NCBI GenBank assembly: GCA_026398275.1
Contig: JAPLTF010000072.1
Coordinates: 1-64,000 of the forward strand
Source: Verrucomicrobiota bacterium
GTDB lineage: Bacteria > Verrucomicrobiota > Verrucomicrobiia > Chthoniobacterales > Terrimicrobiaceae
Length of the DNA stretch: 64,000 nucleotides
Reading direction: 5' to 3'
Part shown: in pieces, positions 1 through 64,000 of the stretch
Layout: each line of letters begins with the position of its first letter
Numbering within the stretch: position 1 is the stretch's first letter
The notes under the pieces: model-generated
The model's database searches: none
What the model saw: only the letters and a program-made list of their open reading frames with translations
What the model was told of the DNA's origin: nothing
Program-made: the position numbers and the translations under genes

Positions 1-1
1 C

Positions 2-742
2 CTTCGCGGGGACGTGAAGGAATCCGACGTGGTCCACACCCGGAATGTGAACATCGCATCGCTCGATGAAGCAAACGTTGGCTTCGACGACAAGGTCACC
101 CAGCAGTGGGACTTCAAAACCTTCGACTCCGATGTCTTTCCCGCACGCGCGCTGGCTGCCGCCCGTGGAGTGGTCAGGTTCACCGATAAGTTCGAGCCAA
201 CAAAAGCGTTCGACCTTGCCCCCTATGAAAAGGACGGGGCCATCACGGCCAGCACCGGCCAGCTCCGCTGGGTGCCGGGCAAGACGCCGCAGGACGGCCA
301 TATCGAAATCAACACCCCCGGCACCCAGGCCGTCGTCGGCTTTGCCAACGGCCTCACCGCGAAACTCACTGATGCCACGATCACGCCCGCCAGCCGGTTC
401 GGCGCGATCTACCTGAGCGCCCAGTCCCGGGACGGCAGCATTGCCAAAGATCCCGGCGTGCTCATCACCGCGATCTCCCGCGCCCGCAACCGGGATGCCC
501 TCATCGCGGGAGACAACTTCCTCTTCGATGCCGGGATCCAAAAGAAAGTGTGGCCTCCAACCGGCCCAGTCGTCATGGAACCCGTCCTTGCCGAGATCGC
601 CTTCCGGCGTCCCGGAAAACCGACCGTCCACGTCCTTGACCACAACGGGGTCAAAACGGGAAAGACGGTTCCTGTGCAGAACGGCAAACTCCGCATTGAC
701 ACCGGCCGCGACCAGACGCCGTTCTATCTCGTCACCTGGTAG
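2..742 (+). CDS. C-terminal part of a large carbohydrate-active protein (5' end outside window)
   Basis: The reading frame is open from the first bases of the window (codons begin at base 2), so the protein very likely starts upstream. The visible ~246 residues are rich in short beta-strand-like stretches and contain no catalytic motif I can name. The end is a beta-sandwich-like segment with a Pro-Gly-Lys-Pro turn followed by alternating hydrophobic strands, as often seen at the end of multidomain glycoside hydrolases in polysaccharide-degrading bacteria. A GTG at position 14 could be read as a start but has no visible ribosome binding site. Function is inferred mainly from the neighbourhood of glycoside hydrolases. 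It could equally be a non-catalytic surface-associated protein. Confidence 0.5.
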   Translation, partial: LRGDVKESDVVHTRNVNIASLDEANVGFDDKVTQQWDFKTFDSDVFPARALAAARGVVRFTDKFEPTKAFDLAPYEKDGAITASTGQLRWVPGKTPQDGHIEINTPGTQAVVGFANGLTAKLTDATITPASRFGAIYLSAQSRDGSIAKDPGVLITAISRARNRDALIAGDNFLFDAGIQKKVWPPTGPVVMEPVLAEIAFRRPGKPTVHVLDHNGVKTGKTVPVQNGKLRIDTGRDQTPFYLVTW

Positions 743-862
743 TCCGGACGGAGACCATTGGCAAAGAAACCAAACATACAAAAGAAACGCGGAGCTTCAG
801 TTTTGAACCTAGAAAGAGCAGAAGAGGCCCGCGAATCACGCGAAAAGACGCGAATAAAAGGA

Positions 863-1576
863 TTACACCGTGCGGCGGCGGCGCAGGAGCATCAAGGCAC
901 CCGCTCCACCAAGCAACATCATGTAGGTCGAGGGCTCGGGGATGGCGGTCTGGCGGAGTTGGACCGCGTTGAGGTAGCTATTGTTATCGAGCGTGAAACT
1001 TTGGCTGGTTGCATTTGCGGTAAATGTGCCGATCGCGAATTGACCGAGTCCCCCACCGAGTGTGGTCGGGTTTGTGTTGAGGGTAACAGCGCCTCCGTCG
1101 ATTGGCGTGGACTTATTACCACCACGGGAATCGTTGGTCCAGATCTGAACCTGGTAGGAATAACCAATATTCAGGTTGTTAAAGGTGAACGTCAGGATCG
1201 AACCTCCCAGCGGATAGGTGCCGGTGGAAAGGAGGCTCCCGTAGCTCGGAGAGCTTGTATTGAGAGCATCGAAGGGGTTTGAAGCGGACCCGAAACCAGT
1301 GAAGTTAGCCCACGTCGCGCCGCCGCTGCCAACCAGCGTGTCCCCGGTGCTGAGGGTGTTGACGTTTGCCCCCATGCTCTCGGCCGTGAAGTTCACGCCA
1401 TTGACCGTGGCTGCGCTGCCGCTGATGTTGTAGGCACGGAGCGCCGTGCCAGTCGTGCTGACATCGGTGGCAGCGGCGATGTCGGTGGCATTGCCCCATG
1501 CGATGACCGCTGCCTGCGCGGGTGTTAAGATAGCCGCAGCTGCGACGAGAAATGCAAGTTTGATTGAATTTTTCAT
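863..1576 (-). CDS. PEP-CTERM sorting-domain protein, secreted
   Basis: This 237-residue protein has a clear signal peptide (about residues 1-22, ending Ala-Gln-Ala), a Gly/Ser/Thr/Asn-rich body, and a C-terminal PEP-CTERM tag: Ile-Pro-Glu-Pro followed by a hydrophobic helix and a run of four arginines. PEP-CTERM proteins are exported and processed by an exosortase in bacteria that make extracellular polysaccharide. The body resembles no enzyme I recognise and is probably a beta-sandwich surface protein. The gene lies downstream of the GH94/GH28 operon, separated by 267 bases that hold a LacI-type operator about 105 bases upstream of the start codon, so it probably has its own promoter under the same regulator. 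Confidence 0.88.
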   Translation of the reverse strand: MKNSIKLAFLVAAAAILTPAQAAVIAWGNATDIAAATDVSTTGTALRAYNISGSAATVNGVNFTAESMGANVNTLSTGDTLVGSGGATWANFTGFGSASNPFDALNTSSPSYGSLLSTGTYPLGGSILTFTFNNLNIGYSYQVQIWTNDSRGGNKSTPIDGGAVTLNTNPTTLGGGLGQFAIGTFTANATSQSFTLDNNSYLNAVQLRQTAIPEPSTYMMLLGGAGALMLLRRRRTV

Positions 1577-1680
1577 GGGGATGAAAAGTTGTTGAATGGG
1601 TGGGTTTACGGGTTGGATTACGATTTTCTCAACTGGTCAGAAAATACCTCCCCCCACGCGCCTCGCTCAACCTCGAGAAA

Positions 1681-1696
1681 TGTAATGCGCTTTACG
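1681..1696 (+). promoter_or_regulatory. LacI-type operator upstream of the PEP-CTERM gene
   Basis: The sequence TGTAATGCGCTTTACG is a near-palindrome with a central CG. It fits the pattern TGTAANNCGNTTNACR shared with the elements at 7961 and 9142. LacI-family repressors typically bind 16-bp palindromes of this kind with CG at the centre. It is in the only intergenic gap upstream of the PEP-CTERM gene. Confidence 0.7.
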
Positions 1697-1699
1697 CTA

Positions 1700-1750
1700 T
1701 TTGGATTCCGGTGGCTTGACATCGCTTTGGATTCCGGTGGCTTGACACCG
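1700..1750. repeat. Two tandem copies of a 26-base unit
   Basis: The unit beginning TTTGGATTCCGGTGGCTTGA occurs at 1700 and again at 1726, differing at one base in the compared stretch. It directly follows the LacI-type operator. Each copy contains TTGACA, which resembles a -35 box on the plus strand, but no plus-strand gene follows. Confidence 0.75.
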
Positions 1751-1843
1751 TTTTTCTTCCGGCACGAGGCCAGATAAGACCCTCCAACCCAAAGCGCGGT
1801 CAAGCCCACGCACTCCAAATTGGCTGGTTGGGCAGCGGAGCCT

Positions 1844-3166
1844 TCATCCCAAGAGGCGCAGTCCGTGGCAATGACGGGAGCAGATTTCGAGTTCGTCGGG
1901 GTGGCGGACCGGCAGGCCGTCGATTCGGAAATTTTCGATGTGGATGTCTTCGATCGTGTGGTCGGCATCCCAGCCGCCGATGAGGGAAATCGTGTAGCCA
2001 AGGTTGAAGGGGGTGCGGTTCCACTCGATGTTGCGAAGGGTGACGTTGCGGATGCGTCCGCGTTCTTTGTCCGTGCTGTAGCGCGAGAGGGAGATGCGGA
2101 AATCGATGAGCTTGTCGTAGCAATGTTCGATGCGGATATTCTCGAAAACAACGTTCTCGATGAGGGCGCGGTCGTTGTTATGGATGGAAAAAACCGCGCC
2201 GCTGCCGTGGGTGTGGAGGACGTCGATGTTGCGGAAGGTGACGCCGCAGACGTGGTCCACGGAAAGTTCGTGGCCGATTTCCATGGCATTGCCGGCGTGC
2301 CAGTTTGCCAACGTGCAATGTTGGACGAGGACATTTTCCACGTTTTCGCGGCAATCGAGAGGGACGCCGGGGAGCAATTTGTTCGTGAGATCGAACGCTT
2401 TGACGACGACGCAATCGTCGTTGTTATGGAGGAAACAATCCTCGATGAGAACATCGAAAGAGCCCACGACATCGATGCCGTCCGAGCTGACGACTTCGCC
2501 GATTTCTTTGAGATTGCGGACGGTGGCACCCTGGCAAGCCGCGAGCACGAGCATCCAGCCCTGGGGGCGGACCATCGTGATATCCTCGACGAGCACTCCG
2601 GGGCAGCGTTCCAGGATGATCGAGGGAGGAGATTGCCCGGCGGCCCTGTCATAGAACGAGCCATCAAAAATTCCATGCCCGCAGATGCGGATGCCGGATT
2701 TGCCTTGGACGTGAATGCGCCCCTTGAGCACCGCGCCGCCCGGGAGGTAAAGCGTCTGGCCGTCTTCCAGCGTGAGCAGCGGCGTCTCGGTGATCTGGCC
2801 GGCGGGAAAAGTGACCACCGAAGGATCGTTCGCATCGGGTGGGTTGGTCTCGGGTGCCTGGGCGAAGACGTAAAGGGCCTTGAGGCCGGGGATGGCGACC
2901 GAGAGCTTTTCAGGCCGGTCGAGGGTGAAGTGAACGGCACCGTCCGCAATCGATGCGGCGATGTTTTTGGACAAAGGATGGACCGTGGCGGCAGCGGGAG
3001 GGAGGGACGGAGTCACCTCGAGCGTTGCCGGAAAGTCCTCCGGAGCAAGCGCCGCGATGGCGAAGTCCGCGACATCGGTGTGCAGCACCTCGACGGATTG
3101 TCCGTTGATCCGGAGCGAGAATTCCCGCGAGTGCGGGAGGGATTTCGGGTGGGTGTATGGAGTCAT
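1844..3166 (-). CDS. Polygalacturonase-like glycoside hydrolase, family GH28
   Basis: The 440-residue protein has a short N-terminal beta-domain (about 1-120) and a right-handed beta-helix. It carries GH28-type signatures: Ser-Ser-Asp-Gly-Ile-Asp, then Asn-Asn-Asp-Asp-Cys with the adjacent catalytic-type aspartates, and a later Gly-His-Glu. GH28 enzymes hydrolyse alpha-1,4 galacturonic acid linkages of pectin or rhamnogalacturonan. No signal peptide is visible, so it may act on oligosaccharides in the cytoplasm. It is last in a minus-strand operon, 24 bases after the cellobiose-phosphorylase-like gene. Precise specificity (polygalacturonase or rhamnogalacturonase) cannot be read from the sequence. 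Confidence 0.85.
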   Translation of the reverse strand: MTPYTHPKSLPHSREFSLRINGQSVEVLHTDVADFAIAALAPEDFPATLEVTPSLPPAAATVHPLSKNIAASIADGAVHFTLDRPEKLSVAIPGLKALYVFAQAPETNPPDANDPSVVTFPAGQITETPLLTLEDGQTLYLPGGAVLKGRIHVQGKSGIRICGHGIFDGSFYDRAAGQSPPSIILERCPGVLVEDITMVRPQGWMLVLAACQGATVRNLKEIGEVVSSDGIDVVGSFDVLIEDCFLHNNDDCVVVKAFDLTNKLLPGVPLDCRENVENVLVQHCTLANWHAGNAMEIGHELSVDHVCGVTFRNIDVLHTHGSGAVFSIHNNDRALIENVVFENIRIEHCYDKLIDFRISLSRYSTDKERGRIRNVTLRNIEWNRTPFNLGYTISLIGGWDADHTIEDIHIENFRIDGLPVRHPDELEICSRHCHGLRLLG

Positions 3167-3190
3167 TGATTGGGATATGGGTTGATGAGT

Positions 3191-5584
3191 TCAACCGCCC
3201 AGCTGAGCTTGGATCCTGATGCCATCCCGCAGGACTGATGCGGGAATGAAATTGCCTTCGAGCGACTGGCCGTCGGCGGTCAGTTTTGCGATGCCCCGGT
3301 TTTTGCCATCGGGATTTGTGACTTCGATGTGGAGGGTCATTCTGCGGAATTGGCGGGTGGCGGTGAAGCCGGGCCAATCGCGGGGGATGCAGGGATCGAT
3401 GCGGAGGCCGTCGGGTTCCGGGCGGATGCCGAGGAGGTGGTGGGTCGCGGTGAAGTGGGCCCACGAGGCAGTGCCGGAGAGCCAGGGGACGCGGGAGCGT
3501 CCGGCCTTTTCCGAGAACTGCGAGTGTGTGCTCTGGCAGTGAACGTAGGGTTCGATCTCGCGAATGTCTGCCATGTCGTTCTGAACCGATGGCAGGAACG
3601 AGCGATAATACTTCCATGCAGTGTCGCCGTCACCTGCGAGCACCTCGGCGAGGACGGCCCAGCTTTGCGTGTGGGAAAAAATCCCGCCGTTCTCCTTGTT
3701 GCCCGGATTGAACAGCACGGCGCGCATGACTTCGACTGGTGTTTTTTCAAAAGGCGGCGCGCACAGGGCGACTCCCCAATCCGAGGCAAGCCGGTCGCGC
3801 ACGGCTTGCAGGGCCTTGGCGGACTGCACCTCGGATGCCGCGCCGGAGAGAATGGCCCAGGCCTGGGTGTTCAGATAGACCTGCCCTTCGGGATAATCCT
3901 TCGTGCCGAAGACCGTGCCGTCTTCCGCGATCGCCCAGCGGAACCACTCGCCATCCCAGCAGACAGCGGCAATTTTTTTGTCGAGGGCGGCGAGTTGCGA
4001 TTCGGCCCAGAGTTTTTCATCAGGCTGCCCTGCGCAAATCTCCGCGTAGGTCTTGAGCGCCAGCCGGAGTTGGAAGGTGACAAAGATTGACTCGCCCTTG
4101 TAGCCGAGCTTGAGGCAGTCGTTCCAGTCGGCGAGCAATCCGCAGGGCAGGCCGTTGGCGCCGGTGCGCTCGAGGTTGAACTCCATCGCGCGCCGCAGGT
4201 GGTCGAGCACGGTCGCTTGCCCCTGATCCGCGTAGGGAACCATCGTTTGATAAAACGCGGTGTCACCGGATTCCGCGACATAGGTTGGGATCGCATTAAA
4301 AAACCAGAGGCAATCGTCCGAGCGGTATTCCGCCGGATGCGTGGGGGCCATGTGGCCCGGCTTGTGCGACCACGGACGAACCTCCGGCTGGGCACCACCG
4401 CTGGAATCCTGGGCTGAGAGCATGAGCACGAGCCGCTCGCGTACAAGGTCCGGCAGCATCGCGGTGACGCCGAGGCAATCCTGCACAGTGTCGCGGAACC
4501 CAAAGCCATCCCGCTGGTCGCCGGTGTAGACGAGCGAGCAGGAGCGCGACCACTCGAAGGTCATGAGGGCATTGTAGGCTCCCCAGGTGTTCACCATGTG
4601 GTCAAACGCGGCGTCGGGCGTGTGCACGGTGAGCATGTTGAACAGGCTGTGCCAGTGGGTTTTCAACGTGGCGAGTTCGGCATCGATGCGTGTGGAGTCA
4701 GTGTAGGAAGCCGCGACGGATTTTCCGCGCGTCCCGGCGCGTCCGATCCCCAGCAACACAAGGATTTCAGTAGATTCGCCGGGGGCGAGCGTGATCCGGC
4801 TTTGGATCGCGCCGCAGGTGTTGTCCGAGATGCCGTCGGTGTTGGTGCAGGTCCCGCGGACGACGGCGTCCGGGTTGTGGAATCCGCCATACGGCCCGAG
4901 AAAGGCCTCGCGGTCGCAATCGTGTCCGAGGATTTCGCCGCCGGATTGTGTCATCCACCAATGGCGGGACTGGTCGCGGTTGGCGAAGTTGCCGGGATCC
5001 TCGGGCAGCCGTGCGCACGACGACGCGGCGATGAACCCGTCCCGCCAGCGGGCCTCGCCGATATATTGGGTGTATTGGAGATTCAGGAGATCGTTTTTGA
5101 GGTTCCACTCGGTGGTGAACTCGCAGAACGAAAACACATCCAGCACGCGGGGAGTGGCGTCTGTGTTCGTCACCCGCAAGCGCCAGACCTCGTGCTCCGC
5201 ATCGAGGGGCACAAAATAGAGCGATTCGCTGCGGATGCCCGAATACTCGCTGATGATCGTCGCGTAGCCCGGGCCGAACCGGGTCTCGGTTTTGTAGCGA
5301 TCCAATGGCTTCGCGGTGGCCTGCCAGGCCGCGCTCCAGAAATCTCCGGTGGCCGCATCCCGGAGATAAAACTGACGTCCGGGCAGGTCCATCGGGACGC
5401 TGTTGTAGCGATGACGGAGGATGCGTCCCTCGGCGGGTGAATGCGCAAACGAATAGCCGCCCGCTCCGGTGGTGATGATCCCGCCGTATTTGCGCGAGCC
5501 GAGGTAGTTGGACCAGGCCCGGGGGGTGTCCGGGCGGGTGATGACATATTCGCGGGCGTCCGCATCGAAGTGGCCGTAGTTCAT
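3191..5584 (-). CDS. Glycoside phosphorylase, family GH94, cellobiose phosphorylase-like
   Basis: The protein is 797 residues, the usual length for GH94. It opens with the Tyr-Gly-His-Phe-Asp and Ile-Thr-Arg-Pro-Asp-Thr-Pro motifs typical of cellobiose phosphorylases. The N-terminal ~280 residues form the beta-sandwich and the rest an (alpha/alpha)6 barrel. Asp486 in Ala-Asp-Trp-Asn-Asp-Cys matches the family's catalytic aspartate. The reaction would be phosphorolysis of a beta-linked glucosyl disaccharide to glucose-1-phosphate and a free sugar, in the cytoplasm since no signal peptide is present. The gene follows the other GH94 gene by only 3 bases, indicating one transcript. Cellobiose is the likeliest substrate, but laminaribiose and cellodextrin enzymes look similar. 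Confidence 0.88.
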   Translation of the reverse strand: MNYGHFDADAREYVITRPDTPRAWSNYLGSRKYGGIITTGAGGYSFAHSPAEGRILRHRYNSVPMDLPGRQFYLRDAATGDFWSAAWQATAKPLDRYKTETRFGPGYATIISEYSGIRSESLYFVPLDAEHEVWRLRVTNTDATPRVLDVFSFCEFTTEWNLKNDLLNLQYTQYIGEARWRDGFIAASSCARLPEDPGNFANRDQSRHWWMTQSGGEILGHDCDREAFLGPYGGFHNPDAVVRGTCTNTDGISDNTCGAIQSRITLAPGESTEILVLLGIGRAGTRGKSVAASYTDSTRIDAELATLKTHWHSLFNMLTVHTPDAAFDHMVNTWGAYNALMTFEWSRSCSLVYTGDQRDGFGFRDTVQDCLGVTAMLPDLVRERLVLMLSAQDSSGGAQPEVRPWSHKPGHMAPTHPAEYRSDDCLWFFNAIPTYVAESGDTAFYQTMVPYADQGQATVLDHLRRAMEFNLERTGANGLPCGLLADWNDCLKLGYKGESIFVTFQLRLALKTYAEICAGQPDEKLWAESQLAALDKKIAAVCWDGEWFRWAIAEDGTVFGTKDYPEGQVYLNTQAWAILSGAASEVQSAKALQAVRDRLASDWGVALCAPPFEKTPVEVMRAVLFNPGNKENGGIFSHTQSWAVLAEVLAGDGDTAWKYYRSFLPSVQNDMADIREIEPYVHCQSTHSQFSEKAGRSRVPWLSGTASWAHFTATHHLLGIRPEPDGLRIDPCIPRDWPGFTATRQFRRMTLHIEVTNPDGKNRGIAKLTADGQSLEGNFIPASVLRDGIRIQAQLGG

Positions 5585-5587
5585 AAA

Positions 5588-7915
5588 TTAGATCGTGACT
5601 TTGATCACGTGGTGGCCGCCATCGGGTGAGGGGAGGAGGTTGGAATCGAGAAGCGATCCATCCATCGAAATGGACCGTGCCGTGCCGGAGTTGGTGATTT
5701 CGATTTCGTAGCGCGTGCCGCGAAACACGCGGGTGATCTTCGCGTGCGGAATCGCGCGGGGCAGGCAGGGATCGATGAGCAGGCCGTCGTAGTGACGCCG
5801 TGCGCCGAGGATCCATTCCACCAGGCCCATCGTAACCCATGCACCCGTGCCCGTGCGCCAGGGATACATCGAGAGGCCCGGCCATTCGTGGGTGCGGCTG
5901 TAGCAGTTGGTGAATGAAAACGGTTCCGCGCAGGAGTTCGAGATCGGATTCCACGGACTGCCCGGTGCGACTTTCAAAAACGTGCGCCACGCTTCTTCCG
6001 CGCGGCCGAGCATACAATCAGCCACGAGCTTGAATCCGGCGGCATGGTTGTAGCAGCCGCCGTTCTCGGCGTAGTAGGGACGCGAGGCCGAGAATTTCCC
6101 GATGCGTTCGTCGAACTTGGTGAAGGCCGGTTCGGCGATGGCAAAGCCGAAGTCGGTTTCGATCATGCGGTCCACGGACTCCATGCAGCGGCGCGCGCGG
6201 TCGCCCGGAGCCGTGCCGGAGAGGACCGCCCAGCTTTGGGTGTTGATGAAGATCTTGCCCTCCGGGTTGGCGTCCGATCCGAGTGTGTATCCGCCGGAAC
6301 ACAGCGTGCGCACATACCAGTTCCCATCCCATGCAATGTCATTGAGCAGTTTCGAAAAATGCGCGTGCCAGCTCTCGCATTCTTCAACCACGGCATCCTC
6401 CCCGCGGCGGCGGGCCAGTTCTGCGATCTCGCGCAGGCCGAGGCATAGTTGTTGGGTCACCATCACGCTTTCGCGGTCCCCGGTTTTTTCCGACGGTTCG
6501 AGCCCGTCATTCCAATCTGCAAAGTGCTGATCGCAGAGTCCATGCGCCCCGGTGTCCTTCACCAGGTGCCGCATGGCCCGCAACATGTGTTGCCAAACGG
6601 GCTCCGCCTGTCCGCCGTCGCGATAGGGAAGCTTTTCGTCGAGGAAGGCGAGGTCCCCGGTCTCCTTCAAAACCCATGGCACACAATGCAACATCCAAGC
6701 CGGCTTGTCGGAGTAGTGGTGCAGATTCCATGGGCGGAAGCTGTGCGGCACGCTGCCGTCCTGGTTTTGCGAGGCGATGGCGCGCAGCAGGTTGGCCCGA
6801 ACCAGCCCCGCATCGCAGAGCGCGAGGCCCATGTCGTTTTGCAGGTTGTCCCGGAACCCGCTTTTGTTCACGAGATAGGAAACCATCTGCTTCTTCACAA
6901 ACCCGTTGATGAGTGCATCCTGCGGACCATGACCCGTGTCCACGCGGAACATGGCATTGCGCTCTTTGCAGGCGGCGCGCTGATCCGCCGCTGCCGCATC
7001 GATGGCCTCCGGTGTCCAGCGTGAACGCAGGGACGCCACCGCTTCCTCGCTGTCGCACCTCGCAATCAAAAAATCCACCCGTCCGGTTGTTCCGTCCGGC
7101 AGGTCCAGCTTTACCTGAACGATGCCCGCGCAATCCGGTCCCCGGAAGCCGCGGTTGTCGCAGTTCCAGCCCCATAGAATCTTCGGCGTCGAGAGCGAAA
7201 AGTCGGAACGCGTGAAAAAGTCGCGATAGCCCGAGGCGCCCGCTATCGCCTGCGGGGAAATCAGGCAGCCGTTGAAGCCGAGTTCCCCTGCGGAGCGGTC
7301 GCGATTGTAAACGATGACCCCGCCGAGGTGGGGCCGCACTTCGCTGTGGTTGTCCTTCCAGACGCCTCCGCCGTCGGAGCCGGTTCCGGTGAGCTGGAAC
7401 ATCGCGTAAGCAAAGACGGACATTTTCCGGTTCCGTCCGCTGCGGTTTGACGCCTTGATCGTCCAGATCTCCACCGCTTCATGCCGGGGCACAAACGTGC
7501 GGCGCTCAGCCTCAATGCCGTCGCAGACGCCGTGCGTCACGGTGCAATCCGCGGAATACACCGTCTTCGTTTCCACGGCCTGCGGCGCCGGCTCGCCGCC
7601 GGGACAGAACACCAGGTTTGTGTCGTCATCACGCAGGTAAAGCTGCTTCGAGTCATAGCCCACGAGCAGGCAGGTGTTTCCCGCCTCATCCCGCACCACG
7701 ACGGGCCCATCTCCAATGTTTGTGATCTCGGCATACATCTCGTCCCCGCCCGGATCGGGGTCCGTGCAATGAACGTTGGTCCACTTCCTCGGTGGCGGGT
7801 TTTCCAGACGAAAGGCGTCCTTCCCCGAAACAAACTCTCCAAACGTGGCCAGATCGCACGTTGACGACGTAATCTCAACCTGGGGCGGCATCGGCGAAAT
7901 GATAGTCCGGGGCAT
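5588..7915 (-). CDS. Second GH94 glycoside phosphorylase-like protein
   Basis: This ~775-residue protein has GH94 architecture: a large N-terminal beta-sandwich, then a helical barrel with Phe-Ala-Asp-Trp-Asn-Asp-Gly, where Asp467 is the predicted catalytic residue. It diverges from its neighbour and looks closer to chitobiose-phosphorylase-type or uncharacterised GH94 members. I chose the ATG at 7915; another lies at 7891. The longer frame would begin with GTG at 7960, directly beside the LacI operator at 7961-7976, which would leave no room for a promoter. No strong Shine-Dalgarno is visible. First gene of the operon GH94-GH94-GH28, divergent from the LacI gene. Acceptor and donor sugars are unknown. 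Confidence 0.83.
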   Translation of the reverse strand: MPRTIISPMPPQVEITSSTCDLATFGEFVSGKDAFRLENPPPRKWTNVHCTDPDPGGDEMYAEITNIGDGPVVVRDEAGNTCLLVGYDSKQLYLRDDDTNLVFCPGGEPAPQAVETKTVYSADCTVTHGVCDGIEAERRTFVPRHEAVEIWTIKASNRSGRNRKMSVFAYAMFQLTGTGSDGGGVWKDNHSEVRPHLGGVIVYNRDRSAGELGFNGCLISPQAIAGASGYRDFFTRSDFSLSTPKILWGWNCDNRGFRGPDCAGIVQVKLDLPDGTTGRVDFLIARCDSEEAVASLRSRWTPEAIDAAAADQRAACKERNAMFRVDTGHGPQDALINGFVKKQMVSYLVNKSGFRDNLQNDMGLALCDAGLVRANLLRAIASQNQDGSVPHSFRPWNLHHYSDKPAWMLHCVPWVLKETGDLAFLDEKLPYRDGGQAEPVWQHMLRAMRHLVKDTGAHGLCDQHFADWNDGLEPSEKTGDRESVMVTQQLCLGLREIAELARRRGEDAVVEECESWHAHFSKLLNDIAWDGNWYVRTLCSGGYTLGSDANPEGKIFINTQSWAVLSGTAPGDRARRCMESVDRMIETDFGFAIAEPAFTKFDERIGKFSASRPYYAENGGCYNHAAGFKLVADCMLGRAEEAWRTFLKVAPGSPWNPISNSCAEPFSFTNCYSRTHEWPGLSMYPWRTGTGAWVTMGLVEWILGARRHYDGLLIDPCLPRAIPHAKITRVFRGTRYEIEITNSGTARSISMDGSLLDSNLLPSPDGGHHVIKVTI

Positions 7916-7960
7916 TTGCGGAGCAGAATCAAAATCCCCACGACCGGCAACCCAAGTCAC

Positions 7961-7976
7961 TGTTAAGCGATTTACA
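7961..7976 (-). promoter_or_regulatory. LacI-type operator between the GH94 operon and the lacI-like gene
   Basis: Read on the minus strand the element is TGTAAATCGCTTAACA, a 16-bp palindrome-like site centred on CG. It lies in the divergent gap, so a bound repressor could control both the GH94 operon and its own gene. It matches the elements at 1681 and 9142 at eleven invariant positions. Confidence 0.78.
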
Positions 7977-8009
7977 GATCAGAAACAAACTGCTTTGCTT
8001 CTGACACAT

Positions 8010-9035
8010 ATGTCAAACGTGCCGACACTCAAGGACGTGGCAGCAAAGATGGGGCTCAGCGAGGCGGCTGTTTCCCTTGGCTTGCGCCATGCCGGGAACA
8101 TCAGCGAAGCCACCTGCAAGCGCATCGAGAAAGTGGCCCTCGAAATGGGCTATCGGCCGAATCCGCATGCGGCCGCGCTTGGCACAAGAGTCCGGCCTGG
8201 CGACGCCAAAGGCGTTCCCCTGGCCATCCTGCAGCGTTCATTGAAGGCCGGAGCGGGGCTTTACCCGATTCAGAGCATTGTGGATGGAATCGTGGAGCGT
8301 TCCTCCCAGCTCGGGTATCGGATCGAATGCTTTCCTGTTCGCAACAGCACCGAATTTCCCCGGTTGCTCAGGACGCTTCGCAGTCGCGGGTTCCTCGGGA
8401 TTTTTGTGCCTCCCATCGGAGATGACTTTCGGGCACGGGACTTTGATTGGAGCCAGTTCAGCGTGGTGGGGTGCGGGCGCTATGACCAGAGCAGCCTCTT
8501 CCACACGGTGCGCCAGGAGATCTTTGAAAGCACGCGATTCCTTCTCGATGAAATGATTCGCAATGGATATCGGAGGATTTGCCTTGGGCTTCTGAAACAC
8601 GACCTTCCACTGCTTGACGACTACGCGCGGGTCGCGGTGGCAAAGATATCTGTACCGCCCCGGGGCAAACCCACGGAGGTCTTTTTCTCCGATCCGGATG
8701 AGGGGCTCTCTTCCTTCGTGGATTGGGTCAGAGCGAAAAAGGCCGATGCCGTGGTGGGCTTTTCTCTTGGTCACTATTACGCGCTGGTGGATGCCGGCAT
8801 CAAAATCCCCCGGGACATGGGCTTTGCCTCACTCCATCAATACGACGACACAGACAAGCTACAAATCTCGGCTCTTCGCACGCTCGACAAGCACATCGGG
8901 ATCGTGGCCGCCAACCGCATGGACACGATGATCCGCCATCACGAGCGCGGCATCCCCACCGTCGCCGAGCAAATCACGATCCGCTCGGATTTCTTCCCGG
9001 GAACGACCATGCCCGCCCTCAAAACGCCCCGATAA
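8010..9035 (+). CDS. LacI-family transcriptional regulator
   Basis: Starting at ATG 8010 gives 341 residues, the normal LacI length. Residues ~5-26 form the helix-turn-helix: Thr-Leu-Lys-Asp-Val-Ala, then Ala-Ala-Val-Ser. A hinge region and a periplasmic-binding-protein-like sugar sensor follow. The longer frame from 7776 is rejected because it would run through the divergent gene's 5' end and the operator. The gene is divergent from the GH94/GH94/GH28 operon and upstream of the GH78 series. It is the probable reader of the three 16-bp operators in this window. A short inverted repeat, TGACA-CATA-TGTCA (8002-8015), overlaps its start codon. The inducer is probably a sugar released by this enzyme set; which one is unknown. 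Confidence 0.93.
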   Translation: MSNVPTLKDVAAKMGLSEAAVSLGLRHAGNISEATCKRIEKVALEMGYRPNPHAAALGTRVRPGDAKGVPLAILQRSLKAGAGLYPIQSIVDGIVERSSQLGYRIECFPVRNSTEFPRLLRTLRSRGFLGIFVPPIGDDFRARDFDWSQFSVVGCGRYDQSSLFHTVRQEIFESTRFLLDEMIRNGYRRICLGLLKHDLPLLDDYARVAVAKISVPPRGKPTEVFFSDPDEGLSSFVDWVRAKKADAVVGFSLGHYYALVDAGIKIPRDMGFASLHQYDDTDKLQISALRTLDKHIGIVAANRMDTMIRHHERGIPTVAEQITIRSDFFPGTTMPALKTPR

Positions 9036-9141
9036 GGGAACTTTGCCCCTCCACTGACCCTTCCGCTTGGCCGTCGACCACATGCTGCTGGATGATGGGC
9101 TGTTTGCCGACACCCTTGAGTGGGAGATTGCCCCCAAAAAA

Positions 9142-9157
9142 CGTCAACCGCTTTACA
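9142..9157 (-). promoter_or_regulatory. LacI-type operator upstream of the GH78 operon
   Basis: On the minus strand the site reads TGTAAAGCGGTTGACG, matching the pattern TGTAANNCGNTTNACR. It lies 119 bases upstream of the GH78 start codon in the 240-base gap after lacI. The rest of this gap holds no gene that I can support. Confidence 0.72.
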
Positions 9158-9275
9158 ATCTTCGATGGCGACATTCCGGGCGCGGGACAGGATATTTTTT
9201 GCGATGACCACATGTTTGGATGAGTTGGCTGTGAAAGCACATTCCCCCGTCGTCGAATTCCGGGCGTAGAAGAAA

Positions 9276-12149
9276 ATGATTTTACCGATTGCAGAAGCAG
9301 AGTCGCCACCGGGAGGTCTTGTCTCCAAGGGACGCAAATCCGTGAACGGACGGCGTTTTGCCCGCCGGGAGCGGGTGGATGCTGCTGCGGATTCCCTGCC
9401 GTCTGACGGGGATCCTTTTTGCAGGAGTCGCTTTGTGTGGGCTGACCTGGGCGACGCGCCGAACCGGAACGTGTTTGTGAGATTTGAGAGGTCTTTTGCG
9501 CTTGGCGCCATTCCGTCGGGCTTCCTCATACATCTCTTTGCCGACACCCGCTACCGCTTGTGGGTCAATGGGGAGTTTGTGGCCTACGGGCCGGGCCGAT
9601 TTGTCACGCAGCATCCGGAGTTTGATACGCATGAGTTGGCCTCGCGCCTTTGTGTGGGGGGAAATCAGATCTCGGTGGAAGTGAATTTTTTTGGAGCGTC
9701 CTCGTATCAGAGCATGCCGGATGGTGCTCCGGGGTTTATTGCGGCGGGAGGCAATGAATCGGTGAACTTGGAGACGCCCGGAGACTGGCGGGCGACCCGG
9801 ATGACGGCATGGCGGTGGGATGCTCCGCTGTTCAGTTTTGCCCAGAATCCTGTTGAAATTTGCGATACCCGCCTGGTGGAGTGCGGGCAAGCTGTCGGGA
9901 TCGTGGCCTGCGCGGAGTCGCCATGGGGCCGCCTGCGCCCTTATTCGGGGCTGCGCATTCCCTACTTCGAACAACGCCCCAGGGAGATCTTGCTGGCAGG
10001 TAAAGTTCTCGATGAAGAAACCATCGTTGGCTTCATGTGCCATGACCCTCTGGCAAATGTTCGCGAAGAGGGGGCGCCGAAACCCTGGACGGCCTTTGCG
10101 ACATGGATTCATTCGCCGCGCAAACAAAGCGTCTGCTTCAGCGTGTTTTGGAGCTATCTCTGGTTGAATGGAAAGCCACTGCCGGTGGATACGGGCACAG
10201 CCCGGGGGAATCACGCTCATGCACAGCTTGAGTTGGAGGAGGGCTGGAATCTTCTCACTGGACACCTTTGTGTTTTGACCGAGTTTTGGACCTACTGCCT
10301 CGGGATTCCTAAAAGTTCCAGCGTGACGCTTCATGGCCGCCGGGATTTGGGTTGTCAGGAACCACTGGCCATTTCCCCGAAGGCGGAGAAGGAGGAAATC
10401 GCTTTGCCGACACTGGAGGACGACAAGGCCCCGCCGGCTTGGTTGCTTTGTGGAAGCGATACAACCTATCTCACACCCGCCCGCCTGATGGCGTGGGATA
10501 CTCCGGCTCCGGACGCGCGGCGGAATCTTTCGCCGGAACAGATGACCGGGGTCAGGACCATCCATGGATCGACCGCAACGTGGTGCTTCCTTTTTGCCGG
10601 AGAGTTTCTTGGTCACATCGTCATGGATGTCGAAGCCCCCGAGGGCTGCATCCTCGACGTGGGAGTGGATGACTGGCAGCACGAAGGAGGTGGACTTGCG
10701 CTCTACCGTTCCAACCCCTTCACGGATTCGGCGGACCGGTTTCTTCTCAAAGGCGGGCGTCAGCGCGTGGAAGTTTTCCATCCGCGCGGCGGCAAGATGA
10801 TCCAGATCACGCTCCGGGCTCCGGAAGGAGTGGCTGATCTGGTTCTGCACGACCTTTTTGTGCGATCGAGCCAGTCCCTCGGAGCCGACGAAACCTCCTT
10901 TACCTGCGATGATCCCGTTTTGAATTGGGTCTGGCCGACCGCTCTGCGGACCCTGATTTGCTCCACCGACGATTCCTTTTCCGATTGCCCGTGGCGTGAG
11001 CGGGGGTCCTATATCGGCGACGGTTTTGTCAATCTCCACTTGAATGCGTTGCTCTCCGCTGACCTGAGAATCGCCGCCCGCACGATCCGGATTTTCGGCC
11101 AGGCCCAGCGGCCCGATGGACAACTTGCCTGCGTGGCGCCCGCATGGTTGCGCAAACCGCATGAGGATTTCACGCTGATCTGGCTCCTTTCGCTCCATGA
11201 TTATTGGAGTGGCACAGGGGACCTCGGGCTTGTTGATGAAATGTGGCCGGTGGTCGGGCGCATCTGGGACAGCCCGACGTGGGAGTGTCATCCTTCCGGC
11301 CTCTGGAATGCCAATGACCGCCGGCTCTTTATTGATTGGGGTGTGATTGTGGAAGAGCGGGCTGGGACTGCCAACGCGGTGATCAACCTCCTGCGCATCG
11401 CCGCCGCGTGCGCCTGTGCGGAGATGGCGGAAGCGCTCGGGCTCACCGACAAGGCTGCCCGGTTCACGGAGGATGCAGAAGCCACGGAGCAGGCCATGGA
11501 GCGTCTGCTTTGGAACGAGTCCGAGGGGCGGCTCGATGCCTTTTTGGGGGCAACCACACCAGCGGCTCATGCCAACACCCTGGCTCTCGCCTTCCGTTTC
11601 GGTTCGGAGGAACGCCGCGAACGCATCCTGTCCTACCTCGAACCGCGCCTTCGCAAAAACCTTTCCCAAGGATTGAAATGCGGTGCCAACTCCGGACACC
11701 TCGAGCTCTTTTACCTTGCCTTTGCCCTGCCCGCTCTTGCCGGGCATGGCCGCCCCGATCTCGCGGAGCAACTCATCAGGGACCACTATGGATATTTAGA
11801 ATCACTGGGGGATGACACTTTGCCGGAAAACTTCTACGGCGCGGATCATTCGGCGGGCAGCCGGTGCCACAGCTGGGCGGGAGCCGGTGCCATTTATGCC
11901 GCGCGCTATGTCCTTGGCGTTCGCTGGGCAGAGCACGGCAACCCGCACCGGCTTGTCTTCGATCCGATCGTCGATGGCATCGATTCCGCCAGCGGGCGGA
12001 TTGCGCACCGTGACGGGTGGATCGAGGTTTCCTGGGAGCGGATCGATGGGGAAATTCATTCCCGAATCCACGCACCCGCCGGGGTGGAAATTTTGACGCC
12101 ATCGGACCGGGGAATCAGAGCGGAAGAAGTGCATGCAACGCTTCGTTGA
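9276..12149 (+). CDS. Alpha-L-rhamnosidase-like glycoside hydrolase, family GH78
   Basis: The 957-residue protein shows GH78 layout. N-terminal beta-sandwich domains include a stretch with Ala-Asp-Thr-Arg-Tyr-Arg-Leu-Trp-Val-Asn-Gly typical of the jelly-roll of this family. An (alpha/alpha)6 barrel from about residue 540 and a C-terminal beta domain follow. Asp-Cys-Pro-Trp-Arg-Glu-Arg with Glu575, then Gly-Asp, corresponds to the family's catalytic segment. GH78 enzymes release terminal alpha-L-rhamnose, for example from rhamnogalacturonan or glycosides. No signal peptide is seen, so it is probably cytoplasmic. It starts a plus-strand gene series and overlaps the deacetylase gene by 17 bases. 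Confidence 0.87.
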   Translation: MILPIAEAESPPGGLVSKGRKSVNGRRFARRERVDAAADSLPSDGDPFCRSRFVWADLGDAPNRNVFVRFERSFALGAIPSGFLIHLFADTRYRLWVNGEFVAYGPGRFVTQHPEFDTHELASRLCVGGNQISVEVNFFGASSYQSMPDGAPGFIAAGGNESVNLETPGDWRATRMTAWRWDAPLFSFAQNPVEICDTRLVECGQAVGIVACAESPWGRLRPYSGLRIPYFEQRPREILLAGKVLDEETIVGFMCHDPLANVREEGAPKPWTAFATWIHSPRKQSVCFSVFWSYLWLNGKPLPVDTGTARGNHAHAQLELEEGWNLLTGHLCVLTEFWTYCLGIPKSSSVTLHGRRDLGCQEPLAISPKAEKEEIALPTLEDDKAPPAWLLCGSDTTYLTPARLMAWDTPAPDARRNLSPEQMTGVRTIHGSTATWCFLFAGEFLGHIVMDVEAPEGCILDVGVDDWQHEGGGLALYRSNPFTDSADRFLLKGGRQRVEVFHPRGGKMIQITLRAPEGVADLVLHDLFVRSSQSLGADETSFTCDDPVLNWVWPTALRTLICSTDDSFSDCPWRERGSYIGDGFVNLHLNALLSADLRIAARTIRIFGQAQRPDGQLACVAPAWLRKPHEDFTLIWLLSLHDYWSGTGDLGLVDEMWPVVGRIWDSPTWECHPSGLWNANDRRLFIDWGVIVEERAGTANAVINLLRIAAACACAEMAEALGLTDKAARFTEDAEATEQAMERLLWNESEGRLDAFLGATTPAAHANTLALAFRFGSEERRERILSYLEPRLRKNLSQGLKCGANSGHLELFYLAFALPALAGHGRPDLAEQLIRDHYGYLESLGDDTLPENFYGADHSAGSRCHSWAGAGAIYAARYVLGVRWAEHGNPHRLVFDPIVDGIDSASGRIAHRDGWIEVSWERIDGEIHSRIHAPAGVEILTPSDRGIRAEEVHATLR

Positions 12150-12966
12150 GAACGGCGAAGGCCGGGCTTCCCTTTCCCAGGCTGAAGTTGTGAACCCGCC
12201 GACGCCCGTGGTGATGCGTGCGGATGATTTCGGGGCGAGCCCTGGAACCAATGACGCGATCCTCGAATGCCTGGATGCCGGGTTCATCCGCAATGTCGGC
12301 GTGATGGCCCCGGCCCCGTTTTTGGCCCATCGCCTGGAGGAGTTGGCGGCGCGTCAGGACGGGTTCTGTCTTGGCCTGCACACCACCATGAACAGCGAGT
12401 GGGCCAGCCTGCGATGGGGGCCGGTGCTTCCCGCAGGGGCTGTTCCCAGCCTTGTTGAACCGGATGGCACATTTTATCGGACGACGGCTCTGCTCAATGA
12501 ACGCGGAATCGCCGCGGAAATGATCCGCGAGGTCGAAGAGCAACTGGCCAAACTCAATGCTCTCGGGTTGCAGCCGCGCTATCTGGATACCCACATGGGC
12601 TTTTCATGGATGGATGGCATCGCCGATGCGCTTGCTGGGCTGTGTCATAGGGAGGGGCTCATTTTTGCCGACGGTCACGCGTTTTGTGGCTTGCCGCTCC
12701 CGCTTACCGATCCTCCGCCAGCACAGAACGTCCGTGCAGCGATCCAGGGCCTCACCGAAACCCACCCCGGGGCACGATTGGTCAGCGTTTTTCACCCGGC
12801 GAAACTCGATTCGTCCAGCGCGCTATTTTTTCCGGATGCCGCCCGCCCCTCCCCGGAAGTCGGCGAAGCCCGCCACCGCGAATACCTGACGTTGACCAAT
12901 GTTGCGTTCATGGCCGGGTGGACCGCCACCGCGAACATCCTGCCTTCTGCTTATTCCACCGAATAA
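12133..12966 (+). CDS. YdjC/ChbG-type carbohydrate deacetylase-like protein
   Basis: The 277-residue protein belongs to the YdjC family of metal-dependent deacetylases. Key features are Arg-Ala-Asp-Asp-Phe-Gly near residue 29, Gly-Leu-His shortly after residue 75, and Asp-Thr-His-Met-Gly-Phe around residue 150; the Asp and two His residues would bind the metal. Members remove N- or O-acetyl groups from sugars such as chitooligosaccharides. The gene overlaps the end of the GH78 gene by 17 bases and lies 5 bases before GH116, implying translational coupling. An internal ATG just before the ADDFG motif is an alternative start, but the longer form is kept because of the overlap. Confidence 0.82.
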   Translation: MQRFVENGEGRASLSQAEVVNPPTPVVMRADDFGASPGTNDAILECLDAGFIRNVGVMAPAPFLAHRLEELAARQDGFCLGLHTTMNSEWASLRWGPVLPAGAVPSLVEPDGTFYRTTALLNERGIAAEMIREVEEQLAKLNALGLQPRYLDTHMGFSWMDGIADALAGLCHREGLIFADGHAFCGLPLPLTDPPPAQNVRAAIQGLTETHPGARLVSVFHPAKLDSSSALFFPDAARPSPEVGEARHREYLTLTNVAFMAGWTATANILPSAYSTE

Positions 12967-12971
12967 TTCTT

Positions 12972-15434
12972 ATGTCCTATTCCACCACAATGCACCGTTC
13001 CCAACTTCCGCGTTCCGGCATGGCCCTTGGCGGCATCGGGACGGGCGGTTTTGAGATCCGCCAGGACGGCGGATTTTTCCATTGGTCGATTTATAACAAC
13101 TGGCCGCTCTTCACCGGAGCCCGCTATCCCCACAACGAAAAGCAATCGCTTTTCTTCATGCTCTGGGTGAAAGCGGAAAACGAAAACCCTCGCCTCGTCC
13201 TGCTCCAGATCGAGGATGGCCATGACACCGCCGCCATCGAGGGCCACGAGTTTCAATACATTTTTCCGTGGATCAGCGGGGTGGACACAATTCACTACAA
13301 AGCCAGCGTTCCGTTTGCCGATCTCGACTTCGAGCAGGAGGGGCTTCCGCTCGCAGTCAGCCTTCGCGCGTGGTCGCCGCTCATTCCCGGCAATGTGAAA
13401 GACTCGGCGCTTCCTCTCGCGTATTTTGATTTCGAGATCCGGTCGAAAAGTGAACGCCCGGTGGATGTGCAGATCCTGGCCGTTGCGCGCAATGCCGTCG
13501 GCTACGACCAACCCGGGCGCATCTATGTGAACCGCCGCGTCCGGGATGGGGACTTCTCGGCCGTGGTGATGGAAAATGGTCAGTTGGATCCCGAAGCGCA
13601 GACGACCGGCACGGTCTGCCTGGCCTCGTTCGACAAAAGCACTTCCGCCTACTCGGGTTGGGAGCACCATCATCCCTACTACGAGCGCCTGCTGCGGGAG
13701 TTTCCGATGCCGGAAGTGGATGACACCGCCGGCCGCAACCGGACCGATGCCAGCACGGGTAAAATGAAAGCCGACCCACGCTGCTTCGTGACCCTCGCCC
13801 GGGCCGCACATCTGCCCGCCCGCGGAAGCAACTTCCGGCACACCTTCGCGTGCGCCTGGCATTTTCCCAATCTCTTCGGGCGTCCGATGTCCAATGATCC
13901 CAACTACGGGATGGACGACCCGAACGGCCACGACCGGCCCGAGGGACACGCCTACACAAACTACTTCGATTCCGCCGAGGCCGTCGCCCGCTACGCGCAA
14001 GCCCACCACGCCCGCCTGCGTGGCGAGACCGAAGCCTTCCACCGCACCTTCTTCGACAGCTCTCTGCCGCAGTTTGTCCTTGATCAGGTCAATTCCCATT
14101 TGAACACCTTCCGCACCTCCACCTGGCTGACCCGGACCGGAATGTATGGTGTGCTTGAAGGACTCAGCCACACCAAACCCTACGCCGGCATCGGAACCAC
14201 CGACGTTGCCATGTATGGTCAGATCGCCACGAGCCTGCTCTTCCCGGAGTTGGACCGTCTGACCATCGACATCTGGCGCAAATTTCAGAACAAGGAGAAC
14301 GGAATCGTCGTTCATTCCGTTCTCTGCAATTCCTACGAGATCCCCGAGGGCGAATCGAACGGACACCGCCTCGACATGCCGGCCCAGTTTGTCTTCCAGG
14401 CCCTGCGGTCCGCGCTCTGGAACAACGACCGCGCATGGCTCGAAGCCGTCTGGCCCGATGCCAAAGCCGCCCTCGCCTACGTGCTCCGGGAGCGCGACAA
14501 AAACGGGGACCACCTGCCCGACATGGAGGGCATCATGTGTTCCTACGACAACTTCCCGATGTTCGGCGTGGCCCCGTTTGTGATCAGTCAATGGCTCGCC
14601 GCTGTCGCCTTGGCCCTGCGTGTGGCGGGCCAACTCGGCGATGAGGAATTCGCTGCGGAATACACCCCCTTCTTCAAGAAGGGCTGCGCCACACTGGAAT
14701 CCGCAACTTGGAATGGCCGCTACTTCCAACTTTATTCCGATCACCAGGAAACCGACCCCGCCGGCGAAAGCGGCTGCATGGTCGATCAGATCATCGGCGA
14801 GGGCATGGCCCGTCAACTCGGCCTGGCCGAGCTCATCGATCCCGCAAAAGCGGCCACGGCCCTGCGCACGATCCTTGCCATGAACTACAAGCCCGACCAG
14901 GGCCTGCGCAACTGCCAGTGGCCCGGCGACACCTTCCTCCACGACATCGGCAAGGACACCTGGGTCGATCAGGCCAACACCTGCTGGACCGGCGTCGAAC
15001 TCAACTTCGCCGCGCAGCTCTACTCCCACGGCCTGAATGAAAGCGCGGAGGAAATCATCCGCCACGTGGACGAGCGCCACCGCAAGTGGGGCATCTATTT
15101 CGACCATCAGGAATTCGGCGGCCACTACTTCCGTCCGATGTCCGCCCTCGCCATCCCCAATGCCTTCCTCGGGCTGAGTTATGATGGAGAAGCCCTCAAC
15201 ATCGCCCCCGCCCGCCCGCTCCCTATTGGTCGCTGGTGCGTGCTCCTGCCCGGCGCCTACGGCACGTATTTTCAGACCGGGGACGGAGCCCGGCTCGAAA
15301 TCAAGTCCGGCAAAGTCCAGGTCAAAACCATTAGGCTCCCTACTTTGGGCAAGATTTCCTTAAGTGGAATCCCTGGCAAGTACTCCTCGCGGCAAAGCGA
15401 GAGCCAGACCATCCTCACACTGACTGATCAATGA
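12972..15434 (+). CDS. Family GH116-like glucosidase (non-lysosomal glucosylceramidase type)
   Basis: With ATG at 12972 the protein is 820 residues. An N-terminal beta-sandwich opens with Gly-Met-Ala-Leu-Gly-Gly-Ile-Gly-Thr-Gly-Gly, as in GBA2/GH116 proteins. A helical barrel follows, with Leu-Pro-Asp-Met-Glu-Gly and Ser-Tyr-Asp-Asn-Phe-Pro-Met around residue 520 and Met-Val-Asp-Gln-Ile-Ile-Gly-Glu near residue 605, which correspond to the catalytic regions. The family hydrolyses beta-glucosides, beta-xylosides or N-acetylglucosaminides with retention. No signal peptide is visible. The next gene starts inside the stop codon (ATGA overlap at 15431). The frame upstream of 12972 is an open extension through the deacetylase gene and is not part of the protein. 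Confidence 0.82.
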   Translation: MSYSTTMHRSQLPRSGMALGGIGTGGFEIRQDGGFFHWSIYNNWPLFTGARYPHNEKQSLFFMLWVKAENENPRLVLLQIEDGHDTAAIEGHEFQYIFPWISGVDTIHYKASVPFADLDFEQEGLPLAVSLRAWSPLIPGNVKDSALPLAYFDFEIRSKSERPVDVQILAVARNAVGYDQPGRIYVNRRVRDGDFSAVVMENGQLDPEAQTTGTVCLASFDKSTSAYSGWEHHHPYYERLLREFPMPEVDDTAGRNRTDASTGKMKADPRCFVTLARAAHLPARGSNFRHTFACAWHFPNLFGRPMSNDPNYGMDDPNGHDRPEGHAYTNYFDSAEAVARYAQAHHARLRGETEAFHRTFFDSSLPQFVLDQVNSHLNTFRTSTWLTRTGMYGVLEGLSHTKPYAGIGTTDVAMYGQIATSLLFPELDRLTIDIWRKFQNKENGIVVHSVLCNSYEIPEGESNGHRLDMPAQFVFQALRSALWNNDRAWLEAVWPDAKAALAYVLRERDKNGDHLPDMEGIMCSYDNFPMFGVAPFVISQWLAAVALALRVAGQLGDEEFAAEYTPFFKKGCATLESATWNGRYFQLYSDHQETDPAGESGCMVDQIIGEGMARQLGLAELIDPAKAATALRTILAMNYKPDQGLRNCQWPGDTFLHDIGKDTWVDQANTCWTGVELNFAAQLYSHGLNESAEEIIRHVDERHRKWGIYFDHQEFGGHYFRPMSALAIPNAFLGLSYDGEALNIAPARPLPIGRWCVLLPGAYGTYFQTGDGARLEIKSGKVQVKTIRLPTLGKISLSGIPGKYSSRQSESQTILTLTDQ

Positions 15435-16408
15435 TCTCGCCGCTTCCCTGGACCCTGCTCATCGCCTTCGCGACTTGCCTTCCGGTCTCCGCCCTCACGG
15501 TGACAGACCTTGCTGGCCGGGAGGTCAGCGTCGTGAGCGTTGAGGGCGGGACGGTTTCCGCAGGCTCCGCTGGCGGACTGGTGGTGCAGATCCCCCTCGC
15601 GAAGTTTTCAGCAGAAGTTCAACGACAGCTCAAAGACTGGAAGCTCGACCCCTCTGACAATGCAGCAGCGCTGGAGCAAACGGCCTTACAAGCCGCCACC
15701 CCTCCACCTATGGAAAGCCGGTTTGTCCTCGAGTTTCCAGAACTGGGCCCAACGCGGAGTGATGTGCCCACCACTTCGACAGTGACCCTGCCGACCGGAT
15801 ATGACCCCGCCAAAACCTATCCCATGGCCGTTTGGCTGGGAGGTGGCAATGGCGGAGATGGCGGAGCCGGGTTCCCCCTGCCGGATTGGGAATGGGTTTA
15901 CGTCGGCCTGCCCTACCCGAAGGGGGCCAATAACAAGGGGCAGGATACCATGGTTGGGGATTTCAAAGCCTTTCATAAATATTACGGAACGATTCTGGCG
16001 GCCGTTCACAAGCGCGTCCCGAACATCGACAAATCCCGCAGCCTCATCGGAGGATTCAGCAATGGTGCCCACGCGATCGACGGACTGCTCAGCATCAAAA
16101 CCAAGGACTTTTCTCTCGCGGATGAGTTTGCAATTTTTGTTCTCGCGGATGGGGGCGGGCACGAAAGCGTCAAGGGCAGCTATCCGCCGATGAAGGGCAA
16201 GTTTGCCTACCTGTGCTATGGCGAGAAAAGTCCGAACGCCCGCATTACTCCCAAATCCGCCAAGAGCTTCAAGGCGCGTGGCGCGGTGACGGTCCTCAGC
16301 GAAATGAAGGGTGCCGGACATGATTTCCCTGCGGAGGAACAAGCGAAGGTGCGCGAGTGGCTGGAGAACACCGTGCTCCCCGCTTGGAATGCCGCGGAGG
16401 CAAAATAG
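15431..16408 (+). CDS. Secreted alpha/beta-hydrolase, probable carbohydrate esterase
   Basis: The 325-residue protein begins with a signal peptide (about residues 1-21). A short N-terminal domain (about 22-90) resembles the SLA1/SH3-like segment found in planctomycete and verrucomicrobial secreted proteins. The hydrolase domain has the nucleophile elbow Gly-Gly-Phe-Ser-Asn-Gly-Ala-His and a late Gly-Ala-Gly-His-Asp-Phe-Pro carrying the catalytic histidine. It overlaps the GH116 stop codon by four bases, so its translation is coupled to cytoplasmic enzymes although it is exported. Removal of acetyl or feruloyl side groups from the polysaccharide is the likely role; a phospholipase-like role cannot be excluded. 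Confidence 0.75.
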   Translation: MISPLPWTLLIAFATCLPVSALTVTDLAGREVSVVSVEGGTVSAGSAGGLVVQIPLAKFSAEVQRQLKDWKLDPSDNAAALEQTALQAATPPPMESRFVLEFPELGPTRSDVPTTSTVTLPTGYDPAKTYPMAVWLGGGNGGDGGAGFPLPDWEWVYVGLPYPKGANNKGQDTMVGDFKAFHKYYGTILAAVHKRVPNIDKSRSLIGGFSNGAHAIDGLLSIKTKDFSLADEFAIFVLADGGGHESVKGSYPPMKGKFAYLCYGEKSPNARITPKSAKSFKARGAVTVLSEMKGAGHDFPAEEQAKVREWLENTVLPAWNAAEAK

Positions 16409-16433
16409 AGCCGTCAAACTCCCCGAAGAAGTC

Positions 16434-17081
16434 ATGCCCACCGCCATCCCGCCCAACCAAACGCTTCTCTTCGTCGGCGACAGCATCACCGACTGTGCCC
16501 GCAACCAGGCGGACGTTCCGCTCGGGGTCGGTTACGTGCGCATGTTCTCCGACCTGCTCACCATCCGTGAACCCGCCAAACGCATCCGCATTATCAATCG
16601 CGGGATTGGCGGCCACACGGTGGATGACCTGCGCTCGCGTTGGAGCGACCATGTGCTCGCCCATCGCCCGGACTGGCTTGTCGTAAAGATCGGCATCAAC
16701 GACATCAACCGCTGGCTCTGCGGCCCCGAAAATAATCCCAAGCAGTCGCTTGAGAAATTCACAGCCATCTACGGGCAGATCGTCGCACTCACCCGCGCTG
16801 CCCTGCCGGAGACCGAAATCCTGCTTGTTTCGCCGTTTTATGCCAGCCGTGACACGACCCCGGATTCCTACCGGGCGCGCGTTCTGGCCACGATTCCCGG
16901 CTGCGTTGAGGCCGTTCGCGACACGGCCCGGGACCATGGGTGCCGGTTTCTTGATCTCCACTCCGCAGTAGCGAAGTTGCTCAACGATTTGCCGCCCGAC
17001 GTCTTTGCCGAGGACGCCGTCCACCCCGGCCCGGCCGGAGCCCTCTTCATCGCCGAGCAAATCTACGCCGCGCTTTCCTGA
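16434..17081 (+). CDS. SGNH/GDSL-type esterase
   Basis: Starting at ATG 16434 the protein has 215 residues. It contains block I Gly-Asp-Ser-Ile-Thr-Asp with the nucleophilic serine near residue 17, a Gly-Ile-Gly-Gly-His block, Gly-Ile-Asn-Asp in block III, and Asp-Ala-Val-His-Pro in block V, completing a Ser-Asp-His triad. There is no signal peptide. Such enzymes often deacetylate xylan, pectin or rhamnogalacturonan oligosaccharides. The gene starts 25 bases after the secreted esterase, continuing the same series. Substrate is inferred from the neighbours. Confidence 0.88.
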
Positions 17082-17122
17082 ACCAGCTTTTTGAATCCAT
17101 CCCAACCCGCCTAAAAGATAAT

Positions 17123-18364
17123 ATGCTTCATCCCTCAACTCCCATTCCCTTCGAACTCCGCCTCCGCAACCTCGTCGCGCGGCACGAATCCCTCACCACC
17201 CGCGCCAACGAAATCGATGAGCGCTGGGAAAACGGCATCTTCGCACGCTACCGGCATCCGGTCCTCACCAACGAGCACTCGCCCGTTTATTGGCGCTACG
17301 ACCTGAATCCAGCGACCAACCCGCGCCTTCTCGAGCGCCTCGGCATGAATGCCGCCATGAATTCCGGTGCGATCCATCTCGACGGGAAATTCTTCCTCGT
17401 CCCGCGCATGGAAGGCCTGGATCGCAAGAGCTTCTTCGCCCTCGCCGAGAGCCCGACCGGCATCGACAACTTCCGCTTTCATGACCACCCGATCCTGATT
17501 CCCGAGAACGACAACCCGGCGACCAACATGTATGACATGCGCCTCACCCAGCATGAGGACGGCTGGATCTACGGCGTTTTCTGCGTGGAACGCAAAGACC
17601 GCAATGCCAAACCCGGCGACCTGTCCTCCGCCGAGGCCCAGTGCGGGATTGTCCGCACGAAAGACCTCGCCCGCTGGGAGCGGTTGCCGGATTTTCAAAG
17701 CCCCTCGCCCCAGCAGCGGAACGTCGTCCTTCACCCGGAATTCATCGGCGGCAAGTACGCCTGGTACACCCGCCCGCAGGATGGCTTCATTGACGCCGGC
17801 AGCGGCGGAGGCATCGGCTGGGCACTTTCGGATTCCATCAACCCGGCCGTCTGCGGGCCCGAATCCATCATCGATCACCGGATTTACCACACGATCAAGG
17901 AAGTAAAAAACGGAGCCGGCGCGCCGCCGGTGAAGACAGATCGCGGCTGGCTGCACATCGCACACGGGGTGCGCGGCTGCGCCGCCGGGCTTCGCTACGT
18001 CCTTTACTGCTTTGTCACCGACCTGGCCGACCCCTCAAAGGTGATCGCGGCTCCCGGCGGTCACTTCCTCGCGCCCTTCGACGCCGAACGCGTGGGCGAT
18101 GTCTCCAACGTCGCCTTCAGCAACGGCCTCGCCGTGCGCGGAGAGGAAATCTTCCTGTACTACGCGTCCAGCGACACCCGGCTCCACGTCGCCACCAGCG
18201 ATTTGCCCACCCTGCTCGATTACGCCTTCAATACGCCGCCGGACGCCCTGTGCTCGTACGACTGCGTCGTCCAGCGCCGTGCGCTCATCGACCGGAATCT
18301 CGCCCATGCCAAAGAGACCGGGCTGGATGTCGGACAAGAATCAACCTGGAAAAAACCATTATGA
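17123..18364 (+). CDS. Family GH130 glycoside phosphorylase, mannosylglucose phosphorylase-like
   Basis: The 413-residue protein is a five-bladed propeller of the GH130 family. Typical stretches include Arg-Tyr-Arg-His-Pro-Val-Leu-Thr near the N-terminus, Tyr-Thr-Arg-Pro-Gln-Asp-Gly-Phe-Ile, Ser-Gly-Gly-Gly-Ile-Gly-Trp, and His-Gly-Val-Arg near residue 278. Length and motifs fit the subgroup that phosphorolyses 4-O-beta-mannosyl-glucose to mannose-1-phosphate and glucose. It is cytoplasmic (no signal peptide). The deoC gene begins inside its stop codon (ATGA at 18361). The subgroup call is from motif memory; other beta-mannoside phosphorylases remain possible. Confidence 0.87.
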
Positions 18365-19131
18365 ACCAACCCACCGTCAACGAACTCGCAAAAATGATCG
18401 ACCACTCCCTCCTGCACCCGACCATGTCGGATGCCGAGGTTCTGGCCGGTTGTGAACTCTCCCGCGACTACAATGTCGCAACCGCCTGCGTGAAACCCTA
18501 TCACATCAAGCTCGCGCTCAATGTCTTTGCCGGGACCGACGTCATGGCCTGCGCCGTCATCGGCTTCCCGCACGGGAACAGCACCACCGGCATCAAAGTC
18601 ATCGAGGCGGAATCCGCCGCGCTCGCCGGGGCAAAAGAGATCGACATGGTCGTCAACATCGGCAAAGTCAAAAGCGCAGAGTGGGACTACGTCACCCGCG
18701 AGATCGACCTCATCAACCGTGCCGTGACCGCCGCCGGATCCATCCTCAAGGTGATTTTCGAAAACGACTACCTGACCACAGACGAGATCATCAAGCTCTG
18801 TGAAATCTGCTCCGCCGTGGATGTGGCCTTTGTCAAAACCTCGACTGGCTACGGGTTTGTGAAACAGGCCGACGGACAATACAACTACAAGGGTGCCACC
18901 CACGAACATCTCAAGCTCATGAGGAAACACACCGCGCCCCACATTCAGATCAAGGCCGCCGGCGGCGTGCGCAGCCTCGACGACCTGCTGGCCGTGCGGG
19001 AACTCGGCGTGACCCGCATCGGGGCCACCGCGACCAAGCCCATGCTCAACGAGGCCATCCAGCGCGGCTTTGCCGGTTCGGTCCCCCGCCCGCATCTTGA
19101 TGTGGTCGCCACCGTTCCTGCCGGTTACTGA
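18361..19131 (+). CDS. deoC: Deoxyribose-phosphate aldolase
   Basis: The 256-residue TIM-barrel protein has the class I aldolase motif Phe-Val-Lys-Thr-Ser-Thr-Gly-Tyr-Gly with the Schiff-base Lys159, a second lysine in Ile-Lys-Ala-Ala-Gly-Gly-Val-Arg, and Asp-Met-Val-Val-Asn-Ile-Gly. DeoC cleaves 2-deoxyribose-5-phosphate to glyceraldehyde-3-phosphate and acetaldehyde. Its ATGA overlap with GH130 is unusual, since deoC normally sits with nucleoside catabolism genes. It may have been recruited for a deoxy-sugar or aldol step of this pathway, which is an inference. The 269 bases after its stop hold no gene that I can support. Confidence 0.92.
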
Positions 19132-19400
19132 TCCTGCGCCACGGCATTCGCGTGCCCTTCTGCCCGGCCTGAAAGCTCCTCGGGCGGTTGCCGCCTCCAA
19201 ACGCGGCCTGCTTCTGGAGGCCGAACTCCAATACCGGCCCGCTATCGCCCGTGGTAAACCTCGACCTTCCAAATATGGTCCAGTATCCGGGAGAGGGTCA
19301 CGCGGTTTTCTGGCTTTACCCCGCTGCTGCCTGAATCTCGGGGGGAAACTCAGGATAGAAACCAAATCTCCCCGGATCTCGTGCCCGACGGCGACGGGGC

Positions 19401-20129
19401 CTACTTTTTGTCAGAGGTAAAAACTGCGGACAACCGCGTCTCGTTTCCCCAGTTTTTTCTAATTCCGCGCACAATCAAGTCAATCGGATCCCCAATTTGG
19501 ACATTCGGGATTTCGATGGTGAAATCTTTCACGGACGTGTCGTTTGCAGCATCGGAATGCAGGGTCACAACGGGATCTTGTTCGCGGGCGCGAATATAAA
19601 AATCGATGCCTTCGGTGTCACTAGCCAGCTCCGGGGTGCTTTTGGTTTTCTGGACCCAGCCGGTGATCTTGACCGTTCCTTTCACGGTGGAGATCCAGCG
19701 GGCAACCAACCATTGCTCATCATCGCCGGGAGTAACAAGAATCGCATCTTCATGGGAGCGATCCTGGCTGGCCCCTGCTGAACCGCTGGCATATGCGGCC
19801 AGAAGCCCGTCGGGGAATACTTTTTCGTCTACCCACCACGTCATGGCCAGGTTGGGCTTGATGATTCCATCCTTGGCAACGTAAAACTCCCAGCCGTTCT
19901 TGAGCTCCGGCGAATGATAAAGCTCGCCTTTGACCGGAAAATCCTTGCGGAGATCGGCGACGACTGCCTGTGACCAGGCGGCGGATGACGTCAGAATCAC
20001 GCAGCCGAGAACCACCGCCAACCCCCAGTGGCGTCTCACACGTTCTGGAAAACGCACCAAAGACCCGTTTTTTTGAAATCGTTGCGAGTTCACACTTGAC
20101 GGGACGTTTAGATGGAAGTTAAATGTCAT
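19401..20129 (-). CDS. Small secreted protein carrying the shared 'VVA...GD-IDLIV-G..NW' module
   Basis: The protein is 242 residues with ATG at 20129. Residues ~33-55 are a signal peptide (arginines, a hydrophobic core, then Ala-Trp-Ser-Gln-Ala), preceded by an unusually long 30-residue N-region, so a later GTG/TTG start is possible. The mature part is one module that recurs in the 1313-residue protein at 53514 and the PEP-CTERM protein at 61817: Val-Val-Ala near the start, an aromatic Trp-x-Phe/Tyr, Ala-Arg-Trp-Ile-Ser-x-Val in the middle, and Gly-Asp-Pro-Ile-Asp-Leu-Ile-Val then Asn-Trp-Gly-Asn-Glu near the end. No catalytic motif is evident; a carbohydrate-binding beta-sandwich is a guess. 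A strong promoter ends right at the start codon. Confidence 0.78.
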   Translation of the reverse strand: MTFNFHLNVPSSVNSQRFQKNGSLVRFPERVRRHWGLAVVLGCVILTSSAAWSQAVVADLRKDFPVKGELYHSPELKNGWEFYVAKDGIIKPNLAMTWWVDEKVFPDGLLAAYASGSAGASQDRSHEDAILVTPGDDEQWLVARWISTVKGTVKITGWVQKTKSTPELASDTEGIDFYIRAREQDPVVTLHSDAANDTSVKDFTIEIPNVQIGDPIDLIVRGIRKNWGNETRLSAVFTSDKK

Positions 20130-20164
20130 ATCGTTATTCTATTAACGGAAAATTCAGGAGTCAA
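20124..20164 (-). promoter_or_regulatory. Promoter with overlapping operator for the 19401-20129 gene
   Basis: On the minus strand TTGACT (20164-20159), a 17-base spacer and TAGAAT (20141-20136) form a good sigma-70-type promoter. The expected transcription start, seven bases on, coincides with the A of the ATG at 20129, so the transcript may be leaderless. The element TGTCATATCGTTATTC (plus 20124-20139) covers the -10 box and start; the same 15 bases plus C recur at 48266. Confidence 0.62.
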
Positions 20165-20253
20165 ATGATTTTTATCGCCTATCACTTCGTTGGAATACCG
20201 GGAACCAATTTCTGGAGTGACCATCAATTTTCGATGGAAGCACAGGACGTCGC

Positions 20254-22443
20254 GTGAAATCCCCCGACTATTTCAAGCGAGGCGATCTTTTCGTTTCCCC
20301 TGCCGGGGATGACCGCTGGACGGGGCAAGCGCCGGAGGGTGATGGGCGCGGACCGCACGGACCGAAGAGGACGCTGTCTGCGGTGCGCGACCAATTGCGC
20401 CTGATGCGTTCGCGCGGGGAAGTGCGTGGGGCGGTCACTGTCTGGCTGGCGGGAGGGACGTATCCAGTTCGGAAGCCGCTCGAATTCGGACCGCAGGACT
20501 CGGGGTCGGTTTGTTTTCGTGCGATGCCGGGCGAAGTTCCGGTGTTGGACGGGGGCCAGCGGATCGGCGGGTTTTCCGAGGCGGAAGTGAACGGTGTGAG
20601 GTGTTGGGTGGCGGATGTTTCGCTGCTGGTCGAGCGCCATGGTCCGTGGAAATCACTTTTTGTGGACGGGGTGCGCGCCACGCGGTCCCGCTTCCCTCAC
20701 GAGGGCTGGCTATGGATGGAATCTGTGCCGGGCATTGATTTTGATGCGGGTCTGTTTGATGGCACGGATCGTTATATTCACAAGCCGGGCGATCTGGAGC
20801 ACGTGCAGGACCTGGTCGGTGCGGAAGCCGTGGTTGCGCATTTCTGGGTGGACGAGCGGATGCCGGTCGCGGCGTATGATCCGGCCACCCGGCTCGTGAC
20901 GAGCAACCGCACGGCCGTCTTCGCGCTGAAGGATTCCTTCAACAAAAAATACGCAAAATATTACGTGGAGAACACCATGGCCGGCCTCTCCGCTCCGGGG
21001 ACCTGGCATCTCGATGCCGCCGGAAAGCGACTCTATTATGTGCCACTCCCGGGGCAGGACCCGGAGAGCACAGAGATCGTCGTTCCGCTGGCGCTCCAGC
21101 TTGTCCGTTTCATCGGTAGCGAGGAGAAGCCGGTGCATGGGATCACTCTGCACGGCCTGACGCTCAAGCACACCGACTGGGCGCAGCCGGCGGGATACGG
21201 TCTCTGGTGGGACCCCGATCTGCCCGAGTCCGCATGGGGCGTGCGGGACAGCTTCAGTCATCTTTACGAATGTTCGCCGGATCCGCGCAAAGATTATGCG
21301 AACACCCCGCAGGCGGCCCTGCATGTTCCGGGAGTGGTGCATCATCTCCACGCCCATGACTGCGCGCTGGAGGAATGCACGCTCGAACATCTCGGGATGT
21401 ATGGGGTGAGCTACCACGAGGGCTGCCAGCGCGACCGGGTTGAGGCGTGTACGATCCGGGACACCGGCGCGGGCGGAGTGAACATCGACGGCGGGGGGAA
21501 TGCAGCCTCGCTGGGCAGGCTCACGGGCCGGATCTCCATTACGGACAACACCATTAGCAATACGGGGCATGTCTGGCTTTCTGCGGTCGGAATTTTGAGT
21601 GCCCACAGCGCGCGAAACCGCATCCTGCACAACGAGATTTTTGATTGCACCTACAGCGCGATCTCGGTCGGTTGGGTTTGGGGTTACGCTGACAATCCGA
21701 GCCACTCGAATCTCATCGCGAAGAACCGCGTCCACCACGTCGCCGAGCGCGGGGGCATGGCGGATCTCGGCGGAATTTACACGCTCGGCCCGCAGCCGGG
21801 CACGATGGTGCGCGGCAATGTGATCAGCGAAATCGCCGACAGCGCCTACGGCGGCTGGGGGATCTACCTCGACGAGGGGAGCTCCTTTATCACGGTCGAG
21901 GACAACCTCGTTTACCGGTGCTCATCGAACTGCTTCCACGAGCACATCGGGCGCCAGAATGTCCTTCGCAACAACGTCTTCGCATTCGGCGGGAAGGTTA
22001 AGGACGGGAAAGCCAAGGGGAGCGTGCTCACGATTTGCGACCAACCCCACTGGAACTGGCTGGAATATCCTCCTCTCCTCACCACGATCGAGCGGAATAT
22101 TTTGCTGACCGATGGAACTCCCGTTTACGAGGATTCCATGCAATACATGGATAACCCGTCGCTCCGCAGTGATCTCAATCTCGTCTGGGACCTCTCCAGA
22201 AAGGTGCCGGTGATGTGGCGCCACCAACCTCATGAGGGGATCATCCGCCCCGGCCAGCCTGCGGAAACCAACCTCACCTTCGCGGAATTCCAAAACCTTG
22301 GCTACGACCTGCATTCGCTGATCGCCGACCCGGGATTTGCCGATCCGCAGAATGGCAACTTTTCGCTCGCGCCCGATTCGCCGGCCCTCACTCTCGGCTT
22401 CATTCCGCCGGACTGGTCGGATGTCGGGCCGCGCTCCAAATGA
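20254..22443 (+). CDS. Right-handed beta-helix protein, possible GH141-like or lyase-like carbohydrate enzyme
   Basis: The 729-residue protein starts with a Ser-Pro-x-Gly-Asp-Asp-x-Trp-Thr-Gly motif and continues with Ala-Gly-Gly-Thr-Tyr-Pro and an N-terminal domain with Trp-Val-Ala-Asp. A long parallel beta-helix (about residues 340-620) follows, full of Asn/His/Gly turns. This layout is typical of 'right-handed parallel beta-helix repeat-containing' proteins that include GH141 (alpha-L-fucosidase or xylanase activities). No signal peptide is visible. Start 20254 is GTG; no clear ribosome binding site is seen. It begins a plus-strand series of carbohydrate genes and is divergent from the small secreted protein. 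Family placement within the beta-helix class is uncertain. Confidence 0.75.
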   Translation: MKSPDYFKRGDLFVSPAGDDRWTGQAPEGDGRGPHGPKRTLSAVRDQLRLMRSRGEVRGAVTVWLAGGTYPVRKPLEFGPQDSGSVCFRAMPGEVPVLDGGQRIGGFSEAEVNGVRCWVADVSLLVERHGPWKSLFVDGVRATRSRFPHEGWLWMESVPGIDFDAGLFDGTDRYIHKPGDLEHVQDLVGAEAVVAHFWVDERMPVAAYDPATRLVTSNRTAVFALKDSFNKKYAKYYVENTMAGLSAPGTWHLDAAGKRLYYVPLPGQDPESTEIVVPLALQLVRFIGSEEKPVHGITLHGLTLKHTDWAQPAGYGLWWDPDLPESAWGVRDSFSHLYECSPDPRKDYANTPQAALHVPGVVHHLHAHDCALEECTLEHLGMYGVSYHEGCQRDRVEACTIRDTGAGGVNIDGGGNAASLGRLTGRISITDNTISNTGHVWLSAVGILSAHSARNRILHNEIFDCTYSAISVGWVWGYADNPSHSNLIAKNRVHHVAERGGMADLGGIYTLGPQPGTMVRGNVISEIADSAYGGWGIYLDEGSSFITVEDNLVYRCSSNCFHEHIGRQNVLRNNVFAFGGKVKDGKAKGSVLTICDQPHWNWLEYPPLLTTIERNILLTDGTPVYEDSMQYMDNPSLRSDLNLVWDLSRKVPVMWRHQPHEGIIRPGQPAETNLTFAEFQNLGYDLHSLIADPGFADPQNGNFSLAPDSPALTLGFIPPDWSDVGPRSK

Positions 22444-22539
22444 CTCAAAGCCTGAAGGAAAAATACGGAGATTAGCATAGTAAAAGCAACCTCGCCTCAC
22501 CACCCCCGTTACAAATCGATTCGTTAACAATAATAAACC

Positions 22540-23793
22540 ATGAGTAATATGACCGATGCCACGAATGACCGGGCGATTCTGCGCGAGCTGGTCATGAAAT
22601 ACAACGAGATCGCGGCAAAGCCGATCCAGGAGGAGCGCCGGCGGCTCTGGTCGGCGCACAACAGCCTCAAAGGCACCTCCCGCATACCGCTCATCGCCCA
22701 GGCGGGCCGCTGGAGCAAGTGGTGCATGGAGTATTGGCGGGACGAAAACATGAAGTGCACAGACCCGTTTTTCCGGGAATACGAACGGAACCTGCGGATC
22801 GGTCTTTTCCAGTTCGATGTCGGCGACGATACGATCCAGGAGCCGTGGGTCACGGTCAGCGCTGTGCAATCGCGCGGCTGGGGAACCTACTGGGGAGTCC
22901 AGGAAGCGGAGCAGCACTCCGGAGTGGCTGATGGCGCGTGGAAATTCGAGCCTGTGATCAAGGAATGGGACGACCTCAAGAGGCTCTCCCCGCCACCGCA
23001 CGAGATCGATGAGGAGGCGACACGGAAAAACGTGGAACGCCTCCACGAAGCGATCGGCGACCTCATAACCATCAACGTCGAGCGCGGCGCGATTTGTCAG
23101 GGGTTCTCCTCGGATATCTCCACCGGCCTGGCCCGTCTCCGCGGCCTGGAGCAGGTCATGATGGATCTCTATGAATCACCCGATGAGCTCAAGGAACTCA
23201 TCTCCTTCATGAGCGCCGGGATTCTCGCGAACAACACGGCGGCCGAGCGTGCGGGCGATTACTCGCTTACCAGCCAGGTGAACCAGGAGCTGTGTTACTC
23301 GGAGGAACTCGAGCGCCCGAAGGCCAACTCGGGCCCCCGCTCCCGGAAGGATCTCTGGGGGTTCTGCGCCTCTCAGGAATTCACTTTGATTTCGCCGGAG
23401 ATGCACGAGGAGTTCCTCTTCAACCACCAGTTCCCCATCTACGAGCAGTTCGGCCAGGTGGCCTACGGATGTTGCGAGGATCTTGGAAAAAAAATCTCCA
23501 CGATCAAACGCCTGCCGAACCTCCGGGTGATCGCGGTGAGCCCGTGGGCCGACATTGTGAAATGCGCCGACCAGATCGGCAAGGACTACGTCTACTCGTG
23601 GCGCCCGAATCCGACCGACCAGGTCTGCACCGACTGGAACGAGGGACGGATCCGCAAAATTCTCTCCGAGGGGATTGCCGCCACCCGGGGCTGCCATGTT
23701 CACATTCACCTCAAGGACACGGAAACCCTGCAGGGAGATCCCTCCAGGCTCGCCCGCTGGGTCAAAATCGCCCGGGAGGTTTCGGAATCCTGA
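22540..23793 (+). CDS. Uroporphyrinogen decarboxylase (URO-D)-like protein
   Basis: The 417-residue protein has the character of the URO-D/MtaA superfamily: an N-terminal region with Arg-Ile-Pro-Leu-Ile, a TIM-barrel-like middle, and a C-terminal segment with His-Val-His-Ile-His-Leu-Lys-Asp. Members close to heme biosynthetic HemE are shorter and start differently, so this is unlikely to be HemE. URO-D-like proteins with methyltransferase or unknown roles are common inside polysaccharide loci of Verrucomicrobiota and Planctomycetota. It sits between the beta-helix protein and the GH39-like protein, 44 bases before the latter. The biochemical role here is unknown. Confidence 0.72.
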   Translation: MSNMTDATNDRAILRELVMKYNEIAAKPIQEERRRLWSAHNSLKGTSRIPLIAQAGRWSKWCMEYWRDENMKCTDPFFREYERNLRIGLFQFDVGDDTIQEPWVTVSAVQSRGWGTYWGVQEAEQHSGVADGAWKFEPVIKEWDDLKRLSPPPHEIDEEATRKNVERLHEAIGDLITINVERGAICQGFSSDISTGLARLRGLEQVMMDLYESPDELKELISFMSAGILANNTAAERAGDYSLTSQVNQELCYSEELERPKANSGPRSRKDLWGFCASQEFTLISPEMHEEFLFNHQFPIYEQFGQVAYGCCEDLGKKISTIKRLPNLRVIAVSPWADIVKCADQIGKDYVYSWRPNPTDQVCTDWNEGRIRKILSEGIAATRGCHVHIHLKDTETLQGDPSRLARWVKIAREVSES

Positions 23794-23837
23794 TGGTCGT
23801 GGTGGGGTATTGAGGAAACCGCGGCAATTTCAATGCA

Positions 23838-26147
23838 ATGAGCACTTCAAAATCCGACAACCGAATCCTGCGTGCCGACGACAGGGTGGAAATCCAATTT
23901 GCGCGCTACCACACGCACGTGACTCCGGAGGAACCGTTGCCCAAATTCAAGGAGGACCTGGCGAAAGGGATCCTGGAGATGAAGTGGTATGATGCAGCCG
24001 ATATCTGCATCCGCGGATGCTACGGGAAGATCCACTACGGATGGGACGGCGAGGCTGGTTACGGCGGCTGGGCGCGGATCAATCAGGATCGCTCCCAACA
24101 CCGCTGCCGCTTTATCAGTGAGGTCGTCCCGAAGGAATGGCAGGGGGAGGCGGTGACGTTTGCCGGACCGATGGCGTTCGACCTGCATGGCGGGCAATCC
24201 GCTCCGATCCTCCTGCATGTCCATGGCACCCGCACCGAATCCACCTGCATCATGGCCGATCTCTCGCGCAAATCGGTGAGGGGAGAATATGACTTTCACT
24301 TCACATTCCATCCGGTGCGGGTGGGCTTGCCGGACGGCGCACATTACGAGGGTTATGAATTTGTCACCGGCATCGCTCACATCAGGGTTTTTCCCAATCT
24401 GGTTCCCTATGGCCAGCGGATGATCTTCGAGTTCCAGTCGCCGATCGCACATCATACCGGCAACACGGGGCTCACGATTGGTCACTGCGATTCGACGAGG
24501 GCCGACATCCCCGCGCTCCAGGCCGCCAATGGCGTCACGGATGAAAAGCTGCTCGCCAGCCGCGAGCGGATCGCCAGGGAGATGATTGCCATCCGCGACC
24601 GCGAGGCGGCCACGATTCAGTTCCTCAAGGGGACGCCGCGTGTCGAGGTGAATGCGGCAAACCGGCTTGGTTCCTACGATCGCGGCGAGCGCAGGGTCAC
24701 GATGTATCCCTCGTGGATCGGCATCGGCACGCCTCACGAAAATGCGGCGGTCACTTCCGAAAAGCTGACCCGGCTGATGGGGCAGCCGTTCGATCTGTTC
24801 CGCTACCAGGGCCACATCTCGCGCTACGATTATGCGACGGGCGAATTCGCGATGGATCCCGCGGATCGCAGGGAGTGGGAAATCATTGCCGGTGCCGCGA
24901 AGGACGTGATGTTCAGCGGCGGCCCGCACCATCCTTTTCTCACCCTCCTGCGATCTGTTCCCGAGTCGGACTACGGCAAGGTGGTTGCCGGGGGTGTTGC
25001 CGAGATGACGTGGGATCGCATTACGGACAACTACGTCCGCTACGTCGCCGAAGCCCGCGCGATCTGCCCGGCGTTCACGATTTTGCAGATGCCCTACGAG
25101 CTCGATAATGCCTCGGAGACCGCTGAGGGCATGGACATTCACTACCGGTTTTACCAGTGCTGCTACCGGGCTGCTCACGAGACCAACGCGCGTTCCGGAG
25201 GCCATCCTCTGCGCGTTGCCGGGCCTTCATTCAATAACTACAACACGGGCCGATGGACGCGCTGGATGGATGGCTTCCTCGCCCGCTACGCAGCCGACAA
25301 GGATCCGCGCAAGCGCCTCGATTTCCTCGCCTACCATTGCTACCAATTCCCGCAGGCGATCCCCCGCGACGCCGCCGGGCAGGAGGCTCCGATCCGCCAA
25401 TTGCTCGAAAGCCACGGGCTCGACCCGGAAACCCCGGTCATCATCGATGAGGCCGGAATTGCCGAGTTCTCGATTTTCGACGAATACCTCGACCTCGTCA
25501 ACTTTAGCAACAAGCAGTTGGCCAGCGCGTGCTGGCTGCTGGCGATCCAGCATTGGTATCTGCGCGAGTCCAAGCGCTTCCATCCCGTTACCGGCGACGG
25601 GTGGCATTTCGGCAGCCTCTGCATGGGCAAACAAGGCGCACTGACCAACCGCGCCAAGGCGCTGCTCCTTCGCCACCGCATGCCGGAATGCCTGTTGGAA
25701 TCGCGGGCCGAACCGCAAACGGTGGCCGAGGGATACGGGCTCTACAGCATGGCATCATCCGGGGAAGGCCGCATGGCGGTCCTCGTCTGGAACTGCTCGC
25801 CCGGGACCTTTCTGCCAGGGCTTCTCCCGGTCCGCTACCCCGGCACAGAGGTTGTCATTTCAAACATTCCCGAGCCGCTTCGGGGAAAGCTCGCGAAGCT
25901 GACCATTCACAGCCTTGATCTCCAGCACGGGCGTGAGGAGCAGGTCCTCACAAGCCCCAAATGCCTGAAACTTCAAAAGATCGACCGCGAGCGGTATGCC
26001 ATCGATTTCACGCCGGAAGAAGTCGCCGACCTCGATCACATCCATTCGACCGTGACCGAGGTGCGGATCCCGGCGAACGGGGAGTTCCGCACAACCCTCG
26101 ATGTGGAAGAGCACGGGATTTACCTCATCGAGTTGGAGGGAATTTAA
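23838..26147 (+). CDS. Clan A glycoside hydrolase-like protein, GH39-like
   Basis: The 769-residue protein has an N-terminal beta-sandwich (about 1-275), a TIM-barrel-like region (about 290-630) and a C-terminal beta domain. In the barrel, Ala-Gly-Pro-Ser-Phe-Asn-Asn-Tyr is followed by Leu-Asp-Phe-Leu-Ala-Tyr-His-Cys-Tyr and then Val-Ile-Ile-Asp-Glu-Ala-Gly, where the Glu would be the nucleophile; Leu-Asp-Asn-Ala-Ser-Glu upstream could hold the acid/base residue. GH39 contains beta-xylosidases and iduronidases. No signal peptide is seen. The match is only at fold and motif level, so a related or unnumbered family is quite possible. Confidence 0.62.
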   Translation: MSTSKSDNRILRADDRVEIQFARYHTHVTPEEPLPKFKEDLAKGILEMKWYDAADICIRGCYGKIHYGWDGEAGYGGWARINQDRSQHRCRFISEVVPKEWQGEAVTFAGPMAFDLHGGQSAPILLHVHGTRTESTCIMADLSRKSVRGEYDFHFTFHPVRVGLPDGAHYEGYEFVTGIAHIRVFPNLVPYGQRMIFEFQSPIAHHTGNTGLTIGHCDSTRADIPALQAANGVTDEKLLASRERIAREMIAIRDREAATIQFLKGTPRVEVNAANRLGSYDRGERRVTMYPSWIGIGTPHENAAVTSEKLTRLMGQPFDLFRYQGHISRYDYATGEFAMDPADRREWEIIAGAAKDVMFSGGPHHPFLTLLRSVPESDYGKVVAGGVAEMTWDRITDNYVRYVAEARAICPAFTILQMPYELDNASETAEGMDIHYRFYQCCYRAAHETNARSGGHPLRVAGPSFNNYNTGRWTRWMDGFLARYAADKDPRKRLDFLAYHCYQFPQAIPRDAAGQEAPIRQLLESHGLDPETPVIIDEAGIAEFSIFDEYLDLVNFSNKQLASACWLLAIQHWYLRESKRFHPVTGDGWHFGSLCMGKQGALTNRAKALLLRHRMPECLLESRAEPQTVAEGYGLYSMASSGEGRMAVLVWNCSPGTFLPGLLPVRYPGTEVVISNIPEPLRGKLAKLTIHSLDLQHGREEQVLTSPKCLKLQKIDRERYAIDFTPEEVADLDHIHSTVTEVRIPANGEFRTTLDVEEHGIYLIELEGI

Positions 26148-26159
26148 CCACCGCTTTTC

Positions 26160-28472
26160 ATGCCCAATCAAATCACCATCAACAAAGCACGGTTCTCCTG
26201 CCTCTCGGCGACGCTGGTCCGCATGGAGTATGATCCGGAGGAAAAATTCGAAGACCTGCCGACGTTCCGGGCGATCTCCAGACCGCCGGCCATTCCGTTC
26301 CACAAGGTTTCCCGCAAGGGCCACGTGCACGTTCTCGATGCCGGGAAAATCCAGATCACCTACACGGATGACGGGCTTCCCTTCTCGAAAAAGAATCTCG
26401 CGATTGTCCACACGTGCGATGGGGAGAAGAGTAGCTGGGACCCCTCGGTTCGAGACGGGGCGAACCTGGGCGGCGGATTTGAAAGCTACGACGAGTATTC
26501 CCGCTCGTTTGTTCCCGAGGGGGTTGCGGAGGCCGGGCTGGAGGACATGGACATCGGCACGCTGACCCATATCTCCAAGGCAAGAAAGGCGTTGAATGAG
26601 CACTACGGAAGACCCTGGGACAAGACCACCCCGGTGCGGGAGTTTCAGTTTGAGGCCAGGGACCGCTTGCACGAGCTGCCTGAAGATCTGAAACAAATGA
26701 TCGGGCGCCGGCTGAAATACCCGACCGGGATATTAAGCCGGAGCGGGCATTTTCTCCTCAACGACACGGCCACACCGCTCTTCGATCCGGCAACCCGATG
26801 GTGGCGGGCCCGGCCGGAGCGGAAAATCCAAGACTGGTATTTCTTCGGCTACGGGCTGGATTATCCGCAGGGGCTCCGCGACTTCACGCACCTCTGCGGG
26901 AAGATCCCGATGGTGCCCGAGTGGGTTTTCGGAATCTGGTTTTCCGTCTTCAAGAAAATCGACGACGAGGGGAACCGCGCCATCGTGGAGAAGTTCCATG
27001 CAGAGAAGCTTCCGATCGATGTGCTGGTCATCGATCTGTATTGGCACAAGCACGACTGGTTCGGCTTCGATTGGAACCGCGATTGGTATCCGGATCCGAA
27101 AAAAATGATCGGGTGGATGCATCGCAACGGGGTCAGGATCGGACTCAACGTCCACCCCGGTTCACTGCCGGCCTCGGACGCTCAGTTCCGCCCGCTCTGC
27201 GAAGATCTCGGCGTGAACCCCGACAATCCGGGCGAGCCGGTGGAGGGGTGGCCGGGGGTCTTCAACATCTGGGACATCTCCCGCCAGAAAGATGTGGACC
27301 TCGTTGTGAAGCACCTGATCCGTCCGGTGCAGGAGGATGGCATTGACCTTTGGTGGGTGGACGGGCCGTCGCCCACCACGGCCGTGCCCGAGACGGCATG
27401 GACGAATCATGTCTATTTCGAGGCGATGGAGGAGCACACGGAAAAGCGCCCGGTCATTCTTTCCCGCTACGGCGGCATCGGGAACCACCGCTACCCGCTG
27501 CAATTCACCGGCGACACGGCCAGCCAGTGGGAGGTCCTGCGCAGCCAGGTGGATCACACCGCGCGCGGCGGAAATGTCGGCAATGCCTATCTCTCCCACG
27601 ATATCGGCGGCTTTGTCGGCGAGGAATTCTGGGAGGGCAAAGTCAACCCCGAGCTGTTTGTTCGCTGGGTGCAGTTCGGTTGCTTCAGCCCGGTCATCCG
27701 CCTGCACAGTTGCTTCGGCATCCGCGAGCCATGGGAATACGAGAAAAAGGTGTCCGACGCGATCCGCGAGGCCTTCCAACTCCGGATGAGCCTGATTCCG
27801 TATATTTATCAATACAACCACGTCGCGCACTCGACCGGCCTGCCTCTTTGCCGTCCGCTCTACCTGCACTATCCGAAGGATGACAATGCCTATCGCTATG
27901 CGGGCGAATACCTCTTCGGCGACAGCCTTCTGGTCGCACCGGTGGCGGCATCCGGCGGCGAGCATATCGTCTATCTGCCGGAAGGAAAATGGTATCCATG
28001 GAAAAAAAACATACCGCTCGCAGGACCGCTCAAACAATACCTCCTCGTCAACACCAACGAGATCCCGGTTTACGTGAAGGCGGGAAGCATCGTCGTCCGG
28101 CAGAAGCCTGCTCTCTCCACCGCAAGCGCGCAGAAATCCCATCGTATCCTTGACATCTATCCGGGAGAACCCGGCGAAGTGACAGTCCTCGAGCTGTATG
28201 AAGATGACGGCGCGAGCCGCGATTACCGGGACGGCGGGTTCGCCTTCACGACCTTCACATTTGTCGCGCGGAAAAACGGAAACGCGGAACTCACCATCTC
28301 CCCACCCGAGGGCAAATACCAAGGCATGCCGGCGAAGCGGACGTTCGCCATCAACATCTACGCGGCGAACAAGCCCGCCAAGCTCAAGGTCAATGGAGAG
28401 TTCCTCGAACCCGCCAAACCTAACACCAACAAACCGTGCTGGACATACGCCTTCACGCAGAACGGGAAGTAA
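26160..28472 (+). CDS. Family GH31 alpha-glycosidase
   Basis: The 770-residue protein contains the GH31 barrel: Pro-Glu-Trp-Val-Phe-Gly-Ile-Trp, Val-Ile-Asp-Leu-Tyr-Trp, and Asp-Leu-Trp-Trp-Val-Asp-Gly with Asp401 as predicted nucleophile. Thr-Gly-Asp-Thr with Asp452 is the predicted acid/base, followed by Ser-His-Asp-Ile-Gly-Gly-Phe. GH31 enzymes cleave alpha-glucosides, alpha-xylosides, alpha-galactosides or sulfoquinovosides. The usual Trp-x-Asp-Met of alpha-glucosidases is replaced by Trp-Val-Asp-Gly, so the substrate may not be plain maltose-type glucans. Cytoplasmic, with no signal peptide. It follows the GH39-like gene by 12 bases and precedes the GH127 gene by 26, in one series. Confidence 0.9.
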   Translation: MPNQITINKARFSCLSATLVRMEYDPEEKFEDLPTFRAISRPPAIPFHKVSRKGHVHVLDAGKIQITYTDDGLPFSKKNLAIVHTCDGEKSSWDPSVRDGANLGGGFESYDEYSRSFVPEGVAEAGLEDMDIGTLTHISKARKALNEHYGRPWDKTTPVREFQFEARDRLHELPEDLKQMIGRRLKYPTGILSRSGHFLLNDTATPLFDPATRWWRARPERKIQDWYFFGYGLDYPQGLRDFTHLCGKIPMVPEWVFGIWFSVFKKIDDEGNRAIVEKFHAEKLPIDVLVIDLYWHKHDWFGFDWNRDWYPDPKKMIGWMHRNGVRIGLNVHPGSLPASDAQFRPLCEDLGVNPDNPGEPVEGWPGVFNIWDISRQKDVDLVVKHLIRPVQEDGIDLWWVDGPSPTTAVPETAWTNHVYFEAMEEHTEKRPVILSRYGGIGNHRYPLQFTGDTASQWEVLRSQVDHTARGGNVGNAYLSHDIGGFVGEEFWEGKVNPELFVRWVQFGCFSPVIRLHSCFGIREPWEYEKKVSDAIREAFQLRMSLIPYIYQYNHVAHSTGLPLCRPLYLHYPKDDNAYRYAGEYLFGDSLLVAPVAASGGEHIVYLPEGKWYPWKKNIPLAGPLKQYLLVNTNEIPVYVKAGSIVVRQKPALSTASAQKSHRILDIYPGEPGEVTVLELYEDDGASRDYRDGGFAFTTFTFVARKNGNAELTISPPEGKYQGMPAKRTFAINIYAANKPAKLKVNGEFLEPAKPNTNKPCWTYAFTQNGK

Positions 28473-28498
28473 ACTCCCCCCAGAATTCCTAAATCTCA

Positions 28499-30199
28499 AT
28501 GAACCAGCAGACTCCACCATCACTCGACGGTGCCATCGGCCAGCGCGTTCACGCCACCTGGGCGGGCAACCTTCAACAGCTGAACTGGGAGCAGGATTTT
28601 CTCGCGCCCTTTCGCGCAAAAACAGACGAGGGGATGGGCTATGTGGGGCTGGGAAAGACCCTCTCCGGCCTCATCCATGCCGCCAGACTCTATGGGGGCG
28701 AGGCCGACGAGCTGCGCCGCAAAATTGTGGGCGAGCTGCTGAGCACGCAGGAGGTCGATGGCTACATCGGAATCTACGAGCCTTCCTCGCGCACCTACAA
28801 AGTTTGGGATGTCCACGAGCAGTCCTACCTGCTGCAGGCCCTCGTGGAAAATGCCGCCACCTTTGACGATCCCAAGTCCCTGCAGGCGGCGGAGCGGCTC
28901 GGACGCTGGCTGATCGGGCGGCTGTCCGGCGGGTGCTTGCGCGAGGTGGGCAAGGATTTCCTCTGGAACCCGCTGGCGACGATCGGGCTCGACCGGGCGA
29001 TGGATGCGCTCTCCCGCGCCACCGGCGACCCGGCTTTCGCGGCGTTCAACCGCGAGGAAATGGGGCTGACCGATTGGTTTGATCCGATTGTCGAGGACCG
29101 CCTGGGCGAGGTCTGCGGTCATGCTTACGCCTACATCGCGCGGAGTCTGGCCCAGCTCGAAGCGAACGAGGAATCCGCGCTGCCCGCTGCGACCCAGGCC
29201 GTCATCGCCTACTTTCGCGTCGGCGGAGGCCTGGTCGTGAGCGGCACCTGCGGACACACGGAATGCTGGCACTCCGATCAGCGCATGGACGGCAAGCTCG
29301 GAGAGACCTGCACCACCGCCTACCTCGTGCGTTGGTCGGAGCACCTGCTGCGCCGCACCCACGAGGCCTGGTTTGGCGACCTGATGGAGAGGGCGATCTA
29401 CAACGCCCTGTTTTCGGCATCCGACGCCTCGGGGCGGCGCATCCGCTACTACGCGGCCGGCGAGGGGAAACGCAAATGGCACCAGGGCGACACGTATTGC
29501 TGTCCGGGCAATTACCGCCGGATCATGGGCGAACTGTCGGGATTCATCGCCCGTCCCCATGCGAATGGCGTCGCCATCGACCTCTACGAAAGCTGCCGGC
29601 TGGCCGTTCCCTGCGGCGACCAGGCGGTCAACTTGCAGATCACGACAGACTATCCCTTTGCCAATAGCGTTTCCCTTGAGGTGACTCCGGAACGACCGGC
29701 CACTTTTCCGCTCACCCTGCGCCTGCCGGGCTGGGCCAATGGGGTGACCATGAGCCTGAATGGCGAGCGAGTCGCCGCGTCACCCAAAATGGGCTGGCTC
29801 ACGCTGGAACGCGAGTGGAAAGCCGGCGACCGGGTGCAGCTGGTTTTTGACATGCCATGGCGGCTGATCCGGGGCATGCGCCTGCAAAAGGAGAAGGTCG
29901 CCATCCTGCGAGGTCCGGTGGTCTGGGGCGCGGATCCCGCCGACAACGAGGCGCTCGGCGACCGGATCGCCAAAGTGGTTCCCGAACTGGCCTCCTGCCG
30001 CCTGAATGACGACCTCCGCAGCGCGACCGTGCGGGGCGATCTGGACGGCCAACCGGTGGAGGTTGCGCTTGTTCCCTACTACGCGCTCGATACCGCAGTC
30101 ACCTACTTCGCCGGACGTGCCGGCATGGGCGACGAGAACGACCACCTGCTCTGGCTGGCCAGCGACCCCATCGGAGTCGGCGAGGCTCCCGGGGCCTGA
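28499..30199 (+). CDS. Family GH127-like beta-L-arabinofuranosidase (DUF1680)
   Basis: The 566-residue protein has the GH127 helical barrel followed by beta-sandwich domains. The metal and catalytic set is intact: a glutamate in His-Thr-Glu-Cys-Trp, Glu269 and Cys271 in Gly-Glu-Thr-Cys-Thr-Thr, and Cys334-Cys335 in Tyr-Cys-Cys-Pro-Gly-Asn. In the characterised enzyme from Bifidobacterium one of this cysteine pair is the nucleophile and the others bind zinc. The family releases beta-L-arabinofuranose from arabinan, extensin or rhamnogalacturonan II side chains. It lacks a signal peptide and is slightly shorter than the ~650-residue norm. Genes before and after are 26 bases away. Confidence 0.86.
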   Translation: MNQQTPPSLDGAIGQRVHATWAGNLQQLNWEQDFLAPFRAKTDEGMGYVGLGKTLSGLIHAARLYGGEADELRRKIVGELLSTQEVDGYIGIYEPSSRTYKVWDVHEQSYLLQALVENAATFDDPKSLQAAERLGRWLIGRLSGGCLREVGKDFLWNPLATIGLDRAMDALSRATGDPAFAAFNREEMGLTDWFDPIVEDRLGEVCGHAYAYIARSLAQLEANEESALPAATQAVIAYFRVGGGLVVSGTCGHTECWHSDQRMDGKLGETCTTAYLVRWSEHLLRRTHEAWFGDLMERAIYNALFSASDASGRRIRYYAAGEGKRKWHQGDTYCCPGNYRRIMGELSGFIARPHANGVAIDLYESCRLAVPCGDQAVNLQITTDYPFANSVSLEVTPERPATFPLTLRLPGWANGVTMSLNGERVAASPKMGWLTLEREWKAGDRVQLVFDMPWRLIRGMRLQKEKVAILRGPVVWGADPADNEALGDRIAKVVPELASCRLNDDLRSATVRGDLDGQPVEVALVPYYALDTAVTYFAGRAGMGDENDHLLWLASDPIGVGEAPGA

Positions 30200-30224
30200 T
30201 CCTCATTTTTCAAACAAAGCTCTT

Positions 30225-31301
30225 ATGAACGCCAAACAAAACAGAGACGCCTCCTCGCCCACTGAAACCCCTTCGACGCTGTCGCGGGCAGCCTGGATGC
30301 AGGACGGGAAATTCGGCCTGATGGTGCATTGGATTCACCCCTCCGTCCCACCGAAAGACGGCGAAAGGGAAACCGATTTCCAACGCGCGGTGGATGCATT
30401 CGACATCGATCTTTTTCTCAGCGACTTCGACAAAACCCAGGCCGACTGGCTCGTTTTCACCATCGGGCAGAACACCGGTTTTTACGCGAGTCACAATCAG
30501 ACGGCCGATCGCCTTCTCGGGCCGGGACACACGTCCCAGCGCGATTTGGTCATGGAGATCGCCCGGCAGATCAAGGCCCGCAACAAACGCTTCATCGCCT
30601 ACTTGCCCTGCATCGTGACCCACGCCGGCGACGAGCTCAGAACCTTGTTCGGGTGGACGACGGAGGCAAACACCACGCCGGAGGTTTTTTGCGAACGTTA
30701 CTCGCAGTTCATTCGCGATTTTGCGGTGCGTTTCGGAACTCTGCTGGATGGATGGTGGTTCGATGGGGCCTTGGACGACTTTCACTATCCACAAATCTGC
30801 AACCAGCCCTTCATGGAGGCTGCGAGGGCCGGGAATCCCATGGCGGCCGTGGCCTTCAACGACGGTGCCGCCTGCGTTGGCTCCACAAAGGCGACCGAGG
30901 GGCAGGACTACATGGCCGGCGAAACCGAAGTTGTGATCGGCGGGAAAATCCGCAATGGCCGGGCCACCGATGCGCCGCTGCTGGATCCGCGCACGCACCG
31001 CCCGGCACCACCCGCGTCCTGCCTGTGGCACGCTCTGGTTCCCATCGACTGCTATTGGGGTCACGGAAACAGCTTTTTGCCGGAACATAACTTGCCGGCC
31101 CCGGTCCCTCCCTACCAGGCGGGCCGGATGGAGCCGCCGCTTTATTCCACGGACGATCTCGCCACGCTGGTCTCCGATTTCAAGGCGGCGGGTGGCGGGG
31201 TGACCTTTAATGTTGGCATTTTCCAGGAGGGAGGGCTCGGCCCCAAAACCGTTGCCCAGCTGAACGAATTGGCCGTGATGGTTGGGAATGACAATTCGTA
31301 A
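30225..31301 (+). CDS. Alpha-L-fucosidase-like protein, family GH29-related
   Basis: From ATG 30225 the protein has 358 residues. It opens with Trp-Met-Gln-Asp-Gly-Lys-Phe-Gly-Leu-Met-Val-His-Trp, the hallmark N-terminal barrel segment of GH29-like proteins, and has Leu-Asp-Gly-Trp-Trp-Phe-Asp-Gly with Asp180 in the nucleophile position. It lacks the usual C-terminal beta domain and the standard Tyr-His-Asp-Gly-Phe element, which here reads Gly-Gln-Asn-Thr-Gly-Phe. It is thus a short, divergent member and activity on fucose should not be assumed. It follows the GH127 gene by 25 bases and ends this enzyme series. Confidence 0.72.
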   Translation: MNAKQNRDASSPTETPSTLSRAAWMQDGKFGLMVHWIHPSVPPKDGERETDFQRAVDAFDIDLFLSDFDKTQADWLVFTIGQNTGFYASHNQTADRLLGPGHTSQRDLVMEIARQIKARNKRFIAYLPCIVTHAGDELRTLFGWTTEANTTPEVFCERYSQFIRDFAVRFGTLLDGWWFDGALDDFHYPQICNQPFMEAARAGNPMAAVAFNDGAACVGSTKATEGQDYMAGETEVVIGGKIRNGRATDAPLLDPRTHRPAPPASCLWHALVPIDCYWGHGNSFLPEHNLPAPVPPYQAGRMEPPLYSTDDLATLVSDFKAAGGGVTFNVGIFQEGGLGPKTVAQLNELAVMVGNDNS

Positions 31302-31390
31302 CCGGATTCCCAGAAGTGCTGACACGAATAAAACAAGCTGAACCTTTCCCCATGCGTATCCTCCACCTCCACCTCACCACCTCAAGAACT

Positions 31391-33760
31391 ATGAAAAATA
31401 TCCGAACCAACGTAATCCTGCGCCTTGCGCTGCCCCTGCTGGGGATTGTCCTGCTACTTCCTGGCTGCTCGCCGCGGGGCGAGGCTCCTGCGAAGCCCAT
31501 TGCGCTCACTGATAATGGCACCACCGCTTACCGGATCGTGCTTCCAGACGAAGCGAAATCCTATGAGCAGACGGCGGCGGACCAACTCGCCTTGTATCTC
31601 GGAAAAATCACCGGAGCCACCTTCCCGGTGGTGAAGGAAAGCGAGGCCACGGGCAATGTCCCGGTCCTCTCGGTCGGCCTGACGAAACGCTTCGAGCAGG
31701 CCTTCCCGGACGTAGATGTGACGAAGCTCAAGCCCGACAGCCTCATCATGAAAAGCAAAGGCAAGGACTTCTTTTTTGCGGGCGAGGGGACCCGCGGGAC
31801 GATCTACGCCGCGAACACCTTTCTCGAAGATGTCTGCGGGGTCCGCTGGTGGACGCCGTTTGAGGAGACCGTGCCGAAAAATCTTGAGCTCGCCGTGGCG
31901 CCGCTCGACACAGTCTATGAGCCGCCGTTTCTCTACCGCGATACCCACAGCCAGGTCTTCACCGGCACCTGGGTCGCGACCCGGTTCCACAAATCCACCA
32001 AGGGGCTCGCCGAGCGCCGTCAGTTTGCCGCGCGCCTGCGCAACAACGGCAACGTCAACATCCCGGAGGCCTGGGGCGGAAGCCGGAATGTCGTGATGAG
32101 CGACAAATGCTACCGGACCTTCGAGCAGTTCATCGGGCCGCACGAGTTCTTCAAGACACACCCCGAATGGTTTCAGGGCGGGGCTTCCCACCTCACCCAG
32201 CTTTGCCTTTCCAACGAGGCGATGCGCGCGGAGTTCCTCAAGCGCGCCAAAGCCTGGGTCGATGCCGCTCCAGACCAGACGATGTTTGTCATCATGCACA
32301 ATGACAACCTGAACTACTGCAAGTGCAAGGACTGCGCCGCCATCGACGAGGCCGAGGGGTCGCCCGCCGCCTCGCAGGTCCGCTTCATGAATTACCTGGC
32401 CGAAGAACTGGACAAACACCGTCCGGGGATCGAGCTGGTCATGGACGCCTACAACTACTCGACCAAGCCTCCGTCCATCACCAAACCGGCCGACAACCTT
32501 ATCATCATGCTTTGCACGCCGATCATATCCCAACTCGTGGCCGACGATTCCGAGTTCATGAAACAATGGGAGGACTGGAAAGCGGTGACTTCGCGCGTCC
32601 TCATCTGGGATTACACGGTCAACTTCGGCAGCTTCGTCAACCCTTATCCGAACCTCTATCAACTCGGCCCCAACATCAAAACATTTGCCGCCAACGGCGC
32701 CATCGGGGTGCTCGAGCAGGGGAATATTTTCAACTCGGTCGCGGACGCCGACGAATTAAAATCGTGGGTGATCGCGCACCTGCTCTGGGATCCGTCATTG
32801 GATGATAAAGCCCTCATCTCGGAATTTGTGACAGGCTACTACGGAGCGGCGGCTGGGCCGGTCAGGGACTATCTCGATCTCATCGCCCGCAAGGGAGCCT
32901 CGACCAAGAAGCAGGGCGAGACGGCGATTGCCTTTCTCGACCTCGCGGCCATGAATGAGGCCACCCGGATGCTCGATGAGGCGCAGGCCAAAGCCCAGGG
33001 CGACCCCGCGCTGGAGGAGAGAATCGCACGCATCCGTTTCACCCTCGACCACCAATGGTTGCTTGAGTGGCGCCAATACCGCACGGAAGCCGACACCAAG
33101 GGCTTGCCATTTGCCGGCCCCGAAACCGCACAGAAGGCCCTGGATATCGTCCGCGCCGCCGCCGCCCGGTTCGGCTCAACGCACTACCAAGAAGAATACG
33201 GGTGGGGAACAATGAAGCAGCACCTGGACGGGATCCAGCAGGTTCTCGACGCATCCGTCGGAGGCAAGCCGCTCCCGCCGCCCTACGACAAAGTCGCGCC
33301 GGAAGACCAGATCCAGATTCAGGAAGGTTTGTTCAAGCTCAGCTCGAGTGCGGAGGTCGTCGCGGATCCTCTGGCTTCCGACGGCAGAGCAGCGAAGTCG
33401 CCGACCACGCATCGCGAATGGAACATCCAGGTCTGGCGGACGTTCTTCCGGACGCTGCACCGCATGACTGGCGTCGAGGGCAAGTGGAAATGTCTCCTCC
33501 TCGTGCGGGCCGACGCCAAGGTGCCCAAAGGGCCCGCTATGCAGATGGGGATCTACAGCTGGGGCAACCCCAAGGTGCGTCCACAAAAGACGGTCTCCAT
33601 CGAGGATCTTACCCCCGATGCCTACACCCCGATCGAAGTCGGCTCAATCGACCTCGGCACAGACGCCCTCTTGAACACCGATGTCTGGGCCGGCCCGCTC
33701 GAGAATCCGAACGAGGTGAGCGCCATCTACGTCGATCGCGTGGTCTTCATCCGGGAGTAG
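31391..33760 (+). CDS. DUF4838 lipoprotein (paralogue 1)
   Basis: Starting at ATG 31391 gives 789 residues with a lipobox Leu-Pro-Gly-Cys (Cys26). The mature part contains a GH20-like N-terminal alpha/beta domain (about 45-150, with Glu-Gln-Thr-Ala-Ala-Asp-Gln-Leu) and the DUF4838 domain. Its signature here is Arg-Asn-Asn-Gly-Asn, His-Asn-Asp-Asn, and Cys-Lys-Cys-Lys-Asp-Cys. A C-terminal beta-sandwich (from about 650) completes it. DUF4838 proteins are TIM-barrel-like, common in Verrucomicrobiota and Bacteroidota, and probably glycosidase-related. The whole protein is duplicated in the next gene. An upstream ATG at 31352 is rejected because it would bury the lipoprotein signal. Confidence 0.85.
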   Translation: MKNIRTNVILRLALPLLGIVLLLPGCSPRGEAPAKPIALTDNGTTAYRIVLPDEAKSYEQTAADQLALYLGKITGATFPVVKESEATGNVPVLSVGLTKRFEQAFPDVDVTKLKPDSLIMKSKGKDFFFAGEGTRGTIYAANTFLEDVCGVRWWTPFEETVPKNLELAVAPLDTVYEPPFLYRDTHSQVFTGTWVATRFHKSTKGLAERRQFAARLRNNGNVNIPEAWGGSRNVVMSDKCYRTFEQFIGPHEFFKTHPEWFQGGASHLTQLCLSNEAMRAEFLKRAKAWVDAAPDQTMFVIMHNDNLNYCKCKDCAAIDEAEGSPAASQVRFMNYLAEELDKHRPGIELVMDAYNYSTKPPSITKPADNLIIMLCTPIISQLVADDSEFMKQWEDWKAVTSRVLIWDYTVNFGSFVNPYPNLYQLGPNIKTFAANGAIGVLEQGNIFNSVADADELKSWVIAHLLWDPSLDDKALISEFVTGYYGAAAGPVRDYLDLIARKGASTKKQGETAIAFLDLAAMNEATRMLDEAQAKAQGDPALEERIARIRFTLDHQWLLEWRQYRTEADTKGLPFAGPETAQKALDIVRAAAARFGSTHYQEEYGWGTMKQHLDGIQQVLDASVGGKPLPPPYDKVAPEDQIQIQEGLFKLSSSAEVVADPLASDGRAAKSPTTHREWNIQVWRTFFRTLHRMTGVEGKWKCLLLVRADAKVPKGPAMQMGIYSWGNPKVRPQKTVSIEDLTPDAYTPIEVGSIDLGTDALLNTDVWAGPLENPNEVSAIYVDRVVFIRE

Positions 33761-33929
33761 ACCGAAAACTTATGGGCACGCCCGGATCCAAACGCGAACC
33801 GAAGCCATGGCGGCGACAACCGATTCCAGAAAACGGAAGTGCAGGGGAGGCTCCCATGAATAAGTCCGCGAAGGAAAGCACCCCCAAGCATTTCATGACG
33901 TCTCAATCGCATCAAAGCCTCCGGGTCCC

Positions 33930-36512
33930 ATGCTGAAGCTTCTTCGAATTCTTGGGGTTTTGATCGTGGTGCTCGTCGGATCCGTGAAGCTGGCCTCGGG
34001 CGCGGTTCTGCCTGGCGCCCAAGTCCTGAGGGAATCCGTCGAGGTCACTCATGTCGGGCAGACAAAGGGCATTCCCCATGAATCGACCGACATACGTGAG
34101 ATGGCGAGGACCGTGATGATGAAGGAGGCTTTGTCGGCTGTGGCGAAGGTGCCAGAGGAAGAACCGTCGGCCCCGTCCACCAAAGGGTCAACGGATCCAG
34201 TCGCCCGACGGGTTCCCGGCACCTCTCCGCAGAAGCCTCTCGGCACCTCGATTTCGCTCAGTCAAAAAGGACTGGCCCCGCACACCATTGTGGTTCCGGA
34301 CGAGGCGAAGGACTATGAGCAGACGGCGGCGGAGCAACTCGCTTTGTATCTTAACAAAATCACGGGAGCGGATTTTCCGGTGATGAAGGAAAGCGAGGCC
34401 CCGGCCGCCGGCCCGGTCATCTCAGTCGGCCTGACGAAACGTTTCGAGCAGGCCTTCCCGGAGATCAACGTGGAGAAGCTCAAGCCCGACAGCATCGTCA
34501 TGAAAAGCAAAGGCAAGGACTTCTTCTTTGTCGGCGAGGGAACCCGCGGGACGATCTACGCGGCAAACACCTTTCTCGAAGATGTTTGCGGGGTCCGATG
34601 GTGGACGCCGTTTGAGGAGACCGTGCCGGAGAATCCGGATCTCGCCGTGCCGCCGCCCGACAAGATTTATGAGCCGCCATTCCTCTACCGCGACACCCAC
34701 AGCCAGGTCTTCACCGGCACCGTTCTCGCGACCCAATATCAAAATGTGACCGAGGGGCTGGCCGAGCGCCGTCAGTTTGCGGTGCGCCTGCGCAACAATG
34801 GCAACGTCAATATCCCGGAGGACTGGGGCGGGAGCCGCAATCTCGTGATGAGCGACAAATGCTACCGGACATTCGAGCAGTTCATCGGCCCCCGCGAGTT
34901 CTACAAGACGCACCCCGAGTGGTTCCAGGGCCAGGCCTCCCACCAGACCCAGCTCTGCCTTTCCAACGAGGCCATGCGCGCCGAATTCCTCCAGCGGGCC
35001 AAGGCCTGGGTCGATGCCGCGCCGGACCAGACGATGTTTGTCATCATGCACAATGACAACAACAGCTTTTGCCAATGCAAGGACTGCGCCGCCATCGACG
35101 AGGCCGAGGGTTCGCCCGCTGCCTCGCAGGTCCGCTTCATGAATTTCCTCGCCGAAGAACTGGACAAGCACCGTCCGGGGATCGAACTCGTGATGGACGC
35201 CTACGCCTACTCGACCAAGCCGCCGTCGATCGCCAAGCCGGCGCCGAACCTGATCATCATGCTCTGCACGACGATCCAATCGCAGATCGTGGCCGACGAT
35301 GCGGAGTTCATGAAAAAATGGGAGGACTGGAAGGCTGTCACGTCGCGCATTCTCGTCTGGGACTACACGGCCAACTTCGCCAACTTCGTCAACCCGTATC
35401 CGAACCTCCACCAACTCGGACCCAACATCAAAACTTTTGCCCGGCAAGGCGCGGTCGGGGTGCTCGAGCAGGGGAATGTTTTCAACTCTGTCGCGGATGC
35501 GGACGAATTGAAATCCTGGGTGATCGCGCACCTGCTCTGGGATCCGTCGCTGGACGAAAATGCGCTGATCCCGGAATTCGTGACCGGCTACTACGGAGCC
35601 GCAGCCGGGCCGGTCATGGCCTATCTCGATCACATCGTCCGCAGCGGTGCCTCGACGAAGAAGCAGGGTGAGACGGCGATTGCTTTCCTCGATCTTGTGG
35701 CCATGAACGAGGCCACGTGCTTGCTCGATGAGGCGCAGGCCAAAGCCAAGGGCGACCCCGCGCTGGAGGAGAGAATCGCGCGCCTTCGCTTCACCCTCGA
35801 CCACCAATGGCTGCTTGAGTGGCGGCAATACCGGGCCCAAGCCGACCGTGACGGCCTGCCCTTTCTCGGCCCCGAAACCGCGCAGAAAGCCCTTGAAATC
35901 GTCCGATCTGCCACGGCCCGTTTCCGGTCAACCCACGACTCCGAGCACTATGGGTGGGGAACCATGAAGCAGCACCTGGACACGATCCAGCAGGCGCTCG
36001 ACCCCACCACCGAAGTCAAGCCGCTCCCGCCGCCCTATGACAAGGTCGCGCAGGAAGATCAGATCCAGGTTCAGGAGGACCTCTTAAGGATCAGCTCGGG
36101 CGCGAGCATCGTTGAGGATCCTCCGGCCTCAAATGGCAGCGCCGTGATGTCGCCCGCCACCCATAAGGATTGGAACATCCAGATTTGGCGGACGTTCTTC
36201 CGGACGCTGCGCCGCATGACCGGTGTTGAGGGCAAATGGAAATGCCTCATCTTCGTGCGGGCCGATGCCAAAGCCGAATCCGGGCCCGCGATGCAGATGG
36301 GGATCTTCAGCCACGGAAATCCTGCCGTGCGTCCCGAGAGGAAGGTTGCCCTCGAGGAACTCGCCCCCGATGCCTATACGCCTATCGAGGTGGGCTCACT
36401 CGACCTCGGGACCGATGCCCTCTTGAACACCGACGTCTGGGCCGGCCCGCTGGATAACCCCGAGGACGTCAGTGCCATTTACGTCGACCGCGTGGTTTTC
36501 ATCCGGGAGTAG
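33930..36512 (+). CDS. DUF4838 secreted protein (paralogue 2, with N-terminal insertion)
   Basis: The 860-residue protein matches the preceding gene almost throughout, from the Glu-Gln-Thr-Ala-Ala segment to the identical final Val-Val-Phe-Ile-Arg-Glu. Its N-terminus differs: instead of a lipobox it has a signal-peptide-like helix (residues 1-25), then ~80 extra residues, hydrophilic and Pro/Ser-rich, before homology begins. The extra part contains a DNA inverted repeat (34148-34223). The Cys-Gln-Cys-Lys-Asp-Cys cluster and the His-Asn-Asp-Asn motif are kept. It appears to be a tandem duplicate exported by a different route (periplasm or outside rather than lipid-anchored). The 169 bases between the paralogues hold only a doubtful 54-codon frame. 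Confidence 0.83.
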   Translation: MLKLLRILGVLIVVLVGSVKLASGAVLPGAQVLRESVEVTHVGQTKGIPHESTDIREMARTVMMKEALSAVAKVPEEEPSAPSTKGSTDPVARRVPGTSPQKPLGTSISLSQKGLAPHTIVVPDEAKDYEQTAAEQLALYLNKITGADFPVMKESEAPAAGPVISVGLTKRFEQAFPEINVEKLKPDSIVMKSKGKDFFFVGEGTRGTIYAANTFLEDVCGVRWWTPFEETVPENPDLAVPPPDKIYEPPFLYRDTHSQVFTGTVLATQYQNVTEGLAERRQFAVRLRNNGNVNIPEDWGGSRNLVMSDKCYRTFEQFIGPREFYKTHPEWFQGQASHQTQLCLSNEAMRAEFLQRAKAWVDAAPDQTMFVIMHNDNNSFCQCKDCAAIDEAEGSPAASQVRFMNFLAEELDKHRPGIELVMDAYAYSTKPPSIAKPAPNLIIMLCTTIQSQIVADDAEFMKKWEDWKAVTSRILVWDYTANFANFVNPYPNLHQLGPNIKTFARQGAVGVLEQGNVFNSVADADELKSWVIAHLLWDPSLDENALIPEFVTGYYGAAAGPVMAYLDHIVRSGASTKKQGETAIAFLDLVAMNEATCLLDEAQAKAKGDPALEERIARLRFTLDHQWLLEWRQYRAQADRDGLPFLGPETAQKALEIVRSATARFRSTHDSEHYGWGTMKQHLDTIQQALDPTTEVKPLPPPYDKVAQEDQIQVQEDLLRISSGASIVEDPPASNGSAVMSPATHKDWNIQIWRTFFRTLRRMTGVEGKWKCLIFVRADAKAESGPAMQMGIFSHGNPAVRPERKVALEELAPDAYTPIEVGSLDLGTDALLNTDVWAGPLDNPEDVSAIYVDRVVFIRE
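34148..34223. repeat. Imperfect inverted repeat inside a coding region
   Basis: GGTGCC (34148) and AACCGTCGG (34162) on the left pair with CCGACGGGTT (34205) and GGCACC (34218) on the right, with one bulged base. This gives a stem of about 15 pairs within the extra N-terminal segment of the second DUF4838 gene. It looks like a small palindromic element that remained in frame. Confidence 0.6.
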
Positions 36513-36563
36513 ACCGCGCAGGACATTCTCCGCGCCGGACTCTCCGCAGCGGGCAAGTCGCAA

Positions 36564-37973
36564 TCACTGGGCAGGCGTCGCCTCCGATTTCAAGCCCACA
36601 CTGTTGACGGTGAAAACGCTATATTTGTGGGGCTCCCCGGGCTTGGCGGTATCATCGACATACTTCATCTCGGCGAGCGGCGGGCTGGGGGAATCGCTGT
36701 AGCCGTTCTTTTGAAAAGTCGGACGACCAATGGAATGCACCCCCGGCGAAGGTGCCGCCGAGACCACCCAGTAGCCGTTCTTTTGAAAAATCGGACGACC
36801 ATTGGGGTCGGTGGGTGTTTCCGGAACGCGGGCGAGTTCCTTGCCATCGCGTTCGATGATGAAACCGGCAATGCCGCTTTCGAAATCGGCCTCCGCCTGC
36901 CACGTCAGGGTGTTGTCGGCACGCTGCACTTCGATGGGCGCGGGTGGCGGCGTAGTATCGGACACATTGCCATCCTTGACATACTCCGCCCAGGCTTTGG
37001 CGACCCGATCATTGGGGAGCCAGACCGAGGCTTTGACGTCGCCCGAGAATATCGCGGCAGGCTGGGCGGCATCGCCGAGCAACGGCGCGAGATATGCGCC
37101 TTCGGTGGGCATGGCTTTTAACTTGGTGTCACCCCCATTGCCGAGACGGGCGCCGAGGCAGGCATCAAACCACGGGATGGCAAGGTAGCGCTGATTGTTG
37201 CAGTCGTGGCTGCTGTTGGGGTCGACCGACACCCCGATGAGACTGCCCTTGGATCGCATCTCCCGGAAGAAGACTTCATTTCCAGCCCATACGCCGCCGA
37301 ACTGGCCATCCTTGACCGTCACGCCTTCTTTGGTGCCGAGATTGCACATTACAGGCACCTGACACGCGGCTTCGGAGATGCTGTAAGGCGCGGTTTTGCC
37401 TTCCGCCGCTTTGACCAGAGGCGCACCGGAGCGCAACCATGCCGCGGCAACGCGCTCCGGATGAAGCAGCACCATGGCGCCCGCCCAATACCCGCCACCG
37501 CTGTGTCCCCAGAGTGCCCAGGGCACGTTGGCCAGTTCCGGATGCCCGCTCTTGCTTCCCAGGTCGCTCAAGGATTTTTGAAAGGCGACATCGGATCCGT
37601 TGCGAGGATCGTACCACATCCGGCAGCTGGCTTTTTCCGGCTGTTCGTAGGATGGCGAGAGCAATGCGCAGTCGTATTTCTTCGCGAGTGCCTGCCAGTG
37701 GAGATCGTAGGCGCCGGTTTGTCCGGACTTGCAGGAGCCTTCGCCGCAACCGTGTTGATGGACAATCACTCCCCGCAAGTTCTTCACTCCATTGGGCACC
37801 CACAGGGTGTAAGTCACCGGATAGATCAGCTCGCCTTCCCTGGTGGAAGCTTCATACCGCACGCGATAGTAGGGAGCGTCGGCAGGCGGAGGCTTGTCAT
37901 AGGGAGGCTGCTGGGCGGCCAGAGAGCCGGTGAGGGCAACCAAGAGGAGGGCGGTGAGTTTGCGTTTTGTCAT
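36564..37973 (-). CDS. Secreted alpha/beta-hydrolase with C-terminal fibronectin-type region
   Basis: The 469-residue protein has a signal peptide (about 1-20), then an esterase-like domain with His-Gln-His-Gly-Cys-Gly (oxyanion region), Trp-Gly-His-Ser-Gly-Gly-Gly (nucleophile elbow near residue 165), and Ser-Ser-His-Asp-Cys for the histidine. After about residue 345 comes a fibronectin-III-like segment opening with Asp-Thr-Thr-Pro-Pro-Pro-Ala. Within this an octapeptide-like stretch Phe-Gln-Lys-Asn-Gly-Tyr occurs twice, from an in-frame 35-base DNA repeat. Likely a polysaccharide esterase or related hydrolase. It converges with the DUF4838 pair; 51 bases separate the stop codons. Confidence 0.8.
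36699..36805. repeat. In-frame 35-base direct repeat, period 72
   Basis: A 35-base unit starting GTAGCCGTTCTTTTGAAAA appears at 36699 and 36771, differing at a few positions. The 72-base period equals 24 codons, so the reading frame is kept, and the encoded Gly-Arg-Pro-x-Phe-Gln-Lys-Asn-Gly-Tyr is repeated in the C-terminal region of the secreted hydrolase. Confidence 0.8.
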
Positions 37974-38000
37974 GACGAGAAGGAATTACGTGTGCTTCTT

Positions 38001-40001
38001 CTATCCTTCCAGAGGGTCTTCCGCATCCCAGTCCAAGTCATGGTCAAGCAATTGGTGGGAAAACCATTTGAGGTTCTGGCTCATCACCGTCAAAGCTGCC
38101 TTCGGACTCTGAGCGAAGACTCCATGGCCGTGTTTGGGAAATGTCGCCAGCGTCACCGGGACTCCTTGGTGTTGGAGAGTAAAATACAGCGCATTTGCAT
38201 GGGCGATGGTGCAGATTGGATCGTCCGAGCCATGTTGTATCAGAGTCGGGACGCGCTTTTCGACCTTCTGCCATGTGGCACAATCAGCCACCCATTGATC
38301 TCGTTTGTCCCATGGGAACCCTCCGAAGATGCTCTTGTGCCACTCCGGATGGATGCTTGATGCAAGAGCGATGAAATGATCACCCGCCCCCGCGCCGCAA
38401 CTGATGGCTCTAAACACAGTGGATTTCACAGCCGCCATTGCCGCGATACTGCCCCCATTGCTCCATCCGGCCAATCCAACACGCTGCGGATCGGCGATTC
38501 CCTGTTTAACCAGAAATGCGACGCCGGATTCGACATCGGCGAGCATCATCCGCAGCGGCCCGCCGCTCCCACGATGCGCATCGTGAAATGCGCGTCCGTA
38601 TCCGTCGGAACAGTGATAATTGGGCTTGAGCACGACGATCCCCTTGGCCAGCAACTGCTGCACAGGATAGATCCAGCAGTCCTCCCAGTCCCTTCTCACC
38701 ATCAGTGCGGCCAGGCCGGGACCGCCGTGGGCGACAACCAGCAGCGGGGCTGGCGCGCCTTCTTGGTATCCATCCGGCGTATAGAGCACACCTTCGATCG
38801 GAACGCCGTCCTCATTGTTCCAGCGAATGGTTTGCATCCGTCCCCAGGCCCAGGAACGCTGCCTTTCATCGTCTTGCGGATCGAACGAAATGCGATTCTC
38901 CACATGCGTCACAACGGTGGATCTCATCGAAGCGCGCGTGGCCCAGAGGTCGACCGATACGAGTCTGGGTAGTGTGTCCGGCCCCCCGGCAAACACGGCG
39001 GCGGTTCCATTCGCGTTGACATCGCAACCCAGGATAGAAAGGTCCGCAAAATCATACGGGACGACGCGCGCCCCTTCCACCCGACCGATTCTGGCAATTG
39101 TCCCCTCAATGTAGCGGACAATGATTCCACAGTTCTGTGTCCATTGTGCCGATAGAAAATACCGGTCGGCATCTGCAGCGATGCGTTGAGGCTTTTCTGA
39201 TGGTGCGTGTGCCGGGATGGTATGGAGGGCTGGCGCTTCACCGCTGTATCCTTCCGAGTGCCGGTCGTCCCAGTTCAGCAATAAAGTTTGGCCGTCCGGT
39301 GAAATGGCCCACAGCACGGCGTTGGTCGGCAGAGGGAGCATCTCCCATCGCAGCGCATCGTCAACGCCGGCTTTGAAGACCACGACATCCTTGCATTCTT
39401 GCGACTTGCGGCATGTCAAATAGAACGAACGACCATCGCCATGCAGGCTCATCAGTTCGGAAAAATGCGCATCAATGTTTGCCGTGACCATACAACCCGA
39501 TATGGGGATAGAGCCGCCGACAAATTGATTGGCAGCTATGCGGTAAACTTCCGACTGCCGCTTGCACTGGGTATCCCACACCACATCCACATAATGACGT
39601 TTGGAGACGCTTTGCTCCGGGGGCGGTGGCGCCATGTAAAGCAGATCACCGTTGACGATCCAAAAGCGTTCCACGCTACCCGGATGGCAGGTCACCTGCC
39701 GCAGCGTTTGCTGGTGGATATTCCAATTGTGGATTTGGACACCTTCAGATTCCGTCGCCTTCAAGAATAGAATGTCGGTTTCGGACTGCCATCGAAGATG
39801 CCAGATATCTGTTCCTATCACCGATGTCTTTTCGGAATCGATGTCAGCAACGATACCGATATTCACATGACGGTTCTTTTCCCAGTCGGTCGTTCGCGCT
39901 TCCATGGCGACGTGTCGGCCGGAGGGAGAAACGGCAATCCCCGGGCAGTAGACGGAATTGATCGAATCCCGTATGCGTGGAACGTATTTCCTATTCATCA
40001 T
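38001..40001 (-). CDS. S9-family prolyl oligopeptidase-like peptidase
   Basis: From ATG 40001 the protein is 666 residues: an N-terminal beta-propeller (about 20-390) and a C-terminal alpha/beta-hydrolase domain. It has His-Gly-Gly-Pro-Gly, the nucleophile Ser514 in Gly-Trp-Ser-Asn-Gly-Gly, Asp in His-Gly-Ser-Asp-Asp-Pro, and His in Lys-His-Gly-His-Gly, a complete S9 triad. No signal peptide is seen, so it is likely a cytoplasmic peptidase or acylaminoacyl-peptidase. The longer frame to 40055 runs into a dispersed palindromic repeat and is rejected as start; a second ATG follows at 39998. The base composition is more A/T-rich than the carbohydrate genes, suggesting a different origin. Confidence 0.88.
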   Translation of the reverse strand: MMNRKYVPRIRDSINSVYCPGIAVSPSGRHVAMEARTTDWEKNRHVNIGIVADIDSEKTSVIGTDIWHLRWQSETDILFLKATESEGVQIHNWNIHQQTLRQVTCHPGSVERFWIVNGDLLYMAPPPPEQSVSKRHYVDVVWDTQCKRQSEVYRIAANQFVGGSIPISGCMVTANIDAHFSELMSLHGDGRSFYLTCRKSQECKDVVVFKAGVDDALRWEMLPLPTNAVLWAISPDGQTLLLNWDDRHSEGYSGEAPALHTIPAHAPSEKPQRIAADADRYFLSAQWTQNCGIIVRYIEGTIARIGRVEGARVVPYDFADLSILGCDVNANGTAAVFAGGPDTLPRLVSVDLWATRASMRSTVVTHVENRISFDPQDDERQRSWAWGRMQTIRWNNEDGVPIEGVLYTPDGYQEGAPAPLLVVAHGGPGLAALMVRRDWEDCWIYPVQQLLAKGIVVLKPNYHCSDGYGRAFHDAHRGSGGPLRMMLADVESGVAFLVKQGIADPQRVGLAGWSNGGSIAAMAAVKSTVFRAISCGAGAGDHFIALASSIHPEWHKSIFGGFPWDKRDQWVADCATWQKVEKRVPTLIQHGSDDPICTIAHANALYFTLQHQGVPVTLATFPKHGHGVFAQSPKAALTVMSQNLKWFSHQLLDHDLDWDAEDPLEG

Positions 40002-40019
40002 TTGCCTTGTTGAAGCCAA

Positions 40020-40093
40020 CGTCCCCGATGAGGTATCCCTGCTTGCTTCTGGCATCCGAGCCTGCTCCGCAGGCGAAATGCCAGAAGTGCCGC
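40020..40093. repeat. Dispersed palindromic repeat, copy A
   Basis: The segment begins CGTCCCCGATGAGG and holds a stem: CTTCTGGCAT pairs with ATGCCAGAAG around an inner CCTGC/GCAGG. The first ~34 bases match copy B at 43201 with only a few differences. It lies just upstream of the S9 peptidase gene and downstream of the creatininase-family gene. Confidence 0.8.
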
Positions 40094-40115
40094 AAGTGGA
40101 CTGGCTTTTTCGGCC

Positions 40116-40877
40116 TCATGTGTTCAAAGAATTATTCTTAAGGTATTCGACCAACACATCGACTGTTTCTTTGATACATTGACGGCCTGCAGCTTCTGTC
40201 GCGCCATGCGCATTGCCCAAGATCCCATTGGGGCTAAGAGCATCAATACCACTCTGAAGGAGAACAGCCACTCGCTCTTGAGTCAACTCACCAAGAAATC
40301 CTGATTCAATGAGATCGGAACGCACGAGTTCAGGGTGTAAAGCGAGCATGATTGAGGTTTCTGCAATATCGGCATGGCCGCCAACGCGGTTGCCTAAACC
40401 CAACCCGGCCTCGATAACACGGCGCCAAATAGCAATCTGTGCAGCAAGATCAGTAAATGCGACGACTTTTGTGTCGGGTGCTACCGCTTGATTGAGTTTA
40501 GACAGAGATTTGTGCAGCGGACCAAAATTCCCTCCATGAGATGGAATCAAAAAGATCGTATTGAAACCATGTCGAGCCAAACTGGTGCAATAGTCCAAAC
40601 AAAGCTCTGTAAAAGTGCTTTCTCTCAACGAGATCGTTCCAGGGAAATTCATGTGAATTGCCGAACAGCCAACTTGAATAGTTGGTGCCCAGAGGGCGCT
40701 GCCCAAACGGAGAGCGACTTCCTTGGCAAGTGTGGAGCCGTGTTCGGAGTCGACAAATAGCGGGAGGTGAGGACCATGCTGTTCGATGGCTCCGCAAGCG
40801 ACAACGATAGTTTCGTAGCCGGATGTAATTGCATGGCGCACTTCGCGCGATGTCATGCGTGCGAGTTCAATATTCAT
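40116..40877 (-). CDS. Creatininase-family amidohydrolase
   Basis: From ATG 40877 the protein is 253 residues, the family length. Motifs are Gly-Ala-Ile-Glu-Gln-His-Gly-Pro-His-Leu-Pro, Asp-Ser-Glu-His, Ser-His-Gly-Gly-Asn-Phe-Gly, and Gly-Gly-His-Ala-Asp with a nearby Glu-Thr-Ser; these Glu, His and Asp residues bind two metals. Family members include creatininase, MftE-like and formamide hydrolases, so the substrate is open. The frame could extend to 40907, but that start lies inside the attC-like site. Low G+C compared with the enzyme operons. It is the gene immediately downstream of an integron-like recombination site. Confidence 0.88.
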   Translation of the reverse strand: MNIELARMTSREVRHAITSGYETIVVACGAIEQHGPHLPLFVDSEHGSTLAKEVALRLGSALWAPTIQVGCSAIHMNFPGTISLRESTFTELCLDYCTSLARHGFNTIFLIPSHGGNFGPLHKSLSKLNQAVAPDTKVVAFTDLAAQIAIWRRVIEAGLGLGNRVGGHADIAETSIMLALHPELVRSDLIESGFLGELTQERVAVLLQSGIDALSPNGILGNAHGATEAAGRQCIKETVDVLVEYLKNNSLNT

Positions 40878-40901
40878 GATGAAGTGCGCTGTGTATTTAT
40901 T

Positions 40902-41013
40902 GCCCAACGTTTGCGATCACCGCACCTGCCCGTGGCGCGATCCGTGCCGGGAGCGAAGTGACCAAGCACGGAGCATGACGCGGGTGGGTCTTCGGCGGAT
41001 CGCATAGTTGGGC
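40902..41013 (-). other. Integron attC-like recombination site
   Basis: Read on the minus strand the site begins GCCCAAC (R'', fits RYYYAAC) and ends GTTGGGC (R', fits GTTRRRY). After R'' come five spacer bases and GATCCGCCG; before R' come six spacer bases preceded by CGGTGATC. The two L boxes pair with one extra unpaired base. The remaining interior also folds on itself. Spacer sizes, extrahelical base and 112-base length are those of attC sites. It follows the stop codon of the deaminase-GNAT gene by 33 bases in the same orientation, exactly where a gene cassette carries its attC. Confidence 0.72.
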
Positions 41014-41046
41014 GTTAAGGTGTTTCGTCGCACTTCAAAGTTGAAA

Positions 41047-42009
41047 CTACTTGATTCGGGGTGGGCCGATCAGGGTTGCCACCATTGTTCCATTTTGCTC
41101 GCTTGCTGTATCCACCCGGAAGCCCAAGCGTTCATACAAACGAATAGCCTTTCGATTACTGCTCTGAACATGCGTCCGTATCACCTGCTGCTGCGGAATC
41201 GCGGCGCTGCAGAGAGCGTGTCTGAGAAGGACTCTGAAGACGCTGCCGTTTTGGTGCTGCCTAGACACCTGAATTGAAGACAGGTAAATCTCGTGTGGAT
41301 TGTCCCATCCCGGGCCATATTCGAGGTAACCGAGCAACGACCCCGCATCATCAGTGACCATAAGGATAGTTCCAGGGTGGTCAAAGGCCTGCTTTCTCCG
41401 TTCTTCCGGCATAGAGCAGCCCATCGCCGAGAAAATCGCCTCCATGTTCTCGCGGTCAAGTCGGAGGATCGCCTCCATCTCCGCTGTGTTTGTTAGGCTT
41501 TGACGATCAAAAGAGACCAGACGCATATTCCGGTGCCCAACGCTCAAGATAGCCGACAGCGGGGCGTGCGCAGCACTACGCGTGCCAGCTGTGGTCATTG
41601 GCTGTAACGACTGGCTGGTTGATGGAATCAGCCAATGATGCGGCAGCAAATCTCCCAGCCTTGCTGTCCGGCCTCCATCTAAAATCACAATCGACTCGGC
41701 GTTTCGTGGATCGATCTGCATGAGAAACTCTCTACAGCGACCGCAAGGCGATAATATGCAGTCATCTGCAACTGCCACAATCATTTGAATCTGGGTCTCG
41801 CCCGCCTTGATCATCTCTGCGGCGGCGGCATGTTCCGCGCAGAAGCCAATACCGCAGCTAAGGTGGATACAAACCCCTGTGTAAATCTTTCCGCTGGAGG
41901 ACCGAATTGCGGCTGCCACCGTCGCCGCATCGAAATCTGGTCTTCCGAGAATAAGCCGTCTGACGAGCGGCCTCGCGGAATCAATAAGCTCTTGCAAATC
42001 GGGGTTCAT
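41047..42009 (-). CDS. Cytidine-deaminase-like / GNAT acetyltransferase fusion protein
   Basis: The 320-residue protein joins two enzymes. Residues ~1-135 are a cytidine/blasticidin-S-deaminase-type zinc domain with Cys57-Ala-Glu59 and Pro88-Cys89-Gly-Arg-Cys92, so all metal ligands and the catalytic glutamate are present. Residues ~160-318 are a GNAT N-acetyltransferase with the Arg-x-Tyr-Glu-Arg-Leu-Gly-Phe-Arg end motif. Both domains are types that inactivate nucleoside or amine-bearing antibiotics, but the substrates are unknown. The ORF is followed in the same orientation by an attC-like site, giving the layout of an integron gene cassette. It sits among three stand-alone GNAT genes with lower G+C than the flanks. 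Confidence 0.85.
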   Translation of the reverse strand: MNPDLQELIDSARPLVRRLILGRPDFDAATVAAAIRSSSGKIYTGVCIHLSCGIGFCAEHAAAAEMIKAGETQIQMIVAVADDCILSPCGRCREFLMQIDPRNAESIVILDGGRTARLGDLLPHHWLIPSTSQSLQPMTTAGTRSAAHAPLSAILSVGHRNMRLVSFDRQSLTNTAEMEAILRLDRENMEAIFSAMGCSMPEERRKQAFDHPGTILMVTDDAGSLLGYLEYGPGWDNPHEIYLSSIQVSRQHQNGSVFRVLLRHALCSAAIPQQQVIRTHVQSSNRKAIRLYERLGFRVDTASEQNGTMVATLIGPPRIK

Positions 42010-42039
42010 TATTTTTAAGCGAGCGTTCCCGGTCAGGTA

Positions 42040-42615
42040 TCACCACTTGCGTTTGGCGCACCGGCTGGTCATTTTTTCTTCCCATTGTTCGCGGGTTATC
42101 GAAAACAGATCCTCCTCCATCCATTGGCCATTCTTCTGGAAGCCTTCTGGAATGCGTTTGATGAAGTGTAAACCCGCTTTTTCGAGGACACGCCTACTCG
42201 CAATATTCCAAGTGGCATGAGCAGCTTGAATCTCAGACGCGCGAAGCTGCAGAAATCCATACTCAATCACCGCCAGTGTCGCCTCAGTCATATAACCCTG
42301 TTGCTGATGCAGCGGGTGTATCCAAAAACCCAAGTCCCATAGCGATCCAGTCTGGAAACGAATGACGATTCTCCCGAGGGGTTCCTCAGTGCTCCGGTTC
42401 TCGATGGTGAACGTATATGCATTACCTGACTGCCACGCCTGAGCATTAGCTTCGCACGGTGCAAGCAGCTCATCTTCTGTTTGTGGGGGGCTCCAACGCA
42501 TACCGTCACAGAATCCCTCGTAGCGACTTGCAGAAAACACAAAGGATATGTCTGACCTCGCGAAACGTCGCAGACGAAGGCGATCTGTGATGATTGTTGT
42601 ATCGGCGGAGATCAT
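42040..42615 (-). CDS. GNAT acetyltransferase, RimJ/RimL type
   Basis: The 191-residue protein starts with Ile-Ile-Thr-Asp-Arg-Leu-Arg-Leu-Arg-Arg-Phe, the usual opening of the RimJ/RimL group, and has the acetyl-CoA loop region Gln-Gln-Gly-Tyr-Met-Thr-Glu-Ala. It then has Asn-Ile-Ala-Ser-Arg-Arg-Val-Leu-Glu-Lys-Ala-Gly-Leu. Such proteins acetylate protein N-termini or small amines, including antibiotics. It lies 30 bases upstream of the deaminase-GNAT gene, in the same direction. The target is unknown. Confidence 0.88.
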   Translation of the reverse strand: MISADTTIITDRLRLRRFARSDISFVFSASRYEGFCDGMRWSPPQTEDELLAPCEANAQAWQSGNAYTFTIENRSTEEPLGRIVIRFQTGSLWDLGFWIHPLHQQQGYMTEATLAVIEYGFLQLRASEIQAAHATWNIASRRVLEKAGLHFIKRIPEGFQKNGQWMEEDLFSITREQWEEKMTSRCAKRKW

Positions 42616-42668
42616 TTTGGTGCCGTCTAAGGTGAGACACGGAGCGCAGCGGATTTGCCTCCACCGCC
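42616..42668 (-). other. Weak attC-like hairpin between two GNAT genes
   Basis: On the minus strand a stem forms between TAAGG near the left end and CCTTA followed by GAC at the right end, with further pairs inside. It sits between the stop codon of one GNAT gene and the start of the next, the place expected for attC. However, the right core reads CTTAGAC rather than the consensus GTTRRRY, so it may be degenerate or unrelated. Confidence 0.35.
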
Positions 42669-43184
42669 TTACCTTTCATTTTTTATTTCAAGCGAAAAGA
42701 GAGGAGCATCAAGTCCATATAGAATCTCATTGCGTAAAAATGTAAATCCAAGCTTGGTCATGACGTGTAATGAGGATTTGTTCTCAGGGTGGGCGAAGGC
42801 GAATATGGTTCGTTCAGAAAAGAAGTCCTCCGCTACCTCAACCCATCTCGATGCAACCTCTGTCGCAAGACCCAAACCCCAATGACTTCGCGTGAGTCTG
42901 TAACCCAGCTCAACGCGCTTTCCATCGGGCAGGAAGACAAAGCCAGCATCGCCAATCGGTTTGTTTGATACCCTGTCAAGGATGATCCACTTGCTGAACC
43001 CATGAGCTTCCTGATGTGCGATATATCGTGCTATCCGAGCGGACGTCTGCGCCGGAGTGTGATCAGGACCATGTGGGATAAAACGCATCACCTCAGTGTC
43101 GCTCATCCAGGAAAAGACAGCGTCGGCATCCGCGAGAGAAAATGGGCGCAACAGAGTGCGAGGAGTCTCCAGTAGGCTGCGCAT
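42669..43184 (-). CDS. GNAT acetyltransferase, RimJ/RimL type
   Basis: The 171-residue protein opens with Leu-Leu-Glu-Thr-Pro-Arg-Thr-Leu-Leu-Arg-Pro-Phe and contains Gly-Tyr-Arg-Leu, Gly-Leu-Gly-Leu-Ala-Thr-Glu-Val (acetyl-CoA loop), and Asn-Lys-Ser-Ser-Leu-His-Val-Met-Thr-Lys-Leu-Gly-Phe, so it is a complete GNAT of the ribosomal-protein/small-molecule type. It is separated from the next GNAT by a 53-base hairpin and is preceded (upstream) by palindromic repeat copy B. Function is not predictable beyond acetyl transfer to an amine or hydroxyl. Confidence 0.88.
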   Translation of the reverse strand: MRSLLETPRTLLRPFSLADADAVFSWMSDTEVMRFIPHGPDHTPAQTSARIARYIAHQEAHGFSKWIILDRVSNKPIGDAGFVFLPDGKRVELGYRLTRSHWGLGLATEVASRWVEVAEDFFSERTIFAFAHPENKSSLHVMTKLGFTFLRNEILYGLDAPLFSLEIKNER

Positions 43185-43200
43185 GACAAATGTTCCTTAA

Positions 43201-43298
43201 CGTCCCCGATGAGGAATCTCCGCTTGCTTCTGGCGTGCTTTCTGCCCGCGCAGCGGGATCAGCAGAAAGCATGACAGAAGTCCCGACGGGACGGGGAT
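43201..43298. repeat. Dispersed palindromic repeat, copy B
   Basis: Like copy A it begins CGTCCCCGATGAGG and continues into CTTGCTTCTGGC. It then forms a longer stem: TGCTTTCTGC pairs with GCAGAAAGCA, with an inner CCCGC/GCGGG, and CTTCTG pairs with the later CAGAAG. It lies between two GNAT genes on the minus strand. The open frames crossing it are an effect of the repeat, not genes. Confidence 0.82.
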
Positions 43299-43330
43299 TT
43301 GCTCCATCGGTCTGCTCGATTTTTGATTTT

Positions 43331-43768
43331 TCAGTAGAGTATCCATCGATATCTGCACTTCTGTCTCTCCCCCTCTTGATACTGGTTGTTTTCAGGTGGC
43401 AGATCAACAATCTCAACTAATGTTGCTCCGATCCACTCGCATGTTTTTCGGGACGGCCAGTTATCCGGATTGCAGGTAATCCACAGCACATCCATTCCGT
43501 GCGCTCGGGCTATCGGTATCAAAAGCCTGCATGCTTTGCCAGCATAGTGCTTGCCGCGCCAGTCCGGGTTAATCCCGTAGCCGAGATGGCCGCCGTAGCG
43601 AACCAAGCTCAAAGTGTAACCCAGTCGGATGTCGATCGTGCCAATTGTTTCCTGAGTGTCACTGCGAATAATATTGTAGTGCAGGGCGCGAAGCCATTCT
43701 TTCGCCGGATTGGCTGGCACGTCCCTGGCCAAGCGAAGCTCAATATCTTTATCAGCTAATGTCTGCAT
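43331..43768 (-). CDS. GNAT acetyltransferase
   Basis: The 145-residue protein has the GNAT core: Glu-Thr-Ile-Gly-Thr-Ile-Asp-Ile-Arg-Leu-Gly (beta 2-3), Gly-Gly-His-Leu-Gly-Tyr-Gly-Ile, Trp-Arg-Gly-Lys-His-Tyr-Ala-Gly-Lys-Ala (acetyl-CoA loop) and Asn-Trp-Pro-Ser-Arg-Lys-Thr-Cys-Glu. It is the fourth acetyltransferase domain in about 3 kb. Upstream, 243 bases separate it from the truncated GH2 copy; a reading frame there continues from that fragment but resembles nothing I know. Confidence 0.85.
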   Translation of the reverse strand: MQTLADKDIELRLARDVPANPAKEWLRALHYNIIRSDTQETIGTIDIRLGYTLSLVRYGGHLGYGINPDWRGKHYAGKACRLLIPIARAHGMDVLWITCNPDNWPSRKTCEWIGATLVEIVDLPPENNQYQEGERQKCRYRWILY

Positions 43769-44013
43769 TTCATTGTCGAACAGGTGGTTAAGCCAGTCTG
43801 AATAGCCACCCGATCCGGGGTGTTATCCGACACCGTGAGATCGTCTGCTCGCCTATGGATTGCGAGCGTATCGAGGGATTTCTGGAAGTCGAACCGCGCA
43901 TTATCCTGGAGATTATCCGAGGGCGAATTCGTCAAATGGCTGCGCAAACGAAATGGACTGGAGATCCGCGACGGGTGTGACGGGTGGGCGACGATGCCGG
44001 GCGCGTTGAAGCG

Positions 44014-44229
44014 GGCGTGCTTGCGGGTGAGCCGGTCGATCTCGTGCTCCAGCCAGGCCGCCCCGGATGGCGCGACGTAGGCCGACCGCACCGCATCGGG
44101 ATCGACGCCGCCGGCGCGCAGCCGTTTTGTGGGGATAGCGGCGGCAGGCACCGGGACGAGGCCAGCGCCGGCGCTGATGCGGGCCTGGGCGCCGATGGCG
44201 CCGAAAAGGTCGGACTGGTCTTGGCTCAT
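44014..44229 (-). pseudogene. Truncated 5' copy of the GH2 gene
   Basis: From ATG 44229 the first ~72 residues match the start of the GH2 protein (44844-47915), with a few substitutions such as Val for Ile and Val for Met. After Lys-His-Ala-Arg-Phe the similarity stops. The frame runs on through unrelated sequence to 43756 as an arbitrary tail. This is a decapitated duplicate rather than a functional enzyme, since it lacks all catalytic regions. Its upstream region is duplicated too, so it may still be transcribed. Confidence 0.8.
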
Positions 44230-44430
44230 GGGATATTCCGGGTGTCGAGGCTGATTGGGAATCGCTATTCGGGTGTCGAGGGCGGTTGGCAGAAGACTTT
44301 CATCATTTTCGATTCAGGGAGTGACCGGAACTTCAAATTTCTGGAACGCCGTGTCGCCACGATGCCAGCCAGCGCGAGGAGACGAGTGCGTAGAGGGTGA
44401 AAATCCACAGGCCTCGGAAAATTATTAAGG

Positions 44431-44448
44431 TATGATGACGTCATAATC
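44431..44448. promoter_or_regulatory. Operator-like palindrome in the duplicated upstream region
   Basis: TATGATGACGTCATAATC is an almost perfect palindrome around ACGT. It belongs to the TATGACGTCATA-like elements found at 20124, 48116, 48266, 53497, 61424, 61741 and beside the GntR gene. Here it would serve the truncated GH2 copy. Confidence 0.5.
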
Positions 44449-44502
44449 AATAAGCTCAAGTTGTTTTTTACATGGAATTGAAATATCAATAGGGAAGACC
44501 CC

Positions 44503-44661
44503 GATCTCTCAAAAAAAGAAGACATCCCATCCGGGGCCGAACTGCGTCACGGACGAGGACGCATCCTCTTGGATCAGATCCGCGCTTCGGAACGCATGGA
44601 AGGCGAACCGCGCGCCACGATCTACCTGGAACGACTGCTCGCGCACGCCCGAGAAGAGTGA
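44503..44661 (+). pseudogene. C-terminal fragment of an unidentified gene
   Basis: An open frame ends at TGA 44659-44661 and encodes a helical tail containing Ile-Arg-Ala-Ser-Glu-Arg-Met and Thr-Ile-Tyr-Leu-Glu-Arg-Leu-Leu. It has no start of its own and begins at the junction with the direct repeat. I do not recognise the parent protein. It is probably a relic left by recombination at the repeat boundary. Confidence 0.45.
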
Positions 44662-44663
44662 GG

Positions 44664-44849
44664 ACATGGATGCCCCCACGGTTTGTCATGAACAGCCTGC
44701 TGATTCCGGGAGGCATCATCCACGGTGCCTTCGGAACCGGGGGAGCGGCCATTACCATCTTCGGGCGCTATACCCTGCCGGAAAAGGAAGCCTTCCGCGG
44801 AAGCCTCTCGCTCATGTGGGTGATCCTCAACGTTGATGGTTTGTCATGA
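44664..44849 (+). pseudogene. Fragment resembling a TauE/SafE-family (DUF81) transporter
   Basis: The frame encodes Gly-Gly-Ile-Ile-His-Gly-Ala-Phe-Gly-Thr-Gly-Gly and then Glu-Ala-Phe-Arg-Gly-Ser-Leu-Ser-Leu-Met-Trp-Val-Ile-Leu-Asn. This resembles one repeat unit of sulfite-exporter TauE/SafE membrane proteins, which are normally ~250 residues. Only ~60 residues remain. The fragment is flanked by a 12-base direct repeat, GGTTTGTCATGA, at 44680 and 44838. It lies just past the stop codon of the GH2 gene. Confidence 0.55.
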
Positions 44850-47800
44850 TATGTCTGGTGTATGGCTGGGAAGCGGGTCGGGGGCACCGAGGAGGGCGTC
44901 GGCCAGGGTTCGTGCCGCAGGGTTGGTGGCGGTGCGCCCGGCCAGATCGACTTGGCAGATCACCAGATGCCCCTTTCCGAGCGGCCGTTCGGCGCAGGCG
45001 TAGGCCAGCGACCAATCCATGCCCCAGCCGCCGCGGCCCGAGATCAGCACCGGCCGCCAGCCGTCAACTGGCAGGATGAGTTTATCCAGCAGCGGGGTGA
45101 TGCGGCCGGCCGGGCCTTCATGCCAGAGGCGGATGTCGCCGGGAGCGAGTCCGGCGACCCAGGGATGACCGGTATCGCGGCTGACGGTGTGGCGAAGACC
45201 GAAGCCTGCCTCGACGATCTCCAGTTGATGGCCGAGGATCTCGTGGATGCCGATCGGCAGATTGAGGACGATCACCCGCGCACCGCGCTCGGCAGCAGCG
45301 AGAAGAGCCTTGGCCCGTTTTTTCAGTATCTCGGGTGAATCCACCAGGATGGCGTCGCCAGCTTTGGCCGTGGCGCAAGTGACCGACGCCAGGCCGAGTT
45401 CGGCCACCAGCCGTCTGGCTGGCCCGGCGTTGCCAAGCGCGCCCACGCGGGTTCGTGTGGTCACCGGCTTGGGCCAGATGCGGAACGCCTGCGAGCAGGA
45501 CTGAACGCCCTTGCCGCCGATGATCAGTTCGGCTTCGAGCACGGCGTCCTGCGGGGCGTTGACCGACGGCGCTTTGGCCGCCAGCAGTCCCAGTGCGGTC
45601 GCTTTCAGCGCTTGCGGCCTGGCGGTGAAATGCTGGGCGATCACGACATTGCCGGCGACGCGCAACCGCCAGCGCACCTGCACCGTGGCGGGCGGCTCGC
45701 CGGTGTCGTCGGCCAGCCACAACTCGGCCGCCAGCGGCTCGCCGGAGCGGTAGCCGGTGCGGTCGCTGCGCCAGGAAAGAGCCAGTGGGGCAAAGGCCTC
45801 GCGCAGGGCAAAGAACGCAGGCTTGGGCTGGCGCTCGACATCGACCAGGGCGAACATCATTCCGGAGGGGAAGTTGTCGATCAGCAGGTGGACGGCGCAG
45901 GACACCAGGCGGTCCTGACGACGCAGAGCATCGGCCACCGTCTGCACCGCCCAGGCCTGGTGCTTCTGGCTGGCCTCGACCCAGGCGGCCAGACCGCGCG
46001 GTTGCTCATACCACAAGTAATGGTAATCGCCGCTTTCCGGCAGGCGGGCCCAGCCGGGGACGCGCATTTGGTTGGGCGTCCAGGCGGCATCCTCCGCCGG
46101 GGTCTGCGGAAGCCAGCGGGCGGGATAGCGCTTGCGGGCGGTCTCGACCGCGTCCAGACCCTCGCTGCCAAATTCGCCGCAAGCGAAGCAGGTGTCGGGG
46201 GGCGAGGGCATCCATTCGCCGCGGATCAACCGGCCGAGCTCGAGGCCGTGGTTGAGATACCAGGTGCTGTAAAGGTGGTAGTCGGGCATGCCCGGTCCAG
46301 GCGGGAAGTAATCGCCGTCGATGGCCTTGACCGCGCGGTCGGGATTGACGATATGCACTAGGGATTCGGCGGCGCGGAAGAACTCCTCAAGCTCGCTTCG
46401 GGTGCAGACGCGCTCAGGCTGGAGACCCCATTCTGGGGGGAAGGGCTCGTTGATGAAGGTGATCTTCACCACGCTGGGATGCGGACGGACCAGTCGCTCC
46501 ATCTCGCCTGCCTGACGGACCGCTTCGGCCCACTGCGCGCGCGGCAGCTTGCCGAATAGCGGCAGGTCGGTCTGGAGCAGGATGCCCAGACGGTCGCACA
46601 TCGCATACACCTCGTCCTGCACCGGGCGCTGGGTCAGACGGAGGAAATTGAGATTCAGCGCCTTGGTGGTGAGCAGGTCGCGGATCAGGCCGTCGCGGTC
46701 GCCGGCGATCACCCGGAGCTGTTCGAAGCCCATGGTGTTCGAGCCGCGCAGGCGGATCTCGCGCCCGTTGAGCAGCGGCCGGTTGCGCGGCAGACGCGCC
46801 TGGTCGAGGACGAAGGTGCGCAGACCAAAAGCACGGCTGGCGGCATCCAGCGATGCGCCCGCTTCATCGACGAGTCGGACATCGCAGCGGTAGAGCCAAG
46901 GCTCGGCCGGGGTCCACGACTTGGCGCGGGGGATGGTCAGCGGGATGCGATACTGCGTCGGCCCAGGCCCGGCTGGGGTCTTGGGCCGATGTTCCAGCCG
47001 CACCACCCGGACCGCACGATGGTTGAGGCCGTGGACCTCGATCTCCAGTCGCACTGGTCCTGCTGAGGCAGCGGCCCGGTGGACCTCGATCCATGCCTCG
47101 ACCTTGCCGGTGTGGTCCAGGACGCGGATGAAGATATCGGCGATAAACGGATCGGGTCGTGCCTCCACGAAAGCCTCCTGCCAGATGCCCATGCCCGGCG
47201 GGCAGTGCCGCCAACCCTGGTCGGGATCGTCGAAGCCGGGGCCGGTGGCGGCATAGAGCTTGGGTCCCTCGAGCGGGGAGCCCCATGAACTGTTTCCAGT
47301 GCTCACCAGATCGTTCTCCACCTGGATGAGCAGGACATTGCGGCCCGGCTTCAGCCAGCGGCGACCATCGACCTCGATCGGCGCGAAGGCTCCTTCGTGG
47401 GTCGCCGCGGCTGCGCCGTTGAGATAGACGATCGCGCGGTAGTCCACCCCGCGCAGGACCAGCCACGGAGCCGAACCGGCGAACCATTCCCGATCGAGTT
47501 CGATTTCTCGCCGATACCAGGTGGTGGCGCGGCCGAGCGGCCCGGCGAAGTGGGGGACGGTGACGGTCTGCCAGTCACCTGTGCCGTCGTTCAGTGCTGC
47601 AAAGTCGTCAGCGTCGGTGCCGAGACGCCATTGCCATTCCCGGAGGGCGATCCGGCGGCGCTGGGGCGGAGCGGGCGGGGCGACCTCGCACAGGAAACGG
47701 GCGTGCTTGCGGGTGAGCCGGTCGATCTCGTGCTCCAGCCAGGCCGCCCCGGATGGCGCGACGTAGGCCGACCGCATCGCATCGGGATCGATGCCGCCGG

Positions 47801-47915
47801 CGCGCAGCCGTTTTGTGGGGATGGCGGCGGCAGGCACCGGGACGAGGCCAGCGCCGGCGCTGATGCGGGCCTGGGCGCCGATGGCACCGAAAAGGTCGGA
47901 CTGGTCTTGGCTCAT
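44844..47915 (-). CDS. Family GH2 glycoside hydrolase
   Basis: The 1023-residue protein has a ~110-residue Ala-rich N-terminus, a sugar-binding jelly-roll with Leu-Arg-Gly-Val-Asp-Tyr-Arg-Ala-Ile-Val-Tyr-Leu-Asn-Gly (about 170-190), an Ig-like domain, and a TIM barrel. In the barrel, Ile-Asn-Glu490-Pro is the predicted acid/base site and Cys-Gly-Glu581-Phe-Gly the probable nucleophile. A C-terminal region of more than 300 residues adds beta domains and an alpha/beta segment. The family includes beta-galactosidases, beta-mannosidases and glucuronidases. No signal peptide is visible. Its 5' end and upstream region are duplicated 3.7 kb away. Upstream lies an operator-like site (48116). It runs opposite to its neighbours and is probably a separately acquired unit. 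Confidence 0.85.
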   Translation of the reverse strand: MSQDQSDLFGAIGAQARISAGAGLVPVPAAAIPTKRLRAGGIDPDAMRSAYVAPSGAAWLEHEIDRLTRKHARFLCEVAPPAPPQRRRIALREWQWRLGTDADDFAALNDGTGDWQTVTVPHFAGPLGRATTWYRREIELDREWFAGSAPWLVLRGVDYRAIVYLNGAAAATHEGAFAPIEVDGRRWLKPGRNVLLIQVENDLVSTGNSSWGSPLEGPKLYAATGPGFDDPDQGWRHCPPGMGIWQEAFVEARPDPFIADIFIRVLDHTGKVEAWIEVHRAAASAGPVRLEIEVHGLNHRAVRVVRLEHRPKTPAGPGPTQYRIPLTIPRAKSWTPAEPWLYRCDVRLVDEAGASLDAASRAFGLRTFVLDQARLPRNRPLLNGREIRLRGSNTMGFEQLRVIAGDRDGLIRDLLTTKALNLNFLRLTQRPVQDEVYAMCDRLGILLQTDLPLFGKLPRAQWAEAVRQAGEMERLVRPHPSVVKITFINEPFPPEWGLQPERVCTRSELEEFFRAAESLVHIVNPDRAVKAIDGDYFPPGPGMPDYHLYSTWYLNHGLELGRLIRGEWMPSPPDTCFACGEFGSEGLDAVETARKRYPARWLPQTPAEDAAWTPNQMRVPGWARLPESGDYHYLWYEQPRGLAAWVEASQKHQAWAVQTVADALRRQDRLVSCAVHLLIDNFPSGMMFALVDVERQPKPAFFALREAFAPLALSWRSDRTGYRSGEPLAAELWLADDTGEPPATVQVRWRLRVAGNVVIAQHFTARPQALKATALGLLAAKAPSVNAPQDAVLEAELIIGGKGVQSCSQAFRIWPKPVTTRTRVGALGNAGPARRLVAELGLASVTCATAKAGDAILVDSPEILKKRAKALLAAAERGARVIVLNLPIGIHEILGHQLEIVEAGFGLRHTVSRDTGHPWVAGLAPGDIRLWHEGPAGRITPLLDKLILPVDGWRPVLISGRGGWGMDWSLAYACAERPLGKGHLVICQVDLAGRTATNPAARTLADALLGAPDPLPSHTPDIS

Positions 47916-48200
47916 GGGATATTCCGGGTGTCGAGGCTCATTGGGAATCGCTATTCGGGTGTCGAGGGCGGTTGGCAGAAGACTTTCATCATTTTCGATT
48001 CAGGGAGTGACCGGAACTTCAAATTTCTGGAACGCTGTGTCGCCCCGATGCCAGCCAGCGCGAGGATACGAGTGCGTAGAGGGTGAAAATCCACAGGCCT
48101 CGGAAATTATTAAGGTATGATGACGACATAACCAATAAGCTCAAGTTGTTTTTACATGGAATTGAAATATCAATAGGGAAGAACCGACCCCGATCTCGGA
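47698..48200. repeat. ~500-base direct repeat, copy 2
   Basis: This copy covers the start of the intact GH2 gene and about 285 bases upstream of it, and matches 44012-44508. It carries five extra bases near its right end compared with copy 1. The rest of the gap up to 48316 holds only the promoter elements listed here. Confidence 0.9.
48116..48133 (-). promoter_or_regulatory. Operator-like element and possible promoter for the GH2 gene
   Basis: On the minus strand GGTTATGTCGTCATCATA is preceded by TTGAGC about 10 bases earlier, which could be the -35 box, with TCATAC as -10 at an 18-base spacing. The core TTATGTCG is identical to the element next to the GntR gene (63861-63873). Positioned ~200 bases before the GH2 start codon. 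Confidence 0.45.
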
Positions 48201-48236
48201 ATGTGTCATCTGTTGGAGATTTCTACTTGTCCGCGC

Positions 48237-48281
48237 TTGACATGCGGTTGGTAGAAAAGCTGAATTGTCATATCGTTATTC
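48237..48281 (+). promoter_or_regulatory. Promoter and operator-like element for the 48317 operon
   Basis: TTGACA (48237-48242) with a weak -10 TGAATT after 18 bases precedes TGTCATATCGTTATTC (48266-48281). That sequence is identical to the element at 20124-20139. The element lies 35 bases upstream of the start codon, where a bound repressor would block transcription. Confidence 0.5.
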
Positions 48282-48316
48282 CTGCAATGGCGATTTAATG
48301 AATTATACGGCATTCA

Positions 48317-49819
48317 ATGTTATCTATGGGCAGAAAGCTTTTAGCGTCGCAAAAGCTCTGGAGTAATAGCGCACCGGTTGTGGAGACCGGAGGCGAGGTC
48401 CTGACGCCGGTCGAAGTTGGCGGGAGGAGCGGGTGGAGAGTCTCCGAGAAGGGATCGCGGGTGGAGGTGCGGTTGCCCCAGCTGAATGCGCTGGAGGGGT
48501 CGCTGACGTGGTGGCTTTTGCCGCGGGAGGATTTTTCATCCACGGTGGATATGCCGTGGATGTCGGCGAGGGAGCCGGATCATCAGTTTCACATACTCCT
48601 CGGCGATGTCGCCGGTGCCACGAGCTGGAAGGATCATCGGTTCGCCTTGTTCTACTCCCGCAGTTGGTATCAGCAGCTGGTCGCGAAATGGCATTCCGGC
48701 CCGATCTATGAGGACCATGAGAACGCGGCGTTCCGCCCGCATCGCGAGAAGGCGTTTGTGGGTCTCGGGCACCAGAACCTTCCTGCTGGGGGATGGGTCC
48801 AGATCGGGTTGTCGTGGAATACGCCGGCCGACGACTACCGGATGTATTTGAACGGGGTGCTGGTCCAGACGGCGACCACCACGCTCGATCACCCGCTTCT
48901 GCGCGAGGAGAACAGCGGCACCGTGTATGCCGGGCACCCGCTCTTTGTTTGCGGCGAGCTGAATGTGTATGACCGGGCGTTGGGCGCGCCGGAGTTTGCG
49001 TCCGCCTGCCGCGCTGGGAGGGCTTCGGGAAATGAGGCGTTCGAGGCCGGGCTATCCCGGATGCACGAGGGGAGGGGACTGCCTGGGTTCGATTGGGTGC
49101 CGACCGGGGAATGGACTCGTCAGGTCGATCTCCCGCTTGCGAGCGAAGAGGATCTCCGCCGCTTTTCTATCCAGGGAATGCCGGGTGCGGTCACGCTCAC
49201 GGACGAAGGGCTTCGGATTCACACGTCTTCCATCCATACCTCCGAAATCCCCAAGCCGGAGGATTGGGCGAGCGAGGAGCCGTTTGATCCGGCCCAGGGG
49301 TATCTCTGGCTGGAGGATTATTTTCTCGGCGACTTTGCGGTGGAATATGAATTCCAACCGCTCCAGAGCCACGGGCTTAGCCTGCTCATGGTTCGCGCGG
49401 CGGGACTTCAGGGCGAGGATTTTCTCAAGACGCAGCCGCGGCGGATTTCCGGTTCCATGCGGATGGTTTGCTGGGAAAATGTGCGCAATTACCACTGGGA
49501 ATATTACCGCCAGATGGAGGATTGCCGCAACGACGTCGCCTCCCATGTGCTCGTCAAGAATCCCTACATGCACCCGATCGCGTATCAGGCAACTGATGCG
49601 AAGCTCGCCGTTGGCGAGTGGCACAGGATCCAGTTCGTGCATGAGGGCAGGCGCCTGCGCGGGGCGATGGATGGAGTGCAAATCTTTGACGTGATCGACG
49701 ACCCCTTCGCCGGCTTCGGTCCTGTGTTGCGCTCCGGCACGCTGGCGATCCGCTGCATGTGGGGCTCGGATATCGTCTTCCGAAACCTGAGCGTGTGGAC
49801 CAGGCCAGAAGCATTTTAA
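48317..49819 (+). CDS. Two-domain LamG / DUF1961-like protein
   Basis: The 500-residue protein has an N-terminal concanavalin-like (LamG-type) region (about 20-230) with Gly-Leu-Gly-His-Gln and Tyr-Leu-Asn-Gly-Val-Leu-Val. A C-terminal region (about 260-497) has a layout like DUF1961/YesU proteins: Trp-Leu-Glu-Asp-Tyr-Phe, then Asn-Tyr-His-Trp-Glu-Tyr-Tyr-Arg, Val-Lys-Asn-Pro, Gly-Glu-Trp-His-Arg, and Val-Trp-Thr-Arg-Pro at the end. YesU-type proteins sit in rhamnogalacturonan loci of Bacillus. There is no signal peptide. The gene starts a three-gene operon with the six-hairpin glycosidase and the heparinase-like lyase. ATG 48326 is an alternative start. Confidence 0.68.
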   Translation: MLSMGRKLLASQKLWSNSAPVVETGGEVLTPVEVGGRSGWRVSEKGSRVEVRLPQLNALEGSLTWWLLPREDFSSTVDMPWMSAREPDHQFHILLGDVAGATSWKDHRFALFYSRSWYQQLVAKWHSGPIYEDHENAAFRPHREKAFVGLGHQNLPAGGWVQIGLSWNTPADDYRMYLNGVLVQTATTTLDHPLLREENSGTVYAGHPLFVCGELNVYDRALGAPEFASACRAGRASGNEAFEAGLSRMHEGRGLPGFDWVPTGEWTRQVDLPLASEEDLRRFSIQGMPGAVTLTDEGLRIHTSSIHTSEIPKPEDWASEEPFDPAQGYLWLEDYFLGDFAVEYEFQPLQSHGLSLLMVRAAGLQGEDFLKTQPRRISGSMRMVCWENVRNYHWEYYRQMEDCRNDVASHVLVKNPYMHPIAYQATDAKLAVGEWHRIQFVHEGRRLRGAMDGVQIFDVIDDPFAGFGPVLRSGTLAIRCMWGSDIVFRNLSVWTRPEAF

Positions 49820-49839
49820 AATCACCCAACACGAAAATC

Positions 49840-51081
49840 ATGAGCCAGACCCTTGCCCGATGCATTCTTGAGGCCCAATCCTTCACCCGCGTGCATGCCC
49901 GCGCGCAGGAGATCCTTCGTGGCGGGCTCTCCGCCGGAGCCCGCTACCCGGAGGTCTGGATTCGCGACCTCGCCACGTTCATCGAGATGGCCTGCGATGT
50001 CGGCGACCGCTCCGAGATCCGGCGCGCGCTCCTGATGTTTTTTGATTTCCAGCAAACCGACGGCGCGATCGTTGACGGCTACACGCGCCGGGACGAGAGC
50101 GTGGATCCTTACAACTACATCACCAGCCCGAAGCATCCGGAGATGGTCGGCCATAAAAACACGGTGGAAACCGATCAGGAGAGTTCGCTTGTGATCGGGA
50201 TTCGCCGCTATATTGAGAGCACCGGCGACGAAACGATCCTCGGCGAGATCGTGGACGGCAGATCCGTGCTGGACCGGCTTGGCGACGCGATCTCGTGGGT
50301 TTACAGCGCCCGATGGAGCGAGGCTCATGGGCTCGCGTGGAATGCCACGACGATTGACTGGGGCGACTGCCAGCCCGAGCACGAGTGGGGTGTCGAGCTG
50401 GATGCCGATTCGCACCCGGCGCTCTGCATCTACACCAACGCCATGCTCAGCATGGCCCTCCGCGACCTGTCCTGGCTGAATGGGCGGGCCGGGCGCCCTC
50501 AGGGTTATTGGAGCGAGCTCGGCGAGCGCCTCCACGACTCTGTGCGGAAACACCTGTGGGATGCGGAGCGCCAGAAGTATCGGCCTCACGTCTATCTCGA
50601 CAAGGGATCCCCGTTTCCGGCGGACTACGATGAGTCGCCGATCTTTTTCCACGGCGGCACGGCAATGGCCATGCTGGCCGGATTGCTGACCCGCGAGGAG
50701 GCGCTCGCCTGCGCCGAGCGCATGATGCGAAATGTTGCCGAGGCGGGGGCCTGCACCGTGGGGATCACCATCTGGCCGCTCTACAATGTGCCGAGCATGC
50801 CCAATACCAACTACCACATGCCGTTCGTTTACCAGAATGGCGGCGATTGGCCGTGGTGGGGAGGCCGCGTGCCGCAAGGGCTGCTCGCCTGCGGGCTGCC
50901 GGAGGAGGCGTATGCCGCCCTGCTCCCGATCGTGGAAATGATCGAAACCCACGACGGATTCTTCGAATGGCATGCTCCCGACGGCACCCCGCACGGCTCG
51001 AAAACTTTCCGCGGAGCGGCGGGCGTGGTCGGCGGCGCCATCGAGCAGCTGCGTTCCTGGGCTGCCGATCAGCTCCGCTGA
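49840..51081 (+). CDS. Six-hairpin glycosidase-like protein
   Basis: From ATG 49840 the protein has 413 residues, almost entirely alpha-helical with the repeat style of an (alpha/alpha)6 barrel. Notable stretches are Glu-Val-Trp-Ile-Arg-Asp-Leu-Ala-Thr-Phe near residue 43, Thr-Asp-Gly-Ala-Ile-Val-Asp-Gly, and Trp-Gly-Asp-Cys-Gln-Pro-Glu around residue 178. A late Gly-Gly-Asp-Trp-Pro-Trp-Trp-Gly-Gly also stands out. These resemble glucoamylase/trehalase-type barrels in which the Asp and Glu of such motifs are catalytic. No signal peptide; probably works on oligosaccharides in the cell. It follows the LamG/DUF1961 gene by 20 bases. I cannot assign a numbered family. Confidence 0.7.
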   Translation: MSQTLARCILEAQSFTRVHARAQEILRGGLSAGARYPEVWIRDLATFIEMACDVGDRSEIRRALLMFFDFQQTDGAIVDGYTRRDESVDPYNYITSPKHPEMVGHKNTVETDQESSLVIGIRRYIESTGDETILGEIVDGRSVLDRLGDAISWVYSARWSEAHGLAWNATTIDWGDCQPEHEWGVELDADSHPALCIYTNAMLSMALRDLSWLNGRAGRPQGYWSELGERLHDSVRKHLWDAERQKYRPHVYLDKGSPFPADYDESPIFFHGGTAMAMLAGLLTREEALACAERMMRNVAEAGACTVGITIWPLYNVPSMPNTNYHMPFVYQNGGDWPWWGGRVPQGLLACGLPEEAYAALLPIVEMIETHDGFFEWHAPDGTPHGSKTFRGAAGVVGGAIEQLRSWAADQLR

Positions 51082-51119
51082 GGCCGCCGGCTAATTTCTC
51101 ATCAGCCAGAGCACGACGT

Positions 51120-53393
51120 ATGACCCAACTCCTGCCGATCAACGAGTCCGAGGCAGTCTTCGCCTCCTTCAACGATTCCCACATCTGCACGCAGCTGACA
51201 TGCGCGCTGACTCCCGTGGGGGCGCAGGGATTTTACTCCTCCGTCTACTGGGACCAGCTCAAGGTCTCCTGGGATCACTGCAAATCCGGAGCCACCGCCG
51301 GCTTCATCGACCTGCCGGTGGATCTGCCCGTAGAGGGGTTCAACGAGTTCGTGTTTTGCCTGACGATCCCGCAGGCTGTGTCCGTGCGGTTTCTTGTCGA
51401 GCGCGCTGGCGGAAGCTGGGAGCCCCTCGGCGTAGCTGTCCCGGGAACCCTCACGCGCCAGGAAATCGTCCGCCCGATCCCGGCTCCCGGATTCCATACG
51501 CTGCGCGTGGAGGCGATCGCGCAGGAGGAAACTCCGCAGACGATCAGCCTGATCTGGTTCGGCATTCGTAACAGCGCGCTGGCCGCTCTCGTGGCGAAAA
51601 ACAAAGTTCGCTGGAATCCCGAGTGGCGAGGCCTGATCAAGCCGGATGCCGAGTGGGGCGGGATCCGCTTCCGGCGCGGCCTTCTCTTTGATGACAAGGA
51701 TCTCGCAGGCTTGCGCGCCAAAAAGGATCTTCCCGGCTGGAGCTCTCATTTTCAAAAACTCGAAGCAGCCGCGCGCAAGGCGATGGAGCGGATTCCCGAG
51801 GACGATCTGGCGATCAGCGATTTTGCGCCGTTTTCCGACGAGCGGTATGTCCGCACTCCGGAGCGGGGACGCATGCCGTTCTACTACGACGCGCTGCGGC
51901 TCGCGATCGTCGGCCTGGTGAACGACGACAAGGCGATGATCCGCCATGCCCTCCGCTACCTCATGTGCATGCTGCATCTCAAACATTGGTCGCCCTCCGG
52001 TGAGACCCGGCTCACGGGCTCGACATGGGACCAGCGCTGCTTCACCGAAGAGATGATGACCACCTCCGTCGCGCTGCTCATGGACTGGCTCGACAGCGCG
52101 CTCACTGATCGCGCCCGCGAGCTGGGGACCACGATGCTCTGGGACCGCGGACTCGCGATCATCGAGCGCGACATGGCGAAATTCGAATACGTCCACCACA
52201 TGAACCAGGGCGCCTGGTTCTGCCGGGCGCGCGTGCTCGGCGGCTTGTTCCTCGAGAAGGAATGGCCGCAGCTGGGCCAGGATTACGTCGAGCGCGCGAT
52301 GGGCCAGTTGCGGGCGACGATGGACCGCTACGTGCTCGCCGACGGCGGCATGGACGAGGGGCCGATGTATCTGCTTCTGACCATGGAGACCATCCTCGGC
52401 GCGCTTCACGCCTATGCGCGTGCGAGGGGAGCCGATGTCCGCACGCTGCTTCCCGACGCGTTCCCTCACATGGCGCAATACTTCGAGGTGCTCGCGCAGA
52501 CCTCGCCGGGGCTCCACATCCCGGATGGCGATTGCGCCACCGAGTCGCAGAATAGCGACACCTGCCCGATGCTCGCCGCCCTGTTTCCGGGTTCGGTGTA
52601 TGCTCGGCTCGCGGCGGGCGGACTCCTCAAAGATCGTCCGTTCTGCTACACGGACCACTACGTTGGCACCGGGGTGTTTTCCTTTATCTTCGGGCCGGAC
52701 CACATCGCCGAGGCGCAATCTGTCGGCGCTCCCTTCAGCCTGCTGTCCGTCACCGGGCTTGCCGGCAGCTACCGAAAAGCAGGCGAACGTTCGTTGCGTC
52801 TGGTCTTGGCAGGCAGCAAGGCAAACCCCAGCCACGCTCATCGGGACAAGGGGGGATTCTTTGCCGAGGTGGACGCCAAACCCACATTCATCGACCGCGG
52901 ACAGGTCCGCTACGACGACCCCCGCGTGAGGCTTCTCAGCCGCACGGAGAACCACAACACCCTGGCCCCAAGCTTCGACGGGATCACCACCATCGAACAG
53001 ATCACACCCCCCTCGCCTCTCATCCCAACCGCCTCCGGAGACGAAAATTCCTTTCGCGCGTCCTTGGATCTCACCCCGGTCTGGGAGGGCTCGATGCGGT
53101 CCTGCGCCCGGAGCATTGACTCGCCGGATCTTGAGGGATGGATAGTCGAGGACACGGGCGAACTCTGCCGTGAAGGGCAGGTGGTTTTCTTTCTGCAAAG
53201 TCCCATGCCATTTGAGGGAAATGCCGGGGACTGGACGTGCGGGCAGGTCGCGATCCATGCTCCCTGGGCGGTCCGCGCGGACACGGCAGAGCACCTCATC
53301 GACTGCGAATTCCGGAAGATCCACCGCCTCCGCCTCTGGAGCGCACCTCTCACCTCCTTCCACATCAAAACCACTTTCCGAAGGGTTTGTTGA
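51120..53393 (+). CDS. Heparinase II/III-family polysaccharide lyase-like protein
   Basis: From ATG 51120 the protein is 757 residues: an N-terminal beta-sandwich (about 1-165), an (alpha/alpha) toroid (about 180-520), and a C-terminal beta-sandwich. The C-terminal domain opens with His-Ala-His-Arg-Asp-Lys-Gly-Gly-Phe-Phe and then Phe-Ile-Asp-Arg-Gly, the heparinase II/III signature with its metal-binding histidine region. Family members cleave uronic-acid-containing polymers (alginate, heparin, chondroitin) by elimination. No signal peptide is visible, so it may be an oligo-lyase acting inside the cell. It is 38 bases downstream of the six-hairpin gene. The uronate substrate is unknown. Confidence 0.8.
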   Translation: MTQLLPINESEAVFASFNDSHICTQLTCALTPVGAQGFYSSVYWDQLKVSWDHCKSGATAGFIDLPVDLPVEGFNEFVFCLTIPQAVSVRFLVERAGGSWEPLGVAVPGTLTRQEIVRPIPAPGFHTLRVEAIAQEETPQTISLIWFGIRNSALAALVAKNKVRWNPEWRGLIKPDAEWGGIRFRRGLLFDDKDLAGLRAKKDLPGWSSHFQKLEAAARKAMERIPEDDLAISDFAPFSDERYVRTPERGRMPFYYDALRLAIVGLVNDDKAMIRHALRYLMCMLHLKHWSPSGETRLTGSTWDQRCFTEEMMTTSVALLMDWLDSALTDRARELGTTMLWDRGLAIIERDMAKFEYVHHMNQGAWFCRARVLGGLFLEKEWPQLGQDYVERAMGQLRATMDRYVLADGGMDEGPMYLLLTMETILGALHAYARARGADVRTLLPDAFPHMAQYFEVLAQTSPGLHIPDGDCATESQNSDTCPMLAALFPGSVYARLAAGGLLKDRPFCYTDHYVGTGVFSFIFGPDHIAEAQSVGAPFSLLSVTGLAGSYRKAGERSLRLVLAGSKANPSHAHRDKGGFFAEVDAKPTFIDRGQVRYDDPRVRLLSRTENHNTLAPSFDGITTIEQITPPSPLIPTASGDENSFRASLDLTPVWEGSMRSCARSIDSPDLEGWIVEDTGELCREGQVVFFLQSPMPFEGNAGDWTCGQVAIHAPWAVRADTAEHLIDCEFRKIHRLRLWSAPLTSFHIKTTFRRVC

Positions 53394-53496
53394 CCCTCCA
53401 TGAACGACAGGAGAGCCGCACCTGCCAGAGGCGACCGCCCTCCATTCCGTGCGCTCACGCGCGGATCAGGATTGACGTAGCTGCCTTGACGGTGTA

Positions 53497-53516
53497 GTCA
53501 TTATAACGACATCATG
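53497..53516. promoter_or_regulatory. Operator-like element abutting the start of the 1313-residue protein gene
   Basis: GTCATTATAACGACATCATG is palindrome-like (GTC-TTATAA-GAC) and on the minus strand contains ATGATGTCGTTATAAT, matching the 44431 and 48116 elements. It ends in the gene's ATG. As at 20124 and 61741, it touches the 5' end of a gene for a secreted protein with the shared module. No convincing -35/-10 pair was found. Confidence 0.5.
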
Positions 53517-56500
53517 TCAGCCCGTCTCCAGTGTTCCTATTTTTTGTCGGTGCTTTTGGCCATGTCGGCAGGGCATTTGTCTGCGGCGCTTCTTCCTGCG
53601 GGCGTCACGGTGGATAAGCTGACGGATACCAGCAAGTGGGCTAGCACTGCGACGCAGGGAACAATTGCGATCTCCACGCAGACGATCCTGAACGGCGATC
53701 CCCTCGATCCGGCGGACACCCGGGTGATCAGTCTCTCCGGATGGCCCGAGCCTGCCGGCACCATTCCCGGCTTGTTCGCCTACAAAGCGCCGGCGGGATA
53801 CCGCATCAGCAAGGTCAGGCTCTCGATTTGCAACTACGACGATGGCGCCCAAAGTGTTTCCCAAGGAGTTGGGATTGCGGATTCCAGCGGCCACCGGATT
53901 TCATCGGTCCCTTACAACGCGACGTTCACTAAAGGCGTGACCCCGTGGATTAGGTCTGCAGCTTCCTACAGCGGGATCACTCCGGTCTATACGAAAATGG
54001 GAATGCCGAATCCTGTTCAGGGCACCTGGCAGTGGTATATGATGGAGGTGGATCTGCCCGAGAGCGCGGTGAGCCTCATTGATGGCCACACCGAGCGGTT
54101 CAATGCCCTTTCGGTCGGGTTTTGGGACTGGAATGGCTGGACGCCTTATGTCGGCACGGTGGAATTGACCGTCGTTCCGGCGCCGGTCGCGCCGGCATCG
54201 ATCACCGTGACCGCCCCGAATGGATTCCAGCGTTGGGATCCCGGCGATTTCACGCCGATGTTGCCGGTGGTCAGTTGGAACTCCCAAGGCGTGGAGAACG
54301 TGAGGATCGACCTCTACAAGGGAGGGTTGTTTTTTAAGAACCTCGTTGCGAGCATGCCGGCGGCCTTTGGGACATACACGGGATACACGATCGACAACAC
54401 CACCGCTCTCGGCGGCGATTTCCGGGTCCGGGTGAGCAGCGTCGAGTCGCCTGCGGTATTCGACGACAGCGATAACGCTTTCGTCATCAAATCAAATTCC
54501 TCCGACAACACGATCGTCGTCACGACCACTATCCAAAGGAACCCTTCTGCCATCACCCTGCATTGGCCTTCTTACAGCCGTGATCCTTCCGTGTATTATG
54601 AGATTTTCCGCCGTCCCTTAACGTCACTCGGCAGCAGTTCCTGGGGGCCGTCGCTGGCGGGGGGGGGCGTCTTTAACGGGACGAACTGGGTGCCGATCCC
54701 GGGCGGACTGACCGTTGCCGACACGAGCTGGACCGACACCAATGTTACGCCAGGGGTGCTGTATGAGTATAAGCTCGTCCGCAGTGGCTACGCCGATGGC
54801 TATGTCGCTGCGGGCATCGACTTGCCAATGACCGAGGATCGCGGGACGGTGGTCCTGCTGGTGGATGACACGATGTCCGCTCCCCTCGCCGCCGAGCTGC
54901 TCCAGATGAAGAAAGACCTGGTGGGTGACGGGTGGAAGGTGGTCCAGCACGATGCCCCTCGCAAAAGCGTCACCGACGCCGGGTGGAAGGAGTCGGTCGT
55001 CTCGAACAAGGCGCTGATCAAGGCGGACGCCCTCGCCGACCCAAACGTGAAGGCTGTCTCTATCATCGGCCATGTTGCGATCCCGTATTCCGGAAACCTG
55101 AATCCCGACGGGCACGCCGAGCACAAGGGCGCATGGCCGGCCGATGGCTATTATGGCGATTTGAGCGGTAGCTGGACGGACAGCACGGTGAATAATTCGG
55201 CGACCGCGCTCGGGGCGGATTTTTCGCAGCAAAGGAACGTGCCCGGCGACGGGAAGTTCGATCAGAGCAGCTTTCCCGCAGCGCCGACGCTGGCGGTGGG
55301 ACGCGTGGATCTGCAGGGGATGTCCTCCTTCGCGCTGAGCGAGACGGAGCTTTTGAGGCAATACCTCATAAAGGACCACAACTTCCGGCACAAGCTTCTG
55401 ACAGCCCAGCCGAGGGTTATCATCGACGAGAACTTCAGCAGCGCCTACGCCATGAGCGGGTATCAGAATAGCAGCATGCTCGGTGGCGAGTCGAAGATCG
55501 ACCGGCTCGACTATCTGGCGACGCTGAAAAACAATGCCTATCTCTTTGCATGCGCCAATGGGGGCGGAGCTTTGACCTCGGCCCAAGGTGTGGGCTCCAC
55601 GGCAGACATCGCCTCCAACAACCCGCGGGCGATTTTCACCGAGCTTTTCGGCAGCTACTTCGGCGATTGGGATCATACGGACAGTTTTCTTCGGGCTCCA
55701 CTGGCCACCACCTACGGGCTCACCTGTATCTGGGGTTCCAGGCCGAACTGGACATTCCATCCAATGGGAATGGGGCGAACCACCGGCGACTGTGCGCGAT
55801 TGACCATGAATAGCAATGCCGGCTTCTTCGACATGGATTACGGTTCCGGTTACGTGCATATCTCGCTTCTGGGCGATCCGACGCTGAGGCTGCACGTCGT
55901 TCCGCCGGTGACCGATGTCGCCAGCGCGACCTCCAATGGCATGACGCGGATTTCGTGGAGCGCTCCGGAAGACCCGGGTGTGGTGGGCTATCACGTTTAC
56001 CGGGCGACCAGCGAGCTCGGGCCGTTTACCCGGCTGACCGGAACGGCGGCAAATGCGGCCAACCCATCCGGCTCGCCGATCACAACGACCCTTTACACGG
56101 ATACGAGCGGGACAGTGGGCATGACTTACATGGTCCGCGCGGTGAAGAACGAGAACGGCGACAACCCCGGCGGCAGCAATTATTTCAACCTCAGCCAGGG
56201 AGTGCTTGCCGGCCCGCAGGTCGTGGCAAACTACGAATCGGAAATCAAATCCCCTGCGGAATCGGCGGCCCTGGGCTGGACCTATTTTACCACCGACCAG
56301 GGAGGATCGAATCTCGCCGCGAGCCTCGCAGACCTTTGGAGTCTCAACTCCGCCTGGCAGGCTGCCAATAAAAGATATACGAGCACGTATGGGGGAGTGG
56401 GTCTCGTGGAGGCTTACGCCGCCGATTGTGCCATCGGCGTCATCAATCCCTTTGTCCAACCCGGCTACATCACGCCCGGTGACAACGGCGCCTGTTTCGT

Positions 56501-57455
56501 CGCCCGCTGGACTTCGGACGTTACCGCCACCTCGCTGAACATCGCGGGATCCTGCGGGCTCATTGTCGCGGAGTCCGGATCCAACTACGGGACATTAAAA
56601 TTTCTCATCCGCCACAACGGGGGCCCCCCGCAGCTGATGACGACGAATGTTTACAATGACACGGCCAAATATTCCTACAGCCATGACATTGCTAATGTCG
56701 TCGTGGGCGACACGATCGATCTGATCGTCTGGGGAGACCCGCACAACTGGGAAACGAAAGCCCTGCTCAGATCGACGTTCAGCGCGTTGCTGAAAGTCAG
56801 CCAGACGATCGCGTTTGGATCTCTCCCCGCCAAAACTTCCGGTGATCCGGCCTTTGCGCTGGGTGCAGCCGCGAGCAGCGGGCTGGCGGTCACCTATGCC
56901 AGTTCAAATCCCGCCGTCGTGACGATCACCGGCAACATGGCAACAATCGTCGGCCCCGGGACATCAATTATCACCGCCTCGCAGCCGGGCGATGCCAGCT
57001 TCAACGCCGCGCCAAACGCCACGCAAACGCTCACGGTCAATGCCGCTGCCACTCCGATGCAGGGCTGGCTCGCTGCCAACAGCCTCCCGACCGATGCCAC
57101 GGGCAACGGCGCACCGGGTGCCTCGCCGGCGGGCGACGGGATCAAGAACCAAATGAAATTCGCGCTCGGAATTGACGCATGGATATCGGGCTACCAAGGG
57201 CATCTTGCGCACGGGTCCGTCAATCTTTCCGGCAAGGATTACCTGACGCTAACTTACAAATCCCCCGAGCCCGCCGTGGCCTCCTGTACGGTGAAAACCT
57301 CCGCCGATCTCGTCACCTGGTCCGCCGCAGAAACTGTGGGCGTTTCCTCCTCCGCTGCGGCTGGAATCCGCACGACCACAGTGCGCGACAGCATCAGCAT
57401 CCAAGATGCCACCCGGCGGTTCATCCGGCTGGAAGTCGGGCCGCAAACGCACTAG
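53514..57455 (+). CDS. Large secreted mosaic protein with C25-peptidase-like core and shared module
   Basis: The 1313-residue protein has a signal peptide (about 1-25) and N-terminal beta domains (to ~330). A fibronectin-III-like domain (~335-440) follows. The alpha/beta core (~445-790) has Thr-Val-Val-Leu-Leu-Val-Asp-Asp, Ile-Ile-Gly-His-Val-Ala, Val-Gly-Arg-Val-Asp-Leu, Phe-Ala-Cys-Ala-Asn-Gly-Gly-Gly and Leu-Leu-Gly-Asp-Pro-Thr-Leu-Arg, a layout like C25 (gingipain-type) peptidases; His and Cys could be catalytic. Next come a second fibronectin-like domain, the ~185-residue module shared with the proteins at 19401 and 61817, an Ig-like domain, and a tail of the type that often ends verrucomicrobial secreted proteins. 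No PEP-CTERM tag. Peptidase activity is an inference. Confidence 0.72.
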   Translation: MSARLQCSYFLSVLLAMSAGHLSAALLPAGVTVDKLTDTSKWASTATQGTIAISTQTILNGDPLDPADTRVISLSGWPEPAGTIPGLFAYKAPAGYRISKVRLSICNYDDGAQSVSQGVGIADSSGHRISSVPYNATFTKGVTPWIRSAASYSGITPVYTKMGMPNPVQGTWQWYMMEVDLPESAVSLIDGHTERFNALSVGFWDWNGWTPYVGTVELTVVPAPVAPASITVTAPNGFQRWDPGDFTPMLPVVSWNSQGVENVRIDLYKGGLFFKNLVASMPAAFGTYTGYTIDNTTALGGDFRVRVSSVESPAVFDDSDNAFVIKSNSSDNTIVVTTTIQRNPSAITLHWPSYSRDPSVYYEIFRRPLTSLGSSSWGPSLAGGGVFNGTNWVPIPGGLTVADTSWTDTNVTPGVLYEYKLVRSGYADGYVAAGIDLPMTEDRGTVVLLVDDTMSAPLAAELLQMKKDLVGDGWKVVQHDAPRKSVTDAGWKESVVSNKALIKADALADPNVKAVSIIGHVAIPYSGNLNPDGHAEHKGAWPADGYYGDLSGSWTDSTVNNSATALGADFSQQRNVPGDGKFDQSSFPAAPTLAVGRVDLQGMSSFALSETELLRQYLIKDHNFRHKLLTAQPRVIIDENFSSAYAMSGYQNSSMLGGESKIDRLDYLATLKNNAYLFACANGGGALTSAQGVGSTADIASNNPRAIFTELFGSYFGDWDHTDSFLRAPLATTYGLTCIWGSRPNWTFHPMGMGRTTGDCARLTMNSNAGFFDMDYGSGYVHISLLGDPTLRLHVVPPVTDVASATSNGMTRISWSAPEDPGVVGYHVYRATSELGPFTRLTGTAANAANPSGSPITTTLYTDTSGTVGMTYMVRAVKNENGDNPGGSNYFNLSQGVLAGPQVVANYESEIKSPAESAALGWTYFTTDQGGSNLAASLADLWSLNSAWQAANKRYTSTYGGVGLVEAYAADCAIGVINPFVQPGYITPGDNGACFVARWTSDVTATSLNIAGSCGLIVAESGSNYGTLKFLIRHNGGPPQLMTTNVYNDTAKYSYSHDIANVVVGDTIDLIVWGDPHNWETKALLRSTFSALLKVSQTIAFGSLPAKTSGDPAFALGAAASSGLAVTYASSNPAVVTITGNMATIVGPGTSIITASQPGDASFNAAPNATQTLTVNAAATPMQGWLAANSLPTDATGNGAPGASPAGDGIKNQMKFALGIDAWISGYQGHLAHGSVNLSGKDYLTLTYKSPEPAVASCTVKTSADLVTWSAAETVGVSSSAAAGIRTTTVRDSISIQDATRRFIRLEVGPQTH

Positions 57456-57482
57456 TGTAGTCCGTCAAGCAGATTTCATATT

Positions 57483-58289
57483 ATGAAGACTTCGGCATTT
57501 CGATCTCCTTTCTGCCTTAACCCTCGTCCCCAAAAACTCTTTGCCAAGGGCAACATAGGATTCACCCTGGTTGAGCTCCTCGTTGTCATCGCGATCATCG
57601 CGATCCTGGCTGCTTTGCTCTTTCCGTCCTTTCAGAAAGCAAGGTCGTCGGCAAACGGGGCGAAATGCCTTTCCAACCTCAGACAACTGGCACTCGCCTA
57701 CCGACTCTGCATCAACGAGAATAATAACGGAAATTTGCCGAGCGGTTCCTGGGGAGGAGAGTCCGGAGGCCCATGGTATTGGTGGACGGCCCTGGATCCT
57801 TATCTGAGCAATCCCGTCAATGTAAAGATTTGTCCCGGGGCAACCCAGGGGCCGGCGGCGGTGGCGGGAGGCCCGGGAGCGCGGCCCGGCGTCTATTACG
57901 TGCCGGCCAATAAGTTGGAAACCTGGGGCTATGACGGAATCCGGGGAGGCTACGGCTTCAATGGGTTGGCCCAGCAAACCACCTGGATGGGCGAAGGCGG
58001 CTATTACAAGAGAGGAATGGATTTGAAAGCAGATGTCCCTTTGTTCCTGGACTCAATATGGCTTGATACCTGGGTGCGGCTGCCGGTTCAATGGCCGCCG
58101 GATTTAAGTGGAAAAAGCGCTCAAGGCGGCCCTTGGGGCTGGTTCTTCATGATTGACCGACATTCAAAAAACCACACCAACATGTCTTTTGGCGACGGTC
58201 ACGCGGAGTCGGTCTCCTTCGACAGATACTGGGACCTCCAATGGAGTCCGGACTTTGTAAAACAGGGGATATTGAAAGCGCCTTATTGA
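57483..58289 (+). CDS. Prepilin-type N-terminal methylation domain protein with H-X9-DG tail (DUF1559-like)
   Basis: The 268-residue protein carries a type IV prepilin signal: Gly26 followed by Phe-Thr-Leu-Val-Glu with the conserved Glu at +5, then a long hydrophobic helix. The 26-residue leader is longer than average. The C-terminus has [10 protein letters not shown], the H-X9-DG box of the DUF1559 family expanded in Planctomycetota and Verrucomicrobiota. It is probably a minor pseudopilin or secreted pilin-like protein of a type II/IV export apparatus. It follows the 1313-residue protein by 27 bases and may be co-transcribed with it. Confidence 0.9.
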
Positions 58290-58370
58290 GCGAGGGCCGG
58301 AAAAACACCACGCTTGCGCTGCGCCAGACCTTTTCGGCGGACTGCCGTGCCAATCCTCCGGCATGCCCCG

Positions 58371-60590
58371 TCATTTCTCCGGGGCGGCATCGTCGGCATT
58401 GGCGTGGCCGATGACGCGTCCGTCGTCGAGGGAGTCAGCGCGGTGGGTTTTGAGTCGCTGGAACATGGTCCAGAGATCCCTGGAGCCGCCGATTGTGAAC
58501 CAGACGGTGGTGACGACGGCCACGAGGGTTCCCACGATGTATTGTTGGATGAAGAACCAGTTCGCCCAGTAGTGGGCGGGCCATGGCGAAAGCGCGTTCC
58601 AGGCGAGGATGACGATAAATGCGCCGAATCCCCAGCCGAGGCTCCAGACCATCACAGAAATCGAGAGCGCCTTGTCGCCCCGCGTGAAATGCTCGTCAAT
58701 TCCGGAGAGGGATTTCAGAAAGCGCAGGATGCCCCACTTGGAGGGAGCCGCTTTTTCCACCACGGCCACGGCATCGTCGGCCCGCGCATACTCCCCGCGA
58801 TGGAGCATGCGGTCCAGGTTGAAATTCTGCCGGCAGGTGAGGAGCGATCCGCCAACGTAGGAGGCGATGGCCGCCAGCATCGTGAGGAGATAGACTTCCT
58901 GGCCGTTCAGGAAAAATTTGTCCGGCGTGACCCGCCACATGATCATCGGCTCGAAAGGTGCGGAGAAGCCTTCGATGCAGGTCGTGATGAACCCGAGCAT
59001 GTCCGGGCTCGTGGAGAGGATCGGGTAGATCGAGCCGGTCCAGAAATTCGTGAGCGCGAAGCCGGTGACGGCGAGCCCGGAGCCGGCGAGCATCGCGGCC
59101 CACGCACCGGTCGTCGTGCCCTTTTTCCAGTAGAGCCCGCCGAGGATCACCGCGCCGGCCCCGCCGAGGTAAACGCTTCCGGTCAGCGCGAAGAACATGA
59201 GGATGTAGGTGACCTGCCCGAAAAGGATTCCGAATAAAAATGCATAGACCGCAACGAGCACGACCATCAGCCGCAGCCAGAGGAGTTGGGTCGCCGGTGC
59301 GAACGGGTTCTTTTTCATCGGCAGGACAAGATCCTGGATGAGGATCGAGCCCCAGGAGTGGAGGTAGGAGGAGTCCACGCTGATCATCAGGAAGATCATC
59401 ACCGCGCAAAACGCCCCGAGCACGCCGACCGGCAGGATGTCCCGCAGGGCGGAGGGCACGCGCATCTGGTTCTGGATCGTCTCGAACGCCTGCTTGGTCG
59501 CGGGGGATTCCTTGGCGAGGCGATTCTTCCAGGCGGCAAGGGCTTCCGGGGACCGCCCGGAATGGGGGTAGCCCTCCGGCGCATAGGCCATGCCCGTGTC
59601 CTCGAGTGCCGACCAGGCGAGGTGTTCCGTGTTGGCGGCGGCGCGATCCGCGAATTTCGGGCTGTGCAAAAAGGTGTAGGCCGCGATGGCCGCCAACAGG
59701 ATCATCAGGCCGGAAAACCCGCCGCGCCAGGTGCCGAGGATCTTTCCCATTTTTTGCTCGTGCGCGTTTTTTGCCGCCGCATTGAACCCCTGGCCGCCGG
59801 ACCACGAAAGTACGCTGTAGACGCTGCCAAGGATTCCCACGAGCACGAAGAAGAGGTTGAAGTCGCGGAGCTGCCCGACATCAAACGGGTTGAGCATCGA
59901 CTTGCCCGGCGGACGGTCCAGCAGGGCGGGCGCGATGTCGTTCCACCAGGAAAACCCGGCAAAGATCGAGACCGCCACCGCCAGATACATCGGGTAGCTG
60001 AGGATCCCCATCACGCAGTCCGAGGTCATGATCGTGAGCTGCCCGCCGAGGCAGGTGATGACGACGGCGATCGTCAGGAACAGCGCCATCAGCACCGCAA
60101 ATGTCGGCCACGAAAATCCCAGGAAATGGATCTTCTGCGGGAGGTCGCAGAAATAGACGAGGAACCGCGCGCCGACCGCCGGGAAGAGCCCGTAGTTGAC
60201 GATTCCGGAGATCGCCGCCAATCCGCTGCTGAAGATGCGGAACTTCTTGCTGTAGCGGATCTCGAAGAACTGCCCCATCGTCATCGCGCGGGATTCGCGG
60301 TAGCGGTAGATGGCGAATCCGGTCAGCGTGATCAGGAGCATGATCGGCGTGGCGAGCGCGCCCCAGAAGTTCACGGCAAACCCCGAGGCATACATGAACT
60401 CGAACTGCGCCACCACGGTGATGAGCCCCATCGAGGCCTCGCCCGCCGCCACCGCCACCACGTAGCGCCCCGCCACGCGGCCGGCCGCGAGGTAGTCGGA
60501 AATGCCTTTCACATAGCGTCGCGTGTGGAGCGAGATGGCAAGAACGAGCAGCAGGGGGATGCTGACGATGGTCCAGTCAAGTGGGTGCAT
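58371..60590 (-). CDS. Sodium:solute symporter (SSS) family transporter
   Basis: The 739-residue membrane protein has about 14 hydrophobic segments and the SSS pattern: an N-terminal Asp-Tyr-Leu-Ala-Ala-Gly-Arg, Gly-Glu-Ala-Ser, a Gly-Gly-Gln-Gly-Phe segment, and Val-Tyr-Leu-Gly-Gly-Ala-Gly-Ala later. A long loop of ~110 residues (about 315-420) interrupts the transmembrane part, and a C-terminal extension adds two further helices. Such transporters take up sugars, myo-inositol or sialic acid with sodium. It is the only evident sugar importer in the window and is followed downstream by nothing in its direction. The CBM9-like gene lies just upstream (15 bases apart), so the two form an operon. 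Confidence 0.9.
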   Translation of the reverse strand: MHPLDWTIVSIPLLLVLAISLHTRRYVKGISDYLAAGRVAGRYVVAVAAGEASMGLITVVAQFEFMYASGFAVNFWGALATPIMLLITLTGFAIYRYRESRAMTMGQFFEIRYSKKFRIFSSGLAAISGIVNYGLFPAVGARFLVYFCDLPQKIHFLGFSWPTFAVLMALFLTIAVVITCLGGQLTIMTSDCVMGILSYPMYLAVAVSIFAGFSWWNDIAPALLDRPPGKSMLNPFDVGQLRDFNLFFVLVGILGSVYSVLSWSGGQGFNAAAKNAHEQKMGKILGTWRGGFSGLMILLAAIAAYTFLHSPKFADRAAANTEHLAWSALEDTGMAYAPEGYPHSGRSPEALAAWKNRLAKESPATKQAFETIQNQMRVPSALRDILPVGVLGAFCAVMIFLMISVDSSYLHSWGSILIQDLVLPMKKNPFAPATQLLWLRLMVVLVAVYAFLFGILFGQVTYILMFFALTGSVYLGGAGAVILGGLYWKKGTTTGAWAAMLAGSGLAVTGFALTNFWTGSIYPILSTSPDMLGFITTCIEGFSAPFEPMIMWRVTPDKFFLNGQEVYLLTMLAAIASYVGGSLLTCRQNFNLDRMLHRGEYARADDAVAVVEKAAPSKWGILRFLKSLSGIDEHFTRGDKALSISVMVWSLGWGFGAFIVILAWNALSPWPAHYWANWFFIQQYIVGTLVAVVTTVWFTIGGSRDLWTMFQRLKTHRADSLDDGRVIGHANADDAAPEK

Positions 60591-60605
60591 GGGAACGGAC
60601 TGGAT

Positions 60606-61337
60606 TTATTCGAATGTTAGCTTTCCGAAATCCTTCGGGATATGGAACGCCGGGGTGGGATTGTGGACTTTCGCCCAGGTGAGCCAGTGCGGGCGCGAGG
60701 TGCGGTCGGCGCATTTATAAAAATTCCCCCTCCAGACCGTGCCCGGTTCCGGGGCAGGAAAACGGTGGATCTTTTGCAGGAGCGTAAACGGGATCCGCGC
60801 CTCGAGCGTCCAGTGCAGCGGACCCTTCCGCTCGGGCTCGACAATTCTCGGCAGCGTGGTCCGGATCGCTGCGCCTTGAAATTCCCTGGCCGTCGTATCG
60901 TGGATCCGCCTGCCCTTGGCCGGGCGATATTGCAGGAGCGCCGTCCCGCCGCAGTTCATCTCCAGATTGAAATACCCCGCCGACAAATCCGCCGACGGCG
61001 AAAAGAAAAACTCCACGCACGAATCCAGGCACACCATGTCGCCATGCCGCTTCGCCACCGCCCGCACCGCATATTCGGTGACATCGTAGCGCAGATAAAG
61101 CGCCTCCGCATCATAGGCGATCCGGAACTTCACCCGCGGAAGCGGACGCAGGCCCTTGCCCATCTCATGGCGCAACTTGTCGGCCGGGAACGCCTTCCAC
61201 TGCGAGGCTGTGGGAAATCCGTTGGCCGGTTTGGCCTCCGCATTTTGAGGAAGTGGCAATATGGGGCGGGTCGGCAGAGGCTCGGAGGCATTCACAGCGG
61301 CGAGCGTGAACAGGAAAAAAATGATCCAAGACTGCAT
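60606..61337 (-). CDS. Secreted carbohydrate-binding family 9-like protein
   Basis: From ATG 61337 the protein is 243 residues with a signal peptide (about 1-17, hydrophobic, ending Val-Asn-Ala-Ser). The mature part is a beta-sandwich with Ala-Leu-Tyr-Leu-Arg-Tyr-Asp-Val, Val-Glu-Phe-Phe-Phe-Ser-Pro and Tyr-Phe-Asn-Leu-Glu-Met-Asn, as in CBM9-like domains; Trp and Phe residues near the end could contact sugar. The frame extends to 61418, but that start would prepend 27 residues before the signal peptide. It precedes the SSS transporter gene in the same operon and may deliver or bind sugar at the cell surface. Confidence 0.8.
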   Translation of the reverse strand: MQSWIIFFLFTLAAVNASEPLPTRPILPLPQNAEAKPANGFPTASQWKAFPADKLRHEMGKGLRPLPRVKFRIAYDAEALYLRYDVTEYAVRAVAKRHGDMVCLDSCVEFFFSPSADLSAGYFNLEMNCGGTALLQYRPAKGRRIHDTTAREFQGAAIRTTLPRIVEPERKGPLHWTLEARIPFTLLQKIHRFPAPEPGTVWRGNFYKCADRTSRPHWLTWAKVHNPTPAFHIPKDFGKLTFE

Positions 61338-61389
61338 GTCGGCGAAAGGTTGATGAAGAAGTTTTAACAGAATTGCCAGAATGTCCGTG

Positions 61390-61440
61390 AAACATAGGAA
61401 CCTGGTCGAATATGTCAAGGTATTGTAATGACGTTATGCA
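61390..61440 (-). promoter_or_regulatory. Promoter of the CBM9-like/SSS operon with adjacent operator-like element
   Basis: On the minus strand TTGACA (61417-61412) and TATGTT (61395-61390), 16 bases apart, form a plausible promoter ~50 bases before the start codon at 61337. The element TGTAATGACGTTATGC (plus 61424-61439) lies directly upstream of the -35 box and resembles the TATGACGTCATA-like family. Confidence 0.45.
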
Positions 61441-61722
61441 TAAGGATTGTTACACCTCAATAAGCCATGGAATCCCGAGTCGCCCCTTGAAGGGACGGGG
61501 CATGTCTCAAATCTCTGATCGGCCGGCGCCCGTGCGCCCCGGAGAAATGAACCCGAAAGGAGTTTTTGAACCACAGTTGCTCCGTAGTAAGTAATCGCCA
61601 AATCCAGGATAAATGGGTCAAGCCGGAGGTTGACCCTCCAAGGCTCTCCACCTTGATTTTTCCCGCCTCCACGGCAGGCTTGTCTCACACCAAAATAAAT
61701 ATCTCAAAAATTCAAAAAATTG
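61441..61722. other. Intergenic stretch without a supported gene
   Basis: Between the divergent CBM9-like and PEP-CTERM genes no coding sequence with start, composition or similarity support is visible. It contains the 22-base inverted repeat at 61615 and short frames only. Confidence 0.6.
61615..61636. repeat. Inverted repeat GGGTCAA-N8-TTGACCC, copy 1
   Basis: The 22-base element pairs GGGTCAA with TTGACCC around eight bases. It matches the element at 62706 in all but two positions. The two copies flank the PEP-CTERM gene at 61817. Confidence 0.75.
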
Positions 61723-61758
61723 TTGACGAACCAAAGTCAGTATGACAATATGACGCAT
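61723..61758 (+). promoter_or_regulatory. Promoter with overlapping operator-like element for the PEP-CTERM gene
   Basis: TTGACG (61723-61728), a 17-base spacer and CAATAT (61746-61751) form a sigma-70-type promoter. The element TATGACAATATGACGCAT (61741-61758) covers the -10 box and the expected start of transcription. This is the same arrangement seen for the gene starting at 20129. Confidence 0.6.
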
Positions 61759-61816
61759 GTTCTCTAGGGAACGGACTTCAAAACAAAAATCCAAAATCCA
61801 AGAAAACCCAGACAAA

Positions 61817-62533
61817 ATGAAACCTCACAAATACCTCGCCAGCTTGCTGGCTGTCGTCACATCAATCGTCGTTTTCACCAGCGGTGCCAAAGCGCAAGTC
61901 GTTGTTGCCAATTATCAGAATGAAAACTTCTCGAACACGCACAACCCAACCTCGGCATCTCTAGGCTGGAATTATTTTTACACTTCGGCCACCTACGGAG
62001 TCAATCAGACAGTCACCTTAGGTACTTATACTTCGGCTTTCTACTGGAATGGTGCAGGAAACCCTGCCAACGCTGGCTGGGGCGGCGGGGGCGGTGCCCT
62101 CATGAATCAGTCGGATGGGGCGGGGGCGAGAGTGGGCCAGGTCCTTACCGGGGACGGTAATGCGCCAGTAATTGCTGAATGGACCTCCGATGTGAACGCC
62201 GCCACACTCACGGTGGCCGGTTCGTTTAGGAGGCTTGCATCCGGGCAGTCAAATTTTGGAAATCAGAACGTGTATATCCGCCTTAACAGCAACACTCCCA
62301 TCTTACTGACGTCAGTTGTCTACAATAACATCAGCACCAACACGTTCAGCTACGATATCTCGAATCTCGTAGTCGGCGACAAAGTTGCACTCGTCGTGGG
62401 TGGAAATGGAAACAACTGGGGGGGCGAGTCGATTTTAAATGCCACCTACAGCATTCCCGAGCCCACCACATGGGCCTTGCTCGCAGGCAGTCTGACCGTG
62501 GTGACAATCCTGCGCCGCCGCAGGAAGTCCTAA
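61817..62533 (+). CDS. PEP-CTERM protein carrying the shared secreted module
   Basis: From ATG 61817 the protein is 238 residues: a signal peptide (about 1-29, ending Gly-Ala-Lys-Ala-Gln), then a module beginning Val-Val-Val-Ala-Asn-Tyr, and a C-terminal PEP-CTERM tag (Ile-Pro-Glu-Pro, hydrophobic helix, four arginines). The module has Leu-Gly-Trp-Asn-Tyr-Phe, Ala-Glu-Trp-Thr-Ser-Asp-Val and Val-Val-Gly-Asp-Lys-Val-Ala-Leu-Val-Val-Gly-Gly then Asn-Asn-Trp-Gly-Gly-Glu. It matches the second half of the 1313-residue protein and all of the small protein at 19401. The longer frame from 61757 begins at the probable transcription start and lacks a signal at its N-terminus. The PEP-CTERM tag indicates exosortase processing. 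Confidence 0.88.
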   Translation: MKPHKYLASLLAVVTSIVVFTSGAKAQVVVANYQNENFSNTHNPTSASLGWNYFYTSATYGVNQTVTLGTYTSAFYWNGAGNPANAGWGGGGGALMNQSDGAGARVGQVLTGDGNAPVIAEWTSDVNAATLTVAGSFRRLASGQSNFGNQNVYIRLNSNTPILLTSVVYNNISTNTFSYDISNLVVGDKVALVVGGNGNNWGGESILNATYSIPEPTTWALLAGSLTVVTILRRRRKS

Positions 62534-62551
62534 TTATTCAATGTTTGGGGG

Positions 62552-62584
62552 TTAGAGCCGGCGGGGCGTTTTCATTCCGCCGGT
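62552..62584 (+). terminator. Terminator-like hairpin after the PEP-CTERM gene
   Basis: GAGCCGGCGG pairs with CCGCCGGTTC around a loop containing TTTT. A second G/C-rich hairpin with CTTTTTCG follows at about 62600-62632. Both lie just after the stop codon at 62533. Confidence 0.5.
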
Positions 62585-62705
62585 TCGAACGAAGCTTCGC
62601 CGGTCCTTGGGGGGGCCGGCGGGGCTTTTTCGTGTCCGGTTTTGGAGGGGATGGCATGTCCAAATGGGATTGGCCCACACGGCCCACGTCGCGCGGAAAA
62701 CAAGA

Positions 62706-62727
62706 GGGTCAAACCGCAGGTTGACCC
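62706..62727. repeat. Inverted repeat GGGTCAA-N8-TTGACCC, copy 2
   Basis: The element matches the 61615 copy at 20 of 22 bases and overlaps the stop codon of the GntR-type regulator gene (62709). It may also act as a bidirectional transcription stop between the convergent genes. Confidence 0.75.
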
Positions 62728-63797
62728 GCCAGGAGTGTGGGTGGGATAACCTCGCAGTCGAGTTCTTCGAAAACCGTCTCTCTCTTGCCCTCGATTAGCT
62801 CGATGAGGCGCTCTGCCGCGAGCACCTGCATCTTTTTCGCCGGGGGGATCAGGAGGTAGGCCCGCACATCCGGGGGAATCGCCGGACGGGCTGATGTCGC
62901 GACCGCGAAGGTGAGCCCCTTCTTGATCGGCCCAAGCGCCTGTAACGCCTTGATCAGCCTGGTGAAGATGCAATCCGTTGTCACCACGGCAATCGGGGTG
63001 GTGGATTTCTGGATCAGTCGGATCAGCGATTCGGGAGGGTTGTCGTTTTCGCACAGGTAGAGCAGCTCTTCCGACTGCCCGACTTCTGCAAGCGCGCTCG
63101 AATAGCCGCGGAGAATTTCCAGCGACATGGCCAGTTTCATCGGCTCCAGGGCCAGGACCACGCGCGCCCCCTCATTGGCCAGTTTCAGCGTCATCTCCTT
63201 GCCAGCTTCCTCGATGCGGGTTCGGACCTGGTTGGCCTCCCGGGGCAGTATGTGGTTGCCGACGGATACCAGCCTGACTCCGAATTGGTTGCCGAGCGCG
63301 AGGTGCGCTTCGTTGACGTTGCCGTCCAGAATCACCCCGCTGCAAAGCTGCTTCTCCAAGGCCGCCGGATACCGCCCGCGGATGAGATCCTCTTCGGTCA
63401 GGGCCGCCCAACTGAATGGAATCCCGCGCTCCGAGAGGTAGCGCTCGGTGGTGATGATCTCCTCGGTGTTGTAGGCTTCGTCCGGGGAGACGCCGACCAG
63501 AATGAAGGCCACCATGCCAACGTTTCCATTTTCCAGTTTCGGGCGGGTGTCCACAACAAAAGTCCCCCGCCCGATCTCCCGGCTCACGAGCCCCTCGTTC
63601 TGCAAATACTCCATCGCCTTGCGCACCGTGATCCGGCTCACCTGAAACCGTTCGCCCAGCTCCCCTTCGGTCTGCAACTGGCTTCCAACCGCATACTTGC
63701 CGGCTTGAATTTCGCTCATCAGCGTTTCGATCACCTGCCGATACTTCGGAACCCGCAGCTCCGTCAGGCGACGTTGTGATTTTGCATGTGTATTCAC
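62709..63797 (-). CDS. GntR-family regulator with LacI/periplasmic-binding-type sensor
   Basis: With GTG 63797 as start the protein is 362 residues. Residues ~13-80 are a GntR winged helix: Lys-Tyr-Arg-Gln-Val-Ile, then Leu-Gly-Glu-Arg-Phe-Gln-Val-Ser-Arg-Ile-Thr-Val-Arg-Lys-Ala and Gly-Arg-Gly-Thr-Phe-Val. Residues ~95-355 resemble a LacI-type sugar-binding domain. This is the AraR-like arrangement. The frame extends to 63950, but this would cross the A/T-rich promoter region. It converges with the PEP-CTERM gene and is divergent from the gene starting at 63905. Operator-like sites flank its start, suggesting autoregulation and control of the TATGACGTCATA-like sites elsewhere in the window. 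Confidence 0.9.
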   Translation of the reverse strand: MNTHAKSQRRLTELRVPKYRQVIETLMSEIQAGKYAVGSQLQTEGELGERFQVSRITVRKAMEYLQNEGLVSREIGRGTFVVDTRPKLENGNVGMVAFILVGVSPDEAYNTEEIITTERYLSERGIPFSWAALTEEDLIRGRYPAALEKQLCSGVILDGNVNEAHLALGNQFGVRLVSVGNHILPREANQVRTRIEEAGKEMTLKLANEGARVVLALEPMKLAMSLEILRGYSSALAEVGQSEELLYLCENDNPPESLIRLIQKSTTPIAVVTTDCIFTRLIKALQALGPIKKGLTFAVATSARPAIPPDVRAYLLIPPAKKMQVLAAERLIELIEGKRETVFEELDCEVIPPTLLAGQPAV

Positions 63798-63810
63798 TGT
63801 AGTTATCCCA

Positions 63811-63873
63811 ATATAACGTCTTATTTGATAAAGCAAGACATTATATTTTATAAAAACAATATATCGACATAAC
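63811..63873 (-). promoter_or_regulatory. Promoter region of the GntR-type gene with two operator-like elements
   Basis: The region is very A/T-rich. ATATAACGTCTTAT (63811-63824) lies just upstream of the start codon and ATATCGACATAAC (63861-63873) further up. A minus-strand TATAAT (63845-63840) could be the -10 box between them. The second element read on the minus strand, GTTATGTCGATAT, shares its first nine bases with the element upstream of the GH2 gene. Confidence 0.5.
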
Positions 63874-63904
63874 AGAATTGACGACGGGTTGTTTTTAACG
63901 CGTA

Positions 63905-64000
63905 ATGAAGTCCATGAACCTCTCTGCCTCCAACTCCACTGTGCAGTCACTCAAACGTCTGCCGTTTACCACATCGCCCGAGGACACGGTGGGTTCCTGG
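63905..64000 (+). CDS. Start of an unidentified gene, cut by the window end
   Basis: ATG 63905 opens a frame of 32 codons without a stop to the end of the window. The encoded start is hydrophilic with Ser/Thr/Asn and shows no signal peptide or known motif. It is divergent from the GntR-type gene with the operator-like element (63861-63873) in between, so it may be a target of that regulator. Too short to identify. Confidence 0.45.
   Translation, partial: MKSMNLSASNSTVQSLKRLPFTTSPEDTVGSW

Follow-up and report, generated by a model that had tools for sequence, protein, structure and literature searches.

A zinc deaminase and a GNAT acetyltransferase in one reading frame of a Verrucomicrobiota cassette array: likely read-through of two adjacent integron cassettes

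In-frame fusion of gene cassettes is known from class 1 integrons, as illustrated by AAC(3)-Ib/AAC(6')-Ib' and AAC(6')-30/AAC(6')-Ib' (PMC3656343). Blasticidin S, in turn, is inactivated through deamination or through acetylation, and some fungi use both routes (PMC4664946). Here we describe a gene from a 64,000-nucleotide stretch of Verrucomicrobiota DNA (positions 1 to 64,000 of contig JAPLTF010000072.1, hereafter the window) in which a zinc deaminase and a GNAT acetyltransferase occupy one reading frame. Like the AAC pairs, this gene appears to join neighbouring cassettes in frame and combines two resistance-type enzymes. However, the AAC pairs unite two acetyltransferases in clinical Pseudomonas, whereas the present gene puts a deaminase together with a GNAT, belongs to a Verrucomicrobiota array and is known from sequence alone. 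Fused two-enzyme cassettes are already known, and the fusion by itself is a modest addition to them; what is new is the combination of a deaminase and a GNAT in one. A literature search that lay mostly outside subscription journals returned no described deaminase-GNAT protein.

The fusion gene (41047..42009) is located on the minus strand, where it starts with an ATG at 42009 and ends at 41047, and codes for 320 amino acids that comprise a deaminase domain, a linker and a GNAT domain, as defined by the ORF list, the translation and profile matches. Translation of the assembled sequence shows no internal stop or frameshift, in agreement with the first-pass annotation that had placed both domains in a single frame. 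The deaminase domain (residues 1-127; 41629..42009, minus strand) has the blasticidin S / cytidine deaminase fold, as indicated by profiles, a PDB sequence match and an AF2 model. Its zinc site is complete, as had also been claimed, with Cys57-Ala58-Glu59 encoded at 41833..41841 and Pro88-Cys89-Gly90-Arg91-Cys92 at 41734..41748, both on the minus strand and both seen in the translation and in alignments, which for the first part were to solved deaminases. Family profiles recognise this half at scores that remain under their thresholds; specifically, it reaches 24.2 bits against Pfam PF00383 (E 3e-5, just below the 25-bit cut-off), while the best NCBIfam cytidine-deaminase model gives E 3e-14 and all of these models stay under their curated cut-offs (53 vs 74 bits; 46 vs 113.65 bits). 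Against PDB sequences it matches a blasticidin S deaminase at E 4e-12. AF2 predicts this half with a pLDDT of ~95, and the top eleven Foldseek matches to the model are all blasticidin S deaminases, the best at 2e-8.

Blasticidin S deaminase (BSD; PDB 1wn5, 2z3g, 3oj6) is thus both the best structure match and the best single-sequence match of the window deaminase, and the two have in common the fold, the zinc site (CxE, PCxxC) and the stretch ILSPCGRCR. There are also several differences. Identity is only ~30%, the N-x-Y found upstream of the zinc site in BSD is C-x-H in the window protein, and BSD has no GNAT half, whereas the window protein carries one and has a substrate that is predicted only. 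Tetrameric cytidine deaminase (Cdd, TIGR01354) likewise has the same fold and zinc ligands, but it is against this model that the window protein scores 46 bits relative to a cut-off of 113.65, and the ribose-binding Asn-x-Glu of Cdd is missing. In cytidine deaminase this motif recognises the ribose 3'-OH. In the window protein it is replaced by Cys47-x-His49, which aligns with the N-x-E of 1jtk and whose Cys47 is invariant in 12/12 aligned members of the subfamily, and this makes plain cytidine doubtful as a substrate. A canonical cytidine deaminase of pyrimidine salvage with an incidental GNAT tail would account for the fold, the zinc site and the E value of 3e-14 with NCBIfam models. We nevertheless regard this as quite improbable and rejected it on the sub-cut-off scores with every curated model and on the missing Asn-x-Glu; a second deaminase homologue in the host genome (33% identity) also argues against it.

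The GNAT domain (residues 162-320; 41050..41526, minus strand) begins with an ATG of its own at 41526-41524, and is defined by Pfam PF00583 (44 bits, cut-off 20.7), by the reading of the junction and by the fold of this half alone. As the GNAT half is poor in the full-length AF2 model it was folded separately, and residues 162-320 modelled from Met162 adopt a GNAT fold (pLDDT 82.5) with a first strand at model residues 2-7 and with matches to GNATs throughout the PDB. The description of this half as an intact GNAT therefore holds for the profile score and for the ability of the domain to fold alone, but not for the acyl-CoA loop. The motif A of this loop, usually [Q/R]xxGx[G/A], reads QNGSVF in the window protein, with the central glycine changed to serine. 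This glycine is retained in 19/19 aligned GNAT relatives, one of which (L164) also has the Phe at the last position, and its loss makes acetyl transfer uncertain. The best PDB sequence match of the GNAT half is PA4866 (PDB 2bl1), a putative phosphinothricin-type GNAT (E 7e-6), to which it has low identity and from which it differs by the altered CoA loop. Relative searches, plasmids included, returned generic GNATs and no close relative of this half.

Evidence for how the two halves came together is found at the junction. The GNAT gene is preceded by a core site (R'), GTTGGGC, at 41535..41541 on the minus strand, which conforms to the rule that a GTTRRRY box marks each of the two boundaries of an integron cassette (PMC3053210). 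This box is located within the ORF between the two domains, 8 nt ahead of the ATG of Met162, and similar core-to-start distances are seen in other cassettes of the host genome. The gene is followed by an attC of 112 nt (40902..41013, minus strand) that extends from R'' GCCCAAC to R' GTTGGGC, forms a long stem, folds at z -3.84 and has the top score in a de novo attC scan for which crude shuffles served as the control. The identical heptamer GTTGGGC at 41541-41535 and at 40908-40902 thus bounds the GNAT gene as a 633-bp unit, and the R'' is complementary to the 5' core site at 7/7 positions, from which we conclude that the GNAT half is a canonical cassette. As for the chance occurrence of this box, the minus strand of the 64-kb window has five copies of GTTGGGC, and only 10 out of 200 codon-shuffled versions of the ORF contain one at any position.

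The linker (residues 128-161, ~34 aa; 41527..41628, minus strand) has a pLDDT <50 for residues 131-160 and appears to be encoded by a degenerate attC, as it occupies the position of the attC in the nearest deaminase relative on the tree. This relative (L049) is a single-domain deaminase of 80% identity from a MAG labelled Akkermansia. Its gene runs straight into a well-formed attC, the R'' of which (AGCGAAC) overlaps the last codons at the position where the window linker starts. As this gene is frameshifted near the N-terminus, we treat it as evidence of cassette anatomy and not of function. Positional alignment to this R'' gives a candidate degenerate R'' for the attC of the deaminase cassette, AGCCAGT at 41610..41616 (minus strand), which lies 82 nt from the end of the core site, recurs as a heptamer at 40106-40100 and is poorly complementary to the core site. 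A degenerate core site, GCTCGCT at 42018..42024 (minus strand), is located 8 nt ahead of the deaminase ATG as the putative 5' boundary of the deaminase cassette, and is complementary to the R'' AGCGAAC of L049 at 6/7 positions. The junction attC itself folds no better than shuffles (z -0.33 and +0.18), with the core site present and the R'' and stem degenerate, and it was missed by an ad hoc attC scan that recovered strong sites only. Thus a cassette-fusion origin is likely, not proven, and what speaks for it is the shared core box together with L049 rather than the stem. Specifically, we consider it probable that the fusion arose by translational read-through of two adjacent integron gene cassettes.

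The cassette-like setting noted earlier is confirmed as an array of codirectional genes with attC-like hairpins between them. Three GNATs are present upstream, all assigned by Pfam and all on the minus strand (42040..42615 and 42669..43184, both Acetyltransf_3, and 43331..43768), and an attC-like hairpin with R' GTTAAGG is found between two of these cassettes (43195..43310, minus strand; z -4.84). Downstream, the next cassette codes for a creatininase-family amidohydrolase (40116..40907, minus strand; PF02633, E 1.6e-59) and ends in an attC-like site with R'' AGCCAGT and R' GTTGGCT (40014..40106, minus strand; z -3.6), and an S9 peptidase gene is also present on this side. The other attC-like sites of the array are weaker than that at 41013-40902 or are degenerate. 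An integron integrase, IntI, is coded by the same genome (402 bits, over the curated cut-off) on another contig (C43), where it has its own short array, and no intI was found on the window contig (C116), so that the window array is an attC cluster without a linked integrase (CALIN-type). An artefact of assembly that joined two separate genes could be suspected in a draft of 117 contigs, but we judge it highly improbable given that the join coincides precisely with a cassette core site, lies inside a 163,729-bp contig away from its ends, and has an orderly cassette boundary on either side.

In addition to the heptamers, a 36-bp element is common to 40018-40053, 42022-42057 and 43199-43234 (75-92%), all intergenic, and resembles a stretch at ~7125-7155 of L011, on the integrase contig, that lies ahead of a core site. 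This element is probably one side of an attC type common to these sites.

We also analysed how far the fusion extends beyond the host. A peptide-pattern search of genome contigs found no relative of the whole fusion; plasmids matched the deaminase half alone, with no match to the whole fusion and none at the DNA level; phages gave a single weak deaminase match and no whole fusion, and viral contigs a single weak match. Genome-wide analysis of the 80 nearest deaminase relatives revealed none with a fused GNAT, although four are preceded by long open frames that do not resemble domains, and this fusion is likewise absent from the 212 other genomes analysed in the order of the host. Thus, as far as seen, this fusion appears to be lineage-specific. 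Rfam gave zero matches in the 64-kb window and PADLOC matched no defence family.

The pairing itself, for which the first-pass annotation knew no characterised protein, does have natural counterparts in other genomes, where more distant members of this deaminase subfamily are joined to other GNATs in the identical and in the reverse order. The deaminase-GNAT order is exhibited by L028 (genome G329), with an ORF of the same length in G643, and the GNAT-deaminase order by five genomes of another class (G037, G043, G049, G267 and G630). An ORF of ~540 aa (L032, G049:C27) contains an AadA/ANT-type nucleotidyltransferase followed by a GNAT and then the deaminase, and so carries three resistance-type domains. 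The fusions at L028, L030, L032, L036 and L037 combine, as the window protein does, these two domain families in a single polypeptide, but they contain different GNATs, mostly in reversed order, and occupy separate places on the tree. A GrpB-family protein is also fused to the same deaminase subfamily (L041, G133:C62), with a GNAT gene 23 nt downstream. As side observations, a further GNAT gene overlaps the end of the L032 ORF (gap -17 nt), and in L043 an ORF at 3570-4442 consists of a PepE-like N-terminal stretch, by inspection, and a GNAT, and the mixed row of genes around it includes the deaminase and another GNAT.

Separate genes show a similar association. A GNAT follows the deaminase as its immediate codirectional neighbour, no more than 100 nt away, in 9/40 cases relative to 12/438 for other neighbours (Fisher p 1.2e-5), a comparison in which GNAT detection by an iterated profile seeded with some of the tested neighbours somewhat favours the deaminase group; Pfam confirmed 5/5 of the adjacent GNAT partners submitted. 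Redundancy was removed by greedy thinning, as single linkage merged nearly everything, and the enrichment had a median p of 6e-4 after thinning at 70% identity and of 0.03, with small counts, at 60%. On the deaminase tree, which is poorly resolved, linkage to a GNAT requires ~14 changes and fusion requires five, the latter with a label set that includes the GrpB fusion. On this tree the deaminases of L015, from a genome of the host's class, and of L046 are identical, which assigns the host to the class of Roseibacillus persicicus and thereby to Verrucomicrobiota. The partner GNATs belong to several subfamilies and thus imply no single shared substrate.

These results bear on whether the two halves work together. 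A selected, cooperative enzyme in which both halves act on the same nucleoside-type antibiotic would be compatible with a cassette origin, and is suggested by the convergent pairing in L028, in the five genomes with the reverse order and in L032, by the enrichment of GNATs as the next gene and its persistence at 70% thinning, by the number of label changes on the tree, and by the fungi that both deaminate and acetylate blasticidin S. However, the partner GNATs come from different subfamilies, the enrichment weakens at 60% thinning, the CoA loop of the window GNAT is altered and the window fusion has been seen in just a single genome, so that we consider such an enzyme rather unlikely. An accidental and neutral read-through, also compatible with a cassette origin, has a considerably better chance of being correct, though somewhat less than an even one; here the deaminase would work alone and the GNAT would either be made from its own ATG or be decaying. 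A linker of just 34 codons could easily be open by chance, the GNAT has that ATG 8 nt past the core site, several attC sites of the array are degenerate and the motif A glycine is lost. On the other hand, the full 320-codon frame is intact and the same pairing recurs in other genomes.

Under the preferred reading, that of translational read-through of two adjacent cassettes, the deaminase cassette would have no stop before its degraded attC, and its frame would stay open across this attC and GTTGGGC and enter the cassette behind, which holds a complete GNAT gene that has a start codon of its own. Translation would yield a protein of 320 aa made up of a zinc deaminase, a flexible attC-encoded linker and an acyl-CoA N-acyltransferase fold. 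Glu59, with zinc bound by Cys57, Cys89 and Cys92, would release an exocyclic amine by hydrolysis. The compound deaminated in this way would probably be a cytosine-type antibiotic or another modified nucleoside rather than plain cytidine, and the GNAT, if it still binds acyl-CoA, may transfer an acyl group to an amine on that compound or on a different one. Judged from its residues, deamination of a cytosine-type compound by this protein is probable and acetylation by the GNAT half is possible, but with QNGSVF and the replaced Asn-x-Glu each half may turn out to lack activity or to use a different substrate. Cooperation between the halves is unproven. Expression of the fusion protein, its two activities and its substrate are predictions, and we infer that detoxification is its most likely role. 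The proposal that this is a bifunctional resistance protein accordingly needs to be divided. A role in resistance or detoxification is reasonable, as BSD is the nearest solved structure and members of the subfamily are found repeatedly with GNATs and in one case with an AadA-type nucleotidyltransferase. A bifunctional role is plausible because either deamination or acetylation inactivates blasticidin S; a purpose-built enzyme, however, explains the gene less well than attC read-through.

A bolder possibility, which we regard as unlikely and slightly more so than the cooperative enzyme, is that a stop-less deaminase cassette lets the cassette behind it decide the C-terminal domain. The array would then act as a domain shuffler, which in this case would have given a bifunctional deaminase-acetyltransferase for cytosine-type antibiotics, a combination reached several times in evolution. 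Were the GNAT cassette lost, the frame would read GTT GGG CAA TAA and end in the leader of the next cassette. In an environmental lineage, the fusion offers an example of how integrons could make multi-domain enzymes in which recombination sites are translated as linkers. Beyond this gene, an uncharacterised deaminase subfamily repeatedly partners GNATs across distant phyla; the repeated co-occurrence of these two enzyme types hints at a shared detoxification role, and the subfamily is a place to seek new enzymes of nucleoside-antibiotic resistance or detoxification.

Several repeats are present elsewhere in the window. A segment of ~460 bp is duplicated at 96-98% (44008-44468 and 47694-48153) and corresponds to the promoter and 5' end of a GH2-like gene (44844-47915), with the copy at 43756-44229 forming a truncated N-terminal ORF that adjoins the cassette array. 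In the region ~31200-36512, an 860-aa ORF (33930-36512) shares blocks of ~81% identity with the stretch immediately preceding it at a constant spacing of 2752 bp, as if by tandem duplication. Finally, an esterase-like ORF (36564-37973) contains a 35-bp sequence in direct repeat, with its copies 72 bp apart (36699-36805), which gives rise to a repeated RPxFQKNGY peptide.
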